DNA from: Bolinopsis microptera | Taxonomy: Eukaryota > Ctenophora > Tentaculata > Lobata > Bolinopsidae | Direction: 5' to 3' | Assembly (NCBI RefSeq): GCF_026151205.1 | Contig: NC_087074.1 | Span: forward strand, 7,357,726 to 7,421,725 | Length of the DNA: 64,000 nt | Part shown: positions 1 through 64,000 of the stretch, piece after piece | How positions within the stretch are numbered: position 1 is the first letter of the stretch | How the letters are laid out: each line of letters begins with the position of its first letter | Program-made: the position numbers and the translations under genes | The notes under the pieces: generated by a model | Told to the model about the DNA's origin: nothing | Seen by the model: the letters and a program-made list of their open reading frames with translations, nothing else | Database searches by the model: none

Positions 1-140
1 AATATAACCAACTCTTCCCCTTACGACATTATTTTACCCCCTTTCGTCGGTTCTGATGATACTATCCTGGTTGTATGAAGAGTTTAGTTATCCTTTTGTA
101 GTGATGCTATGGTAATTTAGCATGTTCGCTTCTACAATAC

Positions 141-335
141 CTGTATTTATACACTCGGGTTCATTAAAATCGAAAATAAATTCCGTTCCTGAGGTGCAGG
201 TCACCTCGCTGCTCCCTTTATTGAGAGCTCTGGATTCAACACAATTCACTTCCACCACGGTTCCTGGGACTACTGGGAACTGTGTTGATGTTCTTATCAC
301 AGTTCTCCACTCAGCCTTCAGTCCCGTACAGCTCA
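141..335 (-). CDS. Sushi (CCP) domain exon of a modular extracellular protein
   Basis: A 195-nt exon, phase 1 at both ends, with acceptor cgacag before 335 and donor CAG|GTATTG after 141. It codes one sushi-like module: VSCTGLKAEW at the start, GTVVEVNC, KGSSEVTC and a final NEPEC, giving the four cysteines expected of a CCP domain. A paralogous exon of identical length and phase lies at 32309-32503 on the plus strand (shared GLKAEW, PGTVVEV, LNKGSSEVTC). Sushi modules are protein-binding units of secreted and cell-surface proteins. It follows the Cys-rich exon at 609-704, and the gene continues beyond the left edge. The fold is read from motif spacing only; the role of the whole protein is unknown. 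Confidence 0.72.
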
Positions 336-608
336 CTGTCGATATGTCATATTAAATCACGTTGAACTGATTATAGTAATTAATTGGGTTGTGTGATACA
401 ATTATAAGGGTTATTTTGACGGTTTCTTATGTTCTCTTCCGCGATTTAGTTTTGCAGTCCCGAACCCTTTCAAGCAACCTCTAACACAATTATAATATCG
501 TTTGCTCGGGGGTCCAAGTCTCAAATACTGTATACAGTTTACCATTCTGTAGCACAGTTAATTCAAATTTAAAACACAACAATAATATAAGATTTAAAAT
601 TATCTTAC

Positions 609-704
609 CACAGGCAGTTTTGTCAGAGTTTGGTTTCCATCCAGCGTCACATGTCTCACAGCTTGTCATAGCATCATTCCGATATGTTCCTTCCCCACAC
701 GGCT
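609..704 (-). CDS. Cysteine-rich EGF/ephrin-receptor-like exon, same gene as 141-335
   Basis: A 96-nt phase 1-1 exon. The reading CGEGTYRNDAMTSCETCDAG followed by WKPNSDKTAC has the C-x-G-x-Y...C-x2-C...C pattern of TNFR/ephrin-receptor-like cysteine-rich modules. Donor is TGTG|GTAAGA after 609. The chosen acceptor (ATTCCAG before 704) gives phase 1 and no stop; the alternative CAG ten bases upstream would need phase 2. It sits between the domain exon (2002-2465) and the sushi exon (141-335), and the phases join cleanly: G+AG in front, G+TG behind. Function unknown. Confidence 0.62.
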
Positions 705-2001
705 CTGGAATTATAACGCTACAACTGGAAAATCGTTGTGGAAGATAAGAAAATCGTTATTATTTAAGTAATTAAGTACAGTTCAGATATGTTACAATAG
801 CATTAGATTTAAAACAATATGTGAAAAATTAAATATCCACATATTCCACGGTTTTTCGAGGAAATTATTGCCACCCAGACTCTTGCAGTTCATGTCTTCT
901 CGTACCACGAATTTTCCTTCTTGATTCTAACTCTAAGCCCAATACTAATTCAAATTGTTATCAGTCATTAGGGCTAACGCTAAAAATTCGCCTCATCAAC
1001 AAACTATGAAGCACAATTTGTAGGTTTATAACCTACCAGGACGCGCGCCGAATTGGATCGACTCGTCGACGGTCCTAATATTTTTGGAACAAATATTTTA
1101 CGAGTATCGCCCGTTAAAGCACAATGCACATTGCACAATGCACATACGGTGTAAACTCTGCAAAATAAATATTGAACCAAAACAATTTTGAGTTTGTTTG
1201 GTAAAATAACTTTATACTGCCTATGTTCAAAATATTTTGTAAAAACATCAGTTTCTGAATTGTTAATTGTTTTAACCTTGTAGCTGAAAATGGCTTGTCT
1301 CCATGATGTCTACTACAAAATATGCAATATTTCTAAATTATAATTAGCTATTTTGCAATCCGCTATCGCCAATATGATTATAACTCTGCCTTCAGAGAAA
1401 AAATGTGATTTTATCTCATTCGGAGAACAGTAATTGATAAAATTATGACCACTTTATTAAGTTACTAGAAAACCCGTGGTCACAGGGATGAAGCTAATAG
1501 TATTTTTTGTTAATAAGTTTAAATCGCGTCAAAAACATCCTACACAACCGAAGATACAGCCGATTTGCAATTAAAATGTTGCTCGCACTAAACACAAGTA
1601 CAACGTAATATCAACAAAACTGATAAAAATGCCGTTCTAACATCTAACAATCTTTGCACGTGCACGTGCGTGTAACAACCCTCGTTACCATGGTTACTTT
1701 GCAACCTTTTGCTTTTGACCTAATTTGCACGTGGGCGGTCATACAGACAGACATTCTACAAAAAGAATCTTTTGAATTATGATATCGATAAATAACAATA
1801 TGATAACTATCCTATTATTATATCCCGTATCCTATATATGTGTTATATTATGTTAAATTACACACTTGAAATTTAGACAGAAAACACGTAATTACGAGCT
1901 TACGAGAGAATCAGCAAGGTGGTTTTATTTATAAATTAAATTTGTTGTTACTTTGTTATATTATTATATATTAAACTATAATGCTTGTTGTTGTTAGTCA
2001 C
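705..2001 (-). other. Intron of the left-edge gene
   Basis: About 1.3 kb of AT-rich sequence between the Cys-rich exon and the upstream domain exon. It holds one copy of a dispersed repeat (1019-1100). No further exon was recognised. Confidence 0.5.
1019..1100. repeat. Dispersed repeat, copy 1
   Basis: The sequence around the palindromic core GTAGGTTTATAACCTACC, then acg-gcgccga and a tail ending in gaacaaatattt, recurs at 8429-8502. Divergence is modest (for example ACGCGCGCC versus ACGTGCGCC). Family unknown. Confidence 0.6.
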
Positions 2002-2465
2002 CTGGTTGTGTTCCGTAGTAATCAGATGCTGTGTCGGAGGAATGGAAACTTATCTTTGCTACGTCTCTACTCCAGAACGTGCTCCAACTATTGTCTATAC
2101 ACGTTGTGCCTGAGAACAGGATGTTGATCACCTCCACCTCGTTACAGTGTATCACTAGTCTGACACCTGCAGTTCTGGTTAGAGTGATACGCCAAACCTT
2201 GTCAGTAGGAGAGGGGGGTTCAACAGGGAGGTTAGTCCAGGCTGTGCACCAGTTGAGTAAATATCGTGGAGTTGAGGTGAACCAGAGGTAGACTACTCCT
2301 GTATACTCTCCCCCAGCAGAGTTAAGGTGCACTACCACAATATCGTCACTCCCCAGCACACAATTAGTTTTAATTTCTAAAGGTGTCGACTCAAGATCCC
2401 ACTCTATTTCCACATCTCGCTGCACTGGTAACCAACCTGTTAATTGTATGTTTAACTCGTGACTA
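2002..2465 (-). CDS. Exon coding an unrecognised Cys/Trp-rich extracellular domain
   Basis: A 464-nt open exon (about 154 codons) between acceptor TTGCTCAG and donor CCAG|GTGACT. Visible features are LTGWLPVQRDVEIEW near the N-terminus, four cysteines (NC, NWC, IHC, TTC), KVWRITLTRTAGVRLVIHC in the second half and an acidic DTASDYY tail. The balanced strand-like hydrophobic pattern suggests a beta-rich secreted domain; I do not recognise the family. The donor phase (1) fits the next exon at 609-704. The acceptor needs a phase-2 upstream exon, so it does not join directly to the signal-peptide exon at 3229-3349. An exon may be missing between them, or the first exon belongs elsewhere. Confidence 0.55.
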
Positions 2466-3228
2466 CTGAGCAACGATTTATGTTATCATGAATTGAAGGA
2501 GGAGGTGTTCAGTGTTGTAGCAAAATTGTAAAGGAATTGCAAGAATGTCGCCAATAATTTATTCTCAGAATTTAAGGGCCCAACCATACTATGACTTTTG
2601 TCACCATGACAGTTGTCGCCATGACTGTTGTCATAGTGAGGTCAGATGTAATGCCAACAGGCACGACAGTCATGACCAGAGGTACGTAGTGTGTTTAGAG
2701 GGCGTGCAAAGGATACGTGACAACTCCTCAGGCACGTCGGGCACGTCTTTTCGTCACGATTACCTTATAAGGTCAATATTTTACGTGATATGGACATTTG
2801 CAGTACAGACTTATAGATCGAGTGCAATTGCAAAGATAGTACAGACAGATCCGCGTATCCGTCTGAAACTCGATCTACTGACACAAGATGCTTCCACGTT
2901 TTTAGGTTACATTTTTAGGTTTCAATTGGTTAAATGAGTAAAACTGTAAGTGTAACCCTAACGAAAAATTATACCAACTTCCTTATATGTTCATATCACG
3001 TGATCGTGAACTTTTTATGGTTTTGAATGCCTTTGAGCGTTCATTTTAATGTTTGTTTAAAATTACTTGTCATACGTTGTATGACCCGCCGCGCACGAAG
3101 TGCGCGGCTCCCCCTGTATAGTGAAGCGACAGTGGGGGTCACCACATGATACAAAAAATTACATGTCCGTTCACACAATGTCCGGCCAAATAACGTCCAA
3201 TAAGGTAAAGTCAAACATAGTAACATAC

Positions 3229-3349
3229 CATTTTGGTTAGCAGCAGCGGCCCCCGGCCCCCTAATGAAGATAGTCAGGATCAAGATGGTCAAGATGTCCT
3301 TGGTGCTGACCATTGTGAACTCTTCGGAAACCCAATAGTTCATTTTCAT
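3229..3349 (-). CDS. Putative first exon with signal peptide
   Basis: Two in-frame ATGs (3349 and 3313) precede a hydrophobic run, DILTILILTIFIRGPGAAAA, then NQN and a good donor AATG|GTATGT. This looks like a secretory signal exon ending in phase 1. It lies about 760 bp upstream of the domain exon on the same strand, which is the natural place for a first exon of the left-edge gene. The phases do not match directly (1 versus 2), so the link is inference. Confidence 0.4.
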
Positions 3350-4781
3350 CTTGTCAACACACGCCTACTTCGGACTCGATTGTGCATGTGTGAAACTTTG
3401 GAAAGATAGAGAATTGAACGCAAAGGCAAACGGTTGAACTTAGTTGTGGTGACCTTGGAAGCTTGTAGAGAGTTCGCTCTTACTCTCATGGCTAATGCTA
3501 CAGAAAATGGTCCACAATACCATTAGGCCTAGACAGTGTCTAGGCCTAATGGTAATGTGGACCATTTTCTGTCTGGTAGCAATCCACCAATATCAATCTT
3601 GAGTCTTCCCTCTCTGAGAGCCATTGGTGGTGGGACAGCTGTTTATAAAGTTGCCACGATCATAGGCTAATGATCGAATAACTTGTACGCATACAGCAAG
3701 TTTTTATAGTGCTAATGCTCTAATGCTATTCAAAGAGGTTGCTAGTATACTACAGATCATAGTTTTAAGCATCTATTTCAAGGAAACGGTGTGCCCACAA
3801 GAGCTCTCAGCTTATATTTGGACAATACTATGGGAGATAACATTTCATGACCATTCAGATGACAGAACATTAGCGCTTTAGCACCGCCACCAGATGGACT
3901 TTTAAAGTGAATCCCCTCTACAGAAAGAACGATCGTTGCGAAAGAATGATTAGCCTGAGGTCATCTGGTAATATCTCAATTATTTGCAATTTTACATAAT
4001 TCAAACATTTATTTAGATGATAGTTAAAATAGGTTGTGACATTTAAATCAATGAATTTGACGTCTAAAATAGTGAACAAATATTACTCAAATTTATTTTT
4101 AGTTATGCAAAACTAAAAATCAATTCAGTGAAATCAAAAAACTGCCTCAATATGTGATTTGTTAACCGTTCAACGTAAACTAGTCAACCTAAAATTAAAT
4201 CATATCTTAGTTCGCGAAAACGTCACAATTATACTGGTCATGTTGAAAAGTAACTCTAAAAAACTATTCCATCACACTTTAGCGGACCCCTGTTGCAACA
4301 AAAGCCACCTATGTTAGCATAAGCAAAATTTGCCACGTTTTCGTGTGTAAACATAGTTATCTAAACAACTTAACTACTTAACTTAAACTACTTAACTAAA
4401 CATATTACTTCTGTAAACTTAAACAAAGTCTGATATCTAAACAGCTTTAGAGGGTCTGGTATTGAGGAGTTTGTTGGAGCAGGTAGGACATGAGTAAGAG
4501 GGGGTGGAGGAAGGACTGGTGACAGAGTTATAGGAATCGTAGGTCTCGGACTCTCGCTTCTTGACTCACTCAAGTGCTGCTACTTTGATTAACTCGAGAA
4601 TTATTGAGCATCAGATTTTAACCACTCTTTGTTTATATAGTTCTCACGTTACTTACTTAATAAGTATGATCAGTCGCTTGATTTTAACCGCGGCGTTAAT
4701 ATTGTGTTCATAGCTAGGTTACAATCTTAATAAGAACCACGAGCAGTCTCTAGAGACCTGACTATAAAGTAGACGATCTAT
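3350..4781. other. Intergenic stretch between the left-edge gene and the transporter 3' end
   Basis: AT-rich sequence with a perfect-looking palindrome (3500-3572) and no credible coding exon. Short open frames such as 4388-4573 have no recognisable features. Confidence 0.5.
3500..3572. repeat. Long palindrome (hairpin), arms about 35 bp
   Basis: ACAGAAAATGGTCCACA...CCATTAGGCCTAGACA is followed at once by its reverse complement, TGTCTAGGCCTAATGG...TGTGGACCATTTTCTGT. One arm carries a small length difference (caatac versus gtaat). It may be a miniature foldback element. Confidence 0.8.
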
Positions 4782-5118
4782 TTAAACTTGATGAGCAGCA
4801 GAGTTGCCGTTCTCAATAACCAGACCGTTGACATGATGACCGTTTGTGGCTCCGTTGCCATTAGCAACTGGCTCTTGTGGCACAATAGTAGTCAGTCCCT
4901 GTTTCATGTGAACAGTCTCCAGCTGTATAGCTACACTTGGGTAGACTAGTAGGGTTGCGAAGAAGTCCTCTAGAGGGTTCCCGTTTATATCGTACTCAGC
5001 TCGAACTGAGGATCTGAAGCTAGCCACCAGGGTCACAAACCCGATGTAGAATATCCAGGCAATGGCGTAGGAACCGGGCACTTCAATCTCTACTATGTGT
5101 AGGGTTATCCAGCTCAAC
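4782..5118 (-). CDS. BCCT-family transporter, last coding exon (C-terminus)
   Basis: Begins after acceptor CTCCCTCAG and ends at a TAA. It completes Trp across the splice (TG+G) and reads LSWITLHIVEIEVPGSYAIA, then a membrane segment WIFYIGFVTLVASF and a hydrophilic cytoplasmic tail with repeated Asn-Gly (VANGNGATNGHHVNG). In this family the final transmembrane helix is followed by a cytosolic tail, which matches. The open frame extends further upstream, but that part lies before the acceptor and is intron. The gene imports compatible solutes such as betaine, choline or carnitine in known members; the substrate here cannot be read from the sequence. Confidence 0.8.
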
Positions 5119-5329
5119 CTGAGGGAGTGTTTGGGTGGTGATATGTGATCAGAAACCATTGCACCTAATTACAACTAATGTTAAATAAGTAAAAATCATT
5201 TTTATGTCGTAAAAAATAATGATACAACTTATAACTTTTAGGAACTAATGATACTTATAATGCTATCTTAATGTGGATAAAACTTATAAATTAAAAGTTT
5301 TAGGAATTAGAGATACTAATGCTTCTTAC

Positions 5330-5416
5330 CACAGAACGGAGGCAGCAATAGCAACCATTGTTGAACCCGTCTTCTGACCTCCCTGCCTCATGTTTGTCTT
5401 GTAGAGGACCAGTGGT
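5330..5416 (-). CDS. BCCT-family transporter, penultimate exon in window
   Basis: An 87-nt exon, acceptor CCTTCAG, donor TCTGTG|GTAAGA, phase 2 in and phase 2 out. It reads PLVLYKTNMRQGGQKTGSTM then VAIAASVL and splices in frame to W-LSWITLHIV. The content is a short loop and the start of a membrane helix. Confidence 0.75.
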
Positions 5417-5437
5417 CTGAAGGATTATTGGTTAATT

Positions 5438-5540
5438 GACACCCAGACACGAAGTTATAAATGTGTTCGCTGCTTTTAACATATTAATAGACACCCAGAC
5501 ACGAAGTTATAAATGTGTTCGCTGCTTTTAACATATTAAC
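5438..5540. repeat. Two tandem copies of a ~52-bp unit in a transporter intron
   Basis: Units begin gacacccagacacgaag at 5438 and 5490 and are essentially identical through acatattaa. A recent local duplication. Confidence 0.85.
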
Positions 5541-5682
5541 ACAGGACGTAATAAATGTTACTGGGTGGCACTCAGCCTGTCATTCCGCCAAATTTTCAAT
5601 TTGTTTATGAACACAAAAGCCTGCGAGCCCTGGTAATATAAACATATCCCCCAAATCCCACAATAATTATGAATAAACTCAC

Positions 5683-5876
5683 GTCATGAAGATGTATTTA
5701 GCGAAATTACACCACAGCTTTGGGTCCCACGTAGCAAAGGGGTCGATAATACCGATACTGAAGTCAGCTCCATAGGGGTTTAGATCTCCGAACTCCATGG
5801 CAAGACCTCTCCACAGTGACACACACAGGAAGCTCATGATAATGGTGTAAGGGAGTCCAGTAACTATACTCGCCGT
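5683..5876 (-). CDS. BCCT-family transporter exon (TASIVTGLPYT segment)
   Basis: A 194-nt exon, phase 0 in and phase 2 out, acceptor CACTTTCAG and donor ATGAC|GTGAGT. It codes TASIVTGLPYTIIMSFLCVS, then LWRGLAMEFGDLNPYG and a loop with DPFATWDPKLWCNF. The (Q)TASI-x-x-GLP segment after GG-x-x-AL is a hallmark of BCCT carriers. The upstream exon coding GGKEALSAVQ is not nearby; it is at 60951-61093, with a matching phase-0 end. Confidence 0.82.
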
Positions 5877-7149
5877 CTGAAAGTGGAGATATATGTGTTA
5901 CCAACGTGTGATCAGGAACATAGTAACATAAACAAATAGCGTTGTATTGGTTCACCTTACTGTGCTCTACCGTGCACACTTGCACAGGTTCCCATAAAAC
6001 TAAATCACTGGCCAGTAGCTCGTATGATGCAGTGTCCCGCCATTTTTAATGCCCTAAAACTTTCCGCTGCATCATTTTTATAGCTGATCACTATGAATCT
6101 GTTGAATTTTAAAATATTATTTGACAGATGTAACGATGATTAATCGTATAATAATTTGGCTAATAACGAGGTTTCTCACGTTTTTTGATGTACCTTGTTA
6201 CGAGACATATTTAAATGGTACGAAAGTCGGTGGCTAGGTCACCATCATTATTTTCCCCAAATTATTTTTCACGTATTTTCCTTAATTATGACTTTCTCGA
6301 TTTACCATCAACTTATCAATATAGTAAGTTATATAAGTTATAAATATGATTCATCAAACAATTAATGAACACTAGTATTCGATCATGAATTGGTTTAAAA
6401 ATGATTTTGGACACGTTCCATTAAAAGTAAGCAAGCTCTGTCACTATTTTATTGGCCACGGCGGCGAAATTTCGGGATTAGTGGAAGATAACAAACACTG
6501 TCGGACGTCGGTCTCCTATACCCTCTGGAGGATTATAAGTTAAGTTGAGGCTAACTTTCAAAAGCTCCGGAGAAATTGTTTGCAAAATGAAACAGCTGAT
6601 CAGAGAAGATTTTTGTATTTAATTTTTCCAAACATTGGGTTTCATTTTGTAAAATAAGGAGTTGAAAAAAATCACTACCTTACGAGACATAATTATGTTC
6701 GACATAATTCCGGTGACCTAAATGATTTGGGAACGAAAATATGGGAATTTTTACCGAAAACCGCCACATTTCGCACACCAAATTAAATCATGGTATTTGT
6801 TGACAATTAAAAGTACCATAACTAGTTAATAGAACAGAGAACTGCACAACAAATTCACAACTCTACGAGCGAATTACTCCGAACAATTGGCAAGATTTTA
6901 TTCAAATCTGTATTGAAATTAACCATATCAGTTAGTAAGATCCTGTACCCATTTCATACTATTTTTTGTTATCTTCACTCAGTTGCTTACAAAGTTAGAA
7001 ACAGCATCCCATAATAAAACACATTGCTTCTAATCTGCACTTCTGCAGGTCCAAACAAACATGGTTACATTACACTATTACAGTACATACAATTAACAAT
7101 ATACAATTTAATAGAGAAATTTGAAAAATTTAATTACAGTCTAGTGGAT
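5877..7149. other. Non-coding stretch within the giant intron
   Basis: AT-rich. No exon, RNA gene or clear repeat was recognised before the GPCR gene. Confidence 0.5.
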
Positions 7150-8214
7150 CTACGTCTCTCGACTTTGGCGTTTCAGCTGCAGACCCCCATTATTATCTGT
7201 CCATGAATTCTTCATCATATTTTTGGACGCAGTTGAAGAACCCCGATAGTCTATACCCCGAACTGAAACACTGAACTTCCCGCCAGAACAAAACACCTTA
7301 CACGCAAGCTCTGACAACTTCAACCAGAGAAAGGCCCTGAAACTAGGAACAGTCAGACTATAAATGTAGAAGTTTGACATGATGTTCAGTAAAGTCAGAT
7401 AATCAGATATCCTTCTGAACTGGATGTAAAATCTCTCCGGGGGGCTACTCTGCACAAACGGCTCCATTAAGTTATATACGATAAAGGGTAGATAAGAGAT
7501 ACAGTAGAGAGTCCCAGTGAGGAGCACTGTGAAGATCCCCTGCCAGCGGAGAGACCCCCCACTCCTGCACGCTACAACCCGGGCTCTGGAGAGATACTGG
7601 ACAGTGAGGATGGTGGAGATGATGACGATCAGGTTGATGGGGATGCAGTGGATAAGACCCTCTAGTAACCCCGAGTACCACCACACACTTGATAGTTCCG
7701 TGTCGTAGGTCTTGTAGTCGAATATCACAGAATCTTGAAAGCAAATGATTAACCCCACTGGTAAGGGAGTACAAAACAGCCATATCACACCACAAGCAAC
7801 ATGCGCCTTCTTCTTGCTCCAGCACCTAGTTCTCAGAGGGTACCGGACCAGCAGGAACTTACTGACTGACAGGGCACAAACCAGTACGTTACTGACGGGG
7901 AATGCCCAATATCCCACAAACTCCTGTAAGTACGCCAGATAGTCCCCGAATACCCACCGGTCTGTTATTAGGGATACTATAACTGGGATCACGTAGTCGA
8001 TAGCTAGAATCAGGTCACATACTGCCATGTGCTGGATCACTGCTATGATGAATTTGTTCAGTTTGAAGGCGTTGTATTTAGTTGAAGCGATCAGAACGAT
8101 ACTATCTCCTATCAGCGAGGATATTAGAACTATGATTAGATATGAAAGCCACAAATATCTCTCAAAATCCTCTTGAATACCATAGATTGTAGCGTTGTTG
8201 GACCTGATTGCCAT
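7150..8214 (-). CDS. Rhodopsin-like (class A) GPCR, intronless, divergent signature motifs
   Basis: A single open frame of 354 codons. N-terminus: MAIRSNNATIYGIQEDFERY with an N-glycosylation site (N-A-T). TM1 is about residues 21-44; TM2 holds CDL (Asp67, the class A 2.50 position). The TM3 end reads KFLLVRYPLRTR at about 119-130, so the DRY motif is VRY with the Arg kept. TM6 has CISYLPF and TM7 has SNFYIYSLTVPSFR in place of NPxxY. The cytoplasmic tail is Ser/Lys rich. Two paralogues lie at 44713-45741 (+) and 46083-47183 (-) and share the NN-x-TIYGIQ-DFERY start, which supports this ATG. It probably acts as a plasma-membrane receptor; ligand and G protein are unknown. Confidence 0.87.
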   Translation of the reverse strand: MAIRSNNATIYGIQEDFERYLWLSYLIIVLISSLIGDSIVLIASTKYNAFKLNKFIIAVIQHMAVCDLILAIDYVIPVIVSLITDRWVFGDYLAYLQEFVGYWAFPVSNVLVCALSVSKFLLVRYPLRTRCWSKKKAHVACGVIWLFCTPLPVGLIICFQDSVIFDYKTYDTELSSVWWYSGLLEGLIHCIPINLIVIISTILTVQYLSRARVVACRSGGSLRWQGIFTVLLTGTLYCISYLPFIVYNLMEPFVQSSPPERFYIQFRRISDYLTLLNIMSNFYIYSLTVPSFRAFLWLKLSELACKVFCSGGKFSVSVRGIDYRGSSTASKNMMKNSWTDNNGGLQLKRQSRET

Positions 8215-8428
8215 TGGAGACGAGGAAAAGGTTCAAAAATGCTTTACCATTAGTCTTGATAAGAGATAATAGGTTACCTAAAGAAAAATGTAGAATAAAG
8301 AAACATACTGAATTAAATAATTGAAGAAATGATAAATAACATATTGTTAGAGACAAAAAACTCAGACTTTTAAGCTATAAGTATAAGCTAAGGTGAAAAG
8401 TACGTTAGAGCGGAGTGCTTCAGGTGCT

Positions 8429-8502
8429 TGTAGGTTTATAACCTACCAAGACGTGCGCCGAGTTGAACTCGTCGATCCAGTCTTATTTGAAACAAATATT
8501 TA
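8429..8502. repeat. Dispersed repeat, copy 2
   Basis: Matches 1019-1100 around GTAGGTTTATAACCTACC, with the same downstream gcgccga and caaatattt blocks. Confidence 0.6.
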
Positions 8503-11414
8503 AAAATACTGAACGATCTTGAAACAAAGAAAGAGTTGCTACGTATCCAAACTAAGCAGCCTCGTTACACCGTACTTATCACTTGATGACTGTTTAGACA
8601 GTCAAAAGGTATCATGTCAGTCGATATGATGACATTAGAAATGAAACGGCGCGCGGCCGACTGCGCGATTATCTGGCGGCAAAGACCTATTCTCTACTAT
8701 TAGTGAAAAGTACAGAAAGTCGTTATTAAATACGTACGTTACGTCTGACCTGCAATGTAAGTACTTCTCCTCTTAGCATTGAAGAGTGCTGCTCATTTGA
8801 AGCAACGATCACACAAAGTGACTGAGTATGATTGAGATTACCCTAATCTTGTGCACCACTCATCAGGATAATCTTACTATCTTACACTTCACGGCAATGA
8901 CCCACCAACAGTAAACAATAGAATTATAAACCAGGCGAGGTTTTCCTGGAGAAGAATCTGTGTGCATATCGTGATTAACCCTTTCTAGCTTAATTAGCCT
9001 ATTTGTAGTGTACACCAGGGAGAGATCTAATTAGCATATCGTTTATAACTCCCACCCTTAGTCGGACTAAAAAAGTAAAAACACAATACTCTCAAGAACA
9101 TGCTACCTCAAACCCAGGCATATCTTAGTCTCCTACATATTATGATGCAGAGTGAAATATATATGATTTATAAGATGAAAATTAAATAGTTTAGATAGTT
9201 TAGATAGTTTAAATAGTTTCAATAGTTTCAATAGTTTAAATAGTTTAAATAGTTTAAATACATAGTTTAAATAGTTTAAATACATAGTTTAAATAGTTTA
9301 AATAGTTTAAATAGTCTAAGAATTGTGCGAGATGACGATACCTAGCTATAAGTATAAATATAATGGCCGACGCAAGATTATGAGATCTACAACATCCCGG
9401 TAGAACCTATAGAACTGATACAACAGTTCACTGGCTCTTAATATGATCTCATATATCAGGCCCTGAAGCTAAAAATAGTTGAACACAGGTGCAATTTTCT
9501 TAGATCCACTAATTCTCTCTCACAACAGTAAGTTATCAATATCTACACAACTCAGCATCCTGTCTACTTATACATAGTAACATGACAGTTTATTATTGAG
9601 TACAAGGATTCTCAGAGTCAAGAGAGAAGAAAGATAGAAAATAAACACGATCAAAGACTGTAAATATTGAGAAGCTGTTTGAAAAGTCGGCTGAAAGAAC
9701 GGATGATTATGAACAGTACCATATAAAGTTAAATGTAGCTGTAAGTATGGTTTCTACTCTAACTCGGTATCGAGTTAGGTTTACTGTTATAGTCATTGAC
9801 TTAAAGTTGTCATTTGATCTTCTTTTTAACTGACTTCTCAGCAAACCCTTAAATATGCAGATAAAGACACACTTACATGAAGCAAGTTACACAGTACACA
9901 GTGTGTACTACACACTGTACACAGTACACAGTACATATTACACAGTACACACAGTACACAGCACACTATCACACACTGTTATAAATACATCTTTGTGAAC
10001 TCTAAAGACGAAATCCTCGATCAACAGATAAAACAAAGACAAAATGAAATTATAACTTTGACCAATGAGAGCCAGTGTGCGAACTCCGTGAGTTGTCCGT
10101 GAGTACAGGGGTATAGGAGAAGATGGAAGGAGATAGACCGACACTTGATAATATTTGAATTCTGTTTTGTTTAACTAGAACTATATTGTGATGTTATATT
10201 AGTTATTTTATTCGATAACCCAAATAACTTGTTTGAGTTCATCACATGGCTCTCCTCCAACCATTTCATTACATCAACCAATCGTTGCTTAACACAGATT
10301 CAATTTAATATAGTTTATACTTATAACTTGAAGTTAAACTTCTTAGGTCTGATAAATTTAACGGGTAAACCAGACTAGGGGTTTAACATTTTACAAAAAA
10401 ACAAAGACAAAATAAAATTAGAACTTTTTTTACAGCACATCATAGTCTCACTTAAAACTGCGGCTGACACAGATTGGACGTGTTTAATATTGTCACTATC
10501 GTGTTACAGAGCTAATTAATGTACAGAGAGTGAGGAGAACCATCACATGGGATAATATAATAATATTAGATAATAACAAGGTAATAACATTAGCACGATT
10601 ACCCAGCTGCAAATATTTTAGATTAGTTATACAGTGCCGCTACTATCCAATTTAAACAGACTTTAACTAATAACATGCCTGTAAACATTATACATTATCA
10701 TATAAATAAGATAATAAGATAGCATAATTCATGGACAGTGTCTCACAGTTTGGTTGGATAATTAATAATCATAAATCGGGCTCACTAAATAACGGGTCAC
10801 TAGATTGTACCGTGGTTACTATCAGTAGTCAGTACGCCCCGCTACACAAACAGAAACACAGCAACGTGAGACCAACTGCAGTTTGTATACAGGTAACAGA
10901 GGAGGGGATTAGCAGAATTATAACAGTCCATGTGTGACTACGTTCTCGTTTTACAAGCAAGTTTAACAAGAACCTGAAACTATCGCTATAAGTAAACATG
11001 TCAACCTAAGTTGTGCTGCTATAATTAGTTCAGTACAAGTCTAATTGTTATGTTTGTAGACGTTTGTGCTGGCCGTGATGTTAAAATCACCCAAGGAATG
11101 GCACCCCATACCACCACATTATTCAACAAACTAGACATAGCTCTATTACAGTCTCAGATGGGACATTGGAAAGTTTGGCGCCTGTGTAACTTGTATGGCT
11201 TGATATTCATCTTATTGAAGCCCTACTATACAGTAAATCGAAATGTTCAGGATTAACTTACAATAATTTGTAACATTATTCATTATTTCATTAGGGAGGG
11301 GTGAGGGTAACTAGACTTTTAACACATTATCTCCTAATTCATTCCTTCCCAGCCTCTTTCCGAACAAAAATACTTATACAATAGTACCTGGCTATAACGC
11401 GCCGAATTTATTAA
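8503..11414. other. Gene-poor AT-rich stretch
   Basis: Contains an imperfect ~9-10 bp tandem repeat of AGTTTAAAT type (9186-9318) and a run of overlapping ACACAGTACAC palindromic repeats (about 9888-9975). No credible gene; the short open frames lack features. Confidence 0.5.
9186..9318. repeat. Short tandem repeat (TAGTTTAAA-type)
   Basis: Repeated atagtttaaatagtttaaa with variants atagtttaga and atagtttcaa, interrupted twice by atacat. Confidence 0.85.
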
Positions 11415-12637
11415 AGCGAGGTGCGTTATAGCGAGGTGCGTTATAGCGAGGTGCGTTATAGCGAGGTGCGTTATAGCGAGGTGCGTTATAGCGAGGTGCG
11501 TTATAGCGAGGTGCGTTATAGCGAGGTGCGTTATAGCGAGGTGCGTTATACTTATAGCGAGGTGCGTTATAGCGAGGTGCGTTATAGCGAGGTGCGTTAT
11601 AGCGAGGTGCGTTATAGCGAGGTGCGTTATAGCGAGGTGCGTTATAGCGAGGTGCGTTATAGCGAGGTGCGTTATAGCGAGGTGCGTTATAGCGAGGTGC
11701 GTTATAGCGAGGTGCGTTATAGCGAGGTGCGTTATAGCGAGGTGCGTTATAGCGAGGTGCGTTATAGCGAGGTGCGTTATAGCGAGGTGCGTTATAGCGA
11801 GGTGCGTTATAGCGAGGTGCGTTATAGCGAGGTGCGTTATAACGAGGTGCGTTATAGCGAGGTGCGTTGTAGCGAGGTGCGTTGTAGCGAGGTGCGGTTG
11901 TAGCGAGGTGCGTTGTAGCGAGGTGCGTTGTAGCGAGGTGCGTTGTAGCGAGGTGCGTTGTAGCGAGGTGCGTTGTAGCGAGGTGCGTTGTAGCGAGGTG
12001 CGTTGTAGCGAGGTGCGTTGTAGCGAGGTGCGTTATAGCGAGGTGCGTTATAGCGAGGTGCGTTATAGCGAGGTGCGTTTTAGCGAGGTGCGTTATAGCG
12101 AGGTGCGTTATAGCGAGGTGCGTTATAGCGAGGTGCGTTATAGCGAGGTGCGTTTTAGCGAGGTGCGTTATAGCGAGGTGCGTTATAGCGAGGTGCGTTA
12201 TAGCGAGGTGCGTTATAGCGAGGTGCGTTATAGCGAGGTGCGTTATAGCGAGGTGCGTTATAGCGAGGTGCGTTTTAGCGAGGTGCGTTATAGCGAGGTG
12301 CGTTATAGCGAGGTGCGTTATAGCGAGGTGCGTTATAGCGAGGTGCGTTATAGCGAGGTGCGTTATAGCGAGGTGCGTTATAGCGAGGTGCGTTATAGCG
12401 AGGTGCGTTATAGCGAGGTGCGTTATAGCGAGGTGCGTTATAGCGAGGTGCGTTATAGCGAGGTGCGTTATAGCGAGGTGCGTTATAGCGAGGTGCGTTA
12501 TAGCGAGGTGCGTTATAGCGAGGTGCGTTATAGCGAGGTGCGTTATAGCGAGGTGCGTTATAGCGTAATAGCGAGGTGCGTTATAGCGAGGTGCGTTATA
12601 GCGAGGTGCGTTATAGCGAGGTGCGTTATAGCGAGGT
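11415..12637 (+). repeat. 15-bp minisatellite, about 80 copies of AGCGAGGTGCGTTAT
   Basis: A near-perfect head-to-tail array of a 15-bp unit. Variants are clustered: most units have gttata, a block at about 11866-12020 has gttgta, and scattered units have gtttta. Interruptions are a 6-bp insertion near 11550, a single-base insertion near 11897 and a small irregularity near 12566. Because 15 is divisible by 3 the array is open in frame (Tyr-Ser-Glu-Val-Arg repeats), but no splice context, start context or flanking coding sequence supports translation. Confidence 0.95.
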
Positions 12638-12769
12638 CTGGGTTATAAAATGTCAAGTGTCCATAACCTCAAAGCTAACCACATCAGAGGCGGCTCGTGG
12701 GAGCTGGTTGGCAGTTGTGTCGGGTGTCCAATCGACGGACTCAGGGTGCTTGGAGCAGTCGGGTCACAT

Positions 12770-13000
12770 AACCCTTAATAAACCCTAACCCGTGCCAAAA
12801 ACAATCGAATTCGTGTTTTACTAGCCTGTCACGTGACCAAACCATGACCATTTTTTTTGCTCATAACTCCTCAGGGAAGTGTTTTAACCCTTAATAAACC
12901 CTAACCCGTGCCAAAAACAATCGAATTCGTGTTTTACTAGCCTGTCACGTGACCAAACCATGACCATTTTTTTGCTCATAACTCCTCAGGGAAGTGTTTT
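12770..13000. repeat. Two tandem copies of a ~115-bp unit
   Basis: Units start aacccttaataaaccctaac at 12770 and 12886. They are identical apart from one base in a poly-T tract, so the duplication is very recent. Confidence 0.9.
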
Positions 13001-13970
13001 AACCCTATGTCATTAGGTATGTTTCAGAATCAGCATCGAAAGTTAAATACATTGGATGATGCTACTTATTGTAAAAATCTTAAAAATCCTTGGCGAGTGA
13101 TCTAATGGCTCCGATTTTACAATTCCGAGAGCAAATCTTGAGCCACAAAGAATCTACTTTCACAACGGTAGTTAAGGATCATTTAGCTGAGAGCACAAGG
13201 TCATTAGATGCGGTAAAAGGCAGCTTTTCCTGTCCAGGGGAAAACAATGAAAGAAATAGTCCAAATGTCATAGCTGAAAGTAAGTGAGAGAGATTGCAAT
13301 ACAGGTAGCTGCATCAGCTGAGCGAGCTCAAGCAGTTAGAGTGAACAATATACAAGTATTTAGGGGACAACATGGTGGTTATTTCTATTTTCTAGACCAG
13401 AGCGGCATGGTAGCTGAGCTAAACGGTATGGTGGTGATTGTCACGTGGTGTCGAGCGTGAAAACTGAACACGTGACCAAAAATTCTGCCTCACGGTTGGT
13501 CAGGCAAAACCAGCTCGACATCTGGTTGGTCCAGCAATCAGCTCGTTCAAGAGCACACGTCGTTCAGCTAATACCCTCGGTTTTTCACGTACAAACAGGA
13601 TTTGCTGTCTCTCTCTCTCTCTTCTTTTCTTTTCCCAGTTATATGCTTGTAGTTTCCTTTTATCTATAACGCATGAACTTGTTAGCGGTTTTGTTAAATA
13701 TCAATATTGCTTTATGATTTCTTCCCCGCGATGCAACTGTGTACAATTTAGGATAACAGCATGAGCGGGCATGTATCGTAGCGAACATATTTACAGTAAA
13801 CTATTTCATATTTTACAACTCAGAGCGTTGTTAGTGTCAGTCTTGTTCTATTTATCACACTAGGCCCCCCTCTATCTATCGAAATACGTTTCAGGGTGCA
13901 TTCTATTTTGAGGCACTGCCATTTTATTTATCAATAAGATAATTTATCTTATCAACAAGTTAAGAGAATA
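13001..13970. other. Upstream region of the tandem-exon gene
   Basis: No gene recognised. A short open frame at 13090-13287 has no known domain. A CT-rich run lies near 13606-13624. It should contain the promoter of the gene starting near 13971 if that ATG is real, but no core element is convincing. Confidence 0.4.
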
Positions 13971-14021
13971 ATGAGGATATCCCAAATCTTACTGATACCC
14001 CTTCTCATCATCGGAACGGAG
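13971..14021 (+). CDS. Putative signal-peptide first exon of the tandem-exon gene
   Basis: ATG at 13971 opens MRISQILLIPLLIIGTEG, a typical signal peptide (basic start, Leu/Ile core, small residues at the end). It is on the same strand and 380 bp before the first repeated exon. A 19-base G run follows directly and no clear GT donor is visible, so the 3' boundary is uncertain. The donor may have been altered by the G run and the adjoining transposon fragment. Confidence 0.45.
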
Positions 14022-14039
14022 GGGGGGGGGGGGGGGGGG

Positions 14040-14062
14040 CAACAGGCGACGTTACGCCAATG
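14040..14062 (+). mobile_element. 3' end fragment of a hAT-like MITE at the left array boundary
   Basis: CAACAGGCGACGTTACGCC followed by AATG matches the 3' end of the MITE at 31939-32184 (CAACAGGCAACGTCACGCC then ACTG). It abuts GACCGAAG, the first 8 bases of array sequence. The same octamer lies just before the 5' end of the full MITE on the right. Confidence 0.6.
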
Positions 14063-14401
14063 GACCGAAGGGGTTCATCCTGAATTTATGTTAATCTTAG
14101 AAACGCAATAATGTGTGCGAATAAACATAGATTGAAATACTGATGTCAGCAAGCAAAGTTTAGTATTTGTATATTTGGTATTACTATATACGTTTATGAG
14201 GTCCCATCACAGATGATCGAAAGGAATTCCTGTGAATGAAATGCAACTATTGTATGTGAACACCACCCGCACACACTTTGACGCTTATCCAATATTCAAA
14301 TAAAAGCGAACCATCCCTAAAAGGGTACTTCCAATCTTAAGCTGCTTGCCTGCGGCTGAAACTTGCAACTAATACTTGACTAAACTCGACTATACTTGCA
14401 G

Positions 14402-14573
14402 AAGATTGTGTTGCGGGCCAGTTAGTTAGTATCTGGGTCAGTCAACTGGCTGTGCAGCCTGTCCGGCAGATGAATGGAGTGCTGCAGCAAACACAGCTGA
14501 TACCTGCACTGCCTGTCCAGCTGGCAAAGGGGTAGCCTCTGAGCAGGAACACAACAAAGTGATTGCACATGGA
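14402..14573 (+). pseudogene. Array exon 1, frameshifted (172 nt)
   Basis: Contains an extra TTAGTTAG (8 bases) after GCGGGCCAG and lacks one G in the GCCTCTGGAGCAGG block, net +7. Splice sites remain intact. If included it breaks the frame of all later copies, so it must be skipped, be a relic, or be misassembled. Confidence 0.8.
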
Positions 14574-17500
14574 GTAAGTTGTTGTTTCCTAAAAATTGGA
14601 GGGACCGAAGGGGTTCATCCTGAAATTTATGTTAATCTTAGAAATGCAATAATGTGTGCGAATAAACATAGACTGAAATACTGACGTCAACAAGCAAAGT
14701 TTAGTATTTGTACAATAATTGGTATTACTATACGTTTATGAGGTCCCATCACAGATGCTCGAAAGGAATTCCTGTGAATGAAATGCAACTATTGTATGTG
14801 AACACCACCCGCACACACTTTGACACTTATCCAATATTCAAATAAAAGCGAACCATCCCTAAAAGGGTACTTCGAATCTTAAGCTGCTTGCCTGCGGCTG
14901 AAACTTGCAACTAATACTTGACTAAACTCGACTATACTTGCAGAAGATTGTGTTGCGGGCCAGTATCTGGATCAGTCAACTGGCTGTGCAGCCTGTCCGG
15001 CAGATGAATGGAGTGCTGCAGCAAACACAGCTGATACCTGCACTGCCTGTCCAGCTGGCAAAGGGGTAGCCTCTGGAGCAGGAACACAACAAAGTGACTG
15101 CACATGGAGTAAGTTGTTGTTTCCTAAAAATTGGAGGGACCGAAGGGGTTCATCCTGAAATTTATGTTAATCTTAGAAATGCAATAATGTGTGCGAATAA
15201 ACATAGACTGAAATACTGACGTCAACAAGCAAAGTTTAGTATTTGTACAATAATTGGTATTACTATACGTTTATGAGGTCCCATCACAGATGCTCGAAAG
15301 GAATTCCTGTGAATGAAATGCAACTATTGTATGTGAACACCACCCGCACACACTTTGACACTTATCCAATATTCAAATAAAAGCGAACCATCCCTAAAAG
15401 GGTACTTCGAATCTTAAACTGCTTGCCAGCGGCTGAAACTTGCAGTTCTATAAATACTTGACTAAACTCGACTATACTTGCAGAAGATTGTGTTGCGGGC
15501 CAGTATCTGGATCAGTCAAGTGGCTGTCAAGCCTGTCCGGCAGATCAATGGAGTTTAGCAGCAAACGCAGCTTCTACCTGCACGGCATGTCCAGCTGACA
15601 AAGAGGTAGCCTCTGGATCAGGAACACAAGAAAGTGACTGCACATGGAGTAAGTTGTTGTTTCCTAAAAATTGGAGGGACCGAAGGGGTTCATCCTGAAA
15701 TTTATGTTAATCTTAGAATGCAATAATGTGTGCGAATAAACATAGACTGAAATACTGACGTCAACAAGCAAAGTTTAGTATTTGTACAATAATTGGTATT
15801 ACTATACGTTTATGAGGTCCCATCACAGATGCTCGAAAGGAATTCCTGTGAATGAAATGCAACTATTGTATGTGAACACCACCCGCACACACTTTGACAC
15901 TTATCCAATATTCAAATAAAAGCGAACCATCCCTAAAAGGGTACTTCGAATCTTAAGCTGCTTGCCAGCGGCTGAAACTTGCAACTAATACTTGACTAAA
16001 CTCGACTATACTTGCAGAAGATTGTGTTGCGGGCCAGTATCTGGATCAGTCAACTGGCTGTGCAGCCTGTCCGGCAGATGAATGGAGTGCTGCAGCAAAC
16101 ACAGCTTCTACCTGCACTGCATGTCCAGCTGACAAAGAGGTAGCCTCTGGAGCAGGAACACAAGAAAGTGACTGCACATGGAGTAAGTTGTTGTTTCCTA
16201 AAAATTGGAGGGACCGAAGGGGTTCATCCTGAAATTTATGTTAATCTTAGAAATGCAATAATGTGTGCGAATAAACATAGACTGAAATACTGACGTCAAC
16301 AAGCAAAGTTTAGTATTTGTACAATAATTGGTATTACTATACGTTTATGAGGTCCCATCACAGATGCTCGAAAGGAATTCCTGTGAATGAAATGCAACTA
16401 TTGTATGTGAACACCACCCGCACACACTTTGACACTTATCCAATATTCAAATAAAAGCGAACCATCCCTAAAAGGGTACTTCGAATCTTAAGCTGCTTGC
16501 CTGCGGCTGAAACTTGCAACTAATACTTGACTAAACTCGACTATACTTGCAGAAGATTGTGTTGCGGGCCAGGCTCTGGATCAGACAACTGGCTGTGGAC
16601 CCTGTCCGGTAGATCAATGGAGTGACGCAGCAAACACAGCTTCTACCTGCACGGCATGTCCTGCTGGCAAAGGGGTAGACACTGGAGCAGGATCACAAGA
16701 AAGTGACTGCACATGGAGTAAGTTGTTGTTTCCTAAAAATTGGAGGGACCGAAGGGGTTCATCCTGAAATTTATGTTAATCTTAGAAATGCAATAATGTG
16801 TGCGAATAAACATAGACTGAAATACTGACGTCAACAAGCAAAGTTTAGTATTTGTACAATAATTGGTATTACTATACGTTTATGAGGTCCCATCACAGAT
16901 GCTCGAAAGGAATTCCTGTGAATGAAATGCAACTATTGTATGTGAACACCACCCGCACACACTTTGACACTTATCCAATATTCAAATAAAAGCGAACCAT
17001 CCCTAAAAGGGTACTTCGAATCTTAAGCTGCTTGCCAGCGGCTGAAACTTGCAGTCTAATACTTGACTAAACTCGACTATACTTGCAGAAGATTGTGTTG
17101 CGGGCCAGTATCTGGATCAGTCAACTGGCTGTCAAGCCTGTCCGGCAGATCAATGGAGTGCTGCAGCAAACGCAGCTTCTACCTGCACGGCATGTCCAGC
17201 TGACAAAGAGGTAGCCTCTGGAGCAGGAACACAAGAAAGTGACTGCACATGGAGTAAGTTGTTGTTTCCTAAAAATTGGAGGGACCGAAGGGGTTCATCC
17301 TGAAATTTATGTTAATCTTAGAAATGCAATAATGTGTGCGAATAAACATAGACTGAAATACTGACGTCAACAAGCAAAGTTTAGTATTTGTACAATAATT
17401 GGTATTACTATACGTTTATGAGGTCCCATCACAGATGCTCGAAAGGAATTCCTGTGAATGAAATGCAACTATTGTATGTGAACACCACCCGCACACACTT

Positions 17501-20500
17501 TGACACTTATCCAATATTCAAATAAAAGCGAACCATCCCTAAAAGGGTACTTCGAATCTTAAGCTGCTTGCCAGCGGCTGAAACTTGCAGTCTAATACTT
17601 GACTAAACTCGACTATACTTGCAGAAGATTGTGTTGCGGGCCAGTATCTGGATCAGTCAACTGGCTGTGCAAGCCTGTCCGGCAGATCAATGGAGTGCTG
17701 CAGCAAACGCAGCTTCTACCTGCACTGCATGTCCAGCTGACAAAGAGGTAGCCTCTGGAGCAGGAACACAAGAAAGTGACTGCACATGGAGTAAGTTGTT
17801 GTTTCCTAAAAATTGGAGGGACCGAAGGGGTTCATCCTGAAATTTATGTTAATCTTAGAAATGCAATAATGTGTGCGAATAAACATAGACTGAAATACTG
17901 ACGTCAACAAGCAAAGTTTAGTATTTGTACAATAATTGGTATTACTATACGTTTATGAGGTCCCATCACAGATGCTCGAAAGGAATTCCTGTGAATGAAA
18001 TGCAACTATTGTATGTGAACACCACCCGCACACACTTTGACACTTATCCAATATTCAAATAAAAGCGAACCATCCCTAAAAGGGTACTTCGAATCTTAAG
18101 CTGCTTGCCAGCGGCTGAAACTTGCAGTCTAATACTTGACTAAACTCGACTATACTTGCAGAAGATTGTGTTGCGGGCCAGTATCTGGATCAGTCAAGTG
18201 GCTGTCAAGCCTGTCCGGCAGATCAATGGAGTTCTGCAGCAAACGCAGCTTCTACCTGCACGGCATGTCCAGCTGACAAAGAGGTAGCCTCTGGAGCAGG
18301 AACACAAGAAAGTGACTGCACATGGAGTAAGTTGTTGTTTCCTAAAAATTGGAGGGACCGAAGGGGTTCATCCTGAAATTTATGTTAATCTTAGAAATGC
18401 AATAATGTGTGCGAATAAACATAGACTGAAATACTGACGTCAACAAGCAAAGTTTAGTATTTGTACAATAATTGGTATTACTATACGTTTATGAGGTCCC
18501 ATCACAGATGCTCGAAAGGAATTCCTGTGAATGAAATGCAACTATTGTATGTGAACACCACCCGCACACACTTTGACACTTATCCAATATTCAAATAAAA
18601 GCGAACCATCCCTAAAAGGGTACTTCGAATCTTAAGCTGCTTGCCAGCGGCTGAAACTTGCAGTCTATAATACTTGACTAAACTCGACTATACTTGCAGA
18701 AGATTGTGTTGCGGGCCAGTATCTGGATCAGTCAAGTGGCTGTCAAGCCTGTCCGGCAGATCAATGGAGTTTAGCAGCAAACGCAGCTTCTACCTGCACG
18801 GCATGTCCAGCTGACAAAGAGGTAGCCTCTGGATCAGGAACACAAGAAAGTGACTGCACATGGAGTAAGTTGTTGTTTCCTAAAAATTGGAGGGACCGAA
18901 GGGGTTCATCCTGAAATTTATGTTAATCTTAGAAATGCAATAATGTGTGCGAATAAACATAGACTGAAATACTGACGTCAACAAGCAAAGTTTAGTATTT
19001 GTACAATAATTGGTATTACTATACGTTTATGAGGTCCCATCACAGATGCTCGAAAGGAATTCCTGTGAATGAAATGCAACTATTGTATGTGAACACCACC
19101 CGCACACACTTTGACACTTATCCAATATTCAAATAAAAGCGAACCATCCCTAAAAGGGTACTTCGAATCTTAAGCTGCTTGCCAGCGGCTGAAACTTGCA
19201 GTTCTATAATACTTGACTAAACTCGACTATACTTGCAGAAGATTGTGTTGCGGGCCAGTATCTGGATCAGTCAAGTGGCTGTCAAGCCTGTCCGGCAGAT
19301 CAATGGAGTTTAGCAGCAAACGCAGCTTCTACCTGCACGGCATGTCCAGCTGACAAAGAGGTAGCCTCTGGATCAGGAACACAAGAAAGTGACTGCACAT
19401 GGAGTAAGTTGTTGTTTCCTAAAAATTGGAGGGACCGAAGGGGTTCATCCTGAAATTTATGTTAATCTTAGAAATGCAATAATGTGTGCGAATAAACATA
19501 GACTGAAATACTGACGTCAACAAGCAAAGTTTAGTATTTGTACAATAATTGGTATTACTATACGTTTATGAGGTCCCATCACAGATGCTCGAAAGGAATT
19601 CCTGTGAATGAAATGCAACTATTGTATGTGAACACCACCCGCACACACTTTGACACTTATCCAATATTCAAATAAAAGCGAACCATCCCTAAAAGGGTAC
19701 TTCGAATCTTAAACTGCTTGCCAGCGGCTGAAACTTGCAGTTCTATAATACTTGACTAAACTCGACTATACTTGCAGAAGATTGTGTTGCGGGCCAGTAT
19801 CTGGATCAGTCAAGTGGCTGTCAAGCCTGTCCGGCAGATCAATGGAGTTTAGCAGCAAACGCAGCTTCTACCTGCACGGCATGTCCAGCTGACAAAGAGG
19901 TAGCCTCTGGATCAGGAACACAAGAAAGTGACTGCACATGGAGTAAGTTGTTGTTTCCTAAAAATTGGAGGGACCGAAGGGGTTCATCCTGAAATTTATG
20001 TTAATCTTAGAAATGCAATAATGTGTGCGAATAAACATAGACTGAAATACTGACGTCAACAAGCAAAGTTTAGTATTTGTACAATAATTGGTATTACTAT
20101 ACGTTTATGAGGTCCCATCACAGATGCTCGAAAGGAATTCCTGTGAATGAAATGCAACTATTGTATGTGAACACCACCCGCACACACTTTGACACTTATC
20201 CAATATTCAAATAAAAGCGAACCATCCCTAAAAGGGTACTTCGAATCTTAAGCTGCTTGCCAGCGGCTGAAACTTGCAGTTCTATAATACTTGACTAAAC
20301 TCGACTATACTTGCAGAAGATTGTGTTGCGGGCCAGTATCTGGATCAGTCAAGTGGCTGTCAAGCCTGTCCGGCAGATCAATGGAGTTTAGCAGCAAACG
20401 CAGCTTCTACCTGCACGGCATGTCCAGCTGACAAAGAGGTAGCCTCTGGATCAGGAACACAAGAAAGTGACTGCACATGGAGTAAGTTGTTGTTTCCTAA

Positions 20501-23500
20501 AAATTGGAGGGACCGAAGGGGTTCATCCTGAAATTTATGTTAATCTTAGAAATGCAATAATGTGTGCGAATAAACATAGACTGAAATACTGACGTCAACA
20601 AGCAAAGTTTAGTATTTGTACAATAATTGGTATTACTATACGTTTATGAGGTCCCATCACAGATGCTCGAAAGGAATTCCTGTGAATGAAATGCAACTAT
20701 TGTATGTGAACACCACCCGCACACACTTTGACACTTATCCAATATTCAAATAAAAGCGAACCATCCCTAAAAGGGTACTTCGAATCTTAAGCTGCTTGCC
20801 AGCGGCTGAAACTTGCAGTCTATAATACTTGACTAAACTCGACTATACTTGCAGAAGATTGTGTTGCGGGCCAGTATCTGGATCAGTCAACTGGCTGTGA
20901 ACCCTGTCCGGCAGATCAATGGAGTGTAGCAGCAAACGCAGCTTCTACCTGCACGGCATGTCCAGCTGACAAAGAGGTAGCCTCTGGAGCAGGAACACAA
21001 GAAAGTGACTGCACATGGAGTAAGTTGTTGTTTCCTAAAAATTGGAGGGACCGAAGGGGTTCATCCTGAAATTTATGTTAATCTTAGAAATGCAATAATG
21101 TGTGCGAATAAACATAGACTGAAATACTGACGTCAACAAGCAAAGTTTAGTATTTGTACAATAATTGGTATTACTATACGTTTATGAGGTCCCATCACAG
21201 ATGCTCGAAAGGAATTCCTGTGAATGAAATGCAACTATTGTATGTGAACACCACCCGCACACACTTTGACACTTATCCAATATTCAAATAAAAGCGAACC
21301 ATCCCTAAAAGGGTACTTCGAATCTTAAGCTGCTTGCCAGCGGCTGAAACTTGCAGTCTATAATACTTGACTAAACTCGACTATACTTGCAGAAGATTGT
21401 GTTGCGGGCCAGTATCTGGATCAGTCAAGTGGCTGTCAAGCCTGTCCGGCAGATCAATGGAGTTTAGCAGCAAACGCAGCTTCTACCTGCACGGCATGTC
21501 CAGCTGACAAAGAGGTAGCCTCTGGATCAGGAACACAAGAAAGTGACTGCACATGGAGTAAGTTGTTGTTTCCTAAAAATTGGAGGGACCGAAGGGGTTC
21601 ATCCTGAAATTTATGTTAATCTTAGAAATGCAATAATGTGTGCGAATAAACATAGACTGAAATACTGACGTCAACAAGCAAAGTTTAGTATTTGTACAAT
21701 AATTGGTATTACTATACGTTTATGAGGTCCCATCACAGATGCTCGAAAGGAATTCCTGTGAATGAAATGCAACTATTGTATGTGAACACCACCCGCACAC
21801 ACTTTGACACTTATCCAATATTCAAATAAAAGCGAACCATCCCTAAAAGGGTACTTCGAATCTTAAGCTGCTTGCCAGCGGCTGAAACTTGCAACTAATA
21901 CTTGACTAAACTCGACTATACTTGCAGAAGATTGTGTTGCGGGCCAGTATCTGGATCAGTCAACTGGCTGTGCAGCCTGTCCGGCAGATCAATGGAGTGC
22001 TGCAGCAAACTCAGCTTCTACCTGCACTGCATGTCCAGCTGACAAAGAGGTAGCCTCTGGAGCAGGAACACAAGAAAGTGACTGCACATGGAGTAAGTTG
22101 TTGTTTCCTAAAAATTGGAGGGACCGAAGGGGTTCATCCTGAAATTTATGTTAATCTTAGAAATGCAATAATGTGTGCGAATAAACATAGACTGAAATAC
22201 TGACGTCAACAAGCAAAGTTTAGTATTTGTACAATAATTGGTATTACTATACGTTTATGAGGTCCCATCACAGATGCTCGAAAGGAATTCCTGTGAATGA
22301 AATGCAACTATTGTATGTGAACACCACCCGCACACACTTTGACACTTATCCAATATTCAAATAAAAGCGAACCATCCCTAAAAGGGTACTTCGAATCTTA
22401 AGCTGCTTGCCAGCGGCTGAAACTTGCAGTTCTATAATACTTGACTAAACTCGACTATACTTGCAGAAGATTGTGTTGCGGGCCAGTATCTGGATCAGTC
22501 AAGTGGCTGTCAAGCCTGTCCGGCAGATCAATGGAGTTTAGCAGCAAACGCAGCTTCTACCTGCACGGCATGTCCAGCTGACAAAGAGGTAGCCTCTGGA
22601 TCAGGAACACAAGAAAGTGACTGCACATGGAGTAAGTTGTTGTTTCCTAAAAATTGGAGGGACCGAAGGGGTTCATCCTGAAATTTATGTTAATCTTAGA
22701 AATGCAATAATGTGTGCGAATAAACATAGACTGAAATACTGACGTCAACAAGCAAAGTTTAGTATTTGTACAATAATTGGTATTACTATACGTTTATGAG
22801 GTCCCATCACAGATGCTCGAAAGGAATTCCTGTGAATGAAATGCAACTATTGTATGTGAACACCACCCGCACACACTTTGACACTTATCCAATATTCAAA
22901 TAAAAGCGAACCATCCCTAAAAGGGTACTTCGAATCTTAAGCTGCTTGCCAGCGGCTGAAACTTGCAGTCTATAATACTTGACTAAACTCGACTATACTT
23001 GCAGAAGATTGTGTTGCGGGCCAGTATCTGGATCAGTCAAGTGGCTGTGCAAGCCTGTCCGGCAGATCAATGGAGTGCTAGCAGCAAACGCAGCTTCTAC
23101 CTGCACGGCATGTCCAGCTGACAAAGAGGTAGCCTCTGGAGCAGGAACACAAGAAAGTGACTGCACATGGAGTAAGTTGTTGTTTCCTAAAAATTGGAGG
23201 GACCGAAGGGGTTCATCCTGAAATTTATGTTAATCTTAGAAATGCAATAATGTGTGCGAATAAACATAGACTGAAATACTGACGTCAACAAGCAAAGTTT
23301 AGTATTTGTACAATAATTGGTATTACTATACGTTTATGAGGTCCCATCACAGATGCTCGAAAGGAATTCCTGTGAATGAAATGCAACTATTGTATGTGAA
23401 CACCACCCGCACACACTTTGACACTTATCCAATATTCAAATAAAAGCGAACCATCCCTAAAAGGGTACTTCGAATCTTAAGCTGCTTGCCAGCGGCTGAA

Positions 23501-26500
23501 ACTTGCAGTCTAAATACTTGACTAAACTCGACTATACTTGCAGAAGATTGTGTTGCGGGCCAGTATCTGGATCAGTCAAGTGGCTGTCAAGCCTGTCCGG
23601 CAGATCAATGGAGTGCTAGCAGCAAACGCAGCTTCTACCTGCACGGCATGTCCAGCTGACAAAGAGGTAGCCTCTGGATCAGGAACACAAGAAAGTGACT
23701 GCACATGGAGTAAGTTGTTGTTTCCTAAAAATTGGAGGGACCGAAGGGGTTCATCCTGAAATTTATGTTAATCTTAGAAATGCAATAATGTGTGCGAATA
23801 AACATAGACTGAAATACTGACGTCAACAAGCAAAGTTTAGTATTTGTACAATAATTGGTATTACTATACGTTTATGAGGTCCCATCACAGATGCTCGAAA
23901 GGAATTCCTGTGAATGAAATGCAACTATTGTATGTGAACACCACCCGCACACACTTTGACACTTATCCAATATTCAAATAAAAGCGAACCATCCCTAAAA
24001 GGGTACTTCGAATCTTAAGCTGCTTGCCAGCGGCTGAAACTTGCAGTCTATAATACTTGACTAAACTCGACTATACTTGCAGAAGATTGTGTTGCGGGCC
24101 AGTATCTGGATCAGTCAAGTGGCTGTCAAGCCTGTCCGGCAGATCAATGGAGTTTAGCAGCAAACGCAGCTTCTACCTGCACGGCATGTCCAGCTGACAA
24201 AGAGGTAGCCTCTGGAGCAGGAACACAAGAAAGTGACTGCACATGGAGTAAGTTGTTGTTTCCTAAAAATTGGAGGGACCGAAGGGGTTCATCCTGAAAT
24301 TTATGTTAATCTTAGAAATGCAATAATGTGTGCGAATAAACATAGACTGAAATACTGACGTCAACAAGCAAAGTTTAGTATTTGTACAATAATTGGTATT
24401 ACTATACGTTTATGAGGTCCCATCACAGATGCTCGAAAGGAATTCCTGTGAATGAAATGCAACTATTGTATGTGAACACCACCCGCACACACTTTGACAC
24501 TTATCCAATATTCAAATAAAAGCGAACCATCCCTAAAAGGGTACTTCGAATCTTAAGCTGCTTGCCAGCGGCTGAAACTTGCAGTCTAATACTTGACTAA
24601 ACTCGACTATACTTGCAGAAGATTGTGTTGCGGGCCAGTATCTGGATCAGTCAAGTGGCTGTCAAGCCTGTCCGGCAGATCAATGGAGTTTAGCAGCAAA
24701 CGCAGCTTCTACCTGCACGGCATGTCCAGCTGACAAAGAGGTAGCCTCTGGATCAGGAACACAAGAAAGTGACTGCACATGGAGTAAGTTGTTGTTTCCT
24801 AAAAATTGGAGGGACCGAAGGGGTTCATCCTGAAATTTATGTTAATCTTAGAAATGCAATAATGTGTGCGAATAAACATAGACTGAAATACTGACGTCAA
24901 CAAGCAAAGTTTAGTATTTGTACAATAATTGGTATTACTATACGTTTATGAGGTCCCATCACAGATGCTCGAAAGGAATTCCTGTGAATGAAATGCAACT
25001 ATTGTATGTGAACACCACCCGCACACACTTTGACACTTATCCAATATTCAAATAAAAGCGAACCATCCCTAAAAGGGTACTTCGAATCTTAAGCTGCTTG
25101 CCAGCGGCTGAAACTTGCAGTCTATAATACTTGACTAAACTCGACTATACTTGCAGAAGATTGTGTTGCGGGCCAGTATCTGGATCAGACAAATGGCTGT
25201 GCAGCCTGTCCGGCAGATGAATGGAGTGCTGCAGCAAACACAGCTGCTACCTGCACTGCCTGTCCAGCTGACAAAGGGGTAGCCTCTGGAGCAGGAACAC
25301 AAGAAAGTGACTGCACATGGAGTAAGTTGTTGTTTCCTAAAAATTGGAGGGACCGAAGGGGTTCATCCTGAAATTTATGGTAATCTTAGAAATGCAATAA
25401 TGTGTGCGAATAAACATAGACTGAAATACTGAAGTCAACAAGCAAAATTTAGTATTTGTACAATAATTGGTATTACTATACGTTTAAGAGGTCCCATCAC
25501 AGATGCTCGAAAGGAATTCCTGTGAATGAAATGCAACTATTGTATGTGAACACCACCCGCACACACTTTGACACTTATCCAATATTCAAATAAAAGCGAA
25601 CCATCCCTAAAAGGGTACTTCGAATCTTAAGCTGCTTGCCTGCGGCTGAAACTTGCAGTCTAATACTTGACTAAACTCGACTATACTTGCAGAAGATTGT
25701 GTTGCGGGCCAGTATCTGGATCAGTCAACTGGCTGTGGACCCTGTCCGGCAGATCAATGGAGTGCTGCAGCAAACACAGCTGCTACCTGCACTGCATGTC
25801 CAGCTGACAAAGGGGTAGCCTCTGGAGCAGGAACACAAGAAAGTGACTGCACATGGAGTAAGTTGTTGTTTCCTAAAAATTGGAGGGACCGAAGGGGTTC
25901 ATCCTGAAATTTATGTTAATCTTAGAAATGCAATAATGTGTGCGAATAAACATAGACTGAAATACTGACGTCAACAAGCAAAGTTTTGTATTTGTACAAT
26001 AATTGGTATTACTATACGTTTATGAGGTCCCATCACCGATGCTCGAAAGGAATTCCTGTGAATGAAATGCAACTATTGTATGTGAACACCACCCGCACAC
26101 ACTTTGACACTTATCCAATATTCAAATAAAAGCGAACCATCCCTAAAAGGGTACTTCGAATCTTAAGCTGCTTGCCTGCGGCTGAAACTTGCAACTAATA
26201 CTTGACTAAACTCGACTATACTTGCAGAAGATTGTGTTGCGGGCCAGTATCTGGATCAGACAAATGGCTGTGCAGCCTGTCCGGCAGATGAATGGAGTGC
26301 TGCAGCAAACACAGCTGATACCTGCACTGCCTGTCCAGCTGGCAAAGGGGTAGCCTCTGGAGCAGGAACACAACAAAGTGACTGCACATGGAGTAAGTTG
26401 TTGTTTCCTAAAAATTGGAGGGACCGAAGGGGTTCATCCTGAAATTTATGTTAATCTTAGAAATGCAATAATGTGTGCGAATAAACATAGACTGAAATAC

Positions 26501-29500
26501 TGACGTCAACAACCAAAGATTAGTATTTGTACAATAATCGGTATTACTATATGTTTATGAAGTCCCATCACCGAAGCTCGAAAGGAATTCCTGTGAATGA
26601 AATGCAACTATTGTATGTGAACACCACCCGCACACACTTTGACGCTTATCCAATATTCAAATAAAAGCGAACCATCCCTAAAAGAATCTTAAGCTGCTTG
26701 CCTGCGGCTGAAACTTGCAACTAATACTTGACTAAACTCGACTATACTTGCAGAAGATTGTGTTGCGGGCCAGTATCTGGATCAGTCAACTGGCTGTGCA
26801 GCCTGTCCGGCAGATGAATGGAGTGCTGCAGCAAACACAGCTGATACCTGCACTGCCTGTCCAGCTGGCAAAGGGGTAGCCTCTGGAGCAGGAACACAAC
26901 AAAGTGACTGCACATGGAGTAAGTTGTTGTTTCCTAAAAATTGGAGGGACCGAAGGGGTTCATCCTGGAATTTATGTTAACCCTTAAACAGCGAAGCAAA
27001 TATGTGCTTGTTAACGGCGAAGAGCACTCCATATGGACGGCCCCCATGTGACATACAATTTGGATATCGATCCTTTGGGTCACGTGGTAAGATTTTTGGT
27101 CCCGTGTCATGAAATAACGTAATAATTTTCCCGCTAATACATAAGGCATGGGCACTGTTCATAAAATTAGATCATCATTATATCCTGCAAAAGTAGAGCT
27201 ACTTTAGTATCAATAACTCAATTATGCCCGTGTAAGCTATTACACTTTTCTAAGGTTGGCTCGGATAAATTTAAATCTAGCTGTGTAGTTACAATTTGGA
27301 ATCCTAGAAAGTGACCATCTTGAAATAAAAATTAGTCTTTCATCGGTTTTACTTTATATTTGAAGATTCGATATGTGTCAAAAGTGTACTAAACATCAGG
27401 GCCTTGGCACGGTGTACTTTAAAGTTAAGCTGTGTTAACGTGATAAGCATGTTACTCATATAACTGTGTATTCTGTGTAGTATGTTCTAGGTGACACTGG
27501 TGTAATGTTTGTTGATAAAATTGTGACAAATCTCCGTATATTAAGTATAACCAAGGTGAAAGAAAACACAACATACGTTGGTCAGTTGGAGAAACATTTC
27601 AGTAAAGTCACTAGCAACAGGCATATAAGACATCAACTTTGTATATTTATGTTCATGTCTCCGTAAATCATATCTTGATCTATGACTATGATTTTATTGG
27701 AACTATGATTATGAATTTATATTTTGACTAAAACTGTCAAATTAGGTAATAAAAATACGAGGTTTTTTATTTAAAAAAGTTTTGTTTCCCCTTTTCAAAG
27801 CTTGAATATACAGCTTGTTTATCCTAAAGGTTCATTAATGAAGCTGAAAAAGCCTTACAGTGACTAACTTTTCATTTTGCTTACCGAAATTTACCTTCGC
27901 TATCGGTAAAATGAAAAATCTTTGCCTAGTCACACACAGGCGTACCGTCAGCTTGCAGCTGGACTCGCAGTATCCAAAAATTGAATTTATACTGTTTTAC
28001 AAATTGAAACACAGGATGACAAAAGTGTTCAGTAAAAATATTTTGGTGAATTATCGTCATCAATTTATTCTCATTGTTATCATCATTTCAATGAATGATT
28101 TGTTTTTTGTAATAGTAATACTAAAAGTGTAGTGGTAACAACAAAGCAAAATGGCTAGGGCTAGCAGTAGCAGTGGCAGCAGCCAGCGCTAGCAGTAGTA
28201 CATAGTAGCAGCCAGCGCTCGTTAGCGCTAACAGTAGCAGCAGCCAGCGCTCTTTGTGCTAGCACTAGCAGTTGCAGCAGCCAGTGCTCGTTGGCGCTAG
28301 CAGCAGCCAGCGCTCTTTGCACTAGCATTAGCAGTAGCCGGCGCCCGACGCTCGTTAGCGCTATCAGTAGCAGTAGCTGGCGCCCGATGCTCGTTAGCGC
28401 TAGCAGTAGCAGTAGCCGGCGCTCGTTAGCGCTAGCAGCAGCAGTAGCCGGCGCCCGACGCCCGTTGGCGCTAGCAGTAGCAGTAGCCGGCACTTGACGA
28501 TCATTACCGCTGCCGCTAGCAGTAGCAGTAGCCGGCGCTTGACGCTCATTAGCGCTGCCGCTAGCATGGTAGCAGTAGCCGGCGCTTGACGCTCATTAGC
28601 GCTGCCGCTAGCAGTAGCACTAGCCGGCGCTTGACGCTCATTAGCGCTGCTGCTGGCAGTAGCAGTAGCCGGCGCTTGACGCTCATCAGTGCTGCCGCTA
28701 GCACTAGCAGTATAAGCAGTAGCCGGCGCTTGACGCTCATTAGCGCTAGCAGAAGGAAGTGTAACTGTAAATTAGCATGACTTGCGCTAGTTATAGCGCT
28801 TACGGTAACGGCACTACTGTGCTTCATTTAACTATGAGTATGGCTGCAATAATAATTTACTTGCTTATTGCTATTTACTTTCTACTGCCACAACTTACTT
28901 ACTATACTGTTACGTTGAGCTAGCTAACGCTAATGATAGCACTAACTAGCACCTTCTAATTTACTGACGAAGCGCTCACTAACGCCGGTTCGGGTTAGCT
29001 AACGATAAATATCGCAAAATCCCAGGTTCAATTTTGACAGTTTGTGGTACTGGTAGCTACCGCTAACTATATATGGAGAATAGAATAGCGCACCCATCTA
29101 AAACTAGCGCTAACTAATTTCATTTAGCGCAAACATACTCTACCATAACCAAGGCGAGGGAAATTTAGTATCGAGAATTGAGGTACAAAGCTCCATTCTT
29201 TCTTTTTGCTTTATTGCAGAGCTTGGTCTTATTTTAGCCATGAGGCTGTGAGGTTTGAAAAATAAAATAACTTTTTCCTGGTATCTTAGAAAATAAATGT
29301 TGTGAATATGCCACAGGCTAAATCAACGGCAACAATTTCGTCCTATCATTTTATAATCGGCTCATTTCATCACAGTTTGAAATTTAGAAATATGCAGCAA
29401 TAATGGATCGTGCACACGATATTTATAACTGCGTTAATTTTGACTGATAACTTGATAAGAAACAAAACAACATTATATGCTACAAAAACAAGCGATCATA

Positions 29501-31901
29501 ATTTCAAAGAATCTCAATGATAAAATAAATAATAAACTAGTAAACATATTTCGCAACCCTGGTTGTGTCAATAGTAATACATGGATTTATTTGCCGAATT
29601 TTTGTAATAATTGTAGCCCATTTCTGTCAGTTTTTGCAAAGAAAACTTGATTGTTAAACATGGATAAATTCAAAAGACCCTAATTCACGGGTTGAAGATT
29701 TTAAACAGTTTGCACAACCAGGATTGTGATTCATTAGCAAGTTTCATAAAGCAAGAGGAGATGCACATTCTGCACCATGTGATGTTTATGGCAAATCCTA
29801 TCACCACACAGTTCACACATGCTATAAACAGCTGAAACCTTTTTGCTGTTTTTTATAGTCTTTCCCCTTACAGTTCGAGAGGCAGTCACGACACTGCTTC
29901 TTGCTTTCAACTTTCTTGGGGAAACTAATCATGCTGTTTGGGACTTCAGCTGTCCTCCGAAATTTAGGATTCCCCGTTATGTTGAATGCTGCTGTCAGGA
30001 CATGTGCTCTAACAGTCCAATGATGGGCTTTTCTATTAGCCAAGGCTTCATGAGAGATAGCACTTATTCCACCTGAATGAGTCCACTCTGATGGATTGCT
30101 TAGTTGGACGACAGTGTGGATGTTCACCCTTGTGGTGTCCAGAATGTAATACCACACGCAGTGTTTCCACTTGTTGGATTTCACCTTGGTACTGTATCGA
30201 CTGAAACAAGAACATTTGTTCATTTTGTGAAATATTTCTAAAATGTTCAGATATTATTATTATTAGTACTACTCGAGTAATACTACACATAATACACATA
30301 GTACTTTTTTAATAGGAATTTTAGTGACAATTAAACTAACCCTATCCTCTGATCCATCAAATCAGTTCCGTACTTAGTGAGGTCGTACAGCTTTCCGATC
30401 TGCATTCTGCGGCTTCTCTTTGTTATCGTCTTCTGTTACTCCTTTAAAATTAAATAGCACTGGTTTAATAACTATATTCTTGATGTTCACACGTACGTAA
30501 TGAGAAAAGTTTGTCAAAGTATCAGCTTTGAACGTAATTGAATAGATTGCAACACACAAAATAAATGGATTATTTTTACTGTCGATTTGAACTTAGCTGT
30601 AGCTGTACTATTTCAATAGAATACCAACTTCCTTGTCCATAAAGGAGAATATAAGTGCTGAGCTGCAACTCTGAAACACAAAATGTATTTTAAATTGATT
30701 GCACAATACAGTTGTTTCAAATGTAAGAATCTTTTTGTTGGCTACGAAGTGGGGATTCGCAATTTTGCAAAAAACGACATCAAACTATCAAATGAGAGCA
30801 TCTGCCGAAATTATGCCAGCTATGAATGCAAATCACACTGAAGAACAATGAAGAAGAGCGGCCGATATCACAATCACAGTAGCCGGGTTTCTTTATAGGA
30901 AGACAAATACAGGAGCAAAGCATAAATCATCGATGACAAATTACCGAATATTTTGATTCGGTTTCGTGATTCGTTAATATCAGTCACAAGAGAGAATCGT
31001 GCGCTCTCATTGGTTTTTATACTAGCGAGCATTAGCTCAAAGGTGCAACTCAATAATTGAGTTATTTGAAGCTCCTCCGATTGGATTGCAATGCGCTTTG
31101 TGACATGACATGTGATCCGCTGTCCACGTGGTGTTTACTTACCAATCAGATCACTTTAAAGTAACATATACCTAGTCGTCCAACTGGACGGTTCTCCGCT
31201 AGACATATTTAATGCAATTTTTGGCCTTTTTTTAACTAATAATTAACCATAACTATGTTAAATAATAATTTTTGTAAAAAACAGATAGTTTAGGCGATAG
31301 GTAGTGTTCTTGCCGATAGATAGCTGGCGTATCACCGGTATTGCTTATTGCTAATACATGTGGAACACAAATGGCAAAACATTGGAGTGGCACTCCACAT
31401 GGAGTGCTCTTCGCTGTTTAAGGGTTAATCTTAGAAATGCAATAATGTGTGCGAATAAACATAGACTGAAATACTGACGTCAACAAGCAAAGTTTAGTAT
31501 TTGTACAATAATTGGTATTACTATACGTTTATGAGGTCCCATCACCGATGCTCGAAAGGAATTCCTGTGAATGAAATGCAACTATTGTACGTGAACACCA
31601 CCCGCACACACTTTGACACTTATCCAATATTCAAATAAAAGCGAACCATCCCTAAAAGGGTACTTCCAATCTTAAGCTGCTTGCCTGCGGCTGAAACTTG
31701 CAACTAATACTTGACTAAACTCGACTATACTTGCAGAAGATTGTGTTGCGGGCCAGTATCTGGATCAGTCAACTGGCTGTGCAGCCTGTCCGGCAGATGA
31801 ATGGAGTGCTGCAGCAAACACAGCTGATACCTGCACTGCCTGTCCAGTTGGAAAAGGGGTAGCCTCTGGAGCAGGAACACAACAAAGTGACTGCACATGG
31901 A
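14402..31901 (+). CDS. Modular protein: 25 tandem six-cysteine ephrin-receptor-like (GCC2/GCC3-type) exons
   Basis: Each intact exon begins AA and ends A, so it is phase 1-1 and splices to any other copy as Trp-Lys-Asp-Cys. The 55-residue module reads DCVAGQYLDQSTGCAACPAD then EW-SAAANTADTCTACPAGKG and VASGAGTQQSDCTW. Cysteines are at 2, 14, 17, 32, 35 and 52 (C-x11-C-x2-C-x14-C-x2-C-x16-C), the pattern of ephrin-receptor-like/TNFR-like extracellular modules. Twenty-one copies are exactly 165 nt and open (about 1,155 residues); copies 1, 7, 17 and 18 are out of frame. Interior copies carry substitutions such as SSGCQACPADQWSLAAN and ADKE. The array likely forms an extended extracellular stalk or recognition region. 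It is followed in phase by a sushi exon at 32309. Anchoring and partners are unknown. Confidence 0.82.
17625..17790 (+). pseudogene. Array exon 7, one-base insertion (166 nt)
   Basis: Reads GGCTGTGCAAGCCTGT where other copies have either GGCTGTGCAGCC or GGCTGTCAAGCC. The extra base shifts the frame after the second cysteine. The rest is a normal copy with good splice sites. Confidence 0.8.
23005..23171 (+). pseudogene. Array exon 17, two one-base insertions (167 nt)
   Basis: Carries GTGCAAGCC (as in copy 7) and AGTGCTAGCAGC, where other copies have AGTGCTGCAGC or AGTTTAGCAGC. The correct frame meets a stop (TAG) at the second site. Confidence 0.8.
23544..23709 (+). pseudogene. Array exon 18, one-base insertion (166 nt)
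   Basis: Carries AGTGCTAGCAGC, apparently combining the GTGCTGCAGC and GTTTAGCAGC variants. The shifted frame runs into TGA inside the exon. Confidence 0.8.
27163..28151. other. Left interior of the piggyBac element
   Basis: AT-rich sequence. The only sizeable frame (27860-28132, +) has no recognisable domain. No transposase exon was seen here. Confidence 0.5.
28152..28750. repeat. GC-rich minisatellite inside the piggyBac element
   Basis: Degenerate tandem units built from GCTAGCAGTAGCAGTAGC, CGGCGCTTGACGCTCATT and AGCGCTGCC, about 45-55 bp per unit, more regular toward the right. It contrasts with its AT-rich surroundings. Alanine/Ser-rich and Leu-rich frames here are repeat artefacts. 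Confidence 0.85.
28751..29733. other. Middle interior of the piggyBac element
   Basis: AT-rich sequence with scattered tagcgctaac-type short repeats (about 28790-29130). It is downstream of the transposase stop on the minus strand. No gene recognised. Confidence 0.5.
29734..30200 (-). pseudogene. piggyBac-like transposase, last exon with C-terminal Cys-rich domain, frameshifted
   Basis: After acceptor TTGTTTCAG the frame reads RYSTKVKSNKWKHCVWYYIL, DTTRVNIHTVV and later KKQCRDCLSNCKGKDY. This is the family's conserved block before the C-terminal zinc-binding domain. A homopolymer A6 then shifts the frame. In the next frame the domain continues as VYSMCELCGDRICHKHH and ends HLLLLYETC before TAA (29734-29736). 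The C-x2-C...C-x2-C-x4-C-x2-H spacing matches piggyBac C-terminal cysteine-rich domains. The break may be a real mutation or a homopolymer error. Confidence 0.78.
30341..30432 (-). pseudogene. piggyBac-like transposase exon with KYGTDLMDQ motif
   Basis: Reads GKLYDLTKYGTDLMDQRIG and ends at donor GG|GTTAGT, phase 2, joining the last exon (GG+T = Gly, then RYSTKVK). The Y-x-x-TK-G-x-D-x-x-D block is diagnostic for piggyBac/PGBD transposases; its Asp residue belongs to the catalytic core. An in-frame stop lies just before the acceptor AACAG, so the 5' edge is the splice site. Confidence 0.72.
30609..30670 (-). pseudogene. Possible upstream transposase exon remnant
   Basis: After acceptor GTGTTTCAG the frame reads ALIFSFMDKEVGILLK then a stop. 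This resembles the W-x-DK-x-x-V-x-x-LS segment that precedes the KGGVD block in piggyBac transposases. The donor and phase to the next exon are not clean. The 750 bp between here and the element end shows no catalytic N-terminal region. Confidence 0.4.
30671..31400. other. Right interior of the piggyBac element
   Basis: No open frame with transposase features. It probably contains the 5' leader or promoter of the transposase, if transcription runs leftward from the right end. Confidence 0.35.
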
Positions 31902-31938
31902 GTAAGTTGTTGCTTTCTTAAAATTGGAGGGACCGAAG

Positions 31939-32184
31939 CAGTGGTGTAATGAAGGTCCCGCTGACCCGCTGTGCGTGGGGGGGATGGGTGTTTTAATGTG
32001 AGAAAATTTTGAAAATCTAAACAGCGGTACCAGCAAACCTGCGTGGTTTGCTCTAGTGGTTTGCTCTAGAACCACACTTTTTTAGAGATTTTACCTGTGT
32101 ACCCTCTAAAATCACATAATTGTTCAATTTTAGGGAGGGGCGCCAAAAGGGGAGGAGATGCCAACAGGCAACGTCACGCCACTG
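31939..32184. mobile_element. hAT-like MITE, 246 bp, at the right array boundary
   Basis: Ends CAGTGGTGTAATG and (complement of the right end) CAGTGGCGTGACG, imperfect inverted repeats of the hAT type. No coding capacity. It is preceded by GACCGAAG (31931-31938) but followed by AATGATTT, so its own flanks do not form an 8-bp target duplication. The missing partner octamer follows the related fragment at 14040-14062. Confidence 0.65.
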
Positions 32185-32308
32185 AATGATTTAAAAGTCT
32201 TTTGAAGCCTCATTATATATTAAAAATGACCCGTTTATGGTATTAATTATTCGAATAAAGCGAATAATGCGAATAACAAAAATCTTTTAATATTAAATCA
32301 TCATGCAG

Positions 32309-32503
32309 TTATAAGCTGCAGTGGACTAAAGGCTGAGTGGACGGGTACGTTCGAAACGACGGAACAGTTCCCAGTACCACCAGGAACCGTGGTGGAAGTG
32401 ACATGCTCGAACTTTGGAGCTCTCAACAAAGGGAGCAGTGAAGTTACCTGCAAATCCGGGAATGATTTCAATTATGTAAAGGAGCTTAGTTGTTCAAGGC
32501 CAG
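32309..32503 (+). CDS. Sushi (CCP) domain exon downstream of the tandem array
   Basis: A 195-nt phase 1-1 exon, acceptor ATCATGCAG, donor CCAG|GTATAA. It reads ISCSGLKAEWTGTFETTEQF, PGTVVEVTC, LNKGSSEVTC and ELSCSRPG, with four cysteines as in CCP modules. It splices in phase with the last array exon (A+TT = Ile). It is the same length and phase as the exon at 141-335 and clearly paralogous, so the left-edge gene and the array gene belong to one modular family on opposite strands. Confidence 0.75.
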
Positions 32504-33929
32504 GTATAAAATATAAATATCATACATATTTGCTTCAGGTTAATGCAATGCAAGAACTGACACTTGTACATTTATTGCATGACAGCGTTAACAAGATTTG
32601 GGTATAACACGGTTCACATATTTCACATATTTCACATATTTCATTCACATATTTCATCAAACTACCACTCCCAGCGAGTTATTGCCCATCGCGGTCGAGA
32701 GCTGATGTTACGATTGATGACCGTCCGAATAAACCATTACAACTTTTTTATATCTTTAACTAAGATATCCTTTTCTTTATAATAAGTAGGTTGACTTAGA
32801 TCCCAAAATTTAACACAACAAAATTCTATAATCGACAACGTACTTTATACGAACACATATACGTTGTATTGTAATTATTTTCACGATATACGATACAGAC
32901 TCAATAAAAAGGAGCAGCAGACTGCAAGACACCGTTCAAATGACAAGAAGGACTTGGTTCACAATGAGAACAGTTATCGATAACAGCTACATACCAGGTT
33001 TATAAGTTTGAAACGATTTTAGGTTGTGATAAACTCTTAGTAGTGTATATACTGTATGGGTTTGATCATTGTTAATGGTCTGGCCCGGCGCGCGCTACTT
33101 CGTAGCACTTGCCATCGGCTACTTCGAAGAAATTTATACGAGTAACATCCGTCAATGTATGGGTATATAGTATATAGTATAAAGTATGTGCTCATTCTAA
33201 AAATGATTTAATGATGATTATCTGACATGAGCTACAAGATAGTTCACATTTTTTTACAAAAACCCATAATATAAGCGTGGAATAATCTCCGGATAAAAAT
33301 ATTGTAGTAAAAAATATATTTTTTCAAATCAATAATTTCAGTAAAAAAATCATAGAAATGGCACTAGTCGACAGCCGAAGCAGCTTTAATATTTCAAAAC
33401 TTCCTACTATAAAAAGGCATCAGCACTGATAGATAAACTAGCTTGCACAGGTAATCTCGTGGTTTATATGGTCAAGGTTTCAGTTGAACTGATATGCATT
33501 GTTTATTCATTTCTTATTTTGTGAGTTATCTGATTTACAGGTTTCTTTCCATATCACTTTAAAATATTTGACAAAGTTACCATATTCTACATTCGGAACA
33601 TTTTGAGCTCTGAGGTGGTGTACATTGTATAAAAAATGTTTGGTGCTCAGAACGGTACAAGAACAAAGTCTGCAAATGAGCAAAGTCCCACAACTTGGCA
33701 TGACATAGAGGACACAGGGAGTAATATGATAGATCGTTTGGCTGACTTTCATTTTATGATAGATATTGATAGTGGATTTACATTTTACAGTTTATTTTCT
33801 TTTATATTTTGTCGATAAGAAAATACGTTCTTTGCTCCTTTATAATCATATATGTTATTATAACGTTGATACTTTAAATGCGTTTTTGCACCATGAATAT
33901 AATACAATCGTTATCATCACTCTTCTCAG
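32504..33929. other. Probable intron after the sushi exon
   Basis: AT-rich. It contains a short cacatattt tandem repeat near 32612-32655 and a GC-rich patch near 33085-33115. No transmembrane exon could be identified with confidence, so whether the protein is secreted or anchored is unresolved. Confidence 0.4.
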
Positions 33930-34068
33930 GGAAGTGGTTAAAGATCTTAAAGAAGCTTCAGAGAAACAACATCCACACTACGAAGCCATGCAAGCGACAA
34001 ACATTGAAGGGTCATCAGATATCTGACCACCTGGATGGCGAGTAGTCAGTAGTAGTGAGGCAAAAAAG
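33930..34068 (+). CDS. Candidate C-terminal coding exon (hydrophilic tail)
   Basis: Between acceptor CTTCTCAG and donor AAAAAAG|GTAAGT. One frame reads EVVKDLKEASEKQHPHYEAM, then QATNIEGSSDI and TGA at 34024. The composition looks like a charged cytoplasmic tail. It could be the end of the array/sushi gene, since it is the next plausible exon on that strand. Entry needs phase 2, which does not match the sushi exon directly, so at least one exon is missing or the link is wrong. Confidence 0.35.
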
Positions 34069-34185
34069 GTAAGTTCATTGTCAAAAGTCAAAAGAATATT
34101 AATCGAAAATTATTTATTTAAATTTAAGTAATGATGATAGATATCACAACTTATGACTTTATGATAATGTTGTTAACTTATTCAG

Positions 34186-34301
34186 AGTGCAAGTATCAAC
34201 TAATTAGTGACGACCGTTTTCAAAGCAGATCTTAGAAACTTGAGACACGACATCCTGGCCATTGGTGGTTGAGAACTTAAAAAGTCGCTAACAGCAATTT
34301 G
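34186..34301 (+). other. Candidate untranslated exon
   Basis: Bounded by acceptor TTATTCAG and donor TTTG|GTGAGT. No open frame. With the candidate exons at 33930 and 34447 it forms a run of good splice sites, suggesting a spliced 3' UTR or non-coding transcript. Confidence 0.3.
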
Positions 34302-34446
34302 GTGAGTTAGTTTTATATTCAGTTTTAGAAATTCAGAAACTTATATACATCGAGATTAAGATGAGATATTTAATTTGTATAAGAGTAAAAATTAGGTGAT
34401 CAGTATTTCAAAATTTTATCATGATATCTCTCATGATAACTTTCAG

Positions 34447-34533
34447 GATAACTCAAGATAACCAGAGTCCACAAAGTCAATAAGCTACTGTCCTAGGAAA
34501 CCCTTATCAATCTTCATGCTCTACTTTCGTCAA
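34447..34533 (+). other. Candidate untranslated exon
   Basis: Bounded by acceptor AACTTTCAG and donor GTCAA|GTAAGTTT. Non-coding. Same reasoning as for 34186-34301. Confidence 0.3.
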
Positions 34534-36245
34534 GTAAGTTTGTTAACTTTGACTTAACGTTGGTTGTATAACCTAATTCTCAAGTTTACATAAGTTGTTT
34601 GATTCGAATTATCAATTAGTGATCGTGATTTTACCACTAAACTAAGCAGTATTTCTTCGGTAAGATCTGATTTTAAGAGCAAAGGTTGGCATCCTTACAT
34701 GGAAAAGAAAACTTGTCATAGTTTTGCCGACTTTTTGGTGGTCTCCTTTGTGAACCTGCTAGTTTTTCTGTTAAACACTGAACATCAACGCTATAACATG
34801 GCGTACATACAAATTCACCATTATATGACATTTAATGAGCGAGCTCATGTCGGAATATCGTAATTCTCCGGCCAATGAAATCGTTCAGATCTCATAATAT
34901 GGTCTCTGGTTGGTTCGAACGTTATTGACGCTGTCCGTTCTGCCTGCTCATTGGTTAGAGACTCCATTGGCTAAGAGAGTCCAACAGGAAAACAAACTCG
35001 GGGTGGCTCGCAGTTTAACGAGATAAAGAGTTTCCTGCAGTATAGAAACACAGGAATTAGATGGTTTTATCTTACGTGGGTAAAATGCGCATTGAGCAGT
35101 GTGCTGTTATACAAGTTAACGTGGCAAATTTTTAAACTCTAAGGTCACAAATTAAGTCAAGCCCAAGGGGAAGAGGGGTTTTCGAATTGATGTCTCTAAC
35201 GTTATTGTAACTTGAAATAAAGTTAATGTCATCAATTCCAAAATTTAAGGAGATTTAGTTCTATATAATATTGCCTCAAAATTTATTGTGTTTACTCTCG
35301 GCAATGGATCTTAATTCTGTGCTTTTGCATTTTCATGAGCTAGAAGACTAGCACTAGCAGACTGCAGAGAGAAGAGGGATTCAATTCTGATCTCAATATG
35401 TAAATAACTTGACAATCCAGGGTCAAGGGTGCTGGTATGATGTTTAACGCGTTATTATAGTATTATCACAGACACAACTTTGGAGCCGGCCCTATATCAT
35501 ACACCACAAGCAGTAGCAGCCTTCTCCTCAATTATCTCACAATAGAACAGTTCTTTAATAAAAGAAAGCTGTGGGAATGAAACGAAGAAAAGGCACCGTT
35601 TAGTAGGCGGGCAGGCCACGTTAAGCGCACTTGCACTTGAATAATGCAACACTTGACTACTCGGTTCCTGAACGTTTAAGACTCGTGATCCACCATTGCT
35701 TGAAATGCAAATGTTAACACTTTTAGTTGTAGTTGAATCCAGAAGAGCAATGAGATTAAATTTAGAATTGGAGAGAGTGGACAGTAAAACGAAATATCAA
35801 CTTCAATCAATCTACATATCAGATACGTATATATCAGATATGTATGTATCAATTATATGTGGATTTAAAATTTTTCTAAACAACGTTATGATATAGTTAT
35901 GTAGCCGAATTCTGATAATAGTTAGCGAGTTTATTTTCTGGCGTTGACTCATTGAGAAGCAGAATATTAGGTTGAAATGAAATGTGCGATAACAGCAAAT
36001 ATTCCAGGGAGACACCCCATATTCATCTTTACCTCCAATACCCTATCTTACAGTGCTACTTAGTCCTTACGACCAAATCCTACTTATCACTAATTATGAA
36101 ATGTATGGTGTTAAACATATCTAAATTTTGACATCTAATGTTTCAGAGATAAGAAGCACCTGAAGATAAGGAAATGAAATCATTTCTAGATAAAACGCAG
36201 AATACAGATAAAAGTTCAACAGACACTAAAAACACAGCTGGCCAA
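34534..36245. other. No gene recognised
   Basis: AT-rich. It includes a palindromic ATATCAGATACGTATATATC-like stretch near 35815-35850. Short open frames have no features. Confidence 0.45.
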
Positions 36246-36641
36246 CGCGAACTTTAACATCAAGGAACAATAGTGAATAGTTAACATAGTAGCAGTACCT
36301 CGATTAGAACGCAAACTTTAACATCAAGGAACAATAGTGAATAGTTAACATAGTAGCAGTACCTCGATTAGAACGCAAACTTTAACATCAAGGAACAATA
36401 GTGAATAGTTAACACAGTACCTCGATTAGAACGCAAACTTTAACATCAAGGAATAATAGTGAATAGTTAACACAGTACCTCGATTAGAACGCAAATTTTA
36501 ACATCAAGGAACAATAGTGAATAGTTAACACAGTACCTCGATTAGAACGCAAACTTTAACATCAAGGAACAATAGTGAACAGTTAACACAGTACCTCGAT
36601 TAGAACGCAAACTTTAACATCAAGGAACAATAGTGAACAGT
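36246..36641. repeat. Tandem repeat, seven copies of a 58-65 bp unit
   Basis: Units start gcaaactttaacatcaagga at 36246, 36311, 36375, 36433, 36491, 36549 and 36607. The first two units carry a 6-7 bp extra atagtag segment that later ones lack. Confidence 0.93.
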
Positions 36642-37794
36642 ACTGCACCGAGGAACTTTCCGTTTCTAGACAATCCTTTAACTGACATATTTTGATCGAG
36701 TAGATTAAAATCTATTTCAATTTTCAAGGCATTGGTGAAAAATCTGCTATTATACTGCTGCGTTAGTCGATTTGGCTAATTTTTTTCAGAAAATCATTAT
36801 TATTAAAAAAGGAGGAAAACTTTCAGGTTGTAAAGTGTCATGGCTAATATAGACTTGTTAGTGATCTTAATTAATTATACTATCATATTGTGCATAACCA
36901 TTTGAAAACTTCCTCTCGAATGTAGTTCAAAAGCGAAAACGTTTGCTGATCGTGTATATAGATTGATGTGATATTGAGTGAGTTGATGAAATATTCTTCG
37001 CGTCAAAGTAATTTCGCCAAGATTAATGTTTTACAGTTTTCAGCGTGTCTTTTCAGTTGAAATAAACTTTTGGAAACTTTCTTTCAGAGTTTCAGATTGA
37101 ATGATCGGGCTACTTTTCATGACAACATGACCACATATTAGAGATTGAAATTATTTTGTTCTTTATATCTCTAGCTTTATCGTCGACCAAATAAGACAGA
37201 TGTTCGTGATAATGACATTTTTGCAAACATTCTTTATTATTTTCACTTTCACAACTGCTATGATATTAATAAATATAACACATTTCTTAAACCCCTCAAA
37301 CAACTATGCATCCGAATGTTTCCTTTGTTTAAGTCAGCTGAATGGAAAATTAGAATTCCAATCCAAATTTATCGTAAGATAATTTATTATTTGAGAAATG
37401 GTCGATAATTATAAGTGAAAATTATAAGTAACCACAAAATATGAAGAGCAGGGAACTGAAAAGGGAATTTCTTATTTACAAGCAATAATAAACAGTGACT
37501 TAAAACCGTTAGGAATTGGGCTCTTTGCCGCTATCTATTTCATCATCGTGTTTTTTATAACAACTTTTGAAATCGCTGAAATAACATGAGCATTGCTATG
37601 ATTTTTTCTGGAAATCTTATCAATATCGACTGTTATGTAGTGGAACTATACAGTGCATCTCTACACGATCTCTACGATGTCATCATCATTATAAATTCTG
37701 GCTTACATCCAACAATGCTTGGTAATATGCCAAACTGAAATAAGTCAATAAAAGACTACTTTATCCAGGAGCGAGCGTTTGCGCTGATAATGTA
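36642..37794. other. No gene recognised
   Basis: AT-rich single-copy-looking sequence. The frame at 37200-37382 is hydrophobic but lacks gene context. Confidence 0.45.
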
Positions 37795-38516
37795 CAGGGT
37801 GGGCCAAAAGTCAGTTGGCATACGTTGGCCTTAATAGCTCCGCCGTGCTTTATATTTGAGAGCTGTTGCTTTGCAGATGGCATACTGTACTTACTGGTTC
37901 GAGGATTCCGTCGTCAAAATTGGAAAATTCGAATATTTTAGACCACGCCCATTCAATACTAAAACACTTATATTTTTTTCTCTGAACATGCTGAATGCCT
38001 AATTTTTCAGAGACGGCAGATTATTAAATGTTGCATATGATCTGAAAACATGAATGACGAAGTTATCAAGTATTTTCTGTATCTCGTTCACAAAATTGAC
38101 TGGGTGATTATGTGACACCGTGACACGACACCTTAATTGGGCAACCTTAACAATTCCCATAATGTTTAACGGGGTGGTTAGCGGGGTCACCTAATCACGT
38201 GATTAGGTAAACCAATCACCTGATCACACGTAATGAATAAACTCGTTATGCTTCATATCTCGGTCATCTGAGAAGCTACAGTTCTAATTTTTCCAGGACT
38301 TAAACGTAATTCGAATGGCCAAACACAATTCAATAAAATTTAGCTCAATCCGACTATCCAAACTATCAAATAAATGCAAAAATGAACCTTCATTTGAAAA
38401 AAATTCCTCGAACCAGTAGTGGTAGTAAGTCATATCAGAAAGAATTATTTCAATTGGGCACTCAGTGACTGAGCTATTAAGGCCAACGTATGCCCACTGA
38501 CTTTTGGCGCACCCTG
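37795..38516. mobile_element. Tc1/mariner-type MITE, 722 bp, TA target duplication
   Basis: Flanked by TA on both sides (37793-37794, 38517-38518). Long inverted ends: CAGGGTGGGCCAAAAGTCAG on the left and the complement CAGGGTGCGCCAAAAGTCAG on the right, continuing through ggcatacgttggcc for about 45 bp with few mismatches. No transposase; the small frames inside are not transposase-like. The GGGTG-CCAAAAGT ends are typical of mariner-related elements. Confidence 0.85.
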
Positions 38517-39275
38517 TATATTGAAGTCACTACGTTTGATACGTCATGATCTTTCTGACTAATGCTGTAAGACAAAGATCGTTGAGAGTTACTACTGAAG
38601 AACAAAGATTGTCTAGTAAAGTTACAGGTAGCATAAGTTTTAAACTAATTACAACACTACAAATCTATTACATTTATTGAGAAAATTATGTAATGTAACG
38701 CGATAGAAGTTCTTTAAGCGGGCAATTCCAGTCCAAACCCTGGAAACATGACATAAAATATTCGTTTTTACTTGTTTGAATGAAAAGCACTGATACAGTG
38801 GGTTCCATTTATCACAGAGAAGCTTTAGTGACGTAGATTTGAAATAGTGACGTAATAGTGATGTAATAGTGACGTAGAAGATTCGAAAAATGTTTCTTGC
38901 AACATCCTATTTCGGTTAAAGAACAATGACATTAAATATAATTACTAACTGGAACGTGTGAGTTCTATGGACAATTCTCTCGTGCGGCCATGTTTATTAT
39001 AATGCTTCTATACCTACTCGTTCGTTGTAATTTCATAGCTGTGAGTTCGAAGACAATCTCTTGAGGATTTGGGAGTTGTTGCTGCCTTTTTACTTGGACG
39101 CGAAAGACAACTAAAAACTTGCATTGTCAAAAAAATGTCCTTTGAACTGATTTTGTACCAATCTATTTGTCGTCTAATTAATCACAATCACGTGTCGAGC
39201 AAACAAACGTCATCTCCCATAATATCCATCTTGTATAACATTAATCGTTAACCCTTATCAGCGGATATTATCAGC
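38517..39275. other. Upstream region of the GPCR at 39.3 kb
   Basis: No gene recognised. A short imperfect repeat of tagtgacgtaatagtgatgt lies near 38826-38880. Confidence 0.4.
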
Positions 39276-40419
39276 ATGAACTACTCTACCGATTTTGACG
39301 AGGCACTGTTCCATTACAAAGGTAATTATGAAGCGGCTACAAACTCGATGCAGGTATGTGACAAGGTCCTAGGAACATTACTGATCCTTAGTACCCTGGT
39401 GGGGGTTCCGGGCAACATGCTGTCTCTGAGGTTCTTCTGGAGGAGTGGGAACAGAAGCTTGTCTTATCTTCTTTACATAGCAATCTGCTCTGTTGATGTC
39501 TGGACTTGTATAGCTCATATCCCAGTTACCCTTTCTCTCTTCTTCTCACCGCAAACCTGTCTTCTTTTCCAACGAGATGTTCAGAAAGGCCTGGTTCATA
39601 CTGTACAGCGATTCTCAGTATGGCTCTATGTTCTTAGTTGTTCTTATGAGCGTGGCACGCACGACTTCTATTGTACTTCCCTTCTTGAAGCTTAAGAAAC
39701 ACTTTGCCCTTGCAGCTTTCTTTGCTTTTGAAGTTTTCTTAACTGCTTATAACGCGGTTATTACGTCAGGAAATGAAGATGGGGCGTATGTTGCATTCGC
39801 TTCAAATGAAGTTCACTGCATTTTAGTCGATTTTCGTAACGGCACAGGCAGCTCAATTCTTTTTAAAATTGATTCAGGAGTTGTAGGATTTATGGCCGGA
39901 ACTTTTCCCTTGATTTGTTTTGTAAGTTTTGTCATATGCTATAAACAACTCGCCACCACGAAAGTTCCAACCAACTCAAACCAGGAAAACAACAAGAAAG
40001 CAACCTCAACAATCGCTTTGTTTACAGCAACGTTTCTGATATGCAACCTTCCTGTCTTCATATGTCACGGCATCTTCCTAATGGGGATTACATTTCATCC
40101 TGATAAATCCTATCCAGAGCCCTACTTCACCAGCGTGTTCATGGGTTACTACGCCTGGTTGATCGTCAATGTTAATTGTCCAGTTCTCAATGCTACTCTA
40201 AATCCAATCTTGTACTGGTGCAGATTCAGTGTCATAAAACGGCGGACAAAAAGATCGATAATCTCTCGTCCGCACACGGTTATTGTCCAAAACCGAAATG
40301 TGTCACTTCCAGTAGTTCCAGAAAAGAGTTGTGTCCGGATGAAAGTTCAGATCAGCGACCCTAATTCAGATCACATTACTTCTTCACAAGCAGTGAGTGA
40401 CTATGTGGGATCGAAATAG
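39276..40419 (+). pseudogene. Class A GPCR of a second subfamily, interrupted by one frameshift
   Basis: The first frame (from ATG at 39276) gives an N-terminus with an N-Y-S site, TM1 ILSTLVGVPGNMLSLRFFW (the GN of TM1) and TM2 LLYIAICSVDVWTCIAHIP. Near 39545-39576, between LFFSP and VFFSNEMFRKAW, the coding frame shifts by one base. The second frame carries TM3-TM4 (GSMFLVVLMSVARTTSI, the DRY position as ART), TM5, TM6 (FLICNLPVFICHG), and TM7 NATLNPILYWCR with the canonical NPxxY-type motif, then a basic tail and a stop at 40419. It is unlike the three paralogues elsewhere. A single-base error in the assembly would explain everything; otherwise it is a recent pseudogene. Confidence 0.75.
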
Positions 40420-41442
40420 TTTTCTAACCCTTTTTTAAAGAGAAAAGAAACTTCCTGTTGAGGACAACAGTTTGAAAACAGTCGGACAACAGCTGCTACT
40501 TTTGGTATCTATATCATGCTGAGCATTCTGATCCTCCTAATCGTTGTGAGAAGTGTACTGATCAGAGAATCATCCTACCACCGTAATACAGGCAATCTGG
40601 TATGTGACCAAGTGGTAGTAGTGGAATCAGGCATCGATTAAAAGATACTTCGTCCGGAAATTATCGGTTTGCAAAGTTATTAATCTCCGAACAATGTTAA
40701 AGCCAGCCCTAATGGCTAATAACGGCTTACAAGGCCGTGATGGCTGATATCTTTATCGGTTTTGATGCCAGTCGTTAGTTTAGCTGCTCAGTACGTCAGG
40801 AGGCTTCCTTCCATTGATGCTTATCGTCAGCGTTCTCTGATGTCACCGTCGATCAACACTTCGTTCAATCAGCCAAACAGTAAAGCAACGAGCTTCAGGG
40901 TGTTTTCGTCTGTTCTAATAGAATTCATGATAAGCGTACAGTTGTTCTATAGTTGGAGGGTCAAATAGCAATATGAAAGACTAATGTCGAAGAAGAAATG
41001 TTCGGCACCTACGCCAAAAAGCCAACAAACAATACGGGAACCGTACATTATACATATATAATACTCAATATGTAAAAACTGAATATATATTTTTGATTTT
41101 ACGTAACACCAATGAAACCAAAAACATATTTTTTCATCTACATATGTTTTTGGGTACGTACAGTTCTGTGTCATTGTTCAGTTTTGTTTTTACGTTCAAA
41201 GATTGTACAACCATCTAACCATCTTGTTGACCAAATTAAAATTCATAAGTTAAAGTAAAAATCATACTAAAAATAAGGTTATAAAAAATGCGCATTGCCC
41301 GTGCCTCGCTTGGAGGACCCCTGTATTATCACGGTTAAATAACCCCATGATCCTGGCACTTCTCCACTACGTGGTGAGAGGGGTCCACTTTACTCTTGTA
41401 ATCATATATTTACTGTTTAACGTCCTCCTCTCCTGACGGGGA
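40420..41442. other. No gene recognised
   Basis: Region 3' of the GPCR. Open frames at 40762-40968 and 40947-41174 (minus) lack features. Confidence 0.45.
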
Positions 41443-41552
41443 TACAGCACGCGACTTAATGTTGTCATGATAGCTCCAACTGTGGTGACCTACCTTATAC
41501 AGCACGCGACTTAATGTTGTCATGATAGCTCCAACTGTGGTGACGTACCTTA
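41443..41552. repeat. Two tandem copies of a 55-bp unit
   Basis: tacagcacgcgacttaatgt starts at 41443 and 41498; the copies differ at about one base (gacctac versus gacgtac). Confidence 0.88.
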
Positions 41553-41798
41553 ATCTAGTGACGTACCTCACCACCCTTGTATAGTGACCACCCTTGCAGT
41601 GACCACTACTATTTGCTAGTTTGTTCCTAATATCTTGTATGTACAGTCCTCTGAGCTGACAATCCCAATATGACTTCAAATGTTGTTCGCATGAGTAGTG
41701 TTTTTAGTGTTGGGACAGTTCAAATTTACAAGTGCATTAGAGCGACTGTCACGGAAATATTCCTAATGAAAGAATGGAGCACGTGAGTTTCTGGGAAC

Positions 41799-42220
41799 CG
41801 GACACAAGGGCGGAGAACACAAGGGCGGTAGACACAATAGCGGAGGGCACGAGGGCGTAGGACACAAGGGTGGACACGATGATCGGGTGAATCACATGAA
41901 TCACTAATTTAACATGGACAAACGGGTTTTTTGATCATGATCTCAACAGTCTGGTTGAGGTAAAGCTTAGCTCGAAGAATTGGATCTACTCACGCGTAAA
42001 TTTGAAACAAAACATAGTGATGTGACAAATAATCACCTAGATTTAAACGAGCCAAAAATTGAGAGATTTTCCTTAAATATCTCAGCTATATTTTCCTTAA
42101 ATGAATCATGTGATTCGCCCTCGTGTTCACCCTTTTAAAAAAGTAACGCCCTTGTGTCCTACGCCCTCGTGTCCTCCGCTCTTGCGTCTACCGCCCTTGT
42201 CCCCTACGCCCTAGTGTCAT
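41799..42220. mobile_element. Foldback-like inverted repeat with internal ACACAAGGGCG repeats
   Basis: The left arm (about 41799-41910) has several ~12-bp units of the type gacacaagggcg and ends gggtgaatcacatgaatcac. The right arm (about 42104-42220) is its imperfect complement: gaatcatgtgattcgccctc, then cgcccttgtgtcctacgccc units. About 190 bp of unrelated sequence separates the arms. No target duplication identified. Confidence 0.65.
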
Positions 42221-44712
42221 AATGTCATATACCTGGAAAAATGCCAACGTGACAGGAATTACAGGACCGGGGATAACCACAGACTCAGACTGTTAGTGTT
42301 CACGTTCCCATCCGCCAGACGACATTGTGAACTGTTATCTTTAAAAACCTAAGGTTACAGCAGTTACAGTTTAAACTTTAATCGTCAAATGTAACTTTGA
42401 CGATTGATGTTATATTGCAAATAGTTTCCTTTGTTCTAAATGATAATCACCGATCGCTATAAAAGTATTAGGGCTAGATTGTGAATTTTAACATATGTGT
42501 GTTACATAATTCACTAATTATGTCATTTGCAAACGGATTAAGGGGCGATCAATCTACGTAGACCTATTATACAGAAATATGTGAAACCAGTTCAGACTGA
42601 TGTCATAAGTAATTAAATGTCACGTGTGGTTTCTGTGCAGTATTGTTGGCCGCGTGCCAAACCAGAATAACCTAGAGGGAATGCTTGGAATTGAGGCTAT
42701 GAGGCTCCGCACAGACCACCCTGCAGACCAACCGTATTGAAATCCAGATCAAGATTGGCATCAGCGTTTAGCTCCGTTCCGCTAATTATCGAATTCAACA
42801 TGTTCTGGATTGCACCGAATTTATCATTTTGTTATTCAAGCTCTGTAGCCGGAAATACTAATGACTAATTTAGGCTGCTTGTCCTCAGTCCTGATCATTG
42901 AGGAGTAACTAGCACTGCATGTGCTCGAGGGAGAACGCGGACGCTAGTAAACCTCTTTTGAATTTTGTATCATTTGTATGTTTCAAGAACCCCCCTCCAA
43001 GCTAGTAAACCTCAGCTCATTCACATTGACTTTTTCAAGAGCAAGTTCACAATATTGTTCTGTAAACAACCTGGTACAGCTTTTGTAAAGGTGTTGTTCT
43101 GTTGCTCTCAACACGATTGTTTTGTTGACTCTTCCTCGTTAACCGTTTGCACATATTAACGGAGTTTTATTTGAATTTGAATATTAAAACCGCTGATCTG
43201 ACATTATCTACATTATAGATATATATATATATATATATTTTTAAATTTAAATCTTTAAGTCCTAACTGCAGTATACCTAGTCGGTGCAATTTATTAACTT
43301 ACTGTCTAAAAACTTAAAAGCTTTTTCACTCAAAGAAAGCTTAGAGTGCTTTTACTTTTGTCTAATTATCTCTGTATTACAGTGCTATTATTTACGTAAT
43401 CACTACGATTTCGAAACACCTTAAGTGTTCAGCAGCCCGTTCTCTTGGATGCAGATAAGCGGGTATGATACGGGCTGGTTGTTCACTCAAAGAAAGCTTA
43501 AACTTAAAGTGCTTTTTATAATCTTGTCTAACTAGCCCAGTATTACAGAGTATTACTGTACAGAGTCTGAGTAATCACTACAATTTCAGATTAGTCAGTG
43601 TGTTTAAGTTTAACGTCTGTACGTACTACTTCTGACCACATGATAGCTGTATAATGTCTTACAGCTGCGTGTACCGACTATTAGTTCTATACGGGCACGG
43701 CAGTGCTCGCTTGAAATGACATCATGCTTTTATAGTTTTCTTTGAGCATTGTTGCACAGGAATCTGAGCCCCGTGAATCATCATAATGGCCTGAAATTTT
43801 AACGTTAGGGACGTTATATATATTATTACGACCAGCTGTTTTGGACTGGTGAGTGGCGCGGGGCCAGGGTAACTGTTTTGGTCACCAGGTTGAGGTAACC
43901 ATAACCTGGGCTTGAGAGAGCCCACTTACCCCAGTCTCTATGGTCGCAGTGTTCTTGCATTAAATAAGTGCCCAAAATATATAATTTTGGCGCAATTTGA
44001 CCACAACTTTGACCACAATGCTTGTAGATGATTCCTTTGATCGTCCACTTAGCACAGTCCCCTCTTCACACTTATTACTTAGCACGTTTCTACTTTCTTG
44101 TCACTGTGTTATTACTTTATTAGAGAGAGAGAGAGAGCTCACCCCTTTAAATATAATACATACAATACCTCATGTAGTATGGATTTAATGGTGCATGATT
44201 TGGAGCTTGTGATTGAAAATTGGACACCTCAACTCACTGTGCTTTGTACTCTTACTATGGGGTTGCTTTGTTCAAATGGAATTTTAAATTGTACCTCTAT
44301 ATTATAATCGTACTACTCTTATGTAGCGTAGTATTAAATATTCCCATTTCTCTTGGTTCACACTCCTCCTTATTTAACTCAGTCTCAGGATTTTAATATA
44401 CTTTTCAAGTAGAACCTCGCATCGCTTTGCGTCATCGTGCATGCAGAACTTGTCCATTGTAGTGAAATTAAAGTTGATCGACAATTGCAATTGTTTTATT
44501 GTCTTATGGTCGCTCTTTTTTTCAAACTCAATGAAGCTTGAAAACTAGCTTACATAAAACAAAGGGCACGAGCGAGTGTTCATTTTCAATTTAATTCTTT
44601 GCTCTTTCAATCGTGTTTTAACTTTTATTTCTCCCGTGCCTCCATCCTATCAGTAGTAGTAGTAGTAAGTACAAAGAACCAATCTGAATCTCTCACCCTT
44701 CTCCTTTACAGC
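42221..44712. other. Non-coding stretch before the GPCR pair
   Basis: Includes an (AT)n microsatellite (about 43217-43240) and a diverged duplication (about 43328-43411 and 43484-43590) sharing cactcaaagaaagctta and a taatcactac block. A splice-acceptor-like cttctcctttacag lies directly before the GPCR ATG at 44713, suggesting a 5' UTR intron. Confidence 0.45.
43328..43590. repeat. Diverged tandem duplication
   Basis: Both copies open cactcaaagaaagctta, share a gtgctttt...ttgtctaa segment, tattacag and gtaatcactac. Their spacing is about 156 bp. Confidence 0.6.
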
Positions 44713-45741
44713 ATGACTGTCAGATACAACAACGCTACAATCTACGGTATTCAAGAGGATTTTGAGAGATATCTGTGGCTTTCATATCTAATCATAGTTC
44801 TAGTATCTTCGCTAATAGGAGATACTATCGTTCTGATCGCTTCAACTAAATACAACGCCTTCAAACTGAATAAATCAATAGTAACAGTGATCCAGCACAT
44901 GGCGATCTGTGACCTGGTGATCACCACAACATTTGTGCTGCCCACAATAATTGCAATGTTCCTAGACAAGTGGATCCTGGGAGACACCCTAGCAATCACT
45001 CACAGATTCATAGAGTTCTGGGCTCTGCCAGTGTGTAACGTGCTGGTGGGAGTGCTGACTACAAGTAAGTTCCTCCTGGTCAGATACCCGCTACACACCC
45101 GGAACTGGACCAGCAACAAGGCCCACGTGGTGTGCTGTCTGGTGTGGTGTGGGTTTGCTGCTATCTCAGTCACATCACTGCTCCTGTGCAATGAGGCCCT
45201 TATATTCGACTACACAAGTTACGAGTTTGATGCCGACTACTCTCGTTTGGAATCCAACGCTGGCAAATTCATTGATGTTCTAATCAGTACAGTGAACTTT
45301 ATCACCATACTGTTAGTCATGGTAACGACTGTATTGACCCTCCAATACCTATCTGAAGCCAGGAAGGTAGCTCGCCGGAGTAGGGGGTCTCTCCGGTGGC
45401 AGGGTGGTGTAACAGTGATGATGACGGGGTTTGTGTACTGTGTCTCCTCGCTTCCTTACGCTATCTACACCATGATGGAGCACTTTGTCAAGGACCCTAG
45501 CTCTCCTAGTTTTGTTAACTTTGAGAGGAGCTCTGAGTGGTTGACGCTGTTGAATGTTATGTCTAACTTTTATATTTATAGTCTAACTGTACCCAGCTTT
45601 AGGAGGTTTCTCGGGACTAAGGTGTTGTTTTTCAAGGATAGAGTGGTTCCTTCAAACAAAGTTCAAAATGAATGTCAGTTGGATGGGAAACAGGAGAGGA
45701 CGTTTGTGGAAGTGGAACTTAGGAAGATTCAGCCAGTATGA
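44713..45741 (+). CDS. Rhodopsin-like (class A) GPCR, intronless CDS, paralogue of 7150-8214
   Basis: ATG at 44713 gives MTVRYNNATIYGIQEDFERY, aligned with both paralogues. The open frame extends further 5', but that part is separated by an acceptor-like CTCCTTTACAG and is not conserved. The product is 342 residues. TM2 holds CDLVI, the TM3 end reads KFLLVRYPLHTR, TM6 CVSSLPYAIY and TM7 LLNVMSNFYIYSLTVPSFRR. The receptor lacks the usual DRY and NPxxY forms in the same way as its paralogues. It is tail-to-tail with the copy at 46083-47183, 341 bp apart. Ligand unknown. Confidence 0.88.
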   Translation: MTVRYNNATIYGIQEDFERYLWLSYLIIVLVSSLIGDTIVLIASTKYNAFKLNKSIVTVIQHMAICDLVITTTFVLPTIIAMFLDKWILGDTLAITHRFIEFWALPVCNVLVGVLTTSKFLLVRYPLHTRNWTSNKAHVVCCLVWCGFAAISVTSLLLCNEALIFDYTSYEFDADYSRLESNAGKFIDVLISTVNFITILLVMVTTVLTLQYLSEARKVARRSRGSLRWQGGVTVMMTGFVYCVSSLPYAIYTMMEHFVKDPSSPSFVNFERSSEWLTLLNVMSNFYIYSLTVPSFRRFLGTKVLFFKDRVVPSNKVQNECQLDGKQERTFVEVELRKIQPV

Positions 45742-46082
45742 ACTTTGATGACTAAAATATAATTAGGTAATTTTTCGAGTAAACTTTTTATTTTATTAGT
45801 CTTTCATTTTATCAGATCGCTAATCTATAGCTGTTGAAACTTCTCACTGTATCCAATTCATTTTGTTATTATACAATTTCGGTATTTGTTTACAAATTTC
45901 TGAACTAGTTTGAAAACATTATATCTAAAAGTAAAAAGATATTGCAACACTAAAAATAAAAAATATCTTATCAAATTATGTACACAGCATAGGTCAGCAA
46001 AACAACAACTATTGCAAATAACACAAAATCCAAACGTGGCAACCAGACAATAGTTTATAACACATAAAAAACATGAAATAAT

Positions 46083-47183
46083 TCAATTCCAATTTTCATT
46101 TTTTGCCTCAGGCAGCGGCGAGGGAACTGTTTTACAGCTTCTAATTTTCATTCTTTTGAAAATATTGCTATCAAGATCAACTTTATCTCCCGTCCTCTCT
46201 TCTTGAGTACTGAGACTCATCCTCATATTAATACCCTTCAAGGACCCATCAGGTGACATCCACGGGTGAAAATTCAGGATTTTAGACCACAGAAAGTTCC
46301 TAAAACTAGGAATAGTCATGCTATAAATGTAAAAGTTGGACATCACGTTCAGAAACGTCAAATACTCCGAGTTTCTCTCAAACTGAATCATAAAGTCCCC
46401 ATCAAACTGTAACACAGACATTATCTTGTAAACAGTGTAGGGAAGAGAGGACACACAGAACACTAGCCCCGTCATGACCACAGTAAGAATACCCTGCCAC
46501 CGCAGCGAACCTCCCCCTCGTCTGGAAACCTCCCTAGCCTCCACCAGGAACCGGAGAGACAGCACTGTCATTAGGATCACGATGATGGGGATGCAGAACA
46601 CTATGTAGCTTACTATCCGAGCAAACTGGTCCCAGCAACTGGGGGAAGACAAGGGGTCGTAGTCTGTGTCGAACTCGTAGCTGGTGTAGTCGAATATAAG
46701 GTGGGGTCTCCTTATCAGGGAGGTTAATGATATCGCAGCAAAGGTGGCCCAGAACACCAGACACACGGAGTGAGCTTTGTTTTTCGACCAGGATCTTGTC
46801 CGGAGAGGATACCTTACCAGCAGGTACTTGCTGGTAGTCAAGACCCCTACTAAGATATAGTTCATGGGGAACACCCAGAACTCTAGGTACTTCTGGAGAT
46901 AAGCCATGTTGGTCCCCAGGATCCACCCATCTACCACTATTGATATGATAGTGGGGATTATAAAGCAGCCTGATATCACCAGGTCACACACGGCCATGTG
47001 CTGGATCACTGCGATGATGAACTTGTTGAGTTTGAAAGCGTGGCATCTGTTGGAGGCGATGAGGACGATGCTGTCTCCTAGCAGGGAGGATATCAGCACT
47101 ATCAGCAGGTATGTGATCCACAGGTACCTCTCAAAGTCATCCTGGATACCGTAGATTGTGACGTTGTTGGATTTTACAGTCAT
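46083..47183 (-). CDS. Rhodopsin-like (class A) GPCR, intronless, third paralogue
   Basis: 366 residues from MTVKSNNVTIYGIQDDFERY. TM1 YLLIVLISSLLGDSIVLIA, TM2 with CDLVI, TM3 end KYLLVRYPLRTRSWSKNKAH, TM6 CVSSLPYTVYKIM, TM7 LNVMSNFYIYSMTIPSFRNF. The cytoplasmic tail is longer than in the other two and has basic clusters (MKIRSCKT). Convergent with 44713-45741, so the pair may be an inverted duplication; the third copy is about 36 kb away in the same giant intron. Role in signalling is by family only. Confidence 0.88.
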   Translation of the reverse strand: MTVKSNNVTIYGIQDDFERYLWITYLLIVLISSLLGDSIVLIASNRCHAFKLNKFIIAVIQHMAVCDLVISGCFIIPTIISIVVDGWILGTNMAYLQKYLEFWVFPMNYILVGVLTTSKYLLVRYPLRTRSWSKNKAHSVCLVFWATFAAISLTSLIRRPHLIFDYTSYEFDTDYDPLSSPSCWDQFARIVSYIVFCIPIIVILMTVLSLRFLVEAREVSRRGGGSLRWQGILTVVMTGLVFCVSSLPYTVYKIMSVLQFDGDFMIQFERNSEYLTFLNVMSNFYIYSMTIPSFRNFLWSKILNFHPWMSPDGSLKGINMRMSLSTQEERTGDKVDLDSNIFKRMKIRSCKTVPSPLPEAKNENWN

Positions 47184-47584
47184 TATATTGTCATCAGCTG
47201 GTTACGGAGAAAGTCCTTTTGGAAGGTTAAGTTGTTAATTATTAAACAATATCTGATCGAATGTTTATCCAATAAACATAGAATTACTCGTGTAAATATT
47301 GTGTCGGATAAGCTTGACAATCACTAAACAGTAAGCTAGTATTCAAACTTTCAAAGTGTACAAGTGAATAGAGTACAGACTTCATATCAAACGATCACTC
47401 AAAAAGTATCCAAAGTGTACAAGTGAGTCATCAATCCAGAACAATGAGCTAACTAACCAGAGTAAGTTGTACTTTATATAACTGTATAACTATTCAATAA
47501 GTTATCCGGTGTATTACAACTTGAATAGAGTATATTATACATATGAATATTCAATGAGTATATTAGTGTAATAAAGATAAAGTT

Positions 47585-47806
47585 GTTGATCATGAATATT
47601 GAATATTCAGTACTGAATATTCGTATAGTGTATTGAAACTAAGAAAGTCGGTGTTATAAAATGATGTAGCCTTTTGGTTTTGGTTCAAGGAGCAAAACAA
47701 AGGTAAAGTTTACGATCATGAATATTCAATAGTCACGAATATTCGTTTAGTGTATTGAAACTAAGAAAGTCTGTGTTATAAAATGATGTAGCCTTTTGGT
47801 TTTTTT
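47585..47806. repeat. Imperfect tandem duplication (~125-bp spacing)
   Basis: Two copies share gatcatgaatatt, gaatattcgt-tagtgtattg and aaactaagaaagtc followed by gtgttataaaatgatgtagc. Confidence 0.8.
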
Positions 47807-47825
47807 TTCAGGAGATCAGAATATA

Positions 47826-47855
47826 CAGGGTGTACCAGAGTAAATGACCACCCTG
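47826..47855. mobile_element. 30-bp TA-flanked inverted repeat, possible minimal Tc1-like relic
   Basis: TA|CAGGGTG...CACCCTG|TA with only 16 bp between the arms. The CAGGGTG end is shared with the MITE at 37795-38516. Confidence 0.4.
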
Positions 47856-50158
47856 TAATCTGTATAACGGACACTTAGGCAGGGTGCTAGGATATGGAAT
47901 ACACTCCGCCCCAGATACATGGTATAGACTTTGTAAAACAAACTTATTAGCCTAGAACAACAGAATGAGTGGGATGATCCTCACAAGTCACAGCTGTTGA
48001 AACTAAATCTTTAAACATTCTGATAACACAAAATCAGTTTAACACGCAACAATATACCAGTACAAATAACTTTATTTCTTTTCTTTTCGGTCACTTTGTC
48101 AGAGGATGAATCAGTATTGAGCTAGTTCTGTTCTATAAATTGAGTTCTTTTGATGACGAATCTACTTATAGTTACAATTATTAAAAGCCTGGTCGTAATA
48201 GTATTTCAAAGTTAAGCTTGCGCACAACACTGTAAACTGAAAAGTTGTAACTTGATAAAGTTTTAAATTAAAATTAACAAAATTTAAGTTTGAGATCTTA
48301 AGAGTTGTACTTTAACACTCGATCTAAAGTATTTAAGTAACACATATGATTACGTCATTACACTATTATAGTAAAATTATTACGTCATCATAATCACATA
48401 ACGTTGATTATAGTATTGATGCACGAGAGAGGAATTAAACGCGAAATTTAATAAAACCATAATTTAAATTTAACATTTCAACAAACTTAATATCGACCTA
48501 GAGACAATATAATGCAAACAACAAAGGCCTTCGCTTCCGCCTGTGTCTACTAGGGTTTGGTTTTTAAATAAGAAAAAGAGAAAAAATATACAATGTGCAG
48601 TAAACAAACAAAGTAGCAATTAATAAAGTAAAATAGTTGAAAAGTGTATCGAATCTGAGAGTGTTATAAAAAATAGAATCCGTCCTAAACTCTCTAACTC
48701 TACGGATGGATTACCGGTCCTGTTGAACAATTAAACTTTAAACACTCTGAACTCTTTTAAAACATCCTGAATAAAACTGGCTCTGTTTGTGCATCCGTAA
48801 AAAAGCACTATTACTTGCACTATTACTTGTAAGCAAGGTTAAACTTATAGACGACTTAGTCGAGTAGTTGGCTTACAGCCGAAACTTAGACGTTGTAGTT
48901 TATGGTATTCTGAGATTCATAATGTCCTGATCCCGTACAAAAGTGGCGTTTCTTTTTTGATGTATTATAACGCAAAATATTGACTATTTGTAACAAGTTA
49001 TTGAAACTTTAATTCCAAAGAATTGAAATATCATGACAAGTAAGACATAAGTAACTTAGTAATACAAAGATATTATAAAATCTGGTAAGCCGGAAATTTG
49101 ATAAGTTGGACAAAATGTAGGTACTTATTAATATGCTTGTCAAGTTCAATGAGGAAATTGAGCAGAAGAGTATGATGAATATTATACGTAATTAATATTA
49201 AATATATAGTAAATTATATATTTAATATGTAATATAAACATAAAGGTAAAGACTAAAGGTATGATAAGCTTGTGACAAGTAGCGAGCTGACTTCATTTCC
49301 TGCTTATTCATCAACGTCTCTCTCAATATAACACGTGATCACCCGAAGAAGAACTAATATTGTATTATTTATTTTTAACGATAATTGCTTAGAAATCAAA
49401 ATGGCTGAACGATGTACCCTGTACCTTTTGCAGTGTCGGTCCTTTTTTGAACAATTCCAAAACATAAAGATAACTTCGCTTCAGCGAAGAGTTTTTGAAG
49501 GGGCAAATTTTGATGACAGATCTTGCCATCAAAATAAAACTCAAATTTGTATCTAATCAGTAATGCCAATATCTTGATACAGATCGGAGAAATACCCAAC
49601 ACTTAAACTGCCATCTAATCAGATACCGAGCGTCCTCTATAAGTTTATATTAACTTATTAACGTATCACATTGTGATCAAAGTGTTTTTAAGAGGATGGG
49701 GACTTGTCCCGTTGTGATAAACAATTTTATTTGTTGAGTCATTCATTCTGGCCGTTGGAGCATACAAAAATTTAAGTTTTCGCGATATTTGTCAGATAAG
49801 GTTTAAATTCCATCGTAAAGTTGCTGATCTACACATTGGCATTTTCCTATTAAGAATGCTCAGTGCAGTGCCCTTGTGAGGGATTATTACTATTTTTATT
49901 ATAAACTTGTTAAGATTAAAATTGGTCATTAGAACCATCCGGGCACCGTTTCTGTTTACAATCAATCATCACCGAACATTATTTTTGCCCTCATCGGTAA
50001 AACTAAAATATCTACTAAAATGCAAAGTTCAATTTTGTGGTAATATGATCTTCTTACTTTGCAATGTTAACACTTGTACCGCGACATCAGCCTAAATAAA
50101 AGGATAAAGACAGTCCCATAGTTGGATCACCATTGCTGCATGTGCGCGCGACGTGATA
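47856..50158. other. No gene recognised
   Basis: AT-rich sequence. A small inverted pair aacttcgcttcagcgaag lies near 49470. Open frames overlap each other on both strands without features. Confidence 0.45.
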
Positions 50159-51024
50159 GTAGAGGCTCTTACGGGCATTGTCTGCTCGATACGTTAGGGA
50201 CCCCAGATACACCTTACTAGACGTATTTTTGACCGTAGAATCGATTGAAAGTGGTTTCAAGATGATTGGACTGATTGTTCTGGGGTAAAATCGCAAAAAA
50301 CCGATTTTTGGGCCAAAAATAGGCCAAAAAACCATGTTTTTTGATATTTTGAGCAAGTTAATTTTGTTGGCATGTCGGCAAAACTTGCATAAAGATAGCT
50401 AAAAGACAGCCGCACAAGATTGTATAAAAATAAAACAAATCCCTCTATTTGTTCTGAGGTAAAAATCCAAAAAAGTGGTAAAAATTTTGACTTTTTTGCT
50501 CTAAGTTTGAATAATTTTTTGCAGTTCTATTAAATCAACCCAAAAATAGTCACATCGTGTTTGCCTAAATTTTTCCTTTCCGAGAAGTACCCACTTCATA
50601 TACTTAATCGAAGTTTGAATATTGTCACTCCGCAAGCGTTTTTGCCAAATTTTCGACGCGCACTACGCGCAAAAGCATTTTAGTTGTTATCAATTGGCAC
50701 CCGCGCACCCGCGCGTTCATCATAAATTTCAAACAGCTATAACTCAGCGAGATTATGTCCGTTCTAGCTCATATTTTCACACTAAATAGAAAATAATGTG
50801 ATCTTATTGCTGACAAAATATGGATATAATTACTTTATTTGCTTTAGAGTAATAGACTGTCAAAGTTTAAAACGCGCATTGGTATAGCACGTGACTAATA
50901 AGGCCAAATTTATACTTCTTAACATATTATCGATCCTTAGACATCATACTATTGTGTCCAATTAGCGGTTAGGTCTCTAAACTCGTAGCAGAAAACACGT
51001 CTTTTTGCCCGTAAGAGCCTCTAC
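50159..51024. mobile_element. TA-flanked non-autonomous element (MITE), 866 bp
   Basis: Starts GTAGAGGCTCTTACGGGC and ends with its exact complement GCCCGTAAGAGCCTCTAC. TA lies immediately outside on both sides (50157-50158, 51025-51026). The interior has A-rich runs (gccaaaaataggccaaaaaa) and a GC-rich cacccgcgcacccgcgcg patch, no transposase. Confidence 0.82.
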
Positions 51025-51538
51025 TATGAGACACCGTTGCATGAGATTGTAATTCAGTACTTACATTTGATCATTCTCACTTCAAATAACGACCTGTACT
51101 TCACGTAGCTTTACGTGTTGCAGCTAGTAAAACAAAACCAGAAATGAGTGATCAGACAAATTAAGATACCGTTTTAAATGAGGGTTACAAAATCTGAAAT
51201 ATAGGATTGTAACCACTAGCAACAGGGAGTGGCTCAACCAAATAGTTAACTAATCTGTAGAACTATCAGATATGAGACGTGGCATGATACTGTAACAAAT
51301 TACAAAAGCTTACTCAAGAATACTTAATAAAAGCATTGATAAAGAATAATATAGTTAATAACGAAGCAGATTTTAATATGTCGCGACAAACCGTATAACC
51401 TTTATACTTATTTCACAGAAGCTGTTCCGTTCGGAAATTGAGCAGAAGAATATTTAGAACATATTATGGTATAATATCTATGTAATAGATAAAATAAATG
51501 ATAAAATCTTACTATATATAAAGCGAGACGATATATAT

Positions 51539-51822
51539 ATATATCCGTACCATTTTACTGACACCACGACATCAACTTTAACACGACTTTCCGCAAAAAC
51601 CGTAAAAGATATACAACTTAAACTTTTTTGATTGGTTCAAATGCTCTAATGGTCTTCAAATCAGCATGAAAAAATAAAAAATTGACCAAGGAATAATAAT
51701 TTTAGTGCCCAAAATGTGGACCCCCAAGTGGTGTCAAAAACGTGAATTAAATAGGTAATAATTATTTTAGTCTCTTGAGTCTTGACACCACTTTAGAATT
51801 AGACGGGTGCCTGCTAGTATAT
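51539..51822. repeat. Dispersed ~280-bp repeat, copy 1
   Basis: From atatccgtaccatttt to acgggtgcctgctagtat. A second copy in the same orientation lies at 56716-56990. The shared end ctagtatt and the TA-rich flank suggest a transposon end or SINE-like family. Confidence 0.8.
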
Positions 51823-52639
51823 AATAAAATATAAACTACTAGAAACCCGCTAGTCGAAAGATTTGTTCGAGGGAATTTAAAAAATCAGTTATGTTTTAAT
51901 TTCTATTCATCAATCATGATCTAGCTCTGTTATACTGTAGAAATTATGGATTTTTTTCGACAAGTTTTAAATATAAATAAATAAATAGATATATTCTCGA
52001 TAGTATTGCCTGAATAAACAGTATCTGGAGAGAAGATTTGTAGGATACAATACTTGAGTAGGAACAGTGTGTGTAAAGCTCTAGAGCTCTAGGACGTGTA
52101 GGTACTTCGCACGACAATAGCTGGATAACGCAACATTGTTCACACACGTTTCGTGTACCTTCTAAGTTTATCAATTACAGTGAATGGGATATTGACTTTG
52201 AGTAGGGAATGTTGAGACATGATCGGATCTTGTGATATAAAGTAAGAATAGATTATCACCTTATATTTGATCCTTCGAACAGCTGTTGAGCAATGAAACG
52301 CAAACATAATCTTAGCAAAATGAATATATTTCTTTTATCTTCAGCATTTAATCAGTCACATAATCTCAAATTATTTGTTATATAGTAGTGTTGAAAGTAT
52401 TAAAGTAAAAAAAAGTAGATTATCACGTCATGTAATCCTCAACAAGCTAGTATACAATTTACGCTATGACTATGTCCCCGTTGCCGGAGGGATTTCGTCA
52501 AGTTTAAAATATAATAAAGACTAGAAACCCGCTAGTCTAAAGCTTTGTTCGAGAAAATTTAAAAAATTATTTTTGTTTCAATTTCTCTAATCTCTAATCA
52601 TCTAGCTCTAACCTCTGTAATGTAGAAAGTATGGATTTT
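51822..52639. repeat. Two ~130-bp related repeats (51822-51954 and 52508-52639)
   Basis: Both contain actagaaacccgctagtc, tttgttcgag-aatttaaaaaat, atctagctct and gtagaaa-tatggattt. A separate block, gatttcgtcaagtttaaaat, occurs at about 52490 and 53100. The region is a mosaic of old repeat fragments. Confidence 0.7.
52366..52404 (+). repeat. Fragment of the hairpin-element sequence
   Basis: tcaaattatttgttatatag and the following tagtgttgaaagtattaaa are identical to the inner part of the hairpin arm at 62814-62852. Confidence 0.8.
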
Positions 52640-53136
52640 ATTTGACAATGACGACAAAGTTGTAAGTATTCAGATTCCCTAAAACTCTAAAAGATACTTT
52701 CTACTGCATCGAAAAATATCAATCACAACCAAAGTTATGAATAGTGATATCGTGAGCGTAAATGTGGGCTAGTTTAAGTTATGACGTATTATAAAGCATG
52801 GCAACGCGCGTTGCTAATCTGTTATTGCTCGCGCACGTGCAATCTCTTGCCGTTGCTATTAGCAACGACGCAGGTAACCTTTGATGAAATTACGCCATTA
52901 TTAATTTATTATAACTTTATAACGTTTATTTTACCTCACTTCCGACGTTAATTATAAAAAATCTAAAGCCTTAATAAAAATTCTAAGAATGCTATATCCT
53001 ATTCCTATCCTTTTTTTTACAACCCTGCTAAAAATGACGAGGTTACAACTCCAATTGCGAGCTGAAATTGGCGTCACCAAGGGGTCATTTTTGCCGGGGG
53101 ATTTCGTCAAGTTTAAAATATAGTATAGATATGATA

Positions 53137-53310
53137 AAATCTACAGTCTACACTGTGAACTATCTCAGATACCGTAAACAGTGTGTAGTAATTGGAGGAT
53201 AAGAATGTCTAATCTGGGCTCCACAGGGCTCAATCCTAGGACCTTTCATGCTTTTTGTACTATTTATTAATGACATGTCAGAATGCGTAAGAGAAGGTAA
53301 AAATACGTGA
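53137..53310 (+). pseudogene. LINE (non-LTR) reverse transcriptase fragment
   Basis: One frame reads YLRYRKQCVVIGG, a stop, then ECLIWAPQGSILGPFMLFVL and FINDMSECVREG before TGA. The (V/A)PQGS-x-LGP-x-LF-x-x-x-IND block is the classic segment before the YxDD catalytic box in non-LTR reverse transcriptases. The catalytic box itself was not found downstream. In-frame stops show it is dead. Confidence 0.8.
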
Positions 53311-56300
53311 GGCTGGAGCGACCAAGCTAGATTCTACAAGCATACAATTACATAATATATATGGGAGCAAAACATGCTCACCCACTGTAAGAAAGCTAGT
53401 TAACGTTGAGGTTTAATGTAAAGAACACTACGGTTTATCTTATTAAGGACCGCAAACAAGAGAGGGCGTTCTATTTAGCACAAATTATAAGCCCTTTTGA
53501 AAATTGCAGTGTTATCTGGAGGCCAACATGAACAATTGTTGTCTTGATTAACAAAGTTGAAAGCATTTACAGCAGGATCATCAATATATTAATGACATCG
53601 ATCTGTATGGGCGTCAGATCTATAGGAGCTGAAGTATGAATATACATACCTACTTCTATTCCATACAATTACAATACAATAGTCAATCTGTACTGAAGCT
53701 CCTATGAAAGTATGAAGCACCCAGATCACAAGAGATGTATCTCGACAACATGACGTAACCTTGGCTGTTTAAGAGCACGAGTTTGAGATAACTTAAGATA
53801 AAAAGCAGAATGAAGGTCATCAAAATGAGGGTAATGACTAATCATATCAGGTGGTGATATGATATAACAGAATATAAGAATATACGTCGGTAGTTCATTT
53901 ATAATTACGTTTTGAATGGTTTCGTTATCAAGTCAGGAAAATGTTCGTTTCTGACAAAACGAACATAGTGATAGAGAGGTGTATTCTTCTTTGAGTTTAA
54001 CAATGGTTTGCAATTACATTACGGTAGATTCAACGGTGGATAATCACGTAGCAACGGTGGATAATCGCGGAGCAATCCGTAGTCTGTCTACCATGACGTT
54101 ATGTCTGTTTTAACAATTTTCCACGTCAAACTCTGCTTCTTGATTTAAGAGGATACCTTAGAGGATACATTACTAAGAAGGAATTGATCTGATATCAGAT
54201 AACTGGGGAATGTGATCTTAAGACTGTGTTTATCTTATAAAGTTATAACCGTGAAGCTTTACAACACGCTGAGCCACATGGGATTAAGACAGAATGACTA
54301 AACAGACTTAAAGGAAGTTGAAATAAACGCGCTGTATAAAATTATAATAATCCTCGATAATATTTACGATTTGGAGGTTTAAACAAGCCGTATAAGGAAA
54401 ACCATTAGAGTTCTCAACAATTAATCTCAACGGGCTGAATCGAACGCAGGAGCGTTTAGTCAATATGTGAAACCACGCGGAGTTTAGTACTAATGAGCGT
54501 ATGGACTACAATTAATCTCTCGACTCAGTAACTCCATTTGCTCAAACCTGGAGGATGAAACGTGTCCAGAAACGTTTGCAGCTGTGCCGCTTTATTATCA
54601 TCATCACTGGTAGACACCTCACAGTAGAAAAGAAGTAACGTAGTGTGAGTGTGATTAGGTGTACAGTTAATCAAGTCTTGCCTTATAACCGTTGGATCCG
54701 TGTTAATGGTGTATTGTATATTTTGTTAGATTGTTAGATTGACCTAATCTACTACTTTTCAGACCAAAGAATACCAATTGGGCAGCTATATAGTTAATAA
54801 AGTCACAAAATTCTTATCGCTTTGAGTTTGCCGGATATAATTATAGCTTTGTTGAATTTATTATTTTGATTAAAAAATTACGCGATATAATTGTATCGTT
54901 TGGTAAGTTACTACTTGACTATAATAAATATCTTAAAAGTAATCTTAATAAATATCTTAAAAGTAATCTTTCAAGATATCAAGATATCAGTCCAATCGGT
55001 ATTGCATCGTTGTCTGACTAATGGTAAACATTTATAAAAATAAATGTTATGAAGAGTATGAACACTGAAACATACTCATACTGTAAAGGATGCTGTGCGA
55101 GGGCCGAAATTGAAACATGGTAACCTCAAACCTGAGATGACAACTGACACGTGACATAGTGATTATTCACGTGACTACACATGTGACAGGTAACTGCAGT
55201 TGGGCCTAAATTGACAGGGAACCCAGGGAGTCTCGCCGGCTACTATGTTTACATGACATACTTTACATAATTACGCCGCCGAATTTAGCATTTATAATAT
55301 TTTACATGTATAATATTTCAGTACATGGTACTACTACTAGTACTACTTACTTTAGGTACTTTACTACTAGTACTTCTAGAGAAGGACATGTTGCCATGTG
55401 ATTACAGTATTTGATAAGTTACCATTACTCTAAGTGATACTGTCAAGATATCAGTCCGACCACAAATCGGGTCGTACAGCACAGGCCACAGTCAGTACCG
55501 GAAGTTCAAGAACTGGGTTTGATGTGTCTATCTCACAAACAGCAATCGCAAAGCAGGTCTCACTAGCATGTCTTACATTATATATTAGTATTTAGGTTTC
55601 ATCCTGAATTTTCTATTTTATGAGCTTATGAGATTATAACATTGTCATATTGAGTAAACATTGGCTGGCACTTCGGGCCGGTCCCCAACCAAAACATGTT
55701 GTGTATAAGTTACCTATGTAAGCTAAGTACCGAAGTGGAAGCCTGATTGTGTTTGAAAAAGGAAACTTTTGAAAAGATATTTTATGGGCTGGAGAACTTC
55801 GGAAAGAAATCAAGGCAAGAGTTTTGATAGCGAAGTGTTTTATTTTGCTGAAAATCTCTTCCTACATATTGTCTGATAACTATTATTACATTCATCTTTT
55901 AAATACATTTCTATCTTGCCCCTAACATGTGACGACAGTTGATTAGAAACAAAACATGAAGTCTCGCCAGCAATTTAGCAGGATTTCCGTTGAATTCATC
56001 ATGTGAAGGAAAGGTTCGTTTAATATTTTAGTGTCCCTATTTAAACTTGTCGTTATATTAATTAAACAAATTACTATTTATTTACAAATCCAACAGTTTA
56101 TGTCACGTCTGATCCACTCAGCGAGCCACAAATAGCTGAATTATAAATAATACTTTAAAATTTGCTGCTTATGGGAAGATCTCCAACCGATTCTCCACTG
56201 TGAATCCTTATATTAAGCATGACTTAAGAACGATCTTAACTTACCAAGCTTCGCTTACCTTTATTTTTCAGTATCCGTCAGAACAAAAGTATGTTTTGAT

Positions 56301-56715
56301 TTGAATTTCTTTAACTGCGTTGTAGGAAATTATGAAGCGTTTATTAATTCATCAGCAACAAATAAACAAGAGTAAAGGCAATCTCTTCATTTGTTTTCTA
56401 GTCATCTCCAAGCCAATTTGATCATTTTTATGATTACAAACTCCGGTTTTAGATTGAGCTATTGCAAGATACAATTCTGGTGAAGATTTAATACTTATAC
56501 GAAAAGAGCACCTTATTCTAAATACACATCTTTCATAACAGCTCCTTTGGCTCTAGCAAATTGACTGTTGATCAAATAAAATGAACACTTTTTGGACGCT
56601 CACTAGATGTTATCTGCAAATTGACTGTTGATCAAATAAAATGGATATTGTCGGGTAGAAGTAAGAAGTTATCTGCAGATTGTTTTATAGAGCACGTACG
56701 ATATATTTATGTTTA
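53311..56715. other. No gene recognised
   Basis: AT-rich intron sequence. Short duplications include taataaatatcttaaaagta near 54925-54968 and ctgcaaattgactgttgatc near 56556-56640. No coding exon seen. Confidence 0.45.
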
Positions 56716-56990
56716 TATATCCGTACCATTTTGCTGACACCACGGCATCAACTTTAACACAACTTTCCGCAATAACCGTAAAACTAAAAGATATATAACT
56801 GAAAATTTTTTGACTGGTTCAAATGCTTTAATGGCATTCAAATCAGCATGAGAAAATAAAAATTGGCCAACTAGTGCCCAAAATTTGGACCCCCAATTGG
56901 TGTCAAAAACGCGAATTAAATAGGTAATAATTATTTTAGTCTCTTGAGTCTTGACACCACTTTAGTGTTAGACGGGTTCCTGCTAGTATT
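56716..56990. repeat. Dispersed ~280-bp repeat, copy 2
   Basis: Same orientation and order of blocks as 51539-51822, including gacaccac, aaactttccgca-type and gtcttgacaccactttag segments. Confidence 0.8.
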
Positions 56991-59900
56991 GATAAATCAT
57001 AAAGCTAAACTAGTTGCTAATAACGACGCTGTTAGTTGCTATAACGACGCCAAATAACTTATCTTCTGAACCCATTATGCTTCCAATGCGATTATCTTTC
57101 CTTAATGTTCAATTATAGATGAGAAAAGTTAAAGTAACAGCAATTGTGACAAGCCGGACATCTTTACTTCTACTGCTCTTTTTTACTTCTACTGCTCTTC
57201 GTCATCATTTATGATTTGCTAATGCATAATATAACGCATAATATACCGCTAGTAACGATTTGTATATTCAAATGGATTTGGTTACTTCAAAATAACACAA
57301 AACAATTCGTAAATAGTTCTAGAACTAAATTAACAAAAACTTTATTGCTTAAATGATTACAGTAAAATGAAAACATCACCGCTTCTATAAGATGAAGAAC
57401 ATTTTACCGGCGTTGTGCTCCCGCTCTGAGACCATCACGACGAACAATCACTAAAGTAAGACGGTGTTTTGTTAAAGCAAAGGAAGCGTGGTAGACTAAG
57501 AAAGCAGTCGATCCTACTAATATATTCATTTACTGAATAGCCTCATTAATCTTCAGAAAGAAATTGAATAAAATATATGAGAGTTAAATCAGAGAGGGTT
57601 ATAAATAATATGATGAGCATATTATTATGTATTATACATAGCATAATTTATCTCAACGTGAGATGAGCGTTGTTTGATATGAAATCGACAAGTCAGTAAT
57701 GATGGTACGCAGCCGCAATCGCCCCAAGATAAGCGATTGTAGAATCTTAAGACTGATTGTACACATGAATTTGAGGTATCTTGAGGCATGATCACCAATA
57801 AATTTATCATTAGTTACGTTGTGTAACGTCGAACTACTAGAATTGCACATAAATAAAGTAAACGTTACTTAGATTGTTCAAGTATAACCGCCTCCAAATA
57901 AAAGAAAATTAAAGTTGTAAAGTAGCCAATTAATTACGCTCTAATTGCTTGCAGATAAACCGTCTACTTGACAATGAAAGTAAAAATATGTAAAGACATT
58001 TTTTGAAATAAGCCCGCCTCTATAAATTCCGAATGCCGAATGGCAGCAAGTCAGTGTCTAAGCTGTAAGAGAAGAACAAACGGTCTCTGGTTTCCAACAA
58101 TCACGATTGTAATTTAAACAAAAGGGAGTAATAAAATGCAGCTGTTATTCACAACGTCAGCTTTTTGTCCGATGAATAAGTTGGTTTGACATGAAATTAA
58201 ATGAATAAACAATCGCAATTCGCATTCCTTTGTACGCAGCATTTATGAATTTCTGCAGAGTTACTGGGAGAAGGACTCATGTTGCAATGGTCTAATGGTG
58301 GCGAAGTCAAAGCAAATTCCCCAACAAACTCAAATTTATTAGTTTAGAATTTATCAACAAAAAAAACCTAATGACCTAGAAACTGCCTGTTTTGTTAATG
58401 ATACTAGAAGTGGAATCTTATGCATTGTTCGTCCTATGGAGAATAATATAAATATAACGATATATACGATTGGTTTTGATTGAGTAAAGACTCTAGATAT
58501 TTCAAAATTCCTTTGCTTTGTACGTAGCATAGCACCAAAGAATATTAGCACAATTGCTGGGCAGCGGATTCACCACCAAACCCTCAAACATCTGAAAATC
58601 ATTTACAAAATCGAGTCCAGACATCGGTTAAGAAATATTTCAAAAATAAAGGACCTTAAAACTTCATGTACCAAGCACACAACACATTCCACACCCTGCT
58701 AATCCATACAAGGAGAAATGGGATACACGGACGCTAGAGTTGTTCCTTTGGTCCAAAATTGAAAATAGAGCAACAACACTAGAAACTGTGAGGCCCCAGA
58801 AATGTAAATATTTGGTAAATGTGTTAAATATTTGCTATATAATTATACGGAAGGGCCTGGTTAAACAGGACACACTATGTTATATAGTAATGGATCTACC
58901 TAGTTGATGCAAACAAGAAATTGAAACATGGCCCGCAAATTTTCTAAAAATATCACTTAGTTAAATTATAGATACTCTCGCCATCATAATTGAGGCCAGC
59001 TGGAGACATATTGCAGTCCTCTAAAGTAAATCAAGATAACTCGAATTGTTTTTTTTTTGTCACATACTTTCCTTCCTCCGCAGAACTTTGTCCAAAATGA
59101 CTTATTAAGGGCGGCCAAATTCTGAAAAATGCCCGGCAAATTTTGGAATTTGGCCGCCAAATTTTTTAAAAGGCCTATCTTAAAATTCTGTCCCAAAACT
59201 TAAAGTCGAAATGCGATTCTACGCTGATTTTGAAAATTTCATGTAAAAATATTGAAACCCTATTGAGTTCTATTGTTTAGAGCGAAGTCAGTTTTGAAAA
59301 TATCGCGAACTGAGATATGGGCAATTTTGTTAATTTTTTGCGATTATTTGAACACAAAATCCACAGTTAGGTAGATATTGAGCTGATATTCATAGAGAAT
59401 GTGTAGTATAGGCTTACCTTCCATATAAAGTTGGTTCCATTCAAAAATATTGATACTTGATCAATTTATGGGCCAAAATCGATCAAAATTGGTGCATATG
59501 CCCAAATATGGTCATATGGTTTTTGGCTCATAACTCAGCCAATTTTTGTCCAATCTTGATGAAAATTCATATACGGGTTCAGAAGACCACTAGCTACAAG
59601 TAGAGCACCTAAACTCTGGGTTTTGGGCATGTTCAAGGTATTTGGCTAAATTGGGCAAAATATGGGCGTGGCTGCTTTCACAAAAAAATCAGGGTGAACC
59701 CCCCCCCCCCCCCCCCCCCCTTAAAATTTTCTGAAGAATTAAAAATACTGATTTCTAAAATTTAAACCGGCCCTATTAATAGTACAGACAGATCCGTCTG
59801 AAAAAATCAATTTGCCGACACAACGATAGGTATGATAATGTCATGATCAATGATTCACCTAAAGCCGTGATCTGTCATAACAGAGTAAAAGTGCGATAGT

Positions 59901-60950
59901 ACCACAAGACCCAAAAGTGCACCAATAATACTATGTTTCAACATGCCTTGTGCGCTGCGTCCTTGTGTCCCACTTGTGTCCCTAAAGAGTATGAATCAGT
60001 ATAACATACCTTGTGTTCTGAGGTCAGACATCCTAACGGTGGATTTCAGAGCCACTGATCCGCACTCCAAAGTGAACGAGTTAGCGCGTTTGATAAGATA
60101 TTGAACGATTCCGCGCCATTAGTAACAAGATTGTTCAGGAAAGAGCACGTGCCACAATATCCGACCAATCACAGGGTTTATGGCAATGTAATCATTGAAT
60201 TGGTCACCGATTCAAGAAATTCTTCGAGCTCCATTCTCCGATTATTGATTAACTTCGACAATCAACGATCAGATTTGTACAACTGTTTTACTGTCCGATA
60301 TACGCGAAATAGTCGTCCATTATACTGCATTTACAGGGGCAGCCTCTCATAATGGTGCATAATCTCATAAAATATTTCTATAGAACTGAATAAATTATAA
60401 AGGAGCTAAAGATGATGACTAAAAGCTCACAAGATACGATTAAGTAATCCCTAAATAAGATACGATAAAATATGAGGTAATACCTAAACGTTACGAATTA
60501 CGATGAGCAGTTATCAGTAACATATTATTTCCGAAAACTTGATATATCATGACATCTGTCATATCTATCAGCACTTAAGCCGTCAGTTAAGAACACAATC
60601 TATCATCACGACCACTTCTGTTACATATAAATTGTAATAAACAATTCATGACCTAACAATTTGTATCACCCTTCAATTTCACGTCGAAGCTAGGTGTCAA
60701 AGAGCGATTTCTTTAGAATTTGAGACAAGAAAATATCAAATATTTCTATGAAATATTATTTCTTGCTCCCGATGAAGGTTTTATTATATTATAAACTCAT
60801 TCATTTATGATTTATGACTATACTGTGCATAAAGTGTTAACATTAAATGGAGAAATAATGATAAGGCCTTGCTGACATTTAAAAAACGGACTCGCACAAA
60901 TACAAGACAAAGGGGGAAACTATCAATATACTCCGGAGCGAATATCTAAC
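56991..60950. other. No gene recognised; contains a C22 run
   Basis: AT-rich. A 22-base poly-C lies at 59699-59720, and a stretch at about 59095-59180 has several ggccgccaaatttt-like repeats. No transporter exon was found here, which matters for the giant-intron inference. Confidence 0.45.
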
Positions 60951-61093
60951 CTGAACAGCAGACAGTGCCTCCTTGCCTCCAGCTATAAGTAGTGCAGTAG
61001 CGGTAGCTCCCTCCACCATGGCCCAGAACACCCTTTGTAATCGGGGTGGGTTCTGGTCTCCGTTAGCGGCCATGATGTCTATCACAAGACTAC
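60951..61093 (-). CDS. BCCT-family transporter exon (GGKEALSAVQ segment)
   Basis: A 143-nt exon, phase 1 in, phase 0 out; acceptor ATATCCTCCAG, donor TTCAG|GTTAGA. It codes SLVIDIMAANGDQNPPRLQR then VFWAMVEGATATALLIAGGK and EALSAVQ. The SADS-GS-x-V loop, the N-PP-x-x-R-x-FW motif and GG-x-x-AL-x-x-Q helix are family hallmarks. The next exon in sequence order is at 5683-5876. Confidence 0.87.
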
Positions 61094-61271
61094 CTGGAGG
61101 ATATCGAGCAGTTTAGTTTTACTTTCATAGCAGACGAAACCACTTTAAGAACAAAACTGATTATATTTCCACGTTTTGGCAATTTTTCAGATTTTCAAAC
61201 TCCGGAAATACTTAACAATAAGCTGGCTCTCCGCCATATAATCTGTTAAAGCTGGCTCTCCGCCAACTGAC

Positions 61272-61408
61272 CTGAATCAGCGCTGGTAACGAAATAGAGG
61301 ACGATGCCAAAGAGGGATACAACACTCAGCATAGTTCCTAGCTTTCCTTTAGTGTACATCAGAGCAAACCACTGGTCGTCCAGTTTGAGGCAGGATATTC
61401 GCACTATA
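61272..61408 (-). CDS. BCCT-family transporter exon (FVTSADSG segment)
   Basis: A 137-nt exon, phase 2 in, phase 1 out; acceptor ATGTTTCAG, donor GATTCAG|GTCAGT. It codes IVRISCLKLDDQWFALMYTK and the helix LSVVSLFGIVLYFVTSADS, with Gly completed across the splice. The FVTSADSGS segment is strongly conserved in BCCT carriers. Confidence 0.85.
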
Positions 61409-61515
61409 CTGAAACATTAACAGGGTGTGAGAGTGCAGGATATGAAATTACAGTTTAGTGTCCAGTTTGAGGCAGGATATTCGCACTATTCTGAAACATT
61501 AACAGGGTGTGAGAG
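61381..61515. repeat. Partial duplication of a transporter exon start with its 3' splice site
   Basis: The block cagtttgaggcaggatattc through acattaacagggtgtgagag (61381-61434) recurs at 61461-61515. The copy therefore contains a second acceptor and the first codons of exon 61272-61408, about 80 bp upstream in the sense direction. Confidence 0.85.
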
Positions 61516-61587
61516 TACAGTGTCCTCGTGGGCCGCCGTGGCTTCGACATAAGTGGGGTAGGTGGGTCGCATCTCAGTCTGAACACT

Positions 61588-61682
61588 GAACAGGGACAAG
61601 GAACAGGGACAAGGAACAGGGACAAGGAACAGGGACAAGGAACAGGGACAAGGAACAGGGACAAGGAACAGGGACAAGGATA
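61588..61682. repeat. 13-bp minisatellite, about seven copies
   Basis: Repeated gaacagggacaag. Open on the minus strand in two frames because 3 x 13 = 39, giving a Pro/Cys/Leu repeat artefact. Confidence 0.92.
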
Positions 61683-61770
61683 ACGATCCATGCAATCAGT
61701 GATCAACGACTAGTATGTGTCCCATTCTAATCCTATTCAACAACTATTTGACAGCAAACGAAACTCACCG

Positions 61771-61933
61771 GTTATCCTCAGACATGGACATATTTTATCT
61801 GTTCTTATCAACCCTTCAACTTCATAGAACTTACCTGGATACCTGGTTAGTGGTTACCTGGTTACTCACCTATTATCCTCAGACATGGACATCGTTTATC
61901 TGTTCTTATCAACTCTTCAACTTTATAGAACTT
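61771..61933 (-). pseudogene. Two partial copies of the 3' end of transporter exon 62286-62425
   Basis: Segments at about 61771-61840 and 61867-61933 each repeat the tcctcagacatggacat block with ctgttcttatcaac and tagaacttac. On the minus strand these are the exon's last ~50 bases plus its donor region (one keeps AATAG|GTGAGT, the other reads ACCGGTGAG). They interleave with the TTACCTGG minisatellite. Confidence 0.75.
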
Positions 61934-62266
61934 ACTTGGTTACCTGGTTACCTGGTTACCTGGTTACCTGTTTACCTGGTTACCTGATTACCTGATTACC
62001 TGGTTACCTGGTTACCTGGTTACCTGGTTACCTGGTTACCTGGTTACCTGGTTACTTGGTTACTTGGTTACCTGGTTACCTGGTTACCTGGTTACCTGGT
62101 TACCTGGTTACCTGGTTACCTGGTTACCTGGTTACCTGGTTACCTGGTTACCTGGTTACCTGGTTACCTGGTTACCTGGTTACCTGGTTACCTGGTTACC
62201 TGGTTACCTGGTTACCTGGTTACCTGGTTACCTGGTTACCTGGTTACCTGGTTACCTGGTTACCTG
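61934..62266 (-). repeat. 8-bp minisatellite, sense-strand unit CCAGGTAA, about 40 copies
   Basis: On the plus strand TTACCTGG is repeated almost perfectly, with a few TTACTTGG, TTACCTGA and TTACCTGT variants. In the sense direction of the transporter each unit reads CAG|GTAAC, close to the consensus 5' splice site. It lies 20 bp downstream of the real donor of exon 62286-62425. Confidence 0.95.
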
Positions 62267-62285
62267 CAGTTACCTGGTTACTCAC

Positions 62286-62425
62286 CTATTATCCTCAGAC
62301 ATGGACATCTTGTATCTGTTCTTATCAACTTTGTAGAACTTCTCAAAGTTCCCCAGATTATTCTCCTCCCCATTTAACCACTTGTCCCCCACATTGTTAT
62401 GGTACTCTTGGTACACTCCACCACA
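62286..62425 (-). CDS. BCCT-family transporter exon (extramembrane loop)
   Basis: About 140 nt, donor AATAG|GTGAGT, phase 2 out, joining IVRISC. It codes VYQEYHNNVGDKWLNGEENN, LGNFEKFYKVDKNRYKMSM then SEDN: hydrophilic, probably a loop. The start is uncertain. The CTGACAG acceptor gives phase 0, while the preceding exon at 63075 ends in phase 2, and an in-frame TGA lies just upstream. A small exon may lie between them. Confidence 0.62.
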
Positions 62426-62712
62426 CTGTCAGCATCATACCTGTTATATAGTCAGTTATCTGTCATACCTGTTGTTAGATTAGGGGTAATACTTATCGTG
62501 TTCTATCGTGCCGTGTTATATGGCTTATATACAGTTAAACCCCGATTCACCGCCCCAGAGTTACCGCGAACCCCGAGTTACCACCCCCTAATTTACAGCA
62601 AACCTACAAGTTCAACGGTTAGACTGTAGTTAAGAAGGGGCGAATCACGTGACAAGTATCACGTGAATTTCACGTGAAAGGCCGACCGGGTGAAGGGACC
62701 AGTATATAAATC

Positions 62713-63006
62713 TACTGATATCTGGATATTATCCGGTTGGAAGAGACAAGGACAAGTGAAACAAGGAAGTTAGGAGTAAGGGCAAATTTTCGGCGTCAAC
62801 GCCATCTTCAGGCTCAAATTATTTGTTATATAGTAGTGTTGAAAGTATTAAATAACAAATAATTAAATTAATACTTTCAACACTACTATATAACAAATAA
62901 TTTGAGCCTGAAGATGGCGTTGACGCCGAAAATTTGCCCTTACTCCTAACTTCCTTGTTTCACTTGTCCTTGTCTCTTCCAACCGGATAATATCCAGATA
63001 TCAGTA
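62713..63006. repeat. Large near-perfect hairpin, 138-bp arms, 18-bp loop
   Basis: The left arm (62713-62850) starts tactgatatctggatattat. The right arm (62869-63006) is its complement ending ataatatccagatatcagta. Both carry cctgaagatggcgttgacgc and its complement. That GAAGATGGCG...CGCCGAAA pattern is often found in terminal regions of retroelements (Penelope-like and others), but no coding sequence is present. Part of the arm recurs alone at 52366-52404. Confidence 0.9.
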
Positions 63007-63074
63007 TTTCAATCATGAGACTAATAAACAGCGAACTACTCCGTTATTTGATATATAAATCTAGTTTAATGTAC

Positions 63075-63174
63075 CTTCCTGTTTTCTTGTTGTATGTATC
63101 CTTCAGTCCAGATACTAGGACCTCGTCCCATTTAGAGATATCTGCTTTATAAGCTCCTGCCCAGTCCAACATCT
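63075..63174 (-). CDS. BCCT-family transporter exon (loop after FGG helix)
   Basis: A 100-nt exon, phase 1 in (G+AG = Glu), phase 2 out; acceptor AATTCCAG, donor AGGAAG|GTACAT. It codes MLDWAGAYKADISKWDEVLV then SGLKDTYNKKTG. Hydrophilic extracellular or cytoplasmic loop. Confidence 0.72.
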
Positions 63175-63609
63175 CTGGAATTATTAGCTTTTACAAAAAA
63201 AATATTACAATATATATTCAGTAACTACATAATGATAACTTTTCGCTGTTGTAAAAAATATCGGTTTAAAAATGGCACAAGCTAGAGCAAATGAAAATTG
63301 GCAAAGATCTTCAACATATAATTTGATATTAGAGGTTGAAAACTAATTTCACTCACAAGGGTCAGCAGGACAGCAAATATAAATTTATTTTGTTGATCAT
63401 AATGTTGTGATTGCATAATTTATTGTAAATATAATATGTTTCAGAATTATGTAACGCGGTGATGGAAATATTTCAAACGGGTCATATCCTGTATATGGAT
63501 ATATATATATATATATTATAGTATGTCAAACCCAGGATGCACAACACGAAGAATTTTTTGTAACTTTGTATGAAAAGCATTAATAGGCTGAAAAACTAAT
63601 TTCACTCAC

Positions 63610-63741
63610 CAGGATCGGCAGGACAGCAGAAGGGTCTCTCCACCGTGTGCTGCTCAGCTGCATACTTCTCATTCCACAGAGCTGAGCCCCCGAATATAGT
63701 GAGCCACAGGAAACTGTATATCATGGGAGCCGTTAGGGCAC
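63610..63741 (-). CDS. BCCT-family transporter, most 5' exon in window
   Basis: A 132-nt phase 1-1 exon, acceptor CCGTCCCCAG, donor CCTG|GTGAGT. It codes ALTAPMIYSFLWLTIFGGSA then LWNEKYAAEQHTVERPFCCP. The P-x-x-x-x-FLW-x-x-FGG-x-A helix is a conserved BCCT segment following the family's GRT loop, which must lie in exons beyond 64000. The N-terminal half of the transporter is therefore outside the window. Confidence 0.82.
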
Positions 63742-64000
63742 CTGGGGACGGGAATTGTAATATTATAATCGTACTTGCTCTTTCCGATAATTGCTTATTC
63801 ACATAAGCAATTATTTAAGTTGCACATAAATCTGGGGATCGGGATTTTGATGGCGCATAAATATGGGGATTTTTTAAAATCCCCAAATTTTGTACAACAT
63901 AAATATGCCTACTAAGGTATTTGCTGAAGGTGGCATATTCGACAGTGCCGATAGTATGTTCCCGGAAAACTACTAAAGTGGTTTCGTTACTTTACTCAAT
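63742..64000. other. Start of the next upstream transporter intron
   Basis: AT-rich. It contains a short inverted pair (tccccaaattt and aaatatggggatttt). No exon seen. Confidence 0.4.

Follow-up and report, generated by a model that had tools for sequence, protein, structure and literature searches.

The module array and its surroundings

The window, i.e. the whole stretch of 64,000 nucleotides that was analysed, comes from a ctenophore, probably Bolinopsis microptera. A cnidarian source was considered first and given up after a glutamate-receptor search, although a full-length query had named no ctenophore among its best 60 matches; a STING search found nothing and was uninformative. PacBio Iso-Seq libraries are mentioned in PMC10232365, which does not tie them explicitly to this species alone. 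The window carries an array of module exons and, on the other strand, two exons of a second member of the same family. Its features are listed below in order of position.

136..338, minus strand: four-cysteine exon of the second, oppositely oriented family member
1997..2482, minus strand: N-terminal exon of this second member, within an open frame
14062..14401, plus strand: partial unit at the left array edge, intron only (unit positions 194-540)
14402..26918, plus strand: 24 module exons, phase 1-1, with introns of ~375 nt; copies 1, 7, 17 and 18 frameshifted, the other 20 open
Exon starts, copies 1-12: 14402, 14944, 15484, 16018, 16553, 17089, 17625, 18162, 18700, 19239, 19778, 20317
Exon starts, copies 13-24: 20855, 21393, 21928, 22467, 23005, 23544, 24083, 24619, 25157, 25693, 26228, 26754
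26977..31428, no strand assigned: piggyBac-like insert of 4,452 bp within the intron that separates copies 24 and 25
31737..31901, plus strand: module exon 25, open, 98.8% identity to copy 2
31939..32183, plus strand: short element bounded by CAGTGG..CCACTG, located after module exon 25 and before the four-cysteine exon, read by eye
32314..32505, plus strand: four-cysteine exon, phase 1-1, limits set by eye from splice signals

A sequence-only reading had described twenty-five tandem exons of 165 nt with common splice signals. We also counted 25 copies with the same borders, but the row is broken: 24 lie head to tail at 14402-26918, with 526-542 bp between exon starts, and the insert separates them from copy 25 at 31737-31901. 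Likewise, 21 of the 25 are open and exactly 165 nt long, but copies 1, 7, 17 and 18 measure 172, 166, 167 and 166 nt and are frameshifted. The splice signals acttgcag/AAGA on the 5' side and TGGA/gtaagttg on the 3' side flank every one of the 25 copies, and the frame AA/GAT TGT ... TGG/A gives phase 1-1 for each module exon, as had been proposed. The module has six invariant cysteines, and the intact copies together code for 21 x 55 = 1,155 residues, the length previously estimated. In such a phase 1-1 array copies could indeed be lost, gained or skipped without a change of frame, and the product is probably extracellular, to judge from the invariant cysteines and a signal-like exon in a relative.

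The exons are 89-100% identical to copy 2 across the array, and the exon-plus-intron unit of ~540 bp is also present on nine other chromosomes, which together exclude a chance origin. In three of the four broken copies the frameshift coincides with a site at which two exon types differ, which makes a consensus error possible; copies 7, 17 and 18 carry extra bases at exon-type junctions, as chimaeras would. The window exons recombine, as indicated by 19 four-gamete pairs out of 66 and an Rmin of 3 (21 of the 25 copies used).

The insert at 26977-31428 is bounded by TTAA at each end and by 16-bp terminal inverted repeats (CCCTTAAACAGCGAAG), the two features by which we class it as piggyBac-like. 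Its 143-aa minus-strand frame at 29825-30253, the only frame tried for a transposase, has no Pfam match at E<0.1. The array's left edge is adjoined by an end like that of the CAGTGG..CCACTG element, the two lying at nearly equal unit positions (194 and 202).

The exon at 32314-32505 is probably the next exon after the array. It had been read as a sushi module, and it is in the right phase, with four cysteines, yet it matches no Pfam family at E<1 or at E<0.1, the Sushi / CCP profile (PF00084) included, so that the label is one given by eye. In the second member, the N-terminal exon is bordered, again by eye, by an acceptor ACAG/GA and a donor CCAG/GTGA, i.e. it is phase 1-1.

A dispersed gene family

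The number of modules differs between genome sites, from 2 to 25 per site among the stretches examined. The N-terminal exon has at least 150 matches in the genome; among the best 150, 87 are followed on their own strand by a four-cysteine exon within 15 kb, and another arrangement of the two exons is seen in 9. Conversely, the N-terminal exon is found upstream of 79 of the first 93 of 149 listed four-cysteine exons. As the family-exon counts come from the best 150 candidates, and one unit list from the best 40 of 356, all are lower bounds.

One relative, on C12 (L032), has a signal-like exon, an N-terminal exon, five modules and a four-cysteine exon, every one of them seen by sequence to be phase 1; in the window the same phase is seen for the modules and the four-cysteine exon. 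The N-terminal exon precedes modules at five sites (C12 L032, C1, C8, C5 and, partially, C11), and none was found within the short flanks examined at the remaining module sites. The C1 and C8 arrays lie inside a common stretch of ~8.2 kb with 93-99% identity, and at C13 the sharing extends over ~300 bp to either side of the array, at 97-99% identity.

The N-terminal exon, searched as two proteins, matches no Pfam family at E<1, and its structure model (pLDDT 37.6) was useless. One clean pair of N-terminal exons (L051 and L053) has a pN of 0.131 and a pS of 0.061, with 5 differences in 266 positions of the downstream intron. The other five of the six pairs have pN/pS between 0.47 and 0.95, and several flanks lack an alignment; we thus claim no exon-intron contrast for this exon. 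A literature search, judged on titles and the starts of abstracts, yielded no paper that we recognised as describing this gene family.

Constraint on the modules

Codon analyses were restricted to units with an open exon of 165 nt and the next unit within 640 bp, i.e. to 66 of 92 units; the 26 left out comprise 20 from L037/L038, 4 of 23 from the window, and one each from L025 and L035. At positions 1-2 of the cysteine codons no change is found in any of three live groups (0 of 228, 0 of 108 and 0 of 192 cells), against 19 of 240 cells in the decayed chromosome-4 stretches. Intact units number 66 of 72 outside the decayed stretches and 0 of 20 within them. A repeat without coding function is therefore disfavoured for the live arrays, which retain their reading frames, splice borders and cysteines, all of them lost in the decayed stretches.

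The window array itself may nevertheless be a truncated family member, since it has the phase 1 four-cysteine exon downstream but no N-terminal exon upstream on the plus strand, either in the 14.4 kb inside the window or in 9.9 kb beyond it (L039). More radically, it could be a non-functional or truncated offshoot, its unit blocks having been carried between chromosomes, without 5' exons, in segmental duplications or transpositions. The ~24 kb upstream without a plus-strand N-terminal exon would fit such an origin, as would the duplicated surroundings of the C1, C8 and C13 arrays, the frameshifts in 4 of 25 copies, the 4.4-kb transposon-like insert and the decay of the related C4 arrays. We judge it rather unlikely all the same: 21 of the 25 copies are open, with uniform splice borders and an in-phase four-cysteine exon downstream, no cysteine codon has changed in 19 window units, three of the four broken copies resemble chimaeras that combine two exon types, and the insert sits in an intron.

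Divergence of exons and introns

Within the window array exons diverge by 0.050 and introns by 0.007 to 0.011, a homogenisation of repeat introns of the silk type, seen here in a Pilon-polished assembly. The corresponding values are 0.038 and 0.003 in the C13 array, 0.103 and 0.032 among single units from each of eight arrays, those that exist of ten units named, and 0.184 and 0.153 in the decayed chromosome-4 control. Of 91 comparisons between stretches, 79 show the higher divergence in exons, as do 57 of 66 once the decayed stretches are set aside; neither set is of independent comparisons. Within stretches this is so in only 4 of 10 (the window, L026 and L031, plus the decayed L037 by a very small margin), and exons lie below introns in 6. 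In the pair picked as most striking, unit 2 of the window against unit 2 of C4, exons differ at 16 of 165 positions and introns at 0 of 375 (Fisher p 3.4e-9), and in 3 of the 12 altered codons two or three bases have changed. In two decayed stretches the divergence of introns roughly keeps pace with that of exons (0.133 against 0.137, and 0.164 against 0.162), which leaves unsupported the idea that introns are kept for a function of their own.

Homogenised introns could also be those of a structural protein akin to silk or glue. This would be a long secretion, rich in disulphides (colloblast adhesive, mucus or matrix), whose module number sets its length and whose introns are evened out by unequal exchange, as in spider silk. 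The iterated introns of Argiope MaSp2 are reported to be 94.3-99.7% alike within the gene, and repetitive homogenised introns are also on record for flagelliform silk (PMC9779670). Candidate colloblast genes of ctenophores are described as enriched in signal peptides and in secretion and membrane-recognition terms, sushi/SCR included (PMC6278862). Here, moreover, intact exons are identical within the C4 and C2 arrays. The exon codes, however, for a six-cysteine module and not for a fibrous low-complexity repeat, it varies more than the intron in the window array, and at least 150 dispersed N-terminal exon matches are many for a bulk material. A structural protein of this kind seems to us rather unlikely.

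Among the intact units, pN is greater than pS in 48 of 55 comparisons between stretches. In 39 of 55, pS itself is greater than intron divergence, which means that the introns are younger than the exons, and not only that amino acids change faster. Spanning-network dN/dS is 1.42 for the 34 exon types (p 0.059), 1.74 in arrays of the window type (p 0.037), 1.68 in the window itself (p 0.19) and 0.83 for C10 + C2 + C12b (p 0.76), values that are only suggestive of diversifying selection. The module positions most often changed are 3, 11, 12, 15, 21, 30, 38, 40 and 45. The greater divergence of coding than of intron sequence in the window array hints at selection for variety.

The contrast might instead be mainly technical or mechanical, either because polishing evened the introns or because exchange limited to exons (e.g. 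with spliced cDNA) placed old exon variants in units with young introns, with no selection for diversity. Illumina reads and Pilon were used to polish the assembly (PMC10232365); Pilon can homogenise repeats, and the authors of the silk study restricted it for that reason (PMC9779670), so polishing may have homogenised the introns. The excess of pS over intron divergence and the chimaera-like extra bases at the type junctions of copies 7, 17 and 18 point the same way. On the other hand, the contrast persists in a weaker form where introns are 2-4% apart (mean exon difference 9.1%) and 4-8% apart (12.7%), a range less open to polishing; there is little of it in the decayed stretches; and neutral exon-limited exchange does not predict the excess of pN over pS. 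We consider this explanation unlikely.

Proposed origin and role of the array

We tentatively favour, at somewhat less than even chances, the view that the array arose by amplification of the module block in one member of a large ctenophore family, scattered over the genome, of secreted or cell-surface proteins; its introns would be homogenised by exchange and its modules kept varied by selection for binding varied surfaces. The proteins of the family would consist of a signal peptide, an N-terminal domain of ~160 residues, six-cysteine modules numbering from one to as many as 25 (the count here) and a four-cysteine module. With phase 1 throughout, the exons could be gained or lost by unequal crossing-over, or skipped in splicing, and the length would change while the frame stayed intact. 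Exchange between units, within and between chromosomes, would keep the introns young and alike, and selection would keep exposed residues varied on a fixed cysteine scaffold, here and in related arrays; for this last step we rely on the exon-intron contrast, on pN against pS and on the decayed-array control. The most likely use of such proteins would be to bind diverse surfaces, either non-self or environmental, whether for immune recognition or for the capture of prey or microbes; the serial modules could give avidity and reach. The architecture is accounted for almost as well by a structural or adhesive role as by recognition.

One might speculate further that ctenophores hold a large, chromosome-wide store of exchangeable, frame-neutral recognition modules, whose units would travel and recombine among arrays of different chromosomes, with introns acting as shared recombination handles and selection keeping the modules varied, so that each animal would carry, and perhaps splice, its own set of multi-module surface proteins; this broader proposal we regard as decidedly doubtful. 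The family makes it possible to ask in concrete terms whether ctenophores deploy extracellular proteins that vary, and by what means coding sequences remain diverse next to similar introns; the decayed arrays of chromosome 4 supply a neutral comparison within the same genome.

Comparison with known systems

The six cysteines of the module, spaced C-x11-C-x2-C-x14-C-x2-C-x16-C, with CP motifs, resemble those of the Ephrin_rec_like / GCC2-GCC3 and TNFR-like modules. Three identical copies joined, the scores thus summing all three, reach 52.4 bits for PF23091 (ELAPOR1 TNFR-like; cut-off 33.2) and 32.0 bits for PF07699 (Ephrin_rec_like; cut-off 23.1), and fall just below the cut-off for TNFR_c6 (28.5 against 29.4). 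No solved structure matches the module in sequence at E<=1. With a weak structure model (pLDDT 62), Foldseek gave 8 matches, the top three being TNF-receptor entries (4-1BB, 4-1BB and OX40) at E values of 3 to 8. We know of no single-exon array of 25 such modules in other animals.

The kringle-IV exons of LPA and the SRCR exons of DMBT1 are likewise in-frame exon repeats that change in copy number; these are single vertebrate genes with other modules, in contrast to the several dispersed arrays described here. The Dscam exon clusters share the tandem duplicated exons, but their splicing is mutually exclusive. An array of the Dscam type, with a single module exon per transcript, would account for tandem symmetric exons and near-identical introns; phase 1-1 exons, however, require no exclusion, and sites with two or five modules fit serial inclusion, which makes it very improbable. 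The silk genes (Argiope MaSp2, flagelliform spidroins) resemble the array in their iterated exon-intron units and highly homogenised introns, and are described as having expanded within the gene, with exchange between paralogs (PMC9779670). Their exons are fibre repeats that are themselves homogenised, whereas the present ones code for a six-cysteine module, are more varied than their introns, and belong to units found on several chromosomes.

The module-exon array and its surroundings

The sequence-only reading of this region as twenty-five tandem symmetric exons was correct: the plus strand of the window holds 25 occurrences of a 165-nt exon, all of phase 1-1 and all with identical splice borders (acttgcag/AAGA ... 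TGGA/gtaagttg). Twenty-one are open and exactly 165 nt long, and copies 1, 7, 17 and 18 are frameshifted (172, 166, 167 and 166 nt, respectively). The extra bases of copies 7, 17 and 18 sit precisely at differences between two exon types, and these mixed forms may reflect true recombination or consensus error. The array's two ends fall at nearly the same point of the unit (194 and 202), and by eye both edges adjoin short-element ends of the CAGTGG...CCACTG type, similar to each other.

Features of the window
14402-26918, plus strand: module exon copies 1-24, spacing 526-542 bp
26977-31428: piggyBac-like insert, 4,452 bp, separating copies 24 and 25, bounded by TTAA on either side and bearing 16-bp inverted repeats
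31737-31901, plus strand: module exon copy 25, apart from the other 24
32314-32505, 3' of the array: four-cysteine exon, continuing in phase 1
1997-2482, minus strand: N-terminal exon, about 160 residues
7153-8232, minus strand: rhodopsin-type receptor frame 1
39514-40416, plus strand: rhodopsin-type receptor frame 2
44542-45738, plus strand: rhodopsin-type receptor frame 3
46086-47201, minus strand: rhodopsin-type receptor frame 4

The one frame of the insert tried against Pfam (143 aa) gave no match; the insert also contains degenerate tandem repeats rich in GCTAGCAGTAGC (28168-28747). All four receptor frames are long single frames matching Pfam 7tm_1 above cut-off, and frames 1, 3 and 4 match one another by tblastn. 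Of the ionotropic glutamate receptor matches in the genome, many occupy a single long open frame, in several cases longer than 900 aa. A minus-strand frame at 4785-5168 has a PLAC8 match below threshold (22.4 vs 34.4 bits), and 4368-5487 is 92.7% similar to a segment directly outside the window (L039, 821-1951). Two minisatellites are present, one of about 82 copies of the 15-mer TTATAGCGAGGTGCG (11411-12637), the other of about 43 copies of the 8-mer TTACCTGG (61932-62281).

Spread through the genome

The genome comprises 264,652,675 bases in 232 contigs, of which 13 of chromosome size (C1 to C13) hold 258,070,895 bases (97.5%); the next contig in rank is 0.2 Mb. A glutamate-receptor fragment of this genome has the ctenophore protein Mnemiopsis ML032222a as its first PDB match, followed by 4zdm, also of ctenophore origin. 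Searching it with the module protein gave at least 150 matches (the best 150 of 490 candidates).

Full module exon copies, counted within the compared stretches only
Window (C3): 25
C4: 9, plus 24 in two other C4 stretches
C13: 10
C10: 24
C2: 5
C12, two sites (C12a, C12b): 6 and 5
C11: 3
C1, C8 and C5: 2 each

Introns travel with the exons: among the best 40 of 356 candidates, the copy-2 intron of the window is 100% identical to six C4 introns over 375 bp. About 8.2 kb around the arrays is common to C1 and C8 at 93-99% identity, a possible mobile or segmentally duplicated block, and on C13 about 300 bp is shared on either side of the array. The C1/C8 segments (L034 384-8608 and L035 1301-9659, reverse-complement coordinates) hold the module array, repeats of about 600 bp and a short-period minisatellite, with TTAAGGTTAACC at the left ends of both.

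Relatives of the window's N-terminal and four-cysteine exons, neither of which had a Pfam match, are also dispersed genome-wide. N-terminal exons, at least 150 in total, occur on all 13 chromosomes; for 87 of the best 150 matches listed, a four-cysteine exon follows downstream at no more than 15 kb, in the same orientation, as against 9 of 150 in any other arrangement. Conversely, 79 of the 93 four-cysteine exons among the matches listed have an N-terminal exon upstream. The N-terminal exons of C6 (L051) and C13 (L053) differ by pN 0.131 and pS 0.061, the intron immediately downstream differing at 5 of 266 positions; five other pairs have pN/pS below 1.

A relative on C12 (L032) is a complete-looking family member: a signal-like exon, MLKLFSFLFLVGTASADTND, ends at the donor G/GTAAGAA and is followed by an N-terminal exon, a run of five modules and a four-cysteine exon, with every junction in phase 1. 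The MLKLFSFLFLVGTASADTND exon was picked by a hydrophobicity scan rather than a signal-peptide program; the same scan gave no candidate in one other stretch (L053, on C13) and weaker ones elsewhere. The plus strand of the window and of 9.9 kb beyond the window's left edge yielded no N-terminal exon for the window array; the array may therefore be truncated, or its first exons may lie farther away or have diverged.

Exon against intron variation

Exon diversity exceeds intron diversity among 19 units (exon plus intron) of the window (0.050 vs 0.011), nine units of C13 (0.038 vs 0.003) and one unit from each of eight arrays (0.103 vs 0.032), with the opposite direction in 16 units of C10 (0.013 vs 0.033). 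Within stretches the exon is the more variable in 4 of 10 and the less variable in 6; between stretches it is the more variable in 79 of 91 comparisons, or 57 of 66 without the decayed stretches, these comparisons being non-independent. In one pair chosen as striking, unit 2 of the window and unit 2 of C4, the exons differ at 16 of 165 positions and the introns at 0 of 375 (Fisher test, p = 3.4e-9). Over 2,145 pairs of 66 intact units, mean exon difference is 3.0% where introns differ by at most 0.5%, and 12.7% where they differ by 4-8%.

The main caution is that polishing could have made the introns look more alike than they are. The Bolinopsis microptera genome was assembled with wtdbg, and its polishing relied on Pilon with Illumina reads (PMC10232365), and the authors of a spider-silk study limited their use of Pilon since short-read polishing can falsely equalise similar repeat copies (PMC9779670). 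The contrast is weaker yet still seen at 2-8% intron difference, where polishing explains it less well.

Selection and the decayed arrays

Between stretches, pN exceeds pS in 48 of 55 comparisons (for example C4 vs C13, 0.054 and 0.000; C1 vs window, 0.107 and 0.021) and falls below it in 6 (for example C2 vs C12a, 0.119 and 0.170). In 39 of the 55, pS is in turn larger than the divergence of introns. The dN/dS estimates from a spanning network are 1.42 for the full set of 34 exon types (p = 0.059), 1.74 for the window-type arrays (p = 0.037), 1.68 for the window only (p = 0.19) and 0.83 for C10, C2 and C12b together (p = 0.76); on this network the six cysteines undergo zero amino-acid changes. 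These values are suggestive, short of proof, of exon diversification in one group of arrays.

Two decayed arrays (L037 and L038, within C4:3416000-3459900), with none of 20 units intact, are a natural neutral comparison. Compared with copy 2, 19 of 240 cysteine-codon cells are changed in these arrays and 0 of 528 in three live groups. The introns of the decayed arrays vary nearly as much as their exons (0.153 vs 0.184 over the 20 units). Introns thus do not seem to be conserved in their own right, and the exons of live arrays look constrained at the cysteine scaffold and varied elsewhere.

Possible role

The fixed cysteine scaffold, the varied positions, the serial modules and the signal-like exon of the C12 relative would fit an extracellular binding protein. 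The earlier suggestion of a variable extracellular protein for recognition or adhesion is partly supported: it gains from the spread of the unit, the architecture of the family and the evidence of diversification in exons, and loses from the failure to find a first exon at the window array. We regard recognition or capture through varied modules as a tentative reading, somewhat short of an even chance, and structural secretion as less likely; both can hold, and their probabilities need not total one. Colloblast candidate genes are reported to be enriched for sushi/SCR and other secretion terms (PMC6278862), which makes a prey-capture adhesive a serious rival. A survey of ctenophore immune-receptor domains describes large expansions, of other domains; its main text has 'ephrin' and 'GCC2' zero times, 'sushi' twice and 'TNFR' once (PMC11797021).

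The alike introns of the window array have a clear precedent in spider silk genes, whose iterated introns are described as homogenised (PMC9779670). Tandem arrays of frame-neutral exons are already known as a kind; what is new in the window array is its family, its spread across chromosomes and the greater variation of its exons than of its introns.
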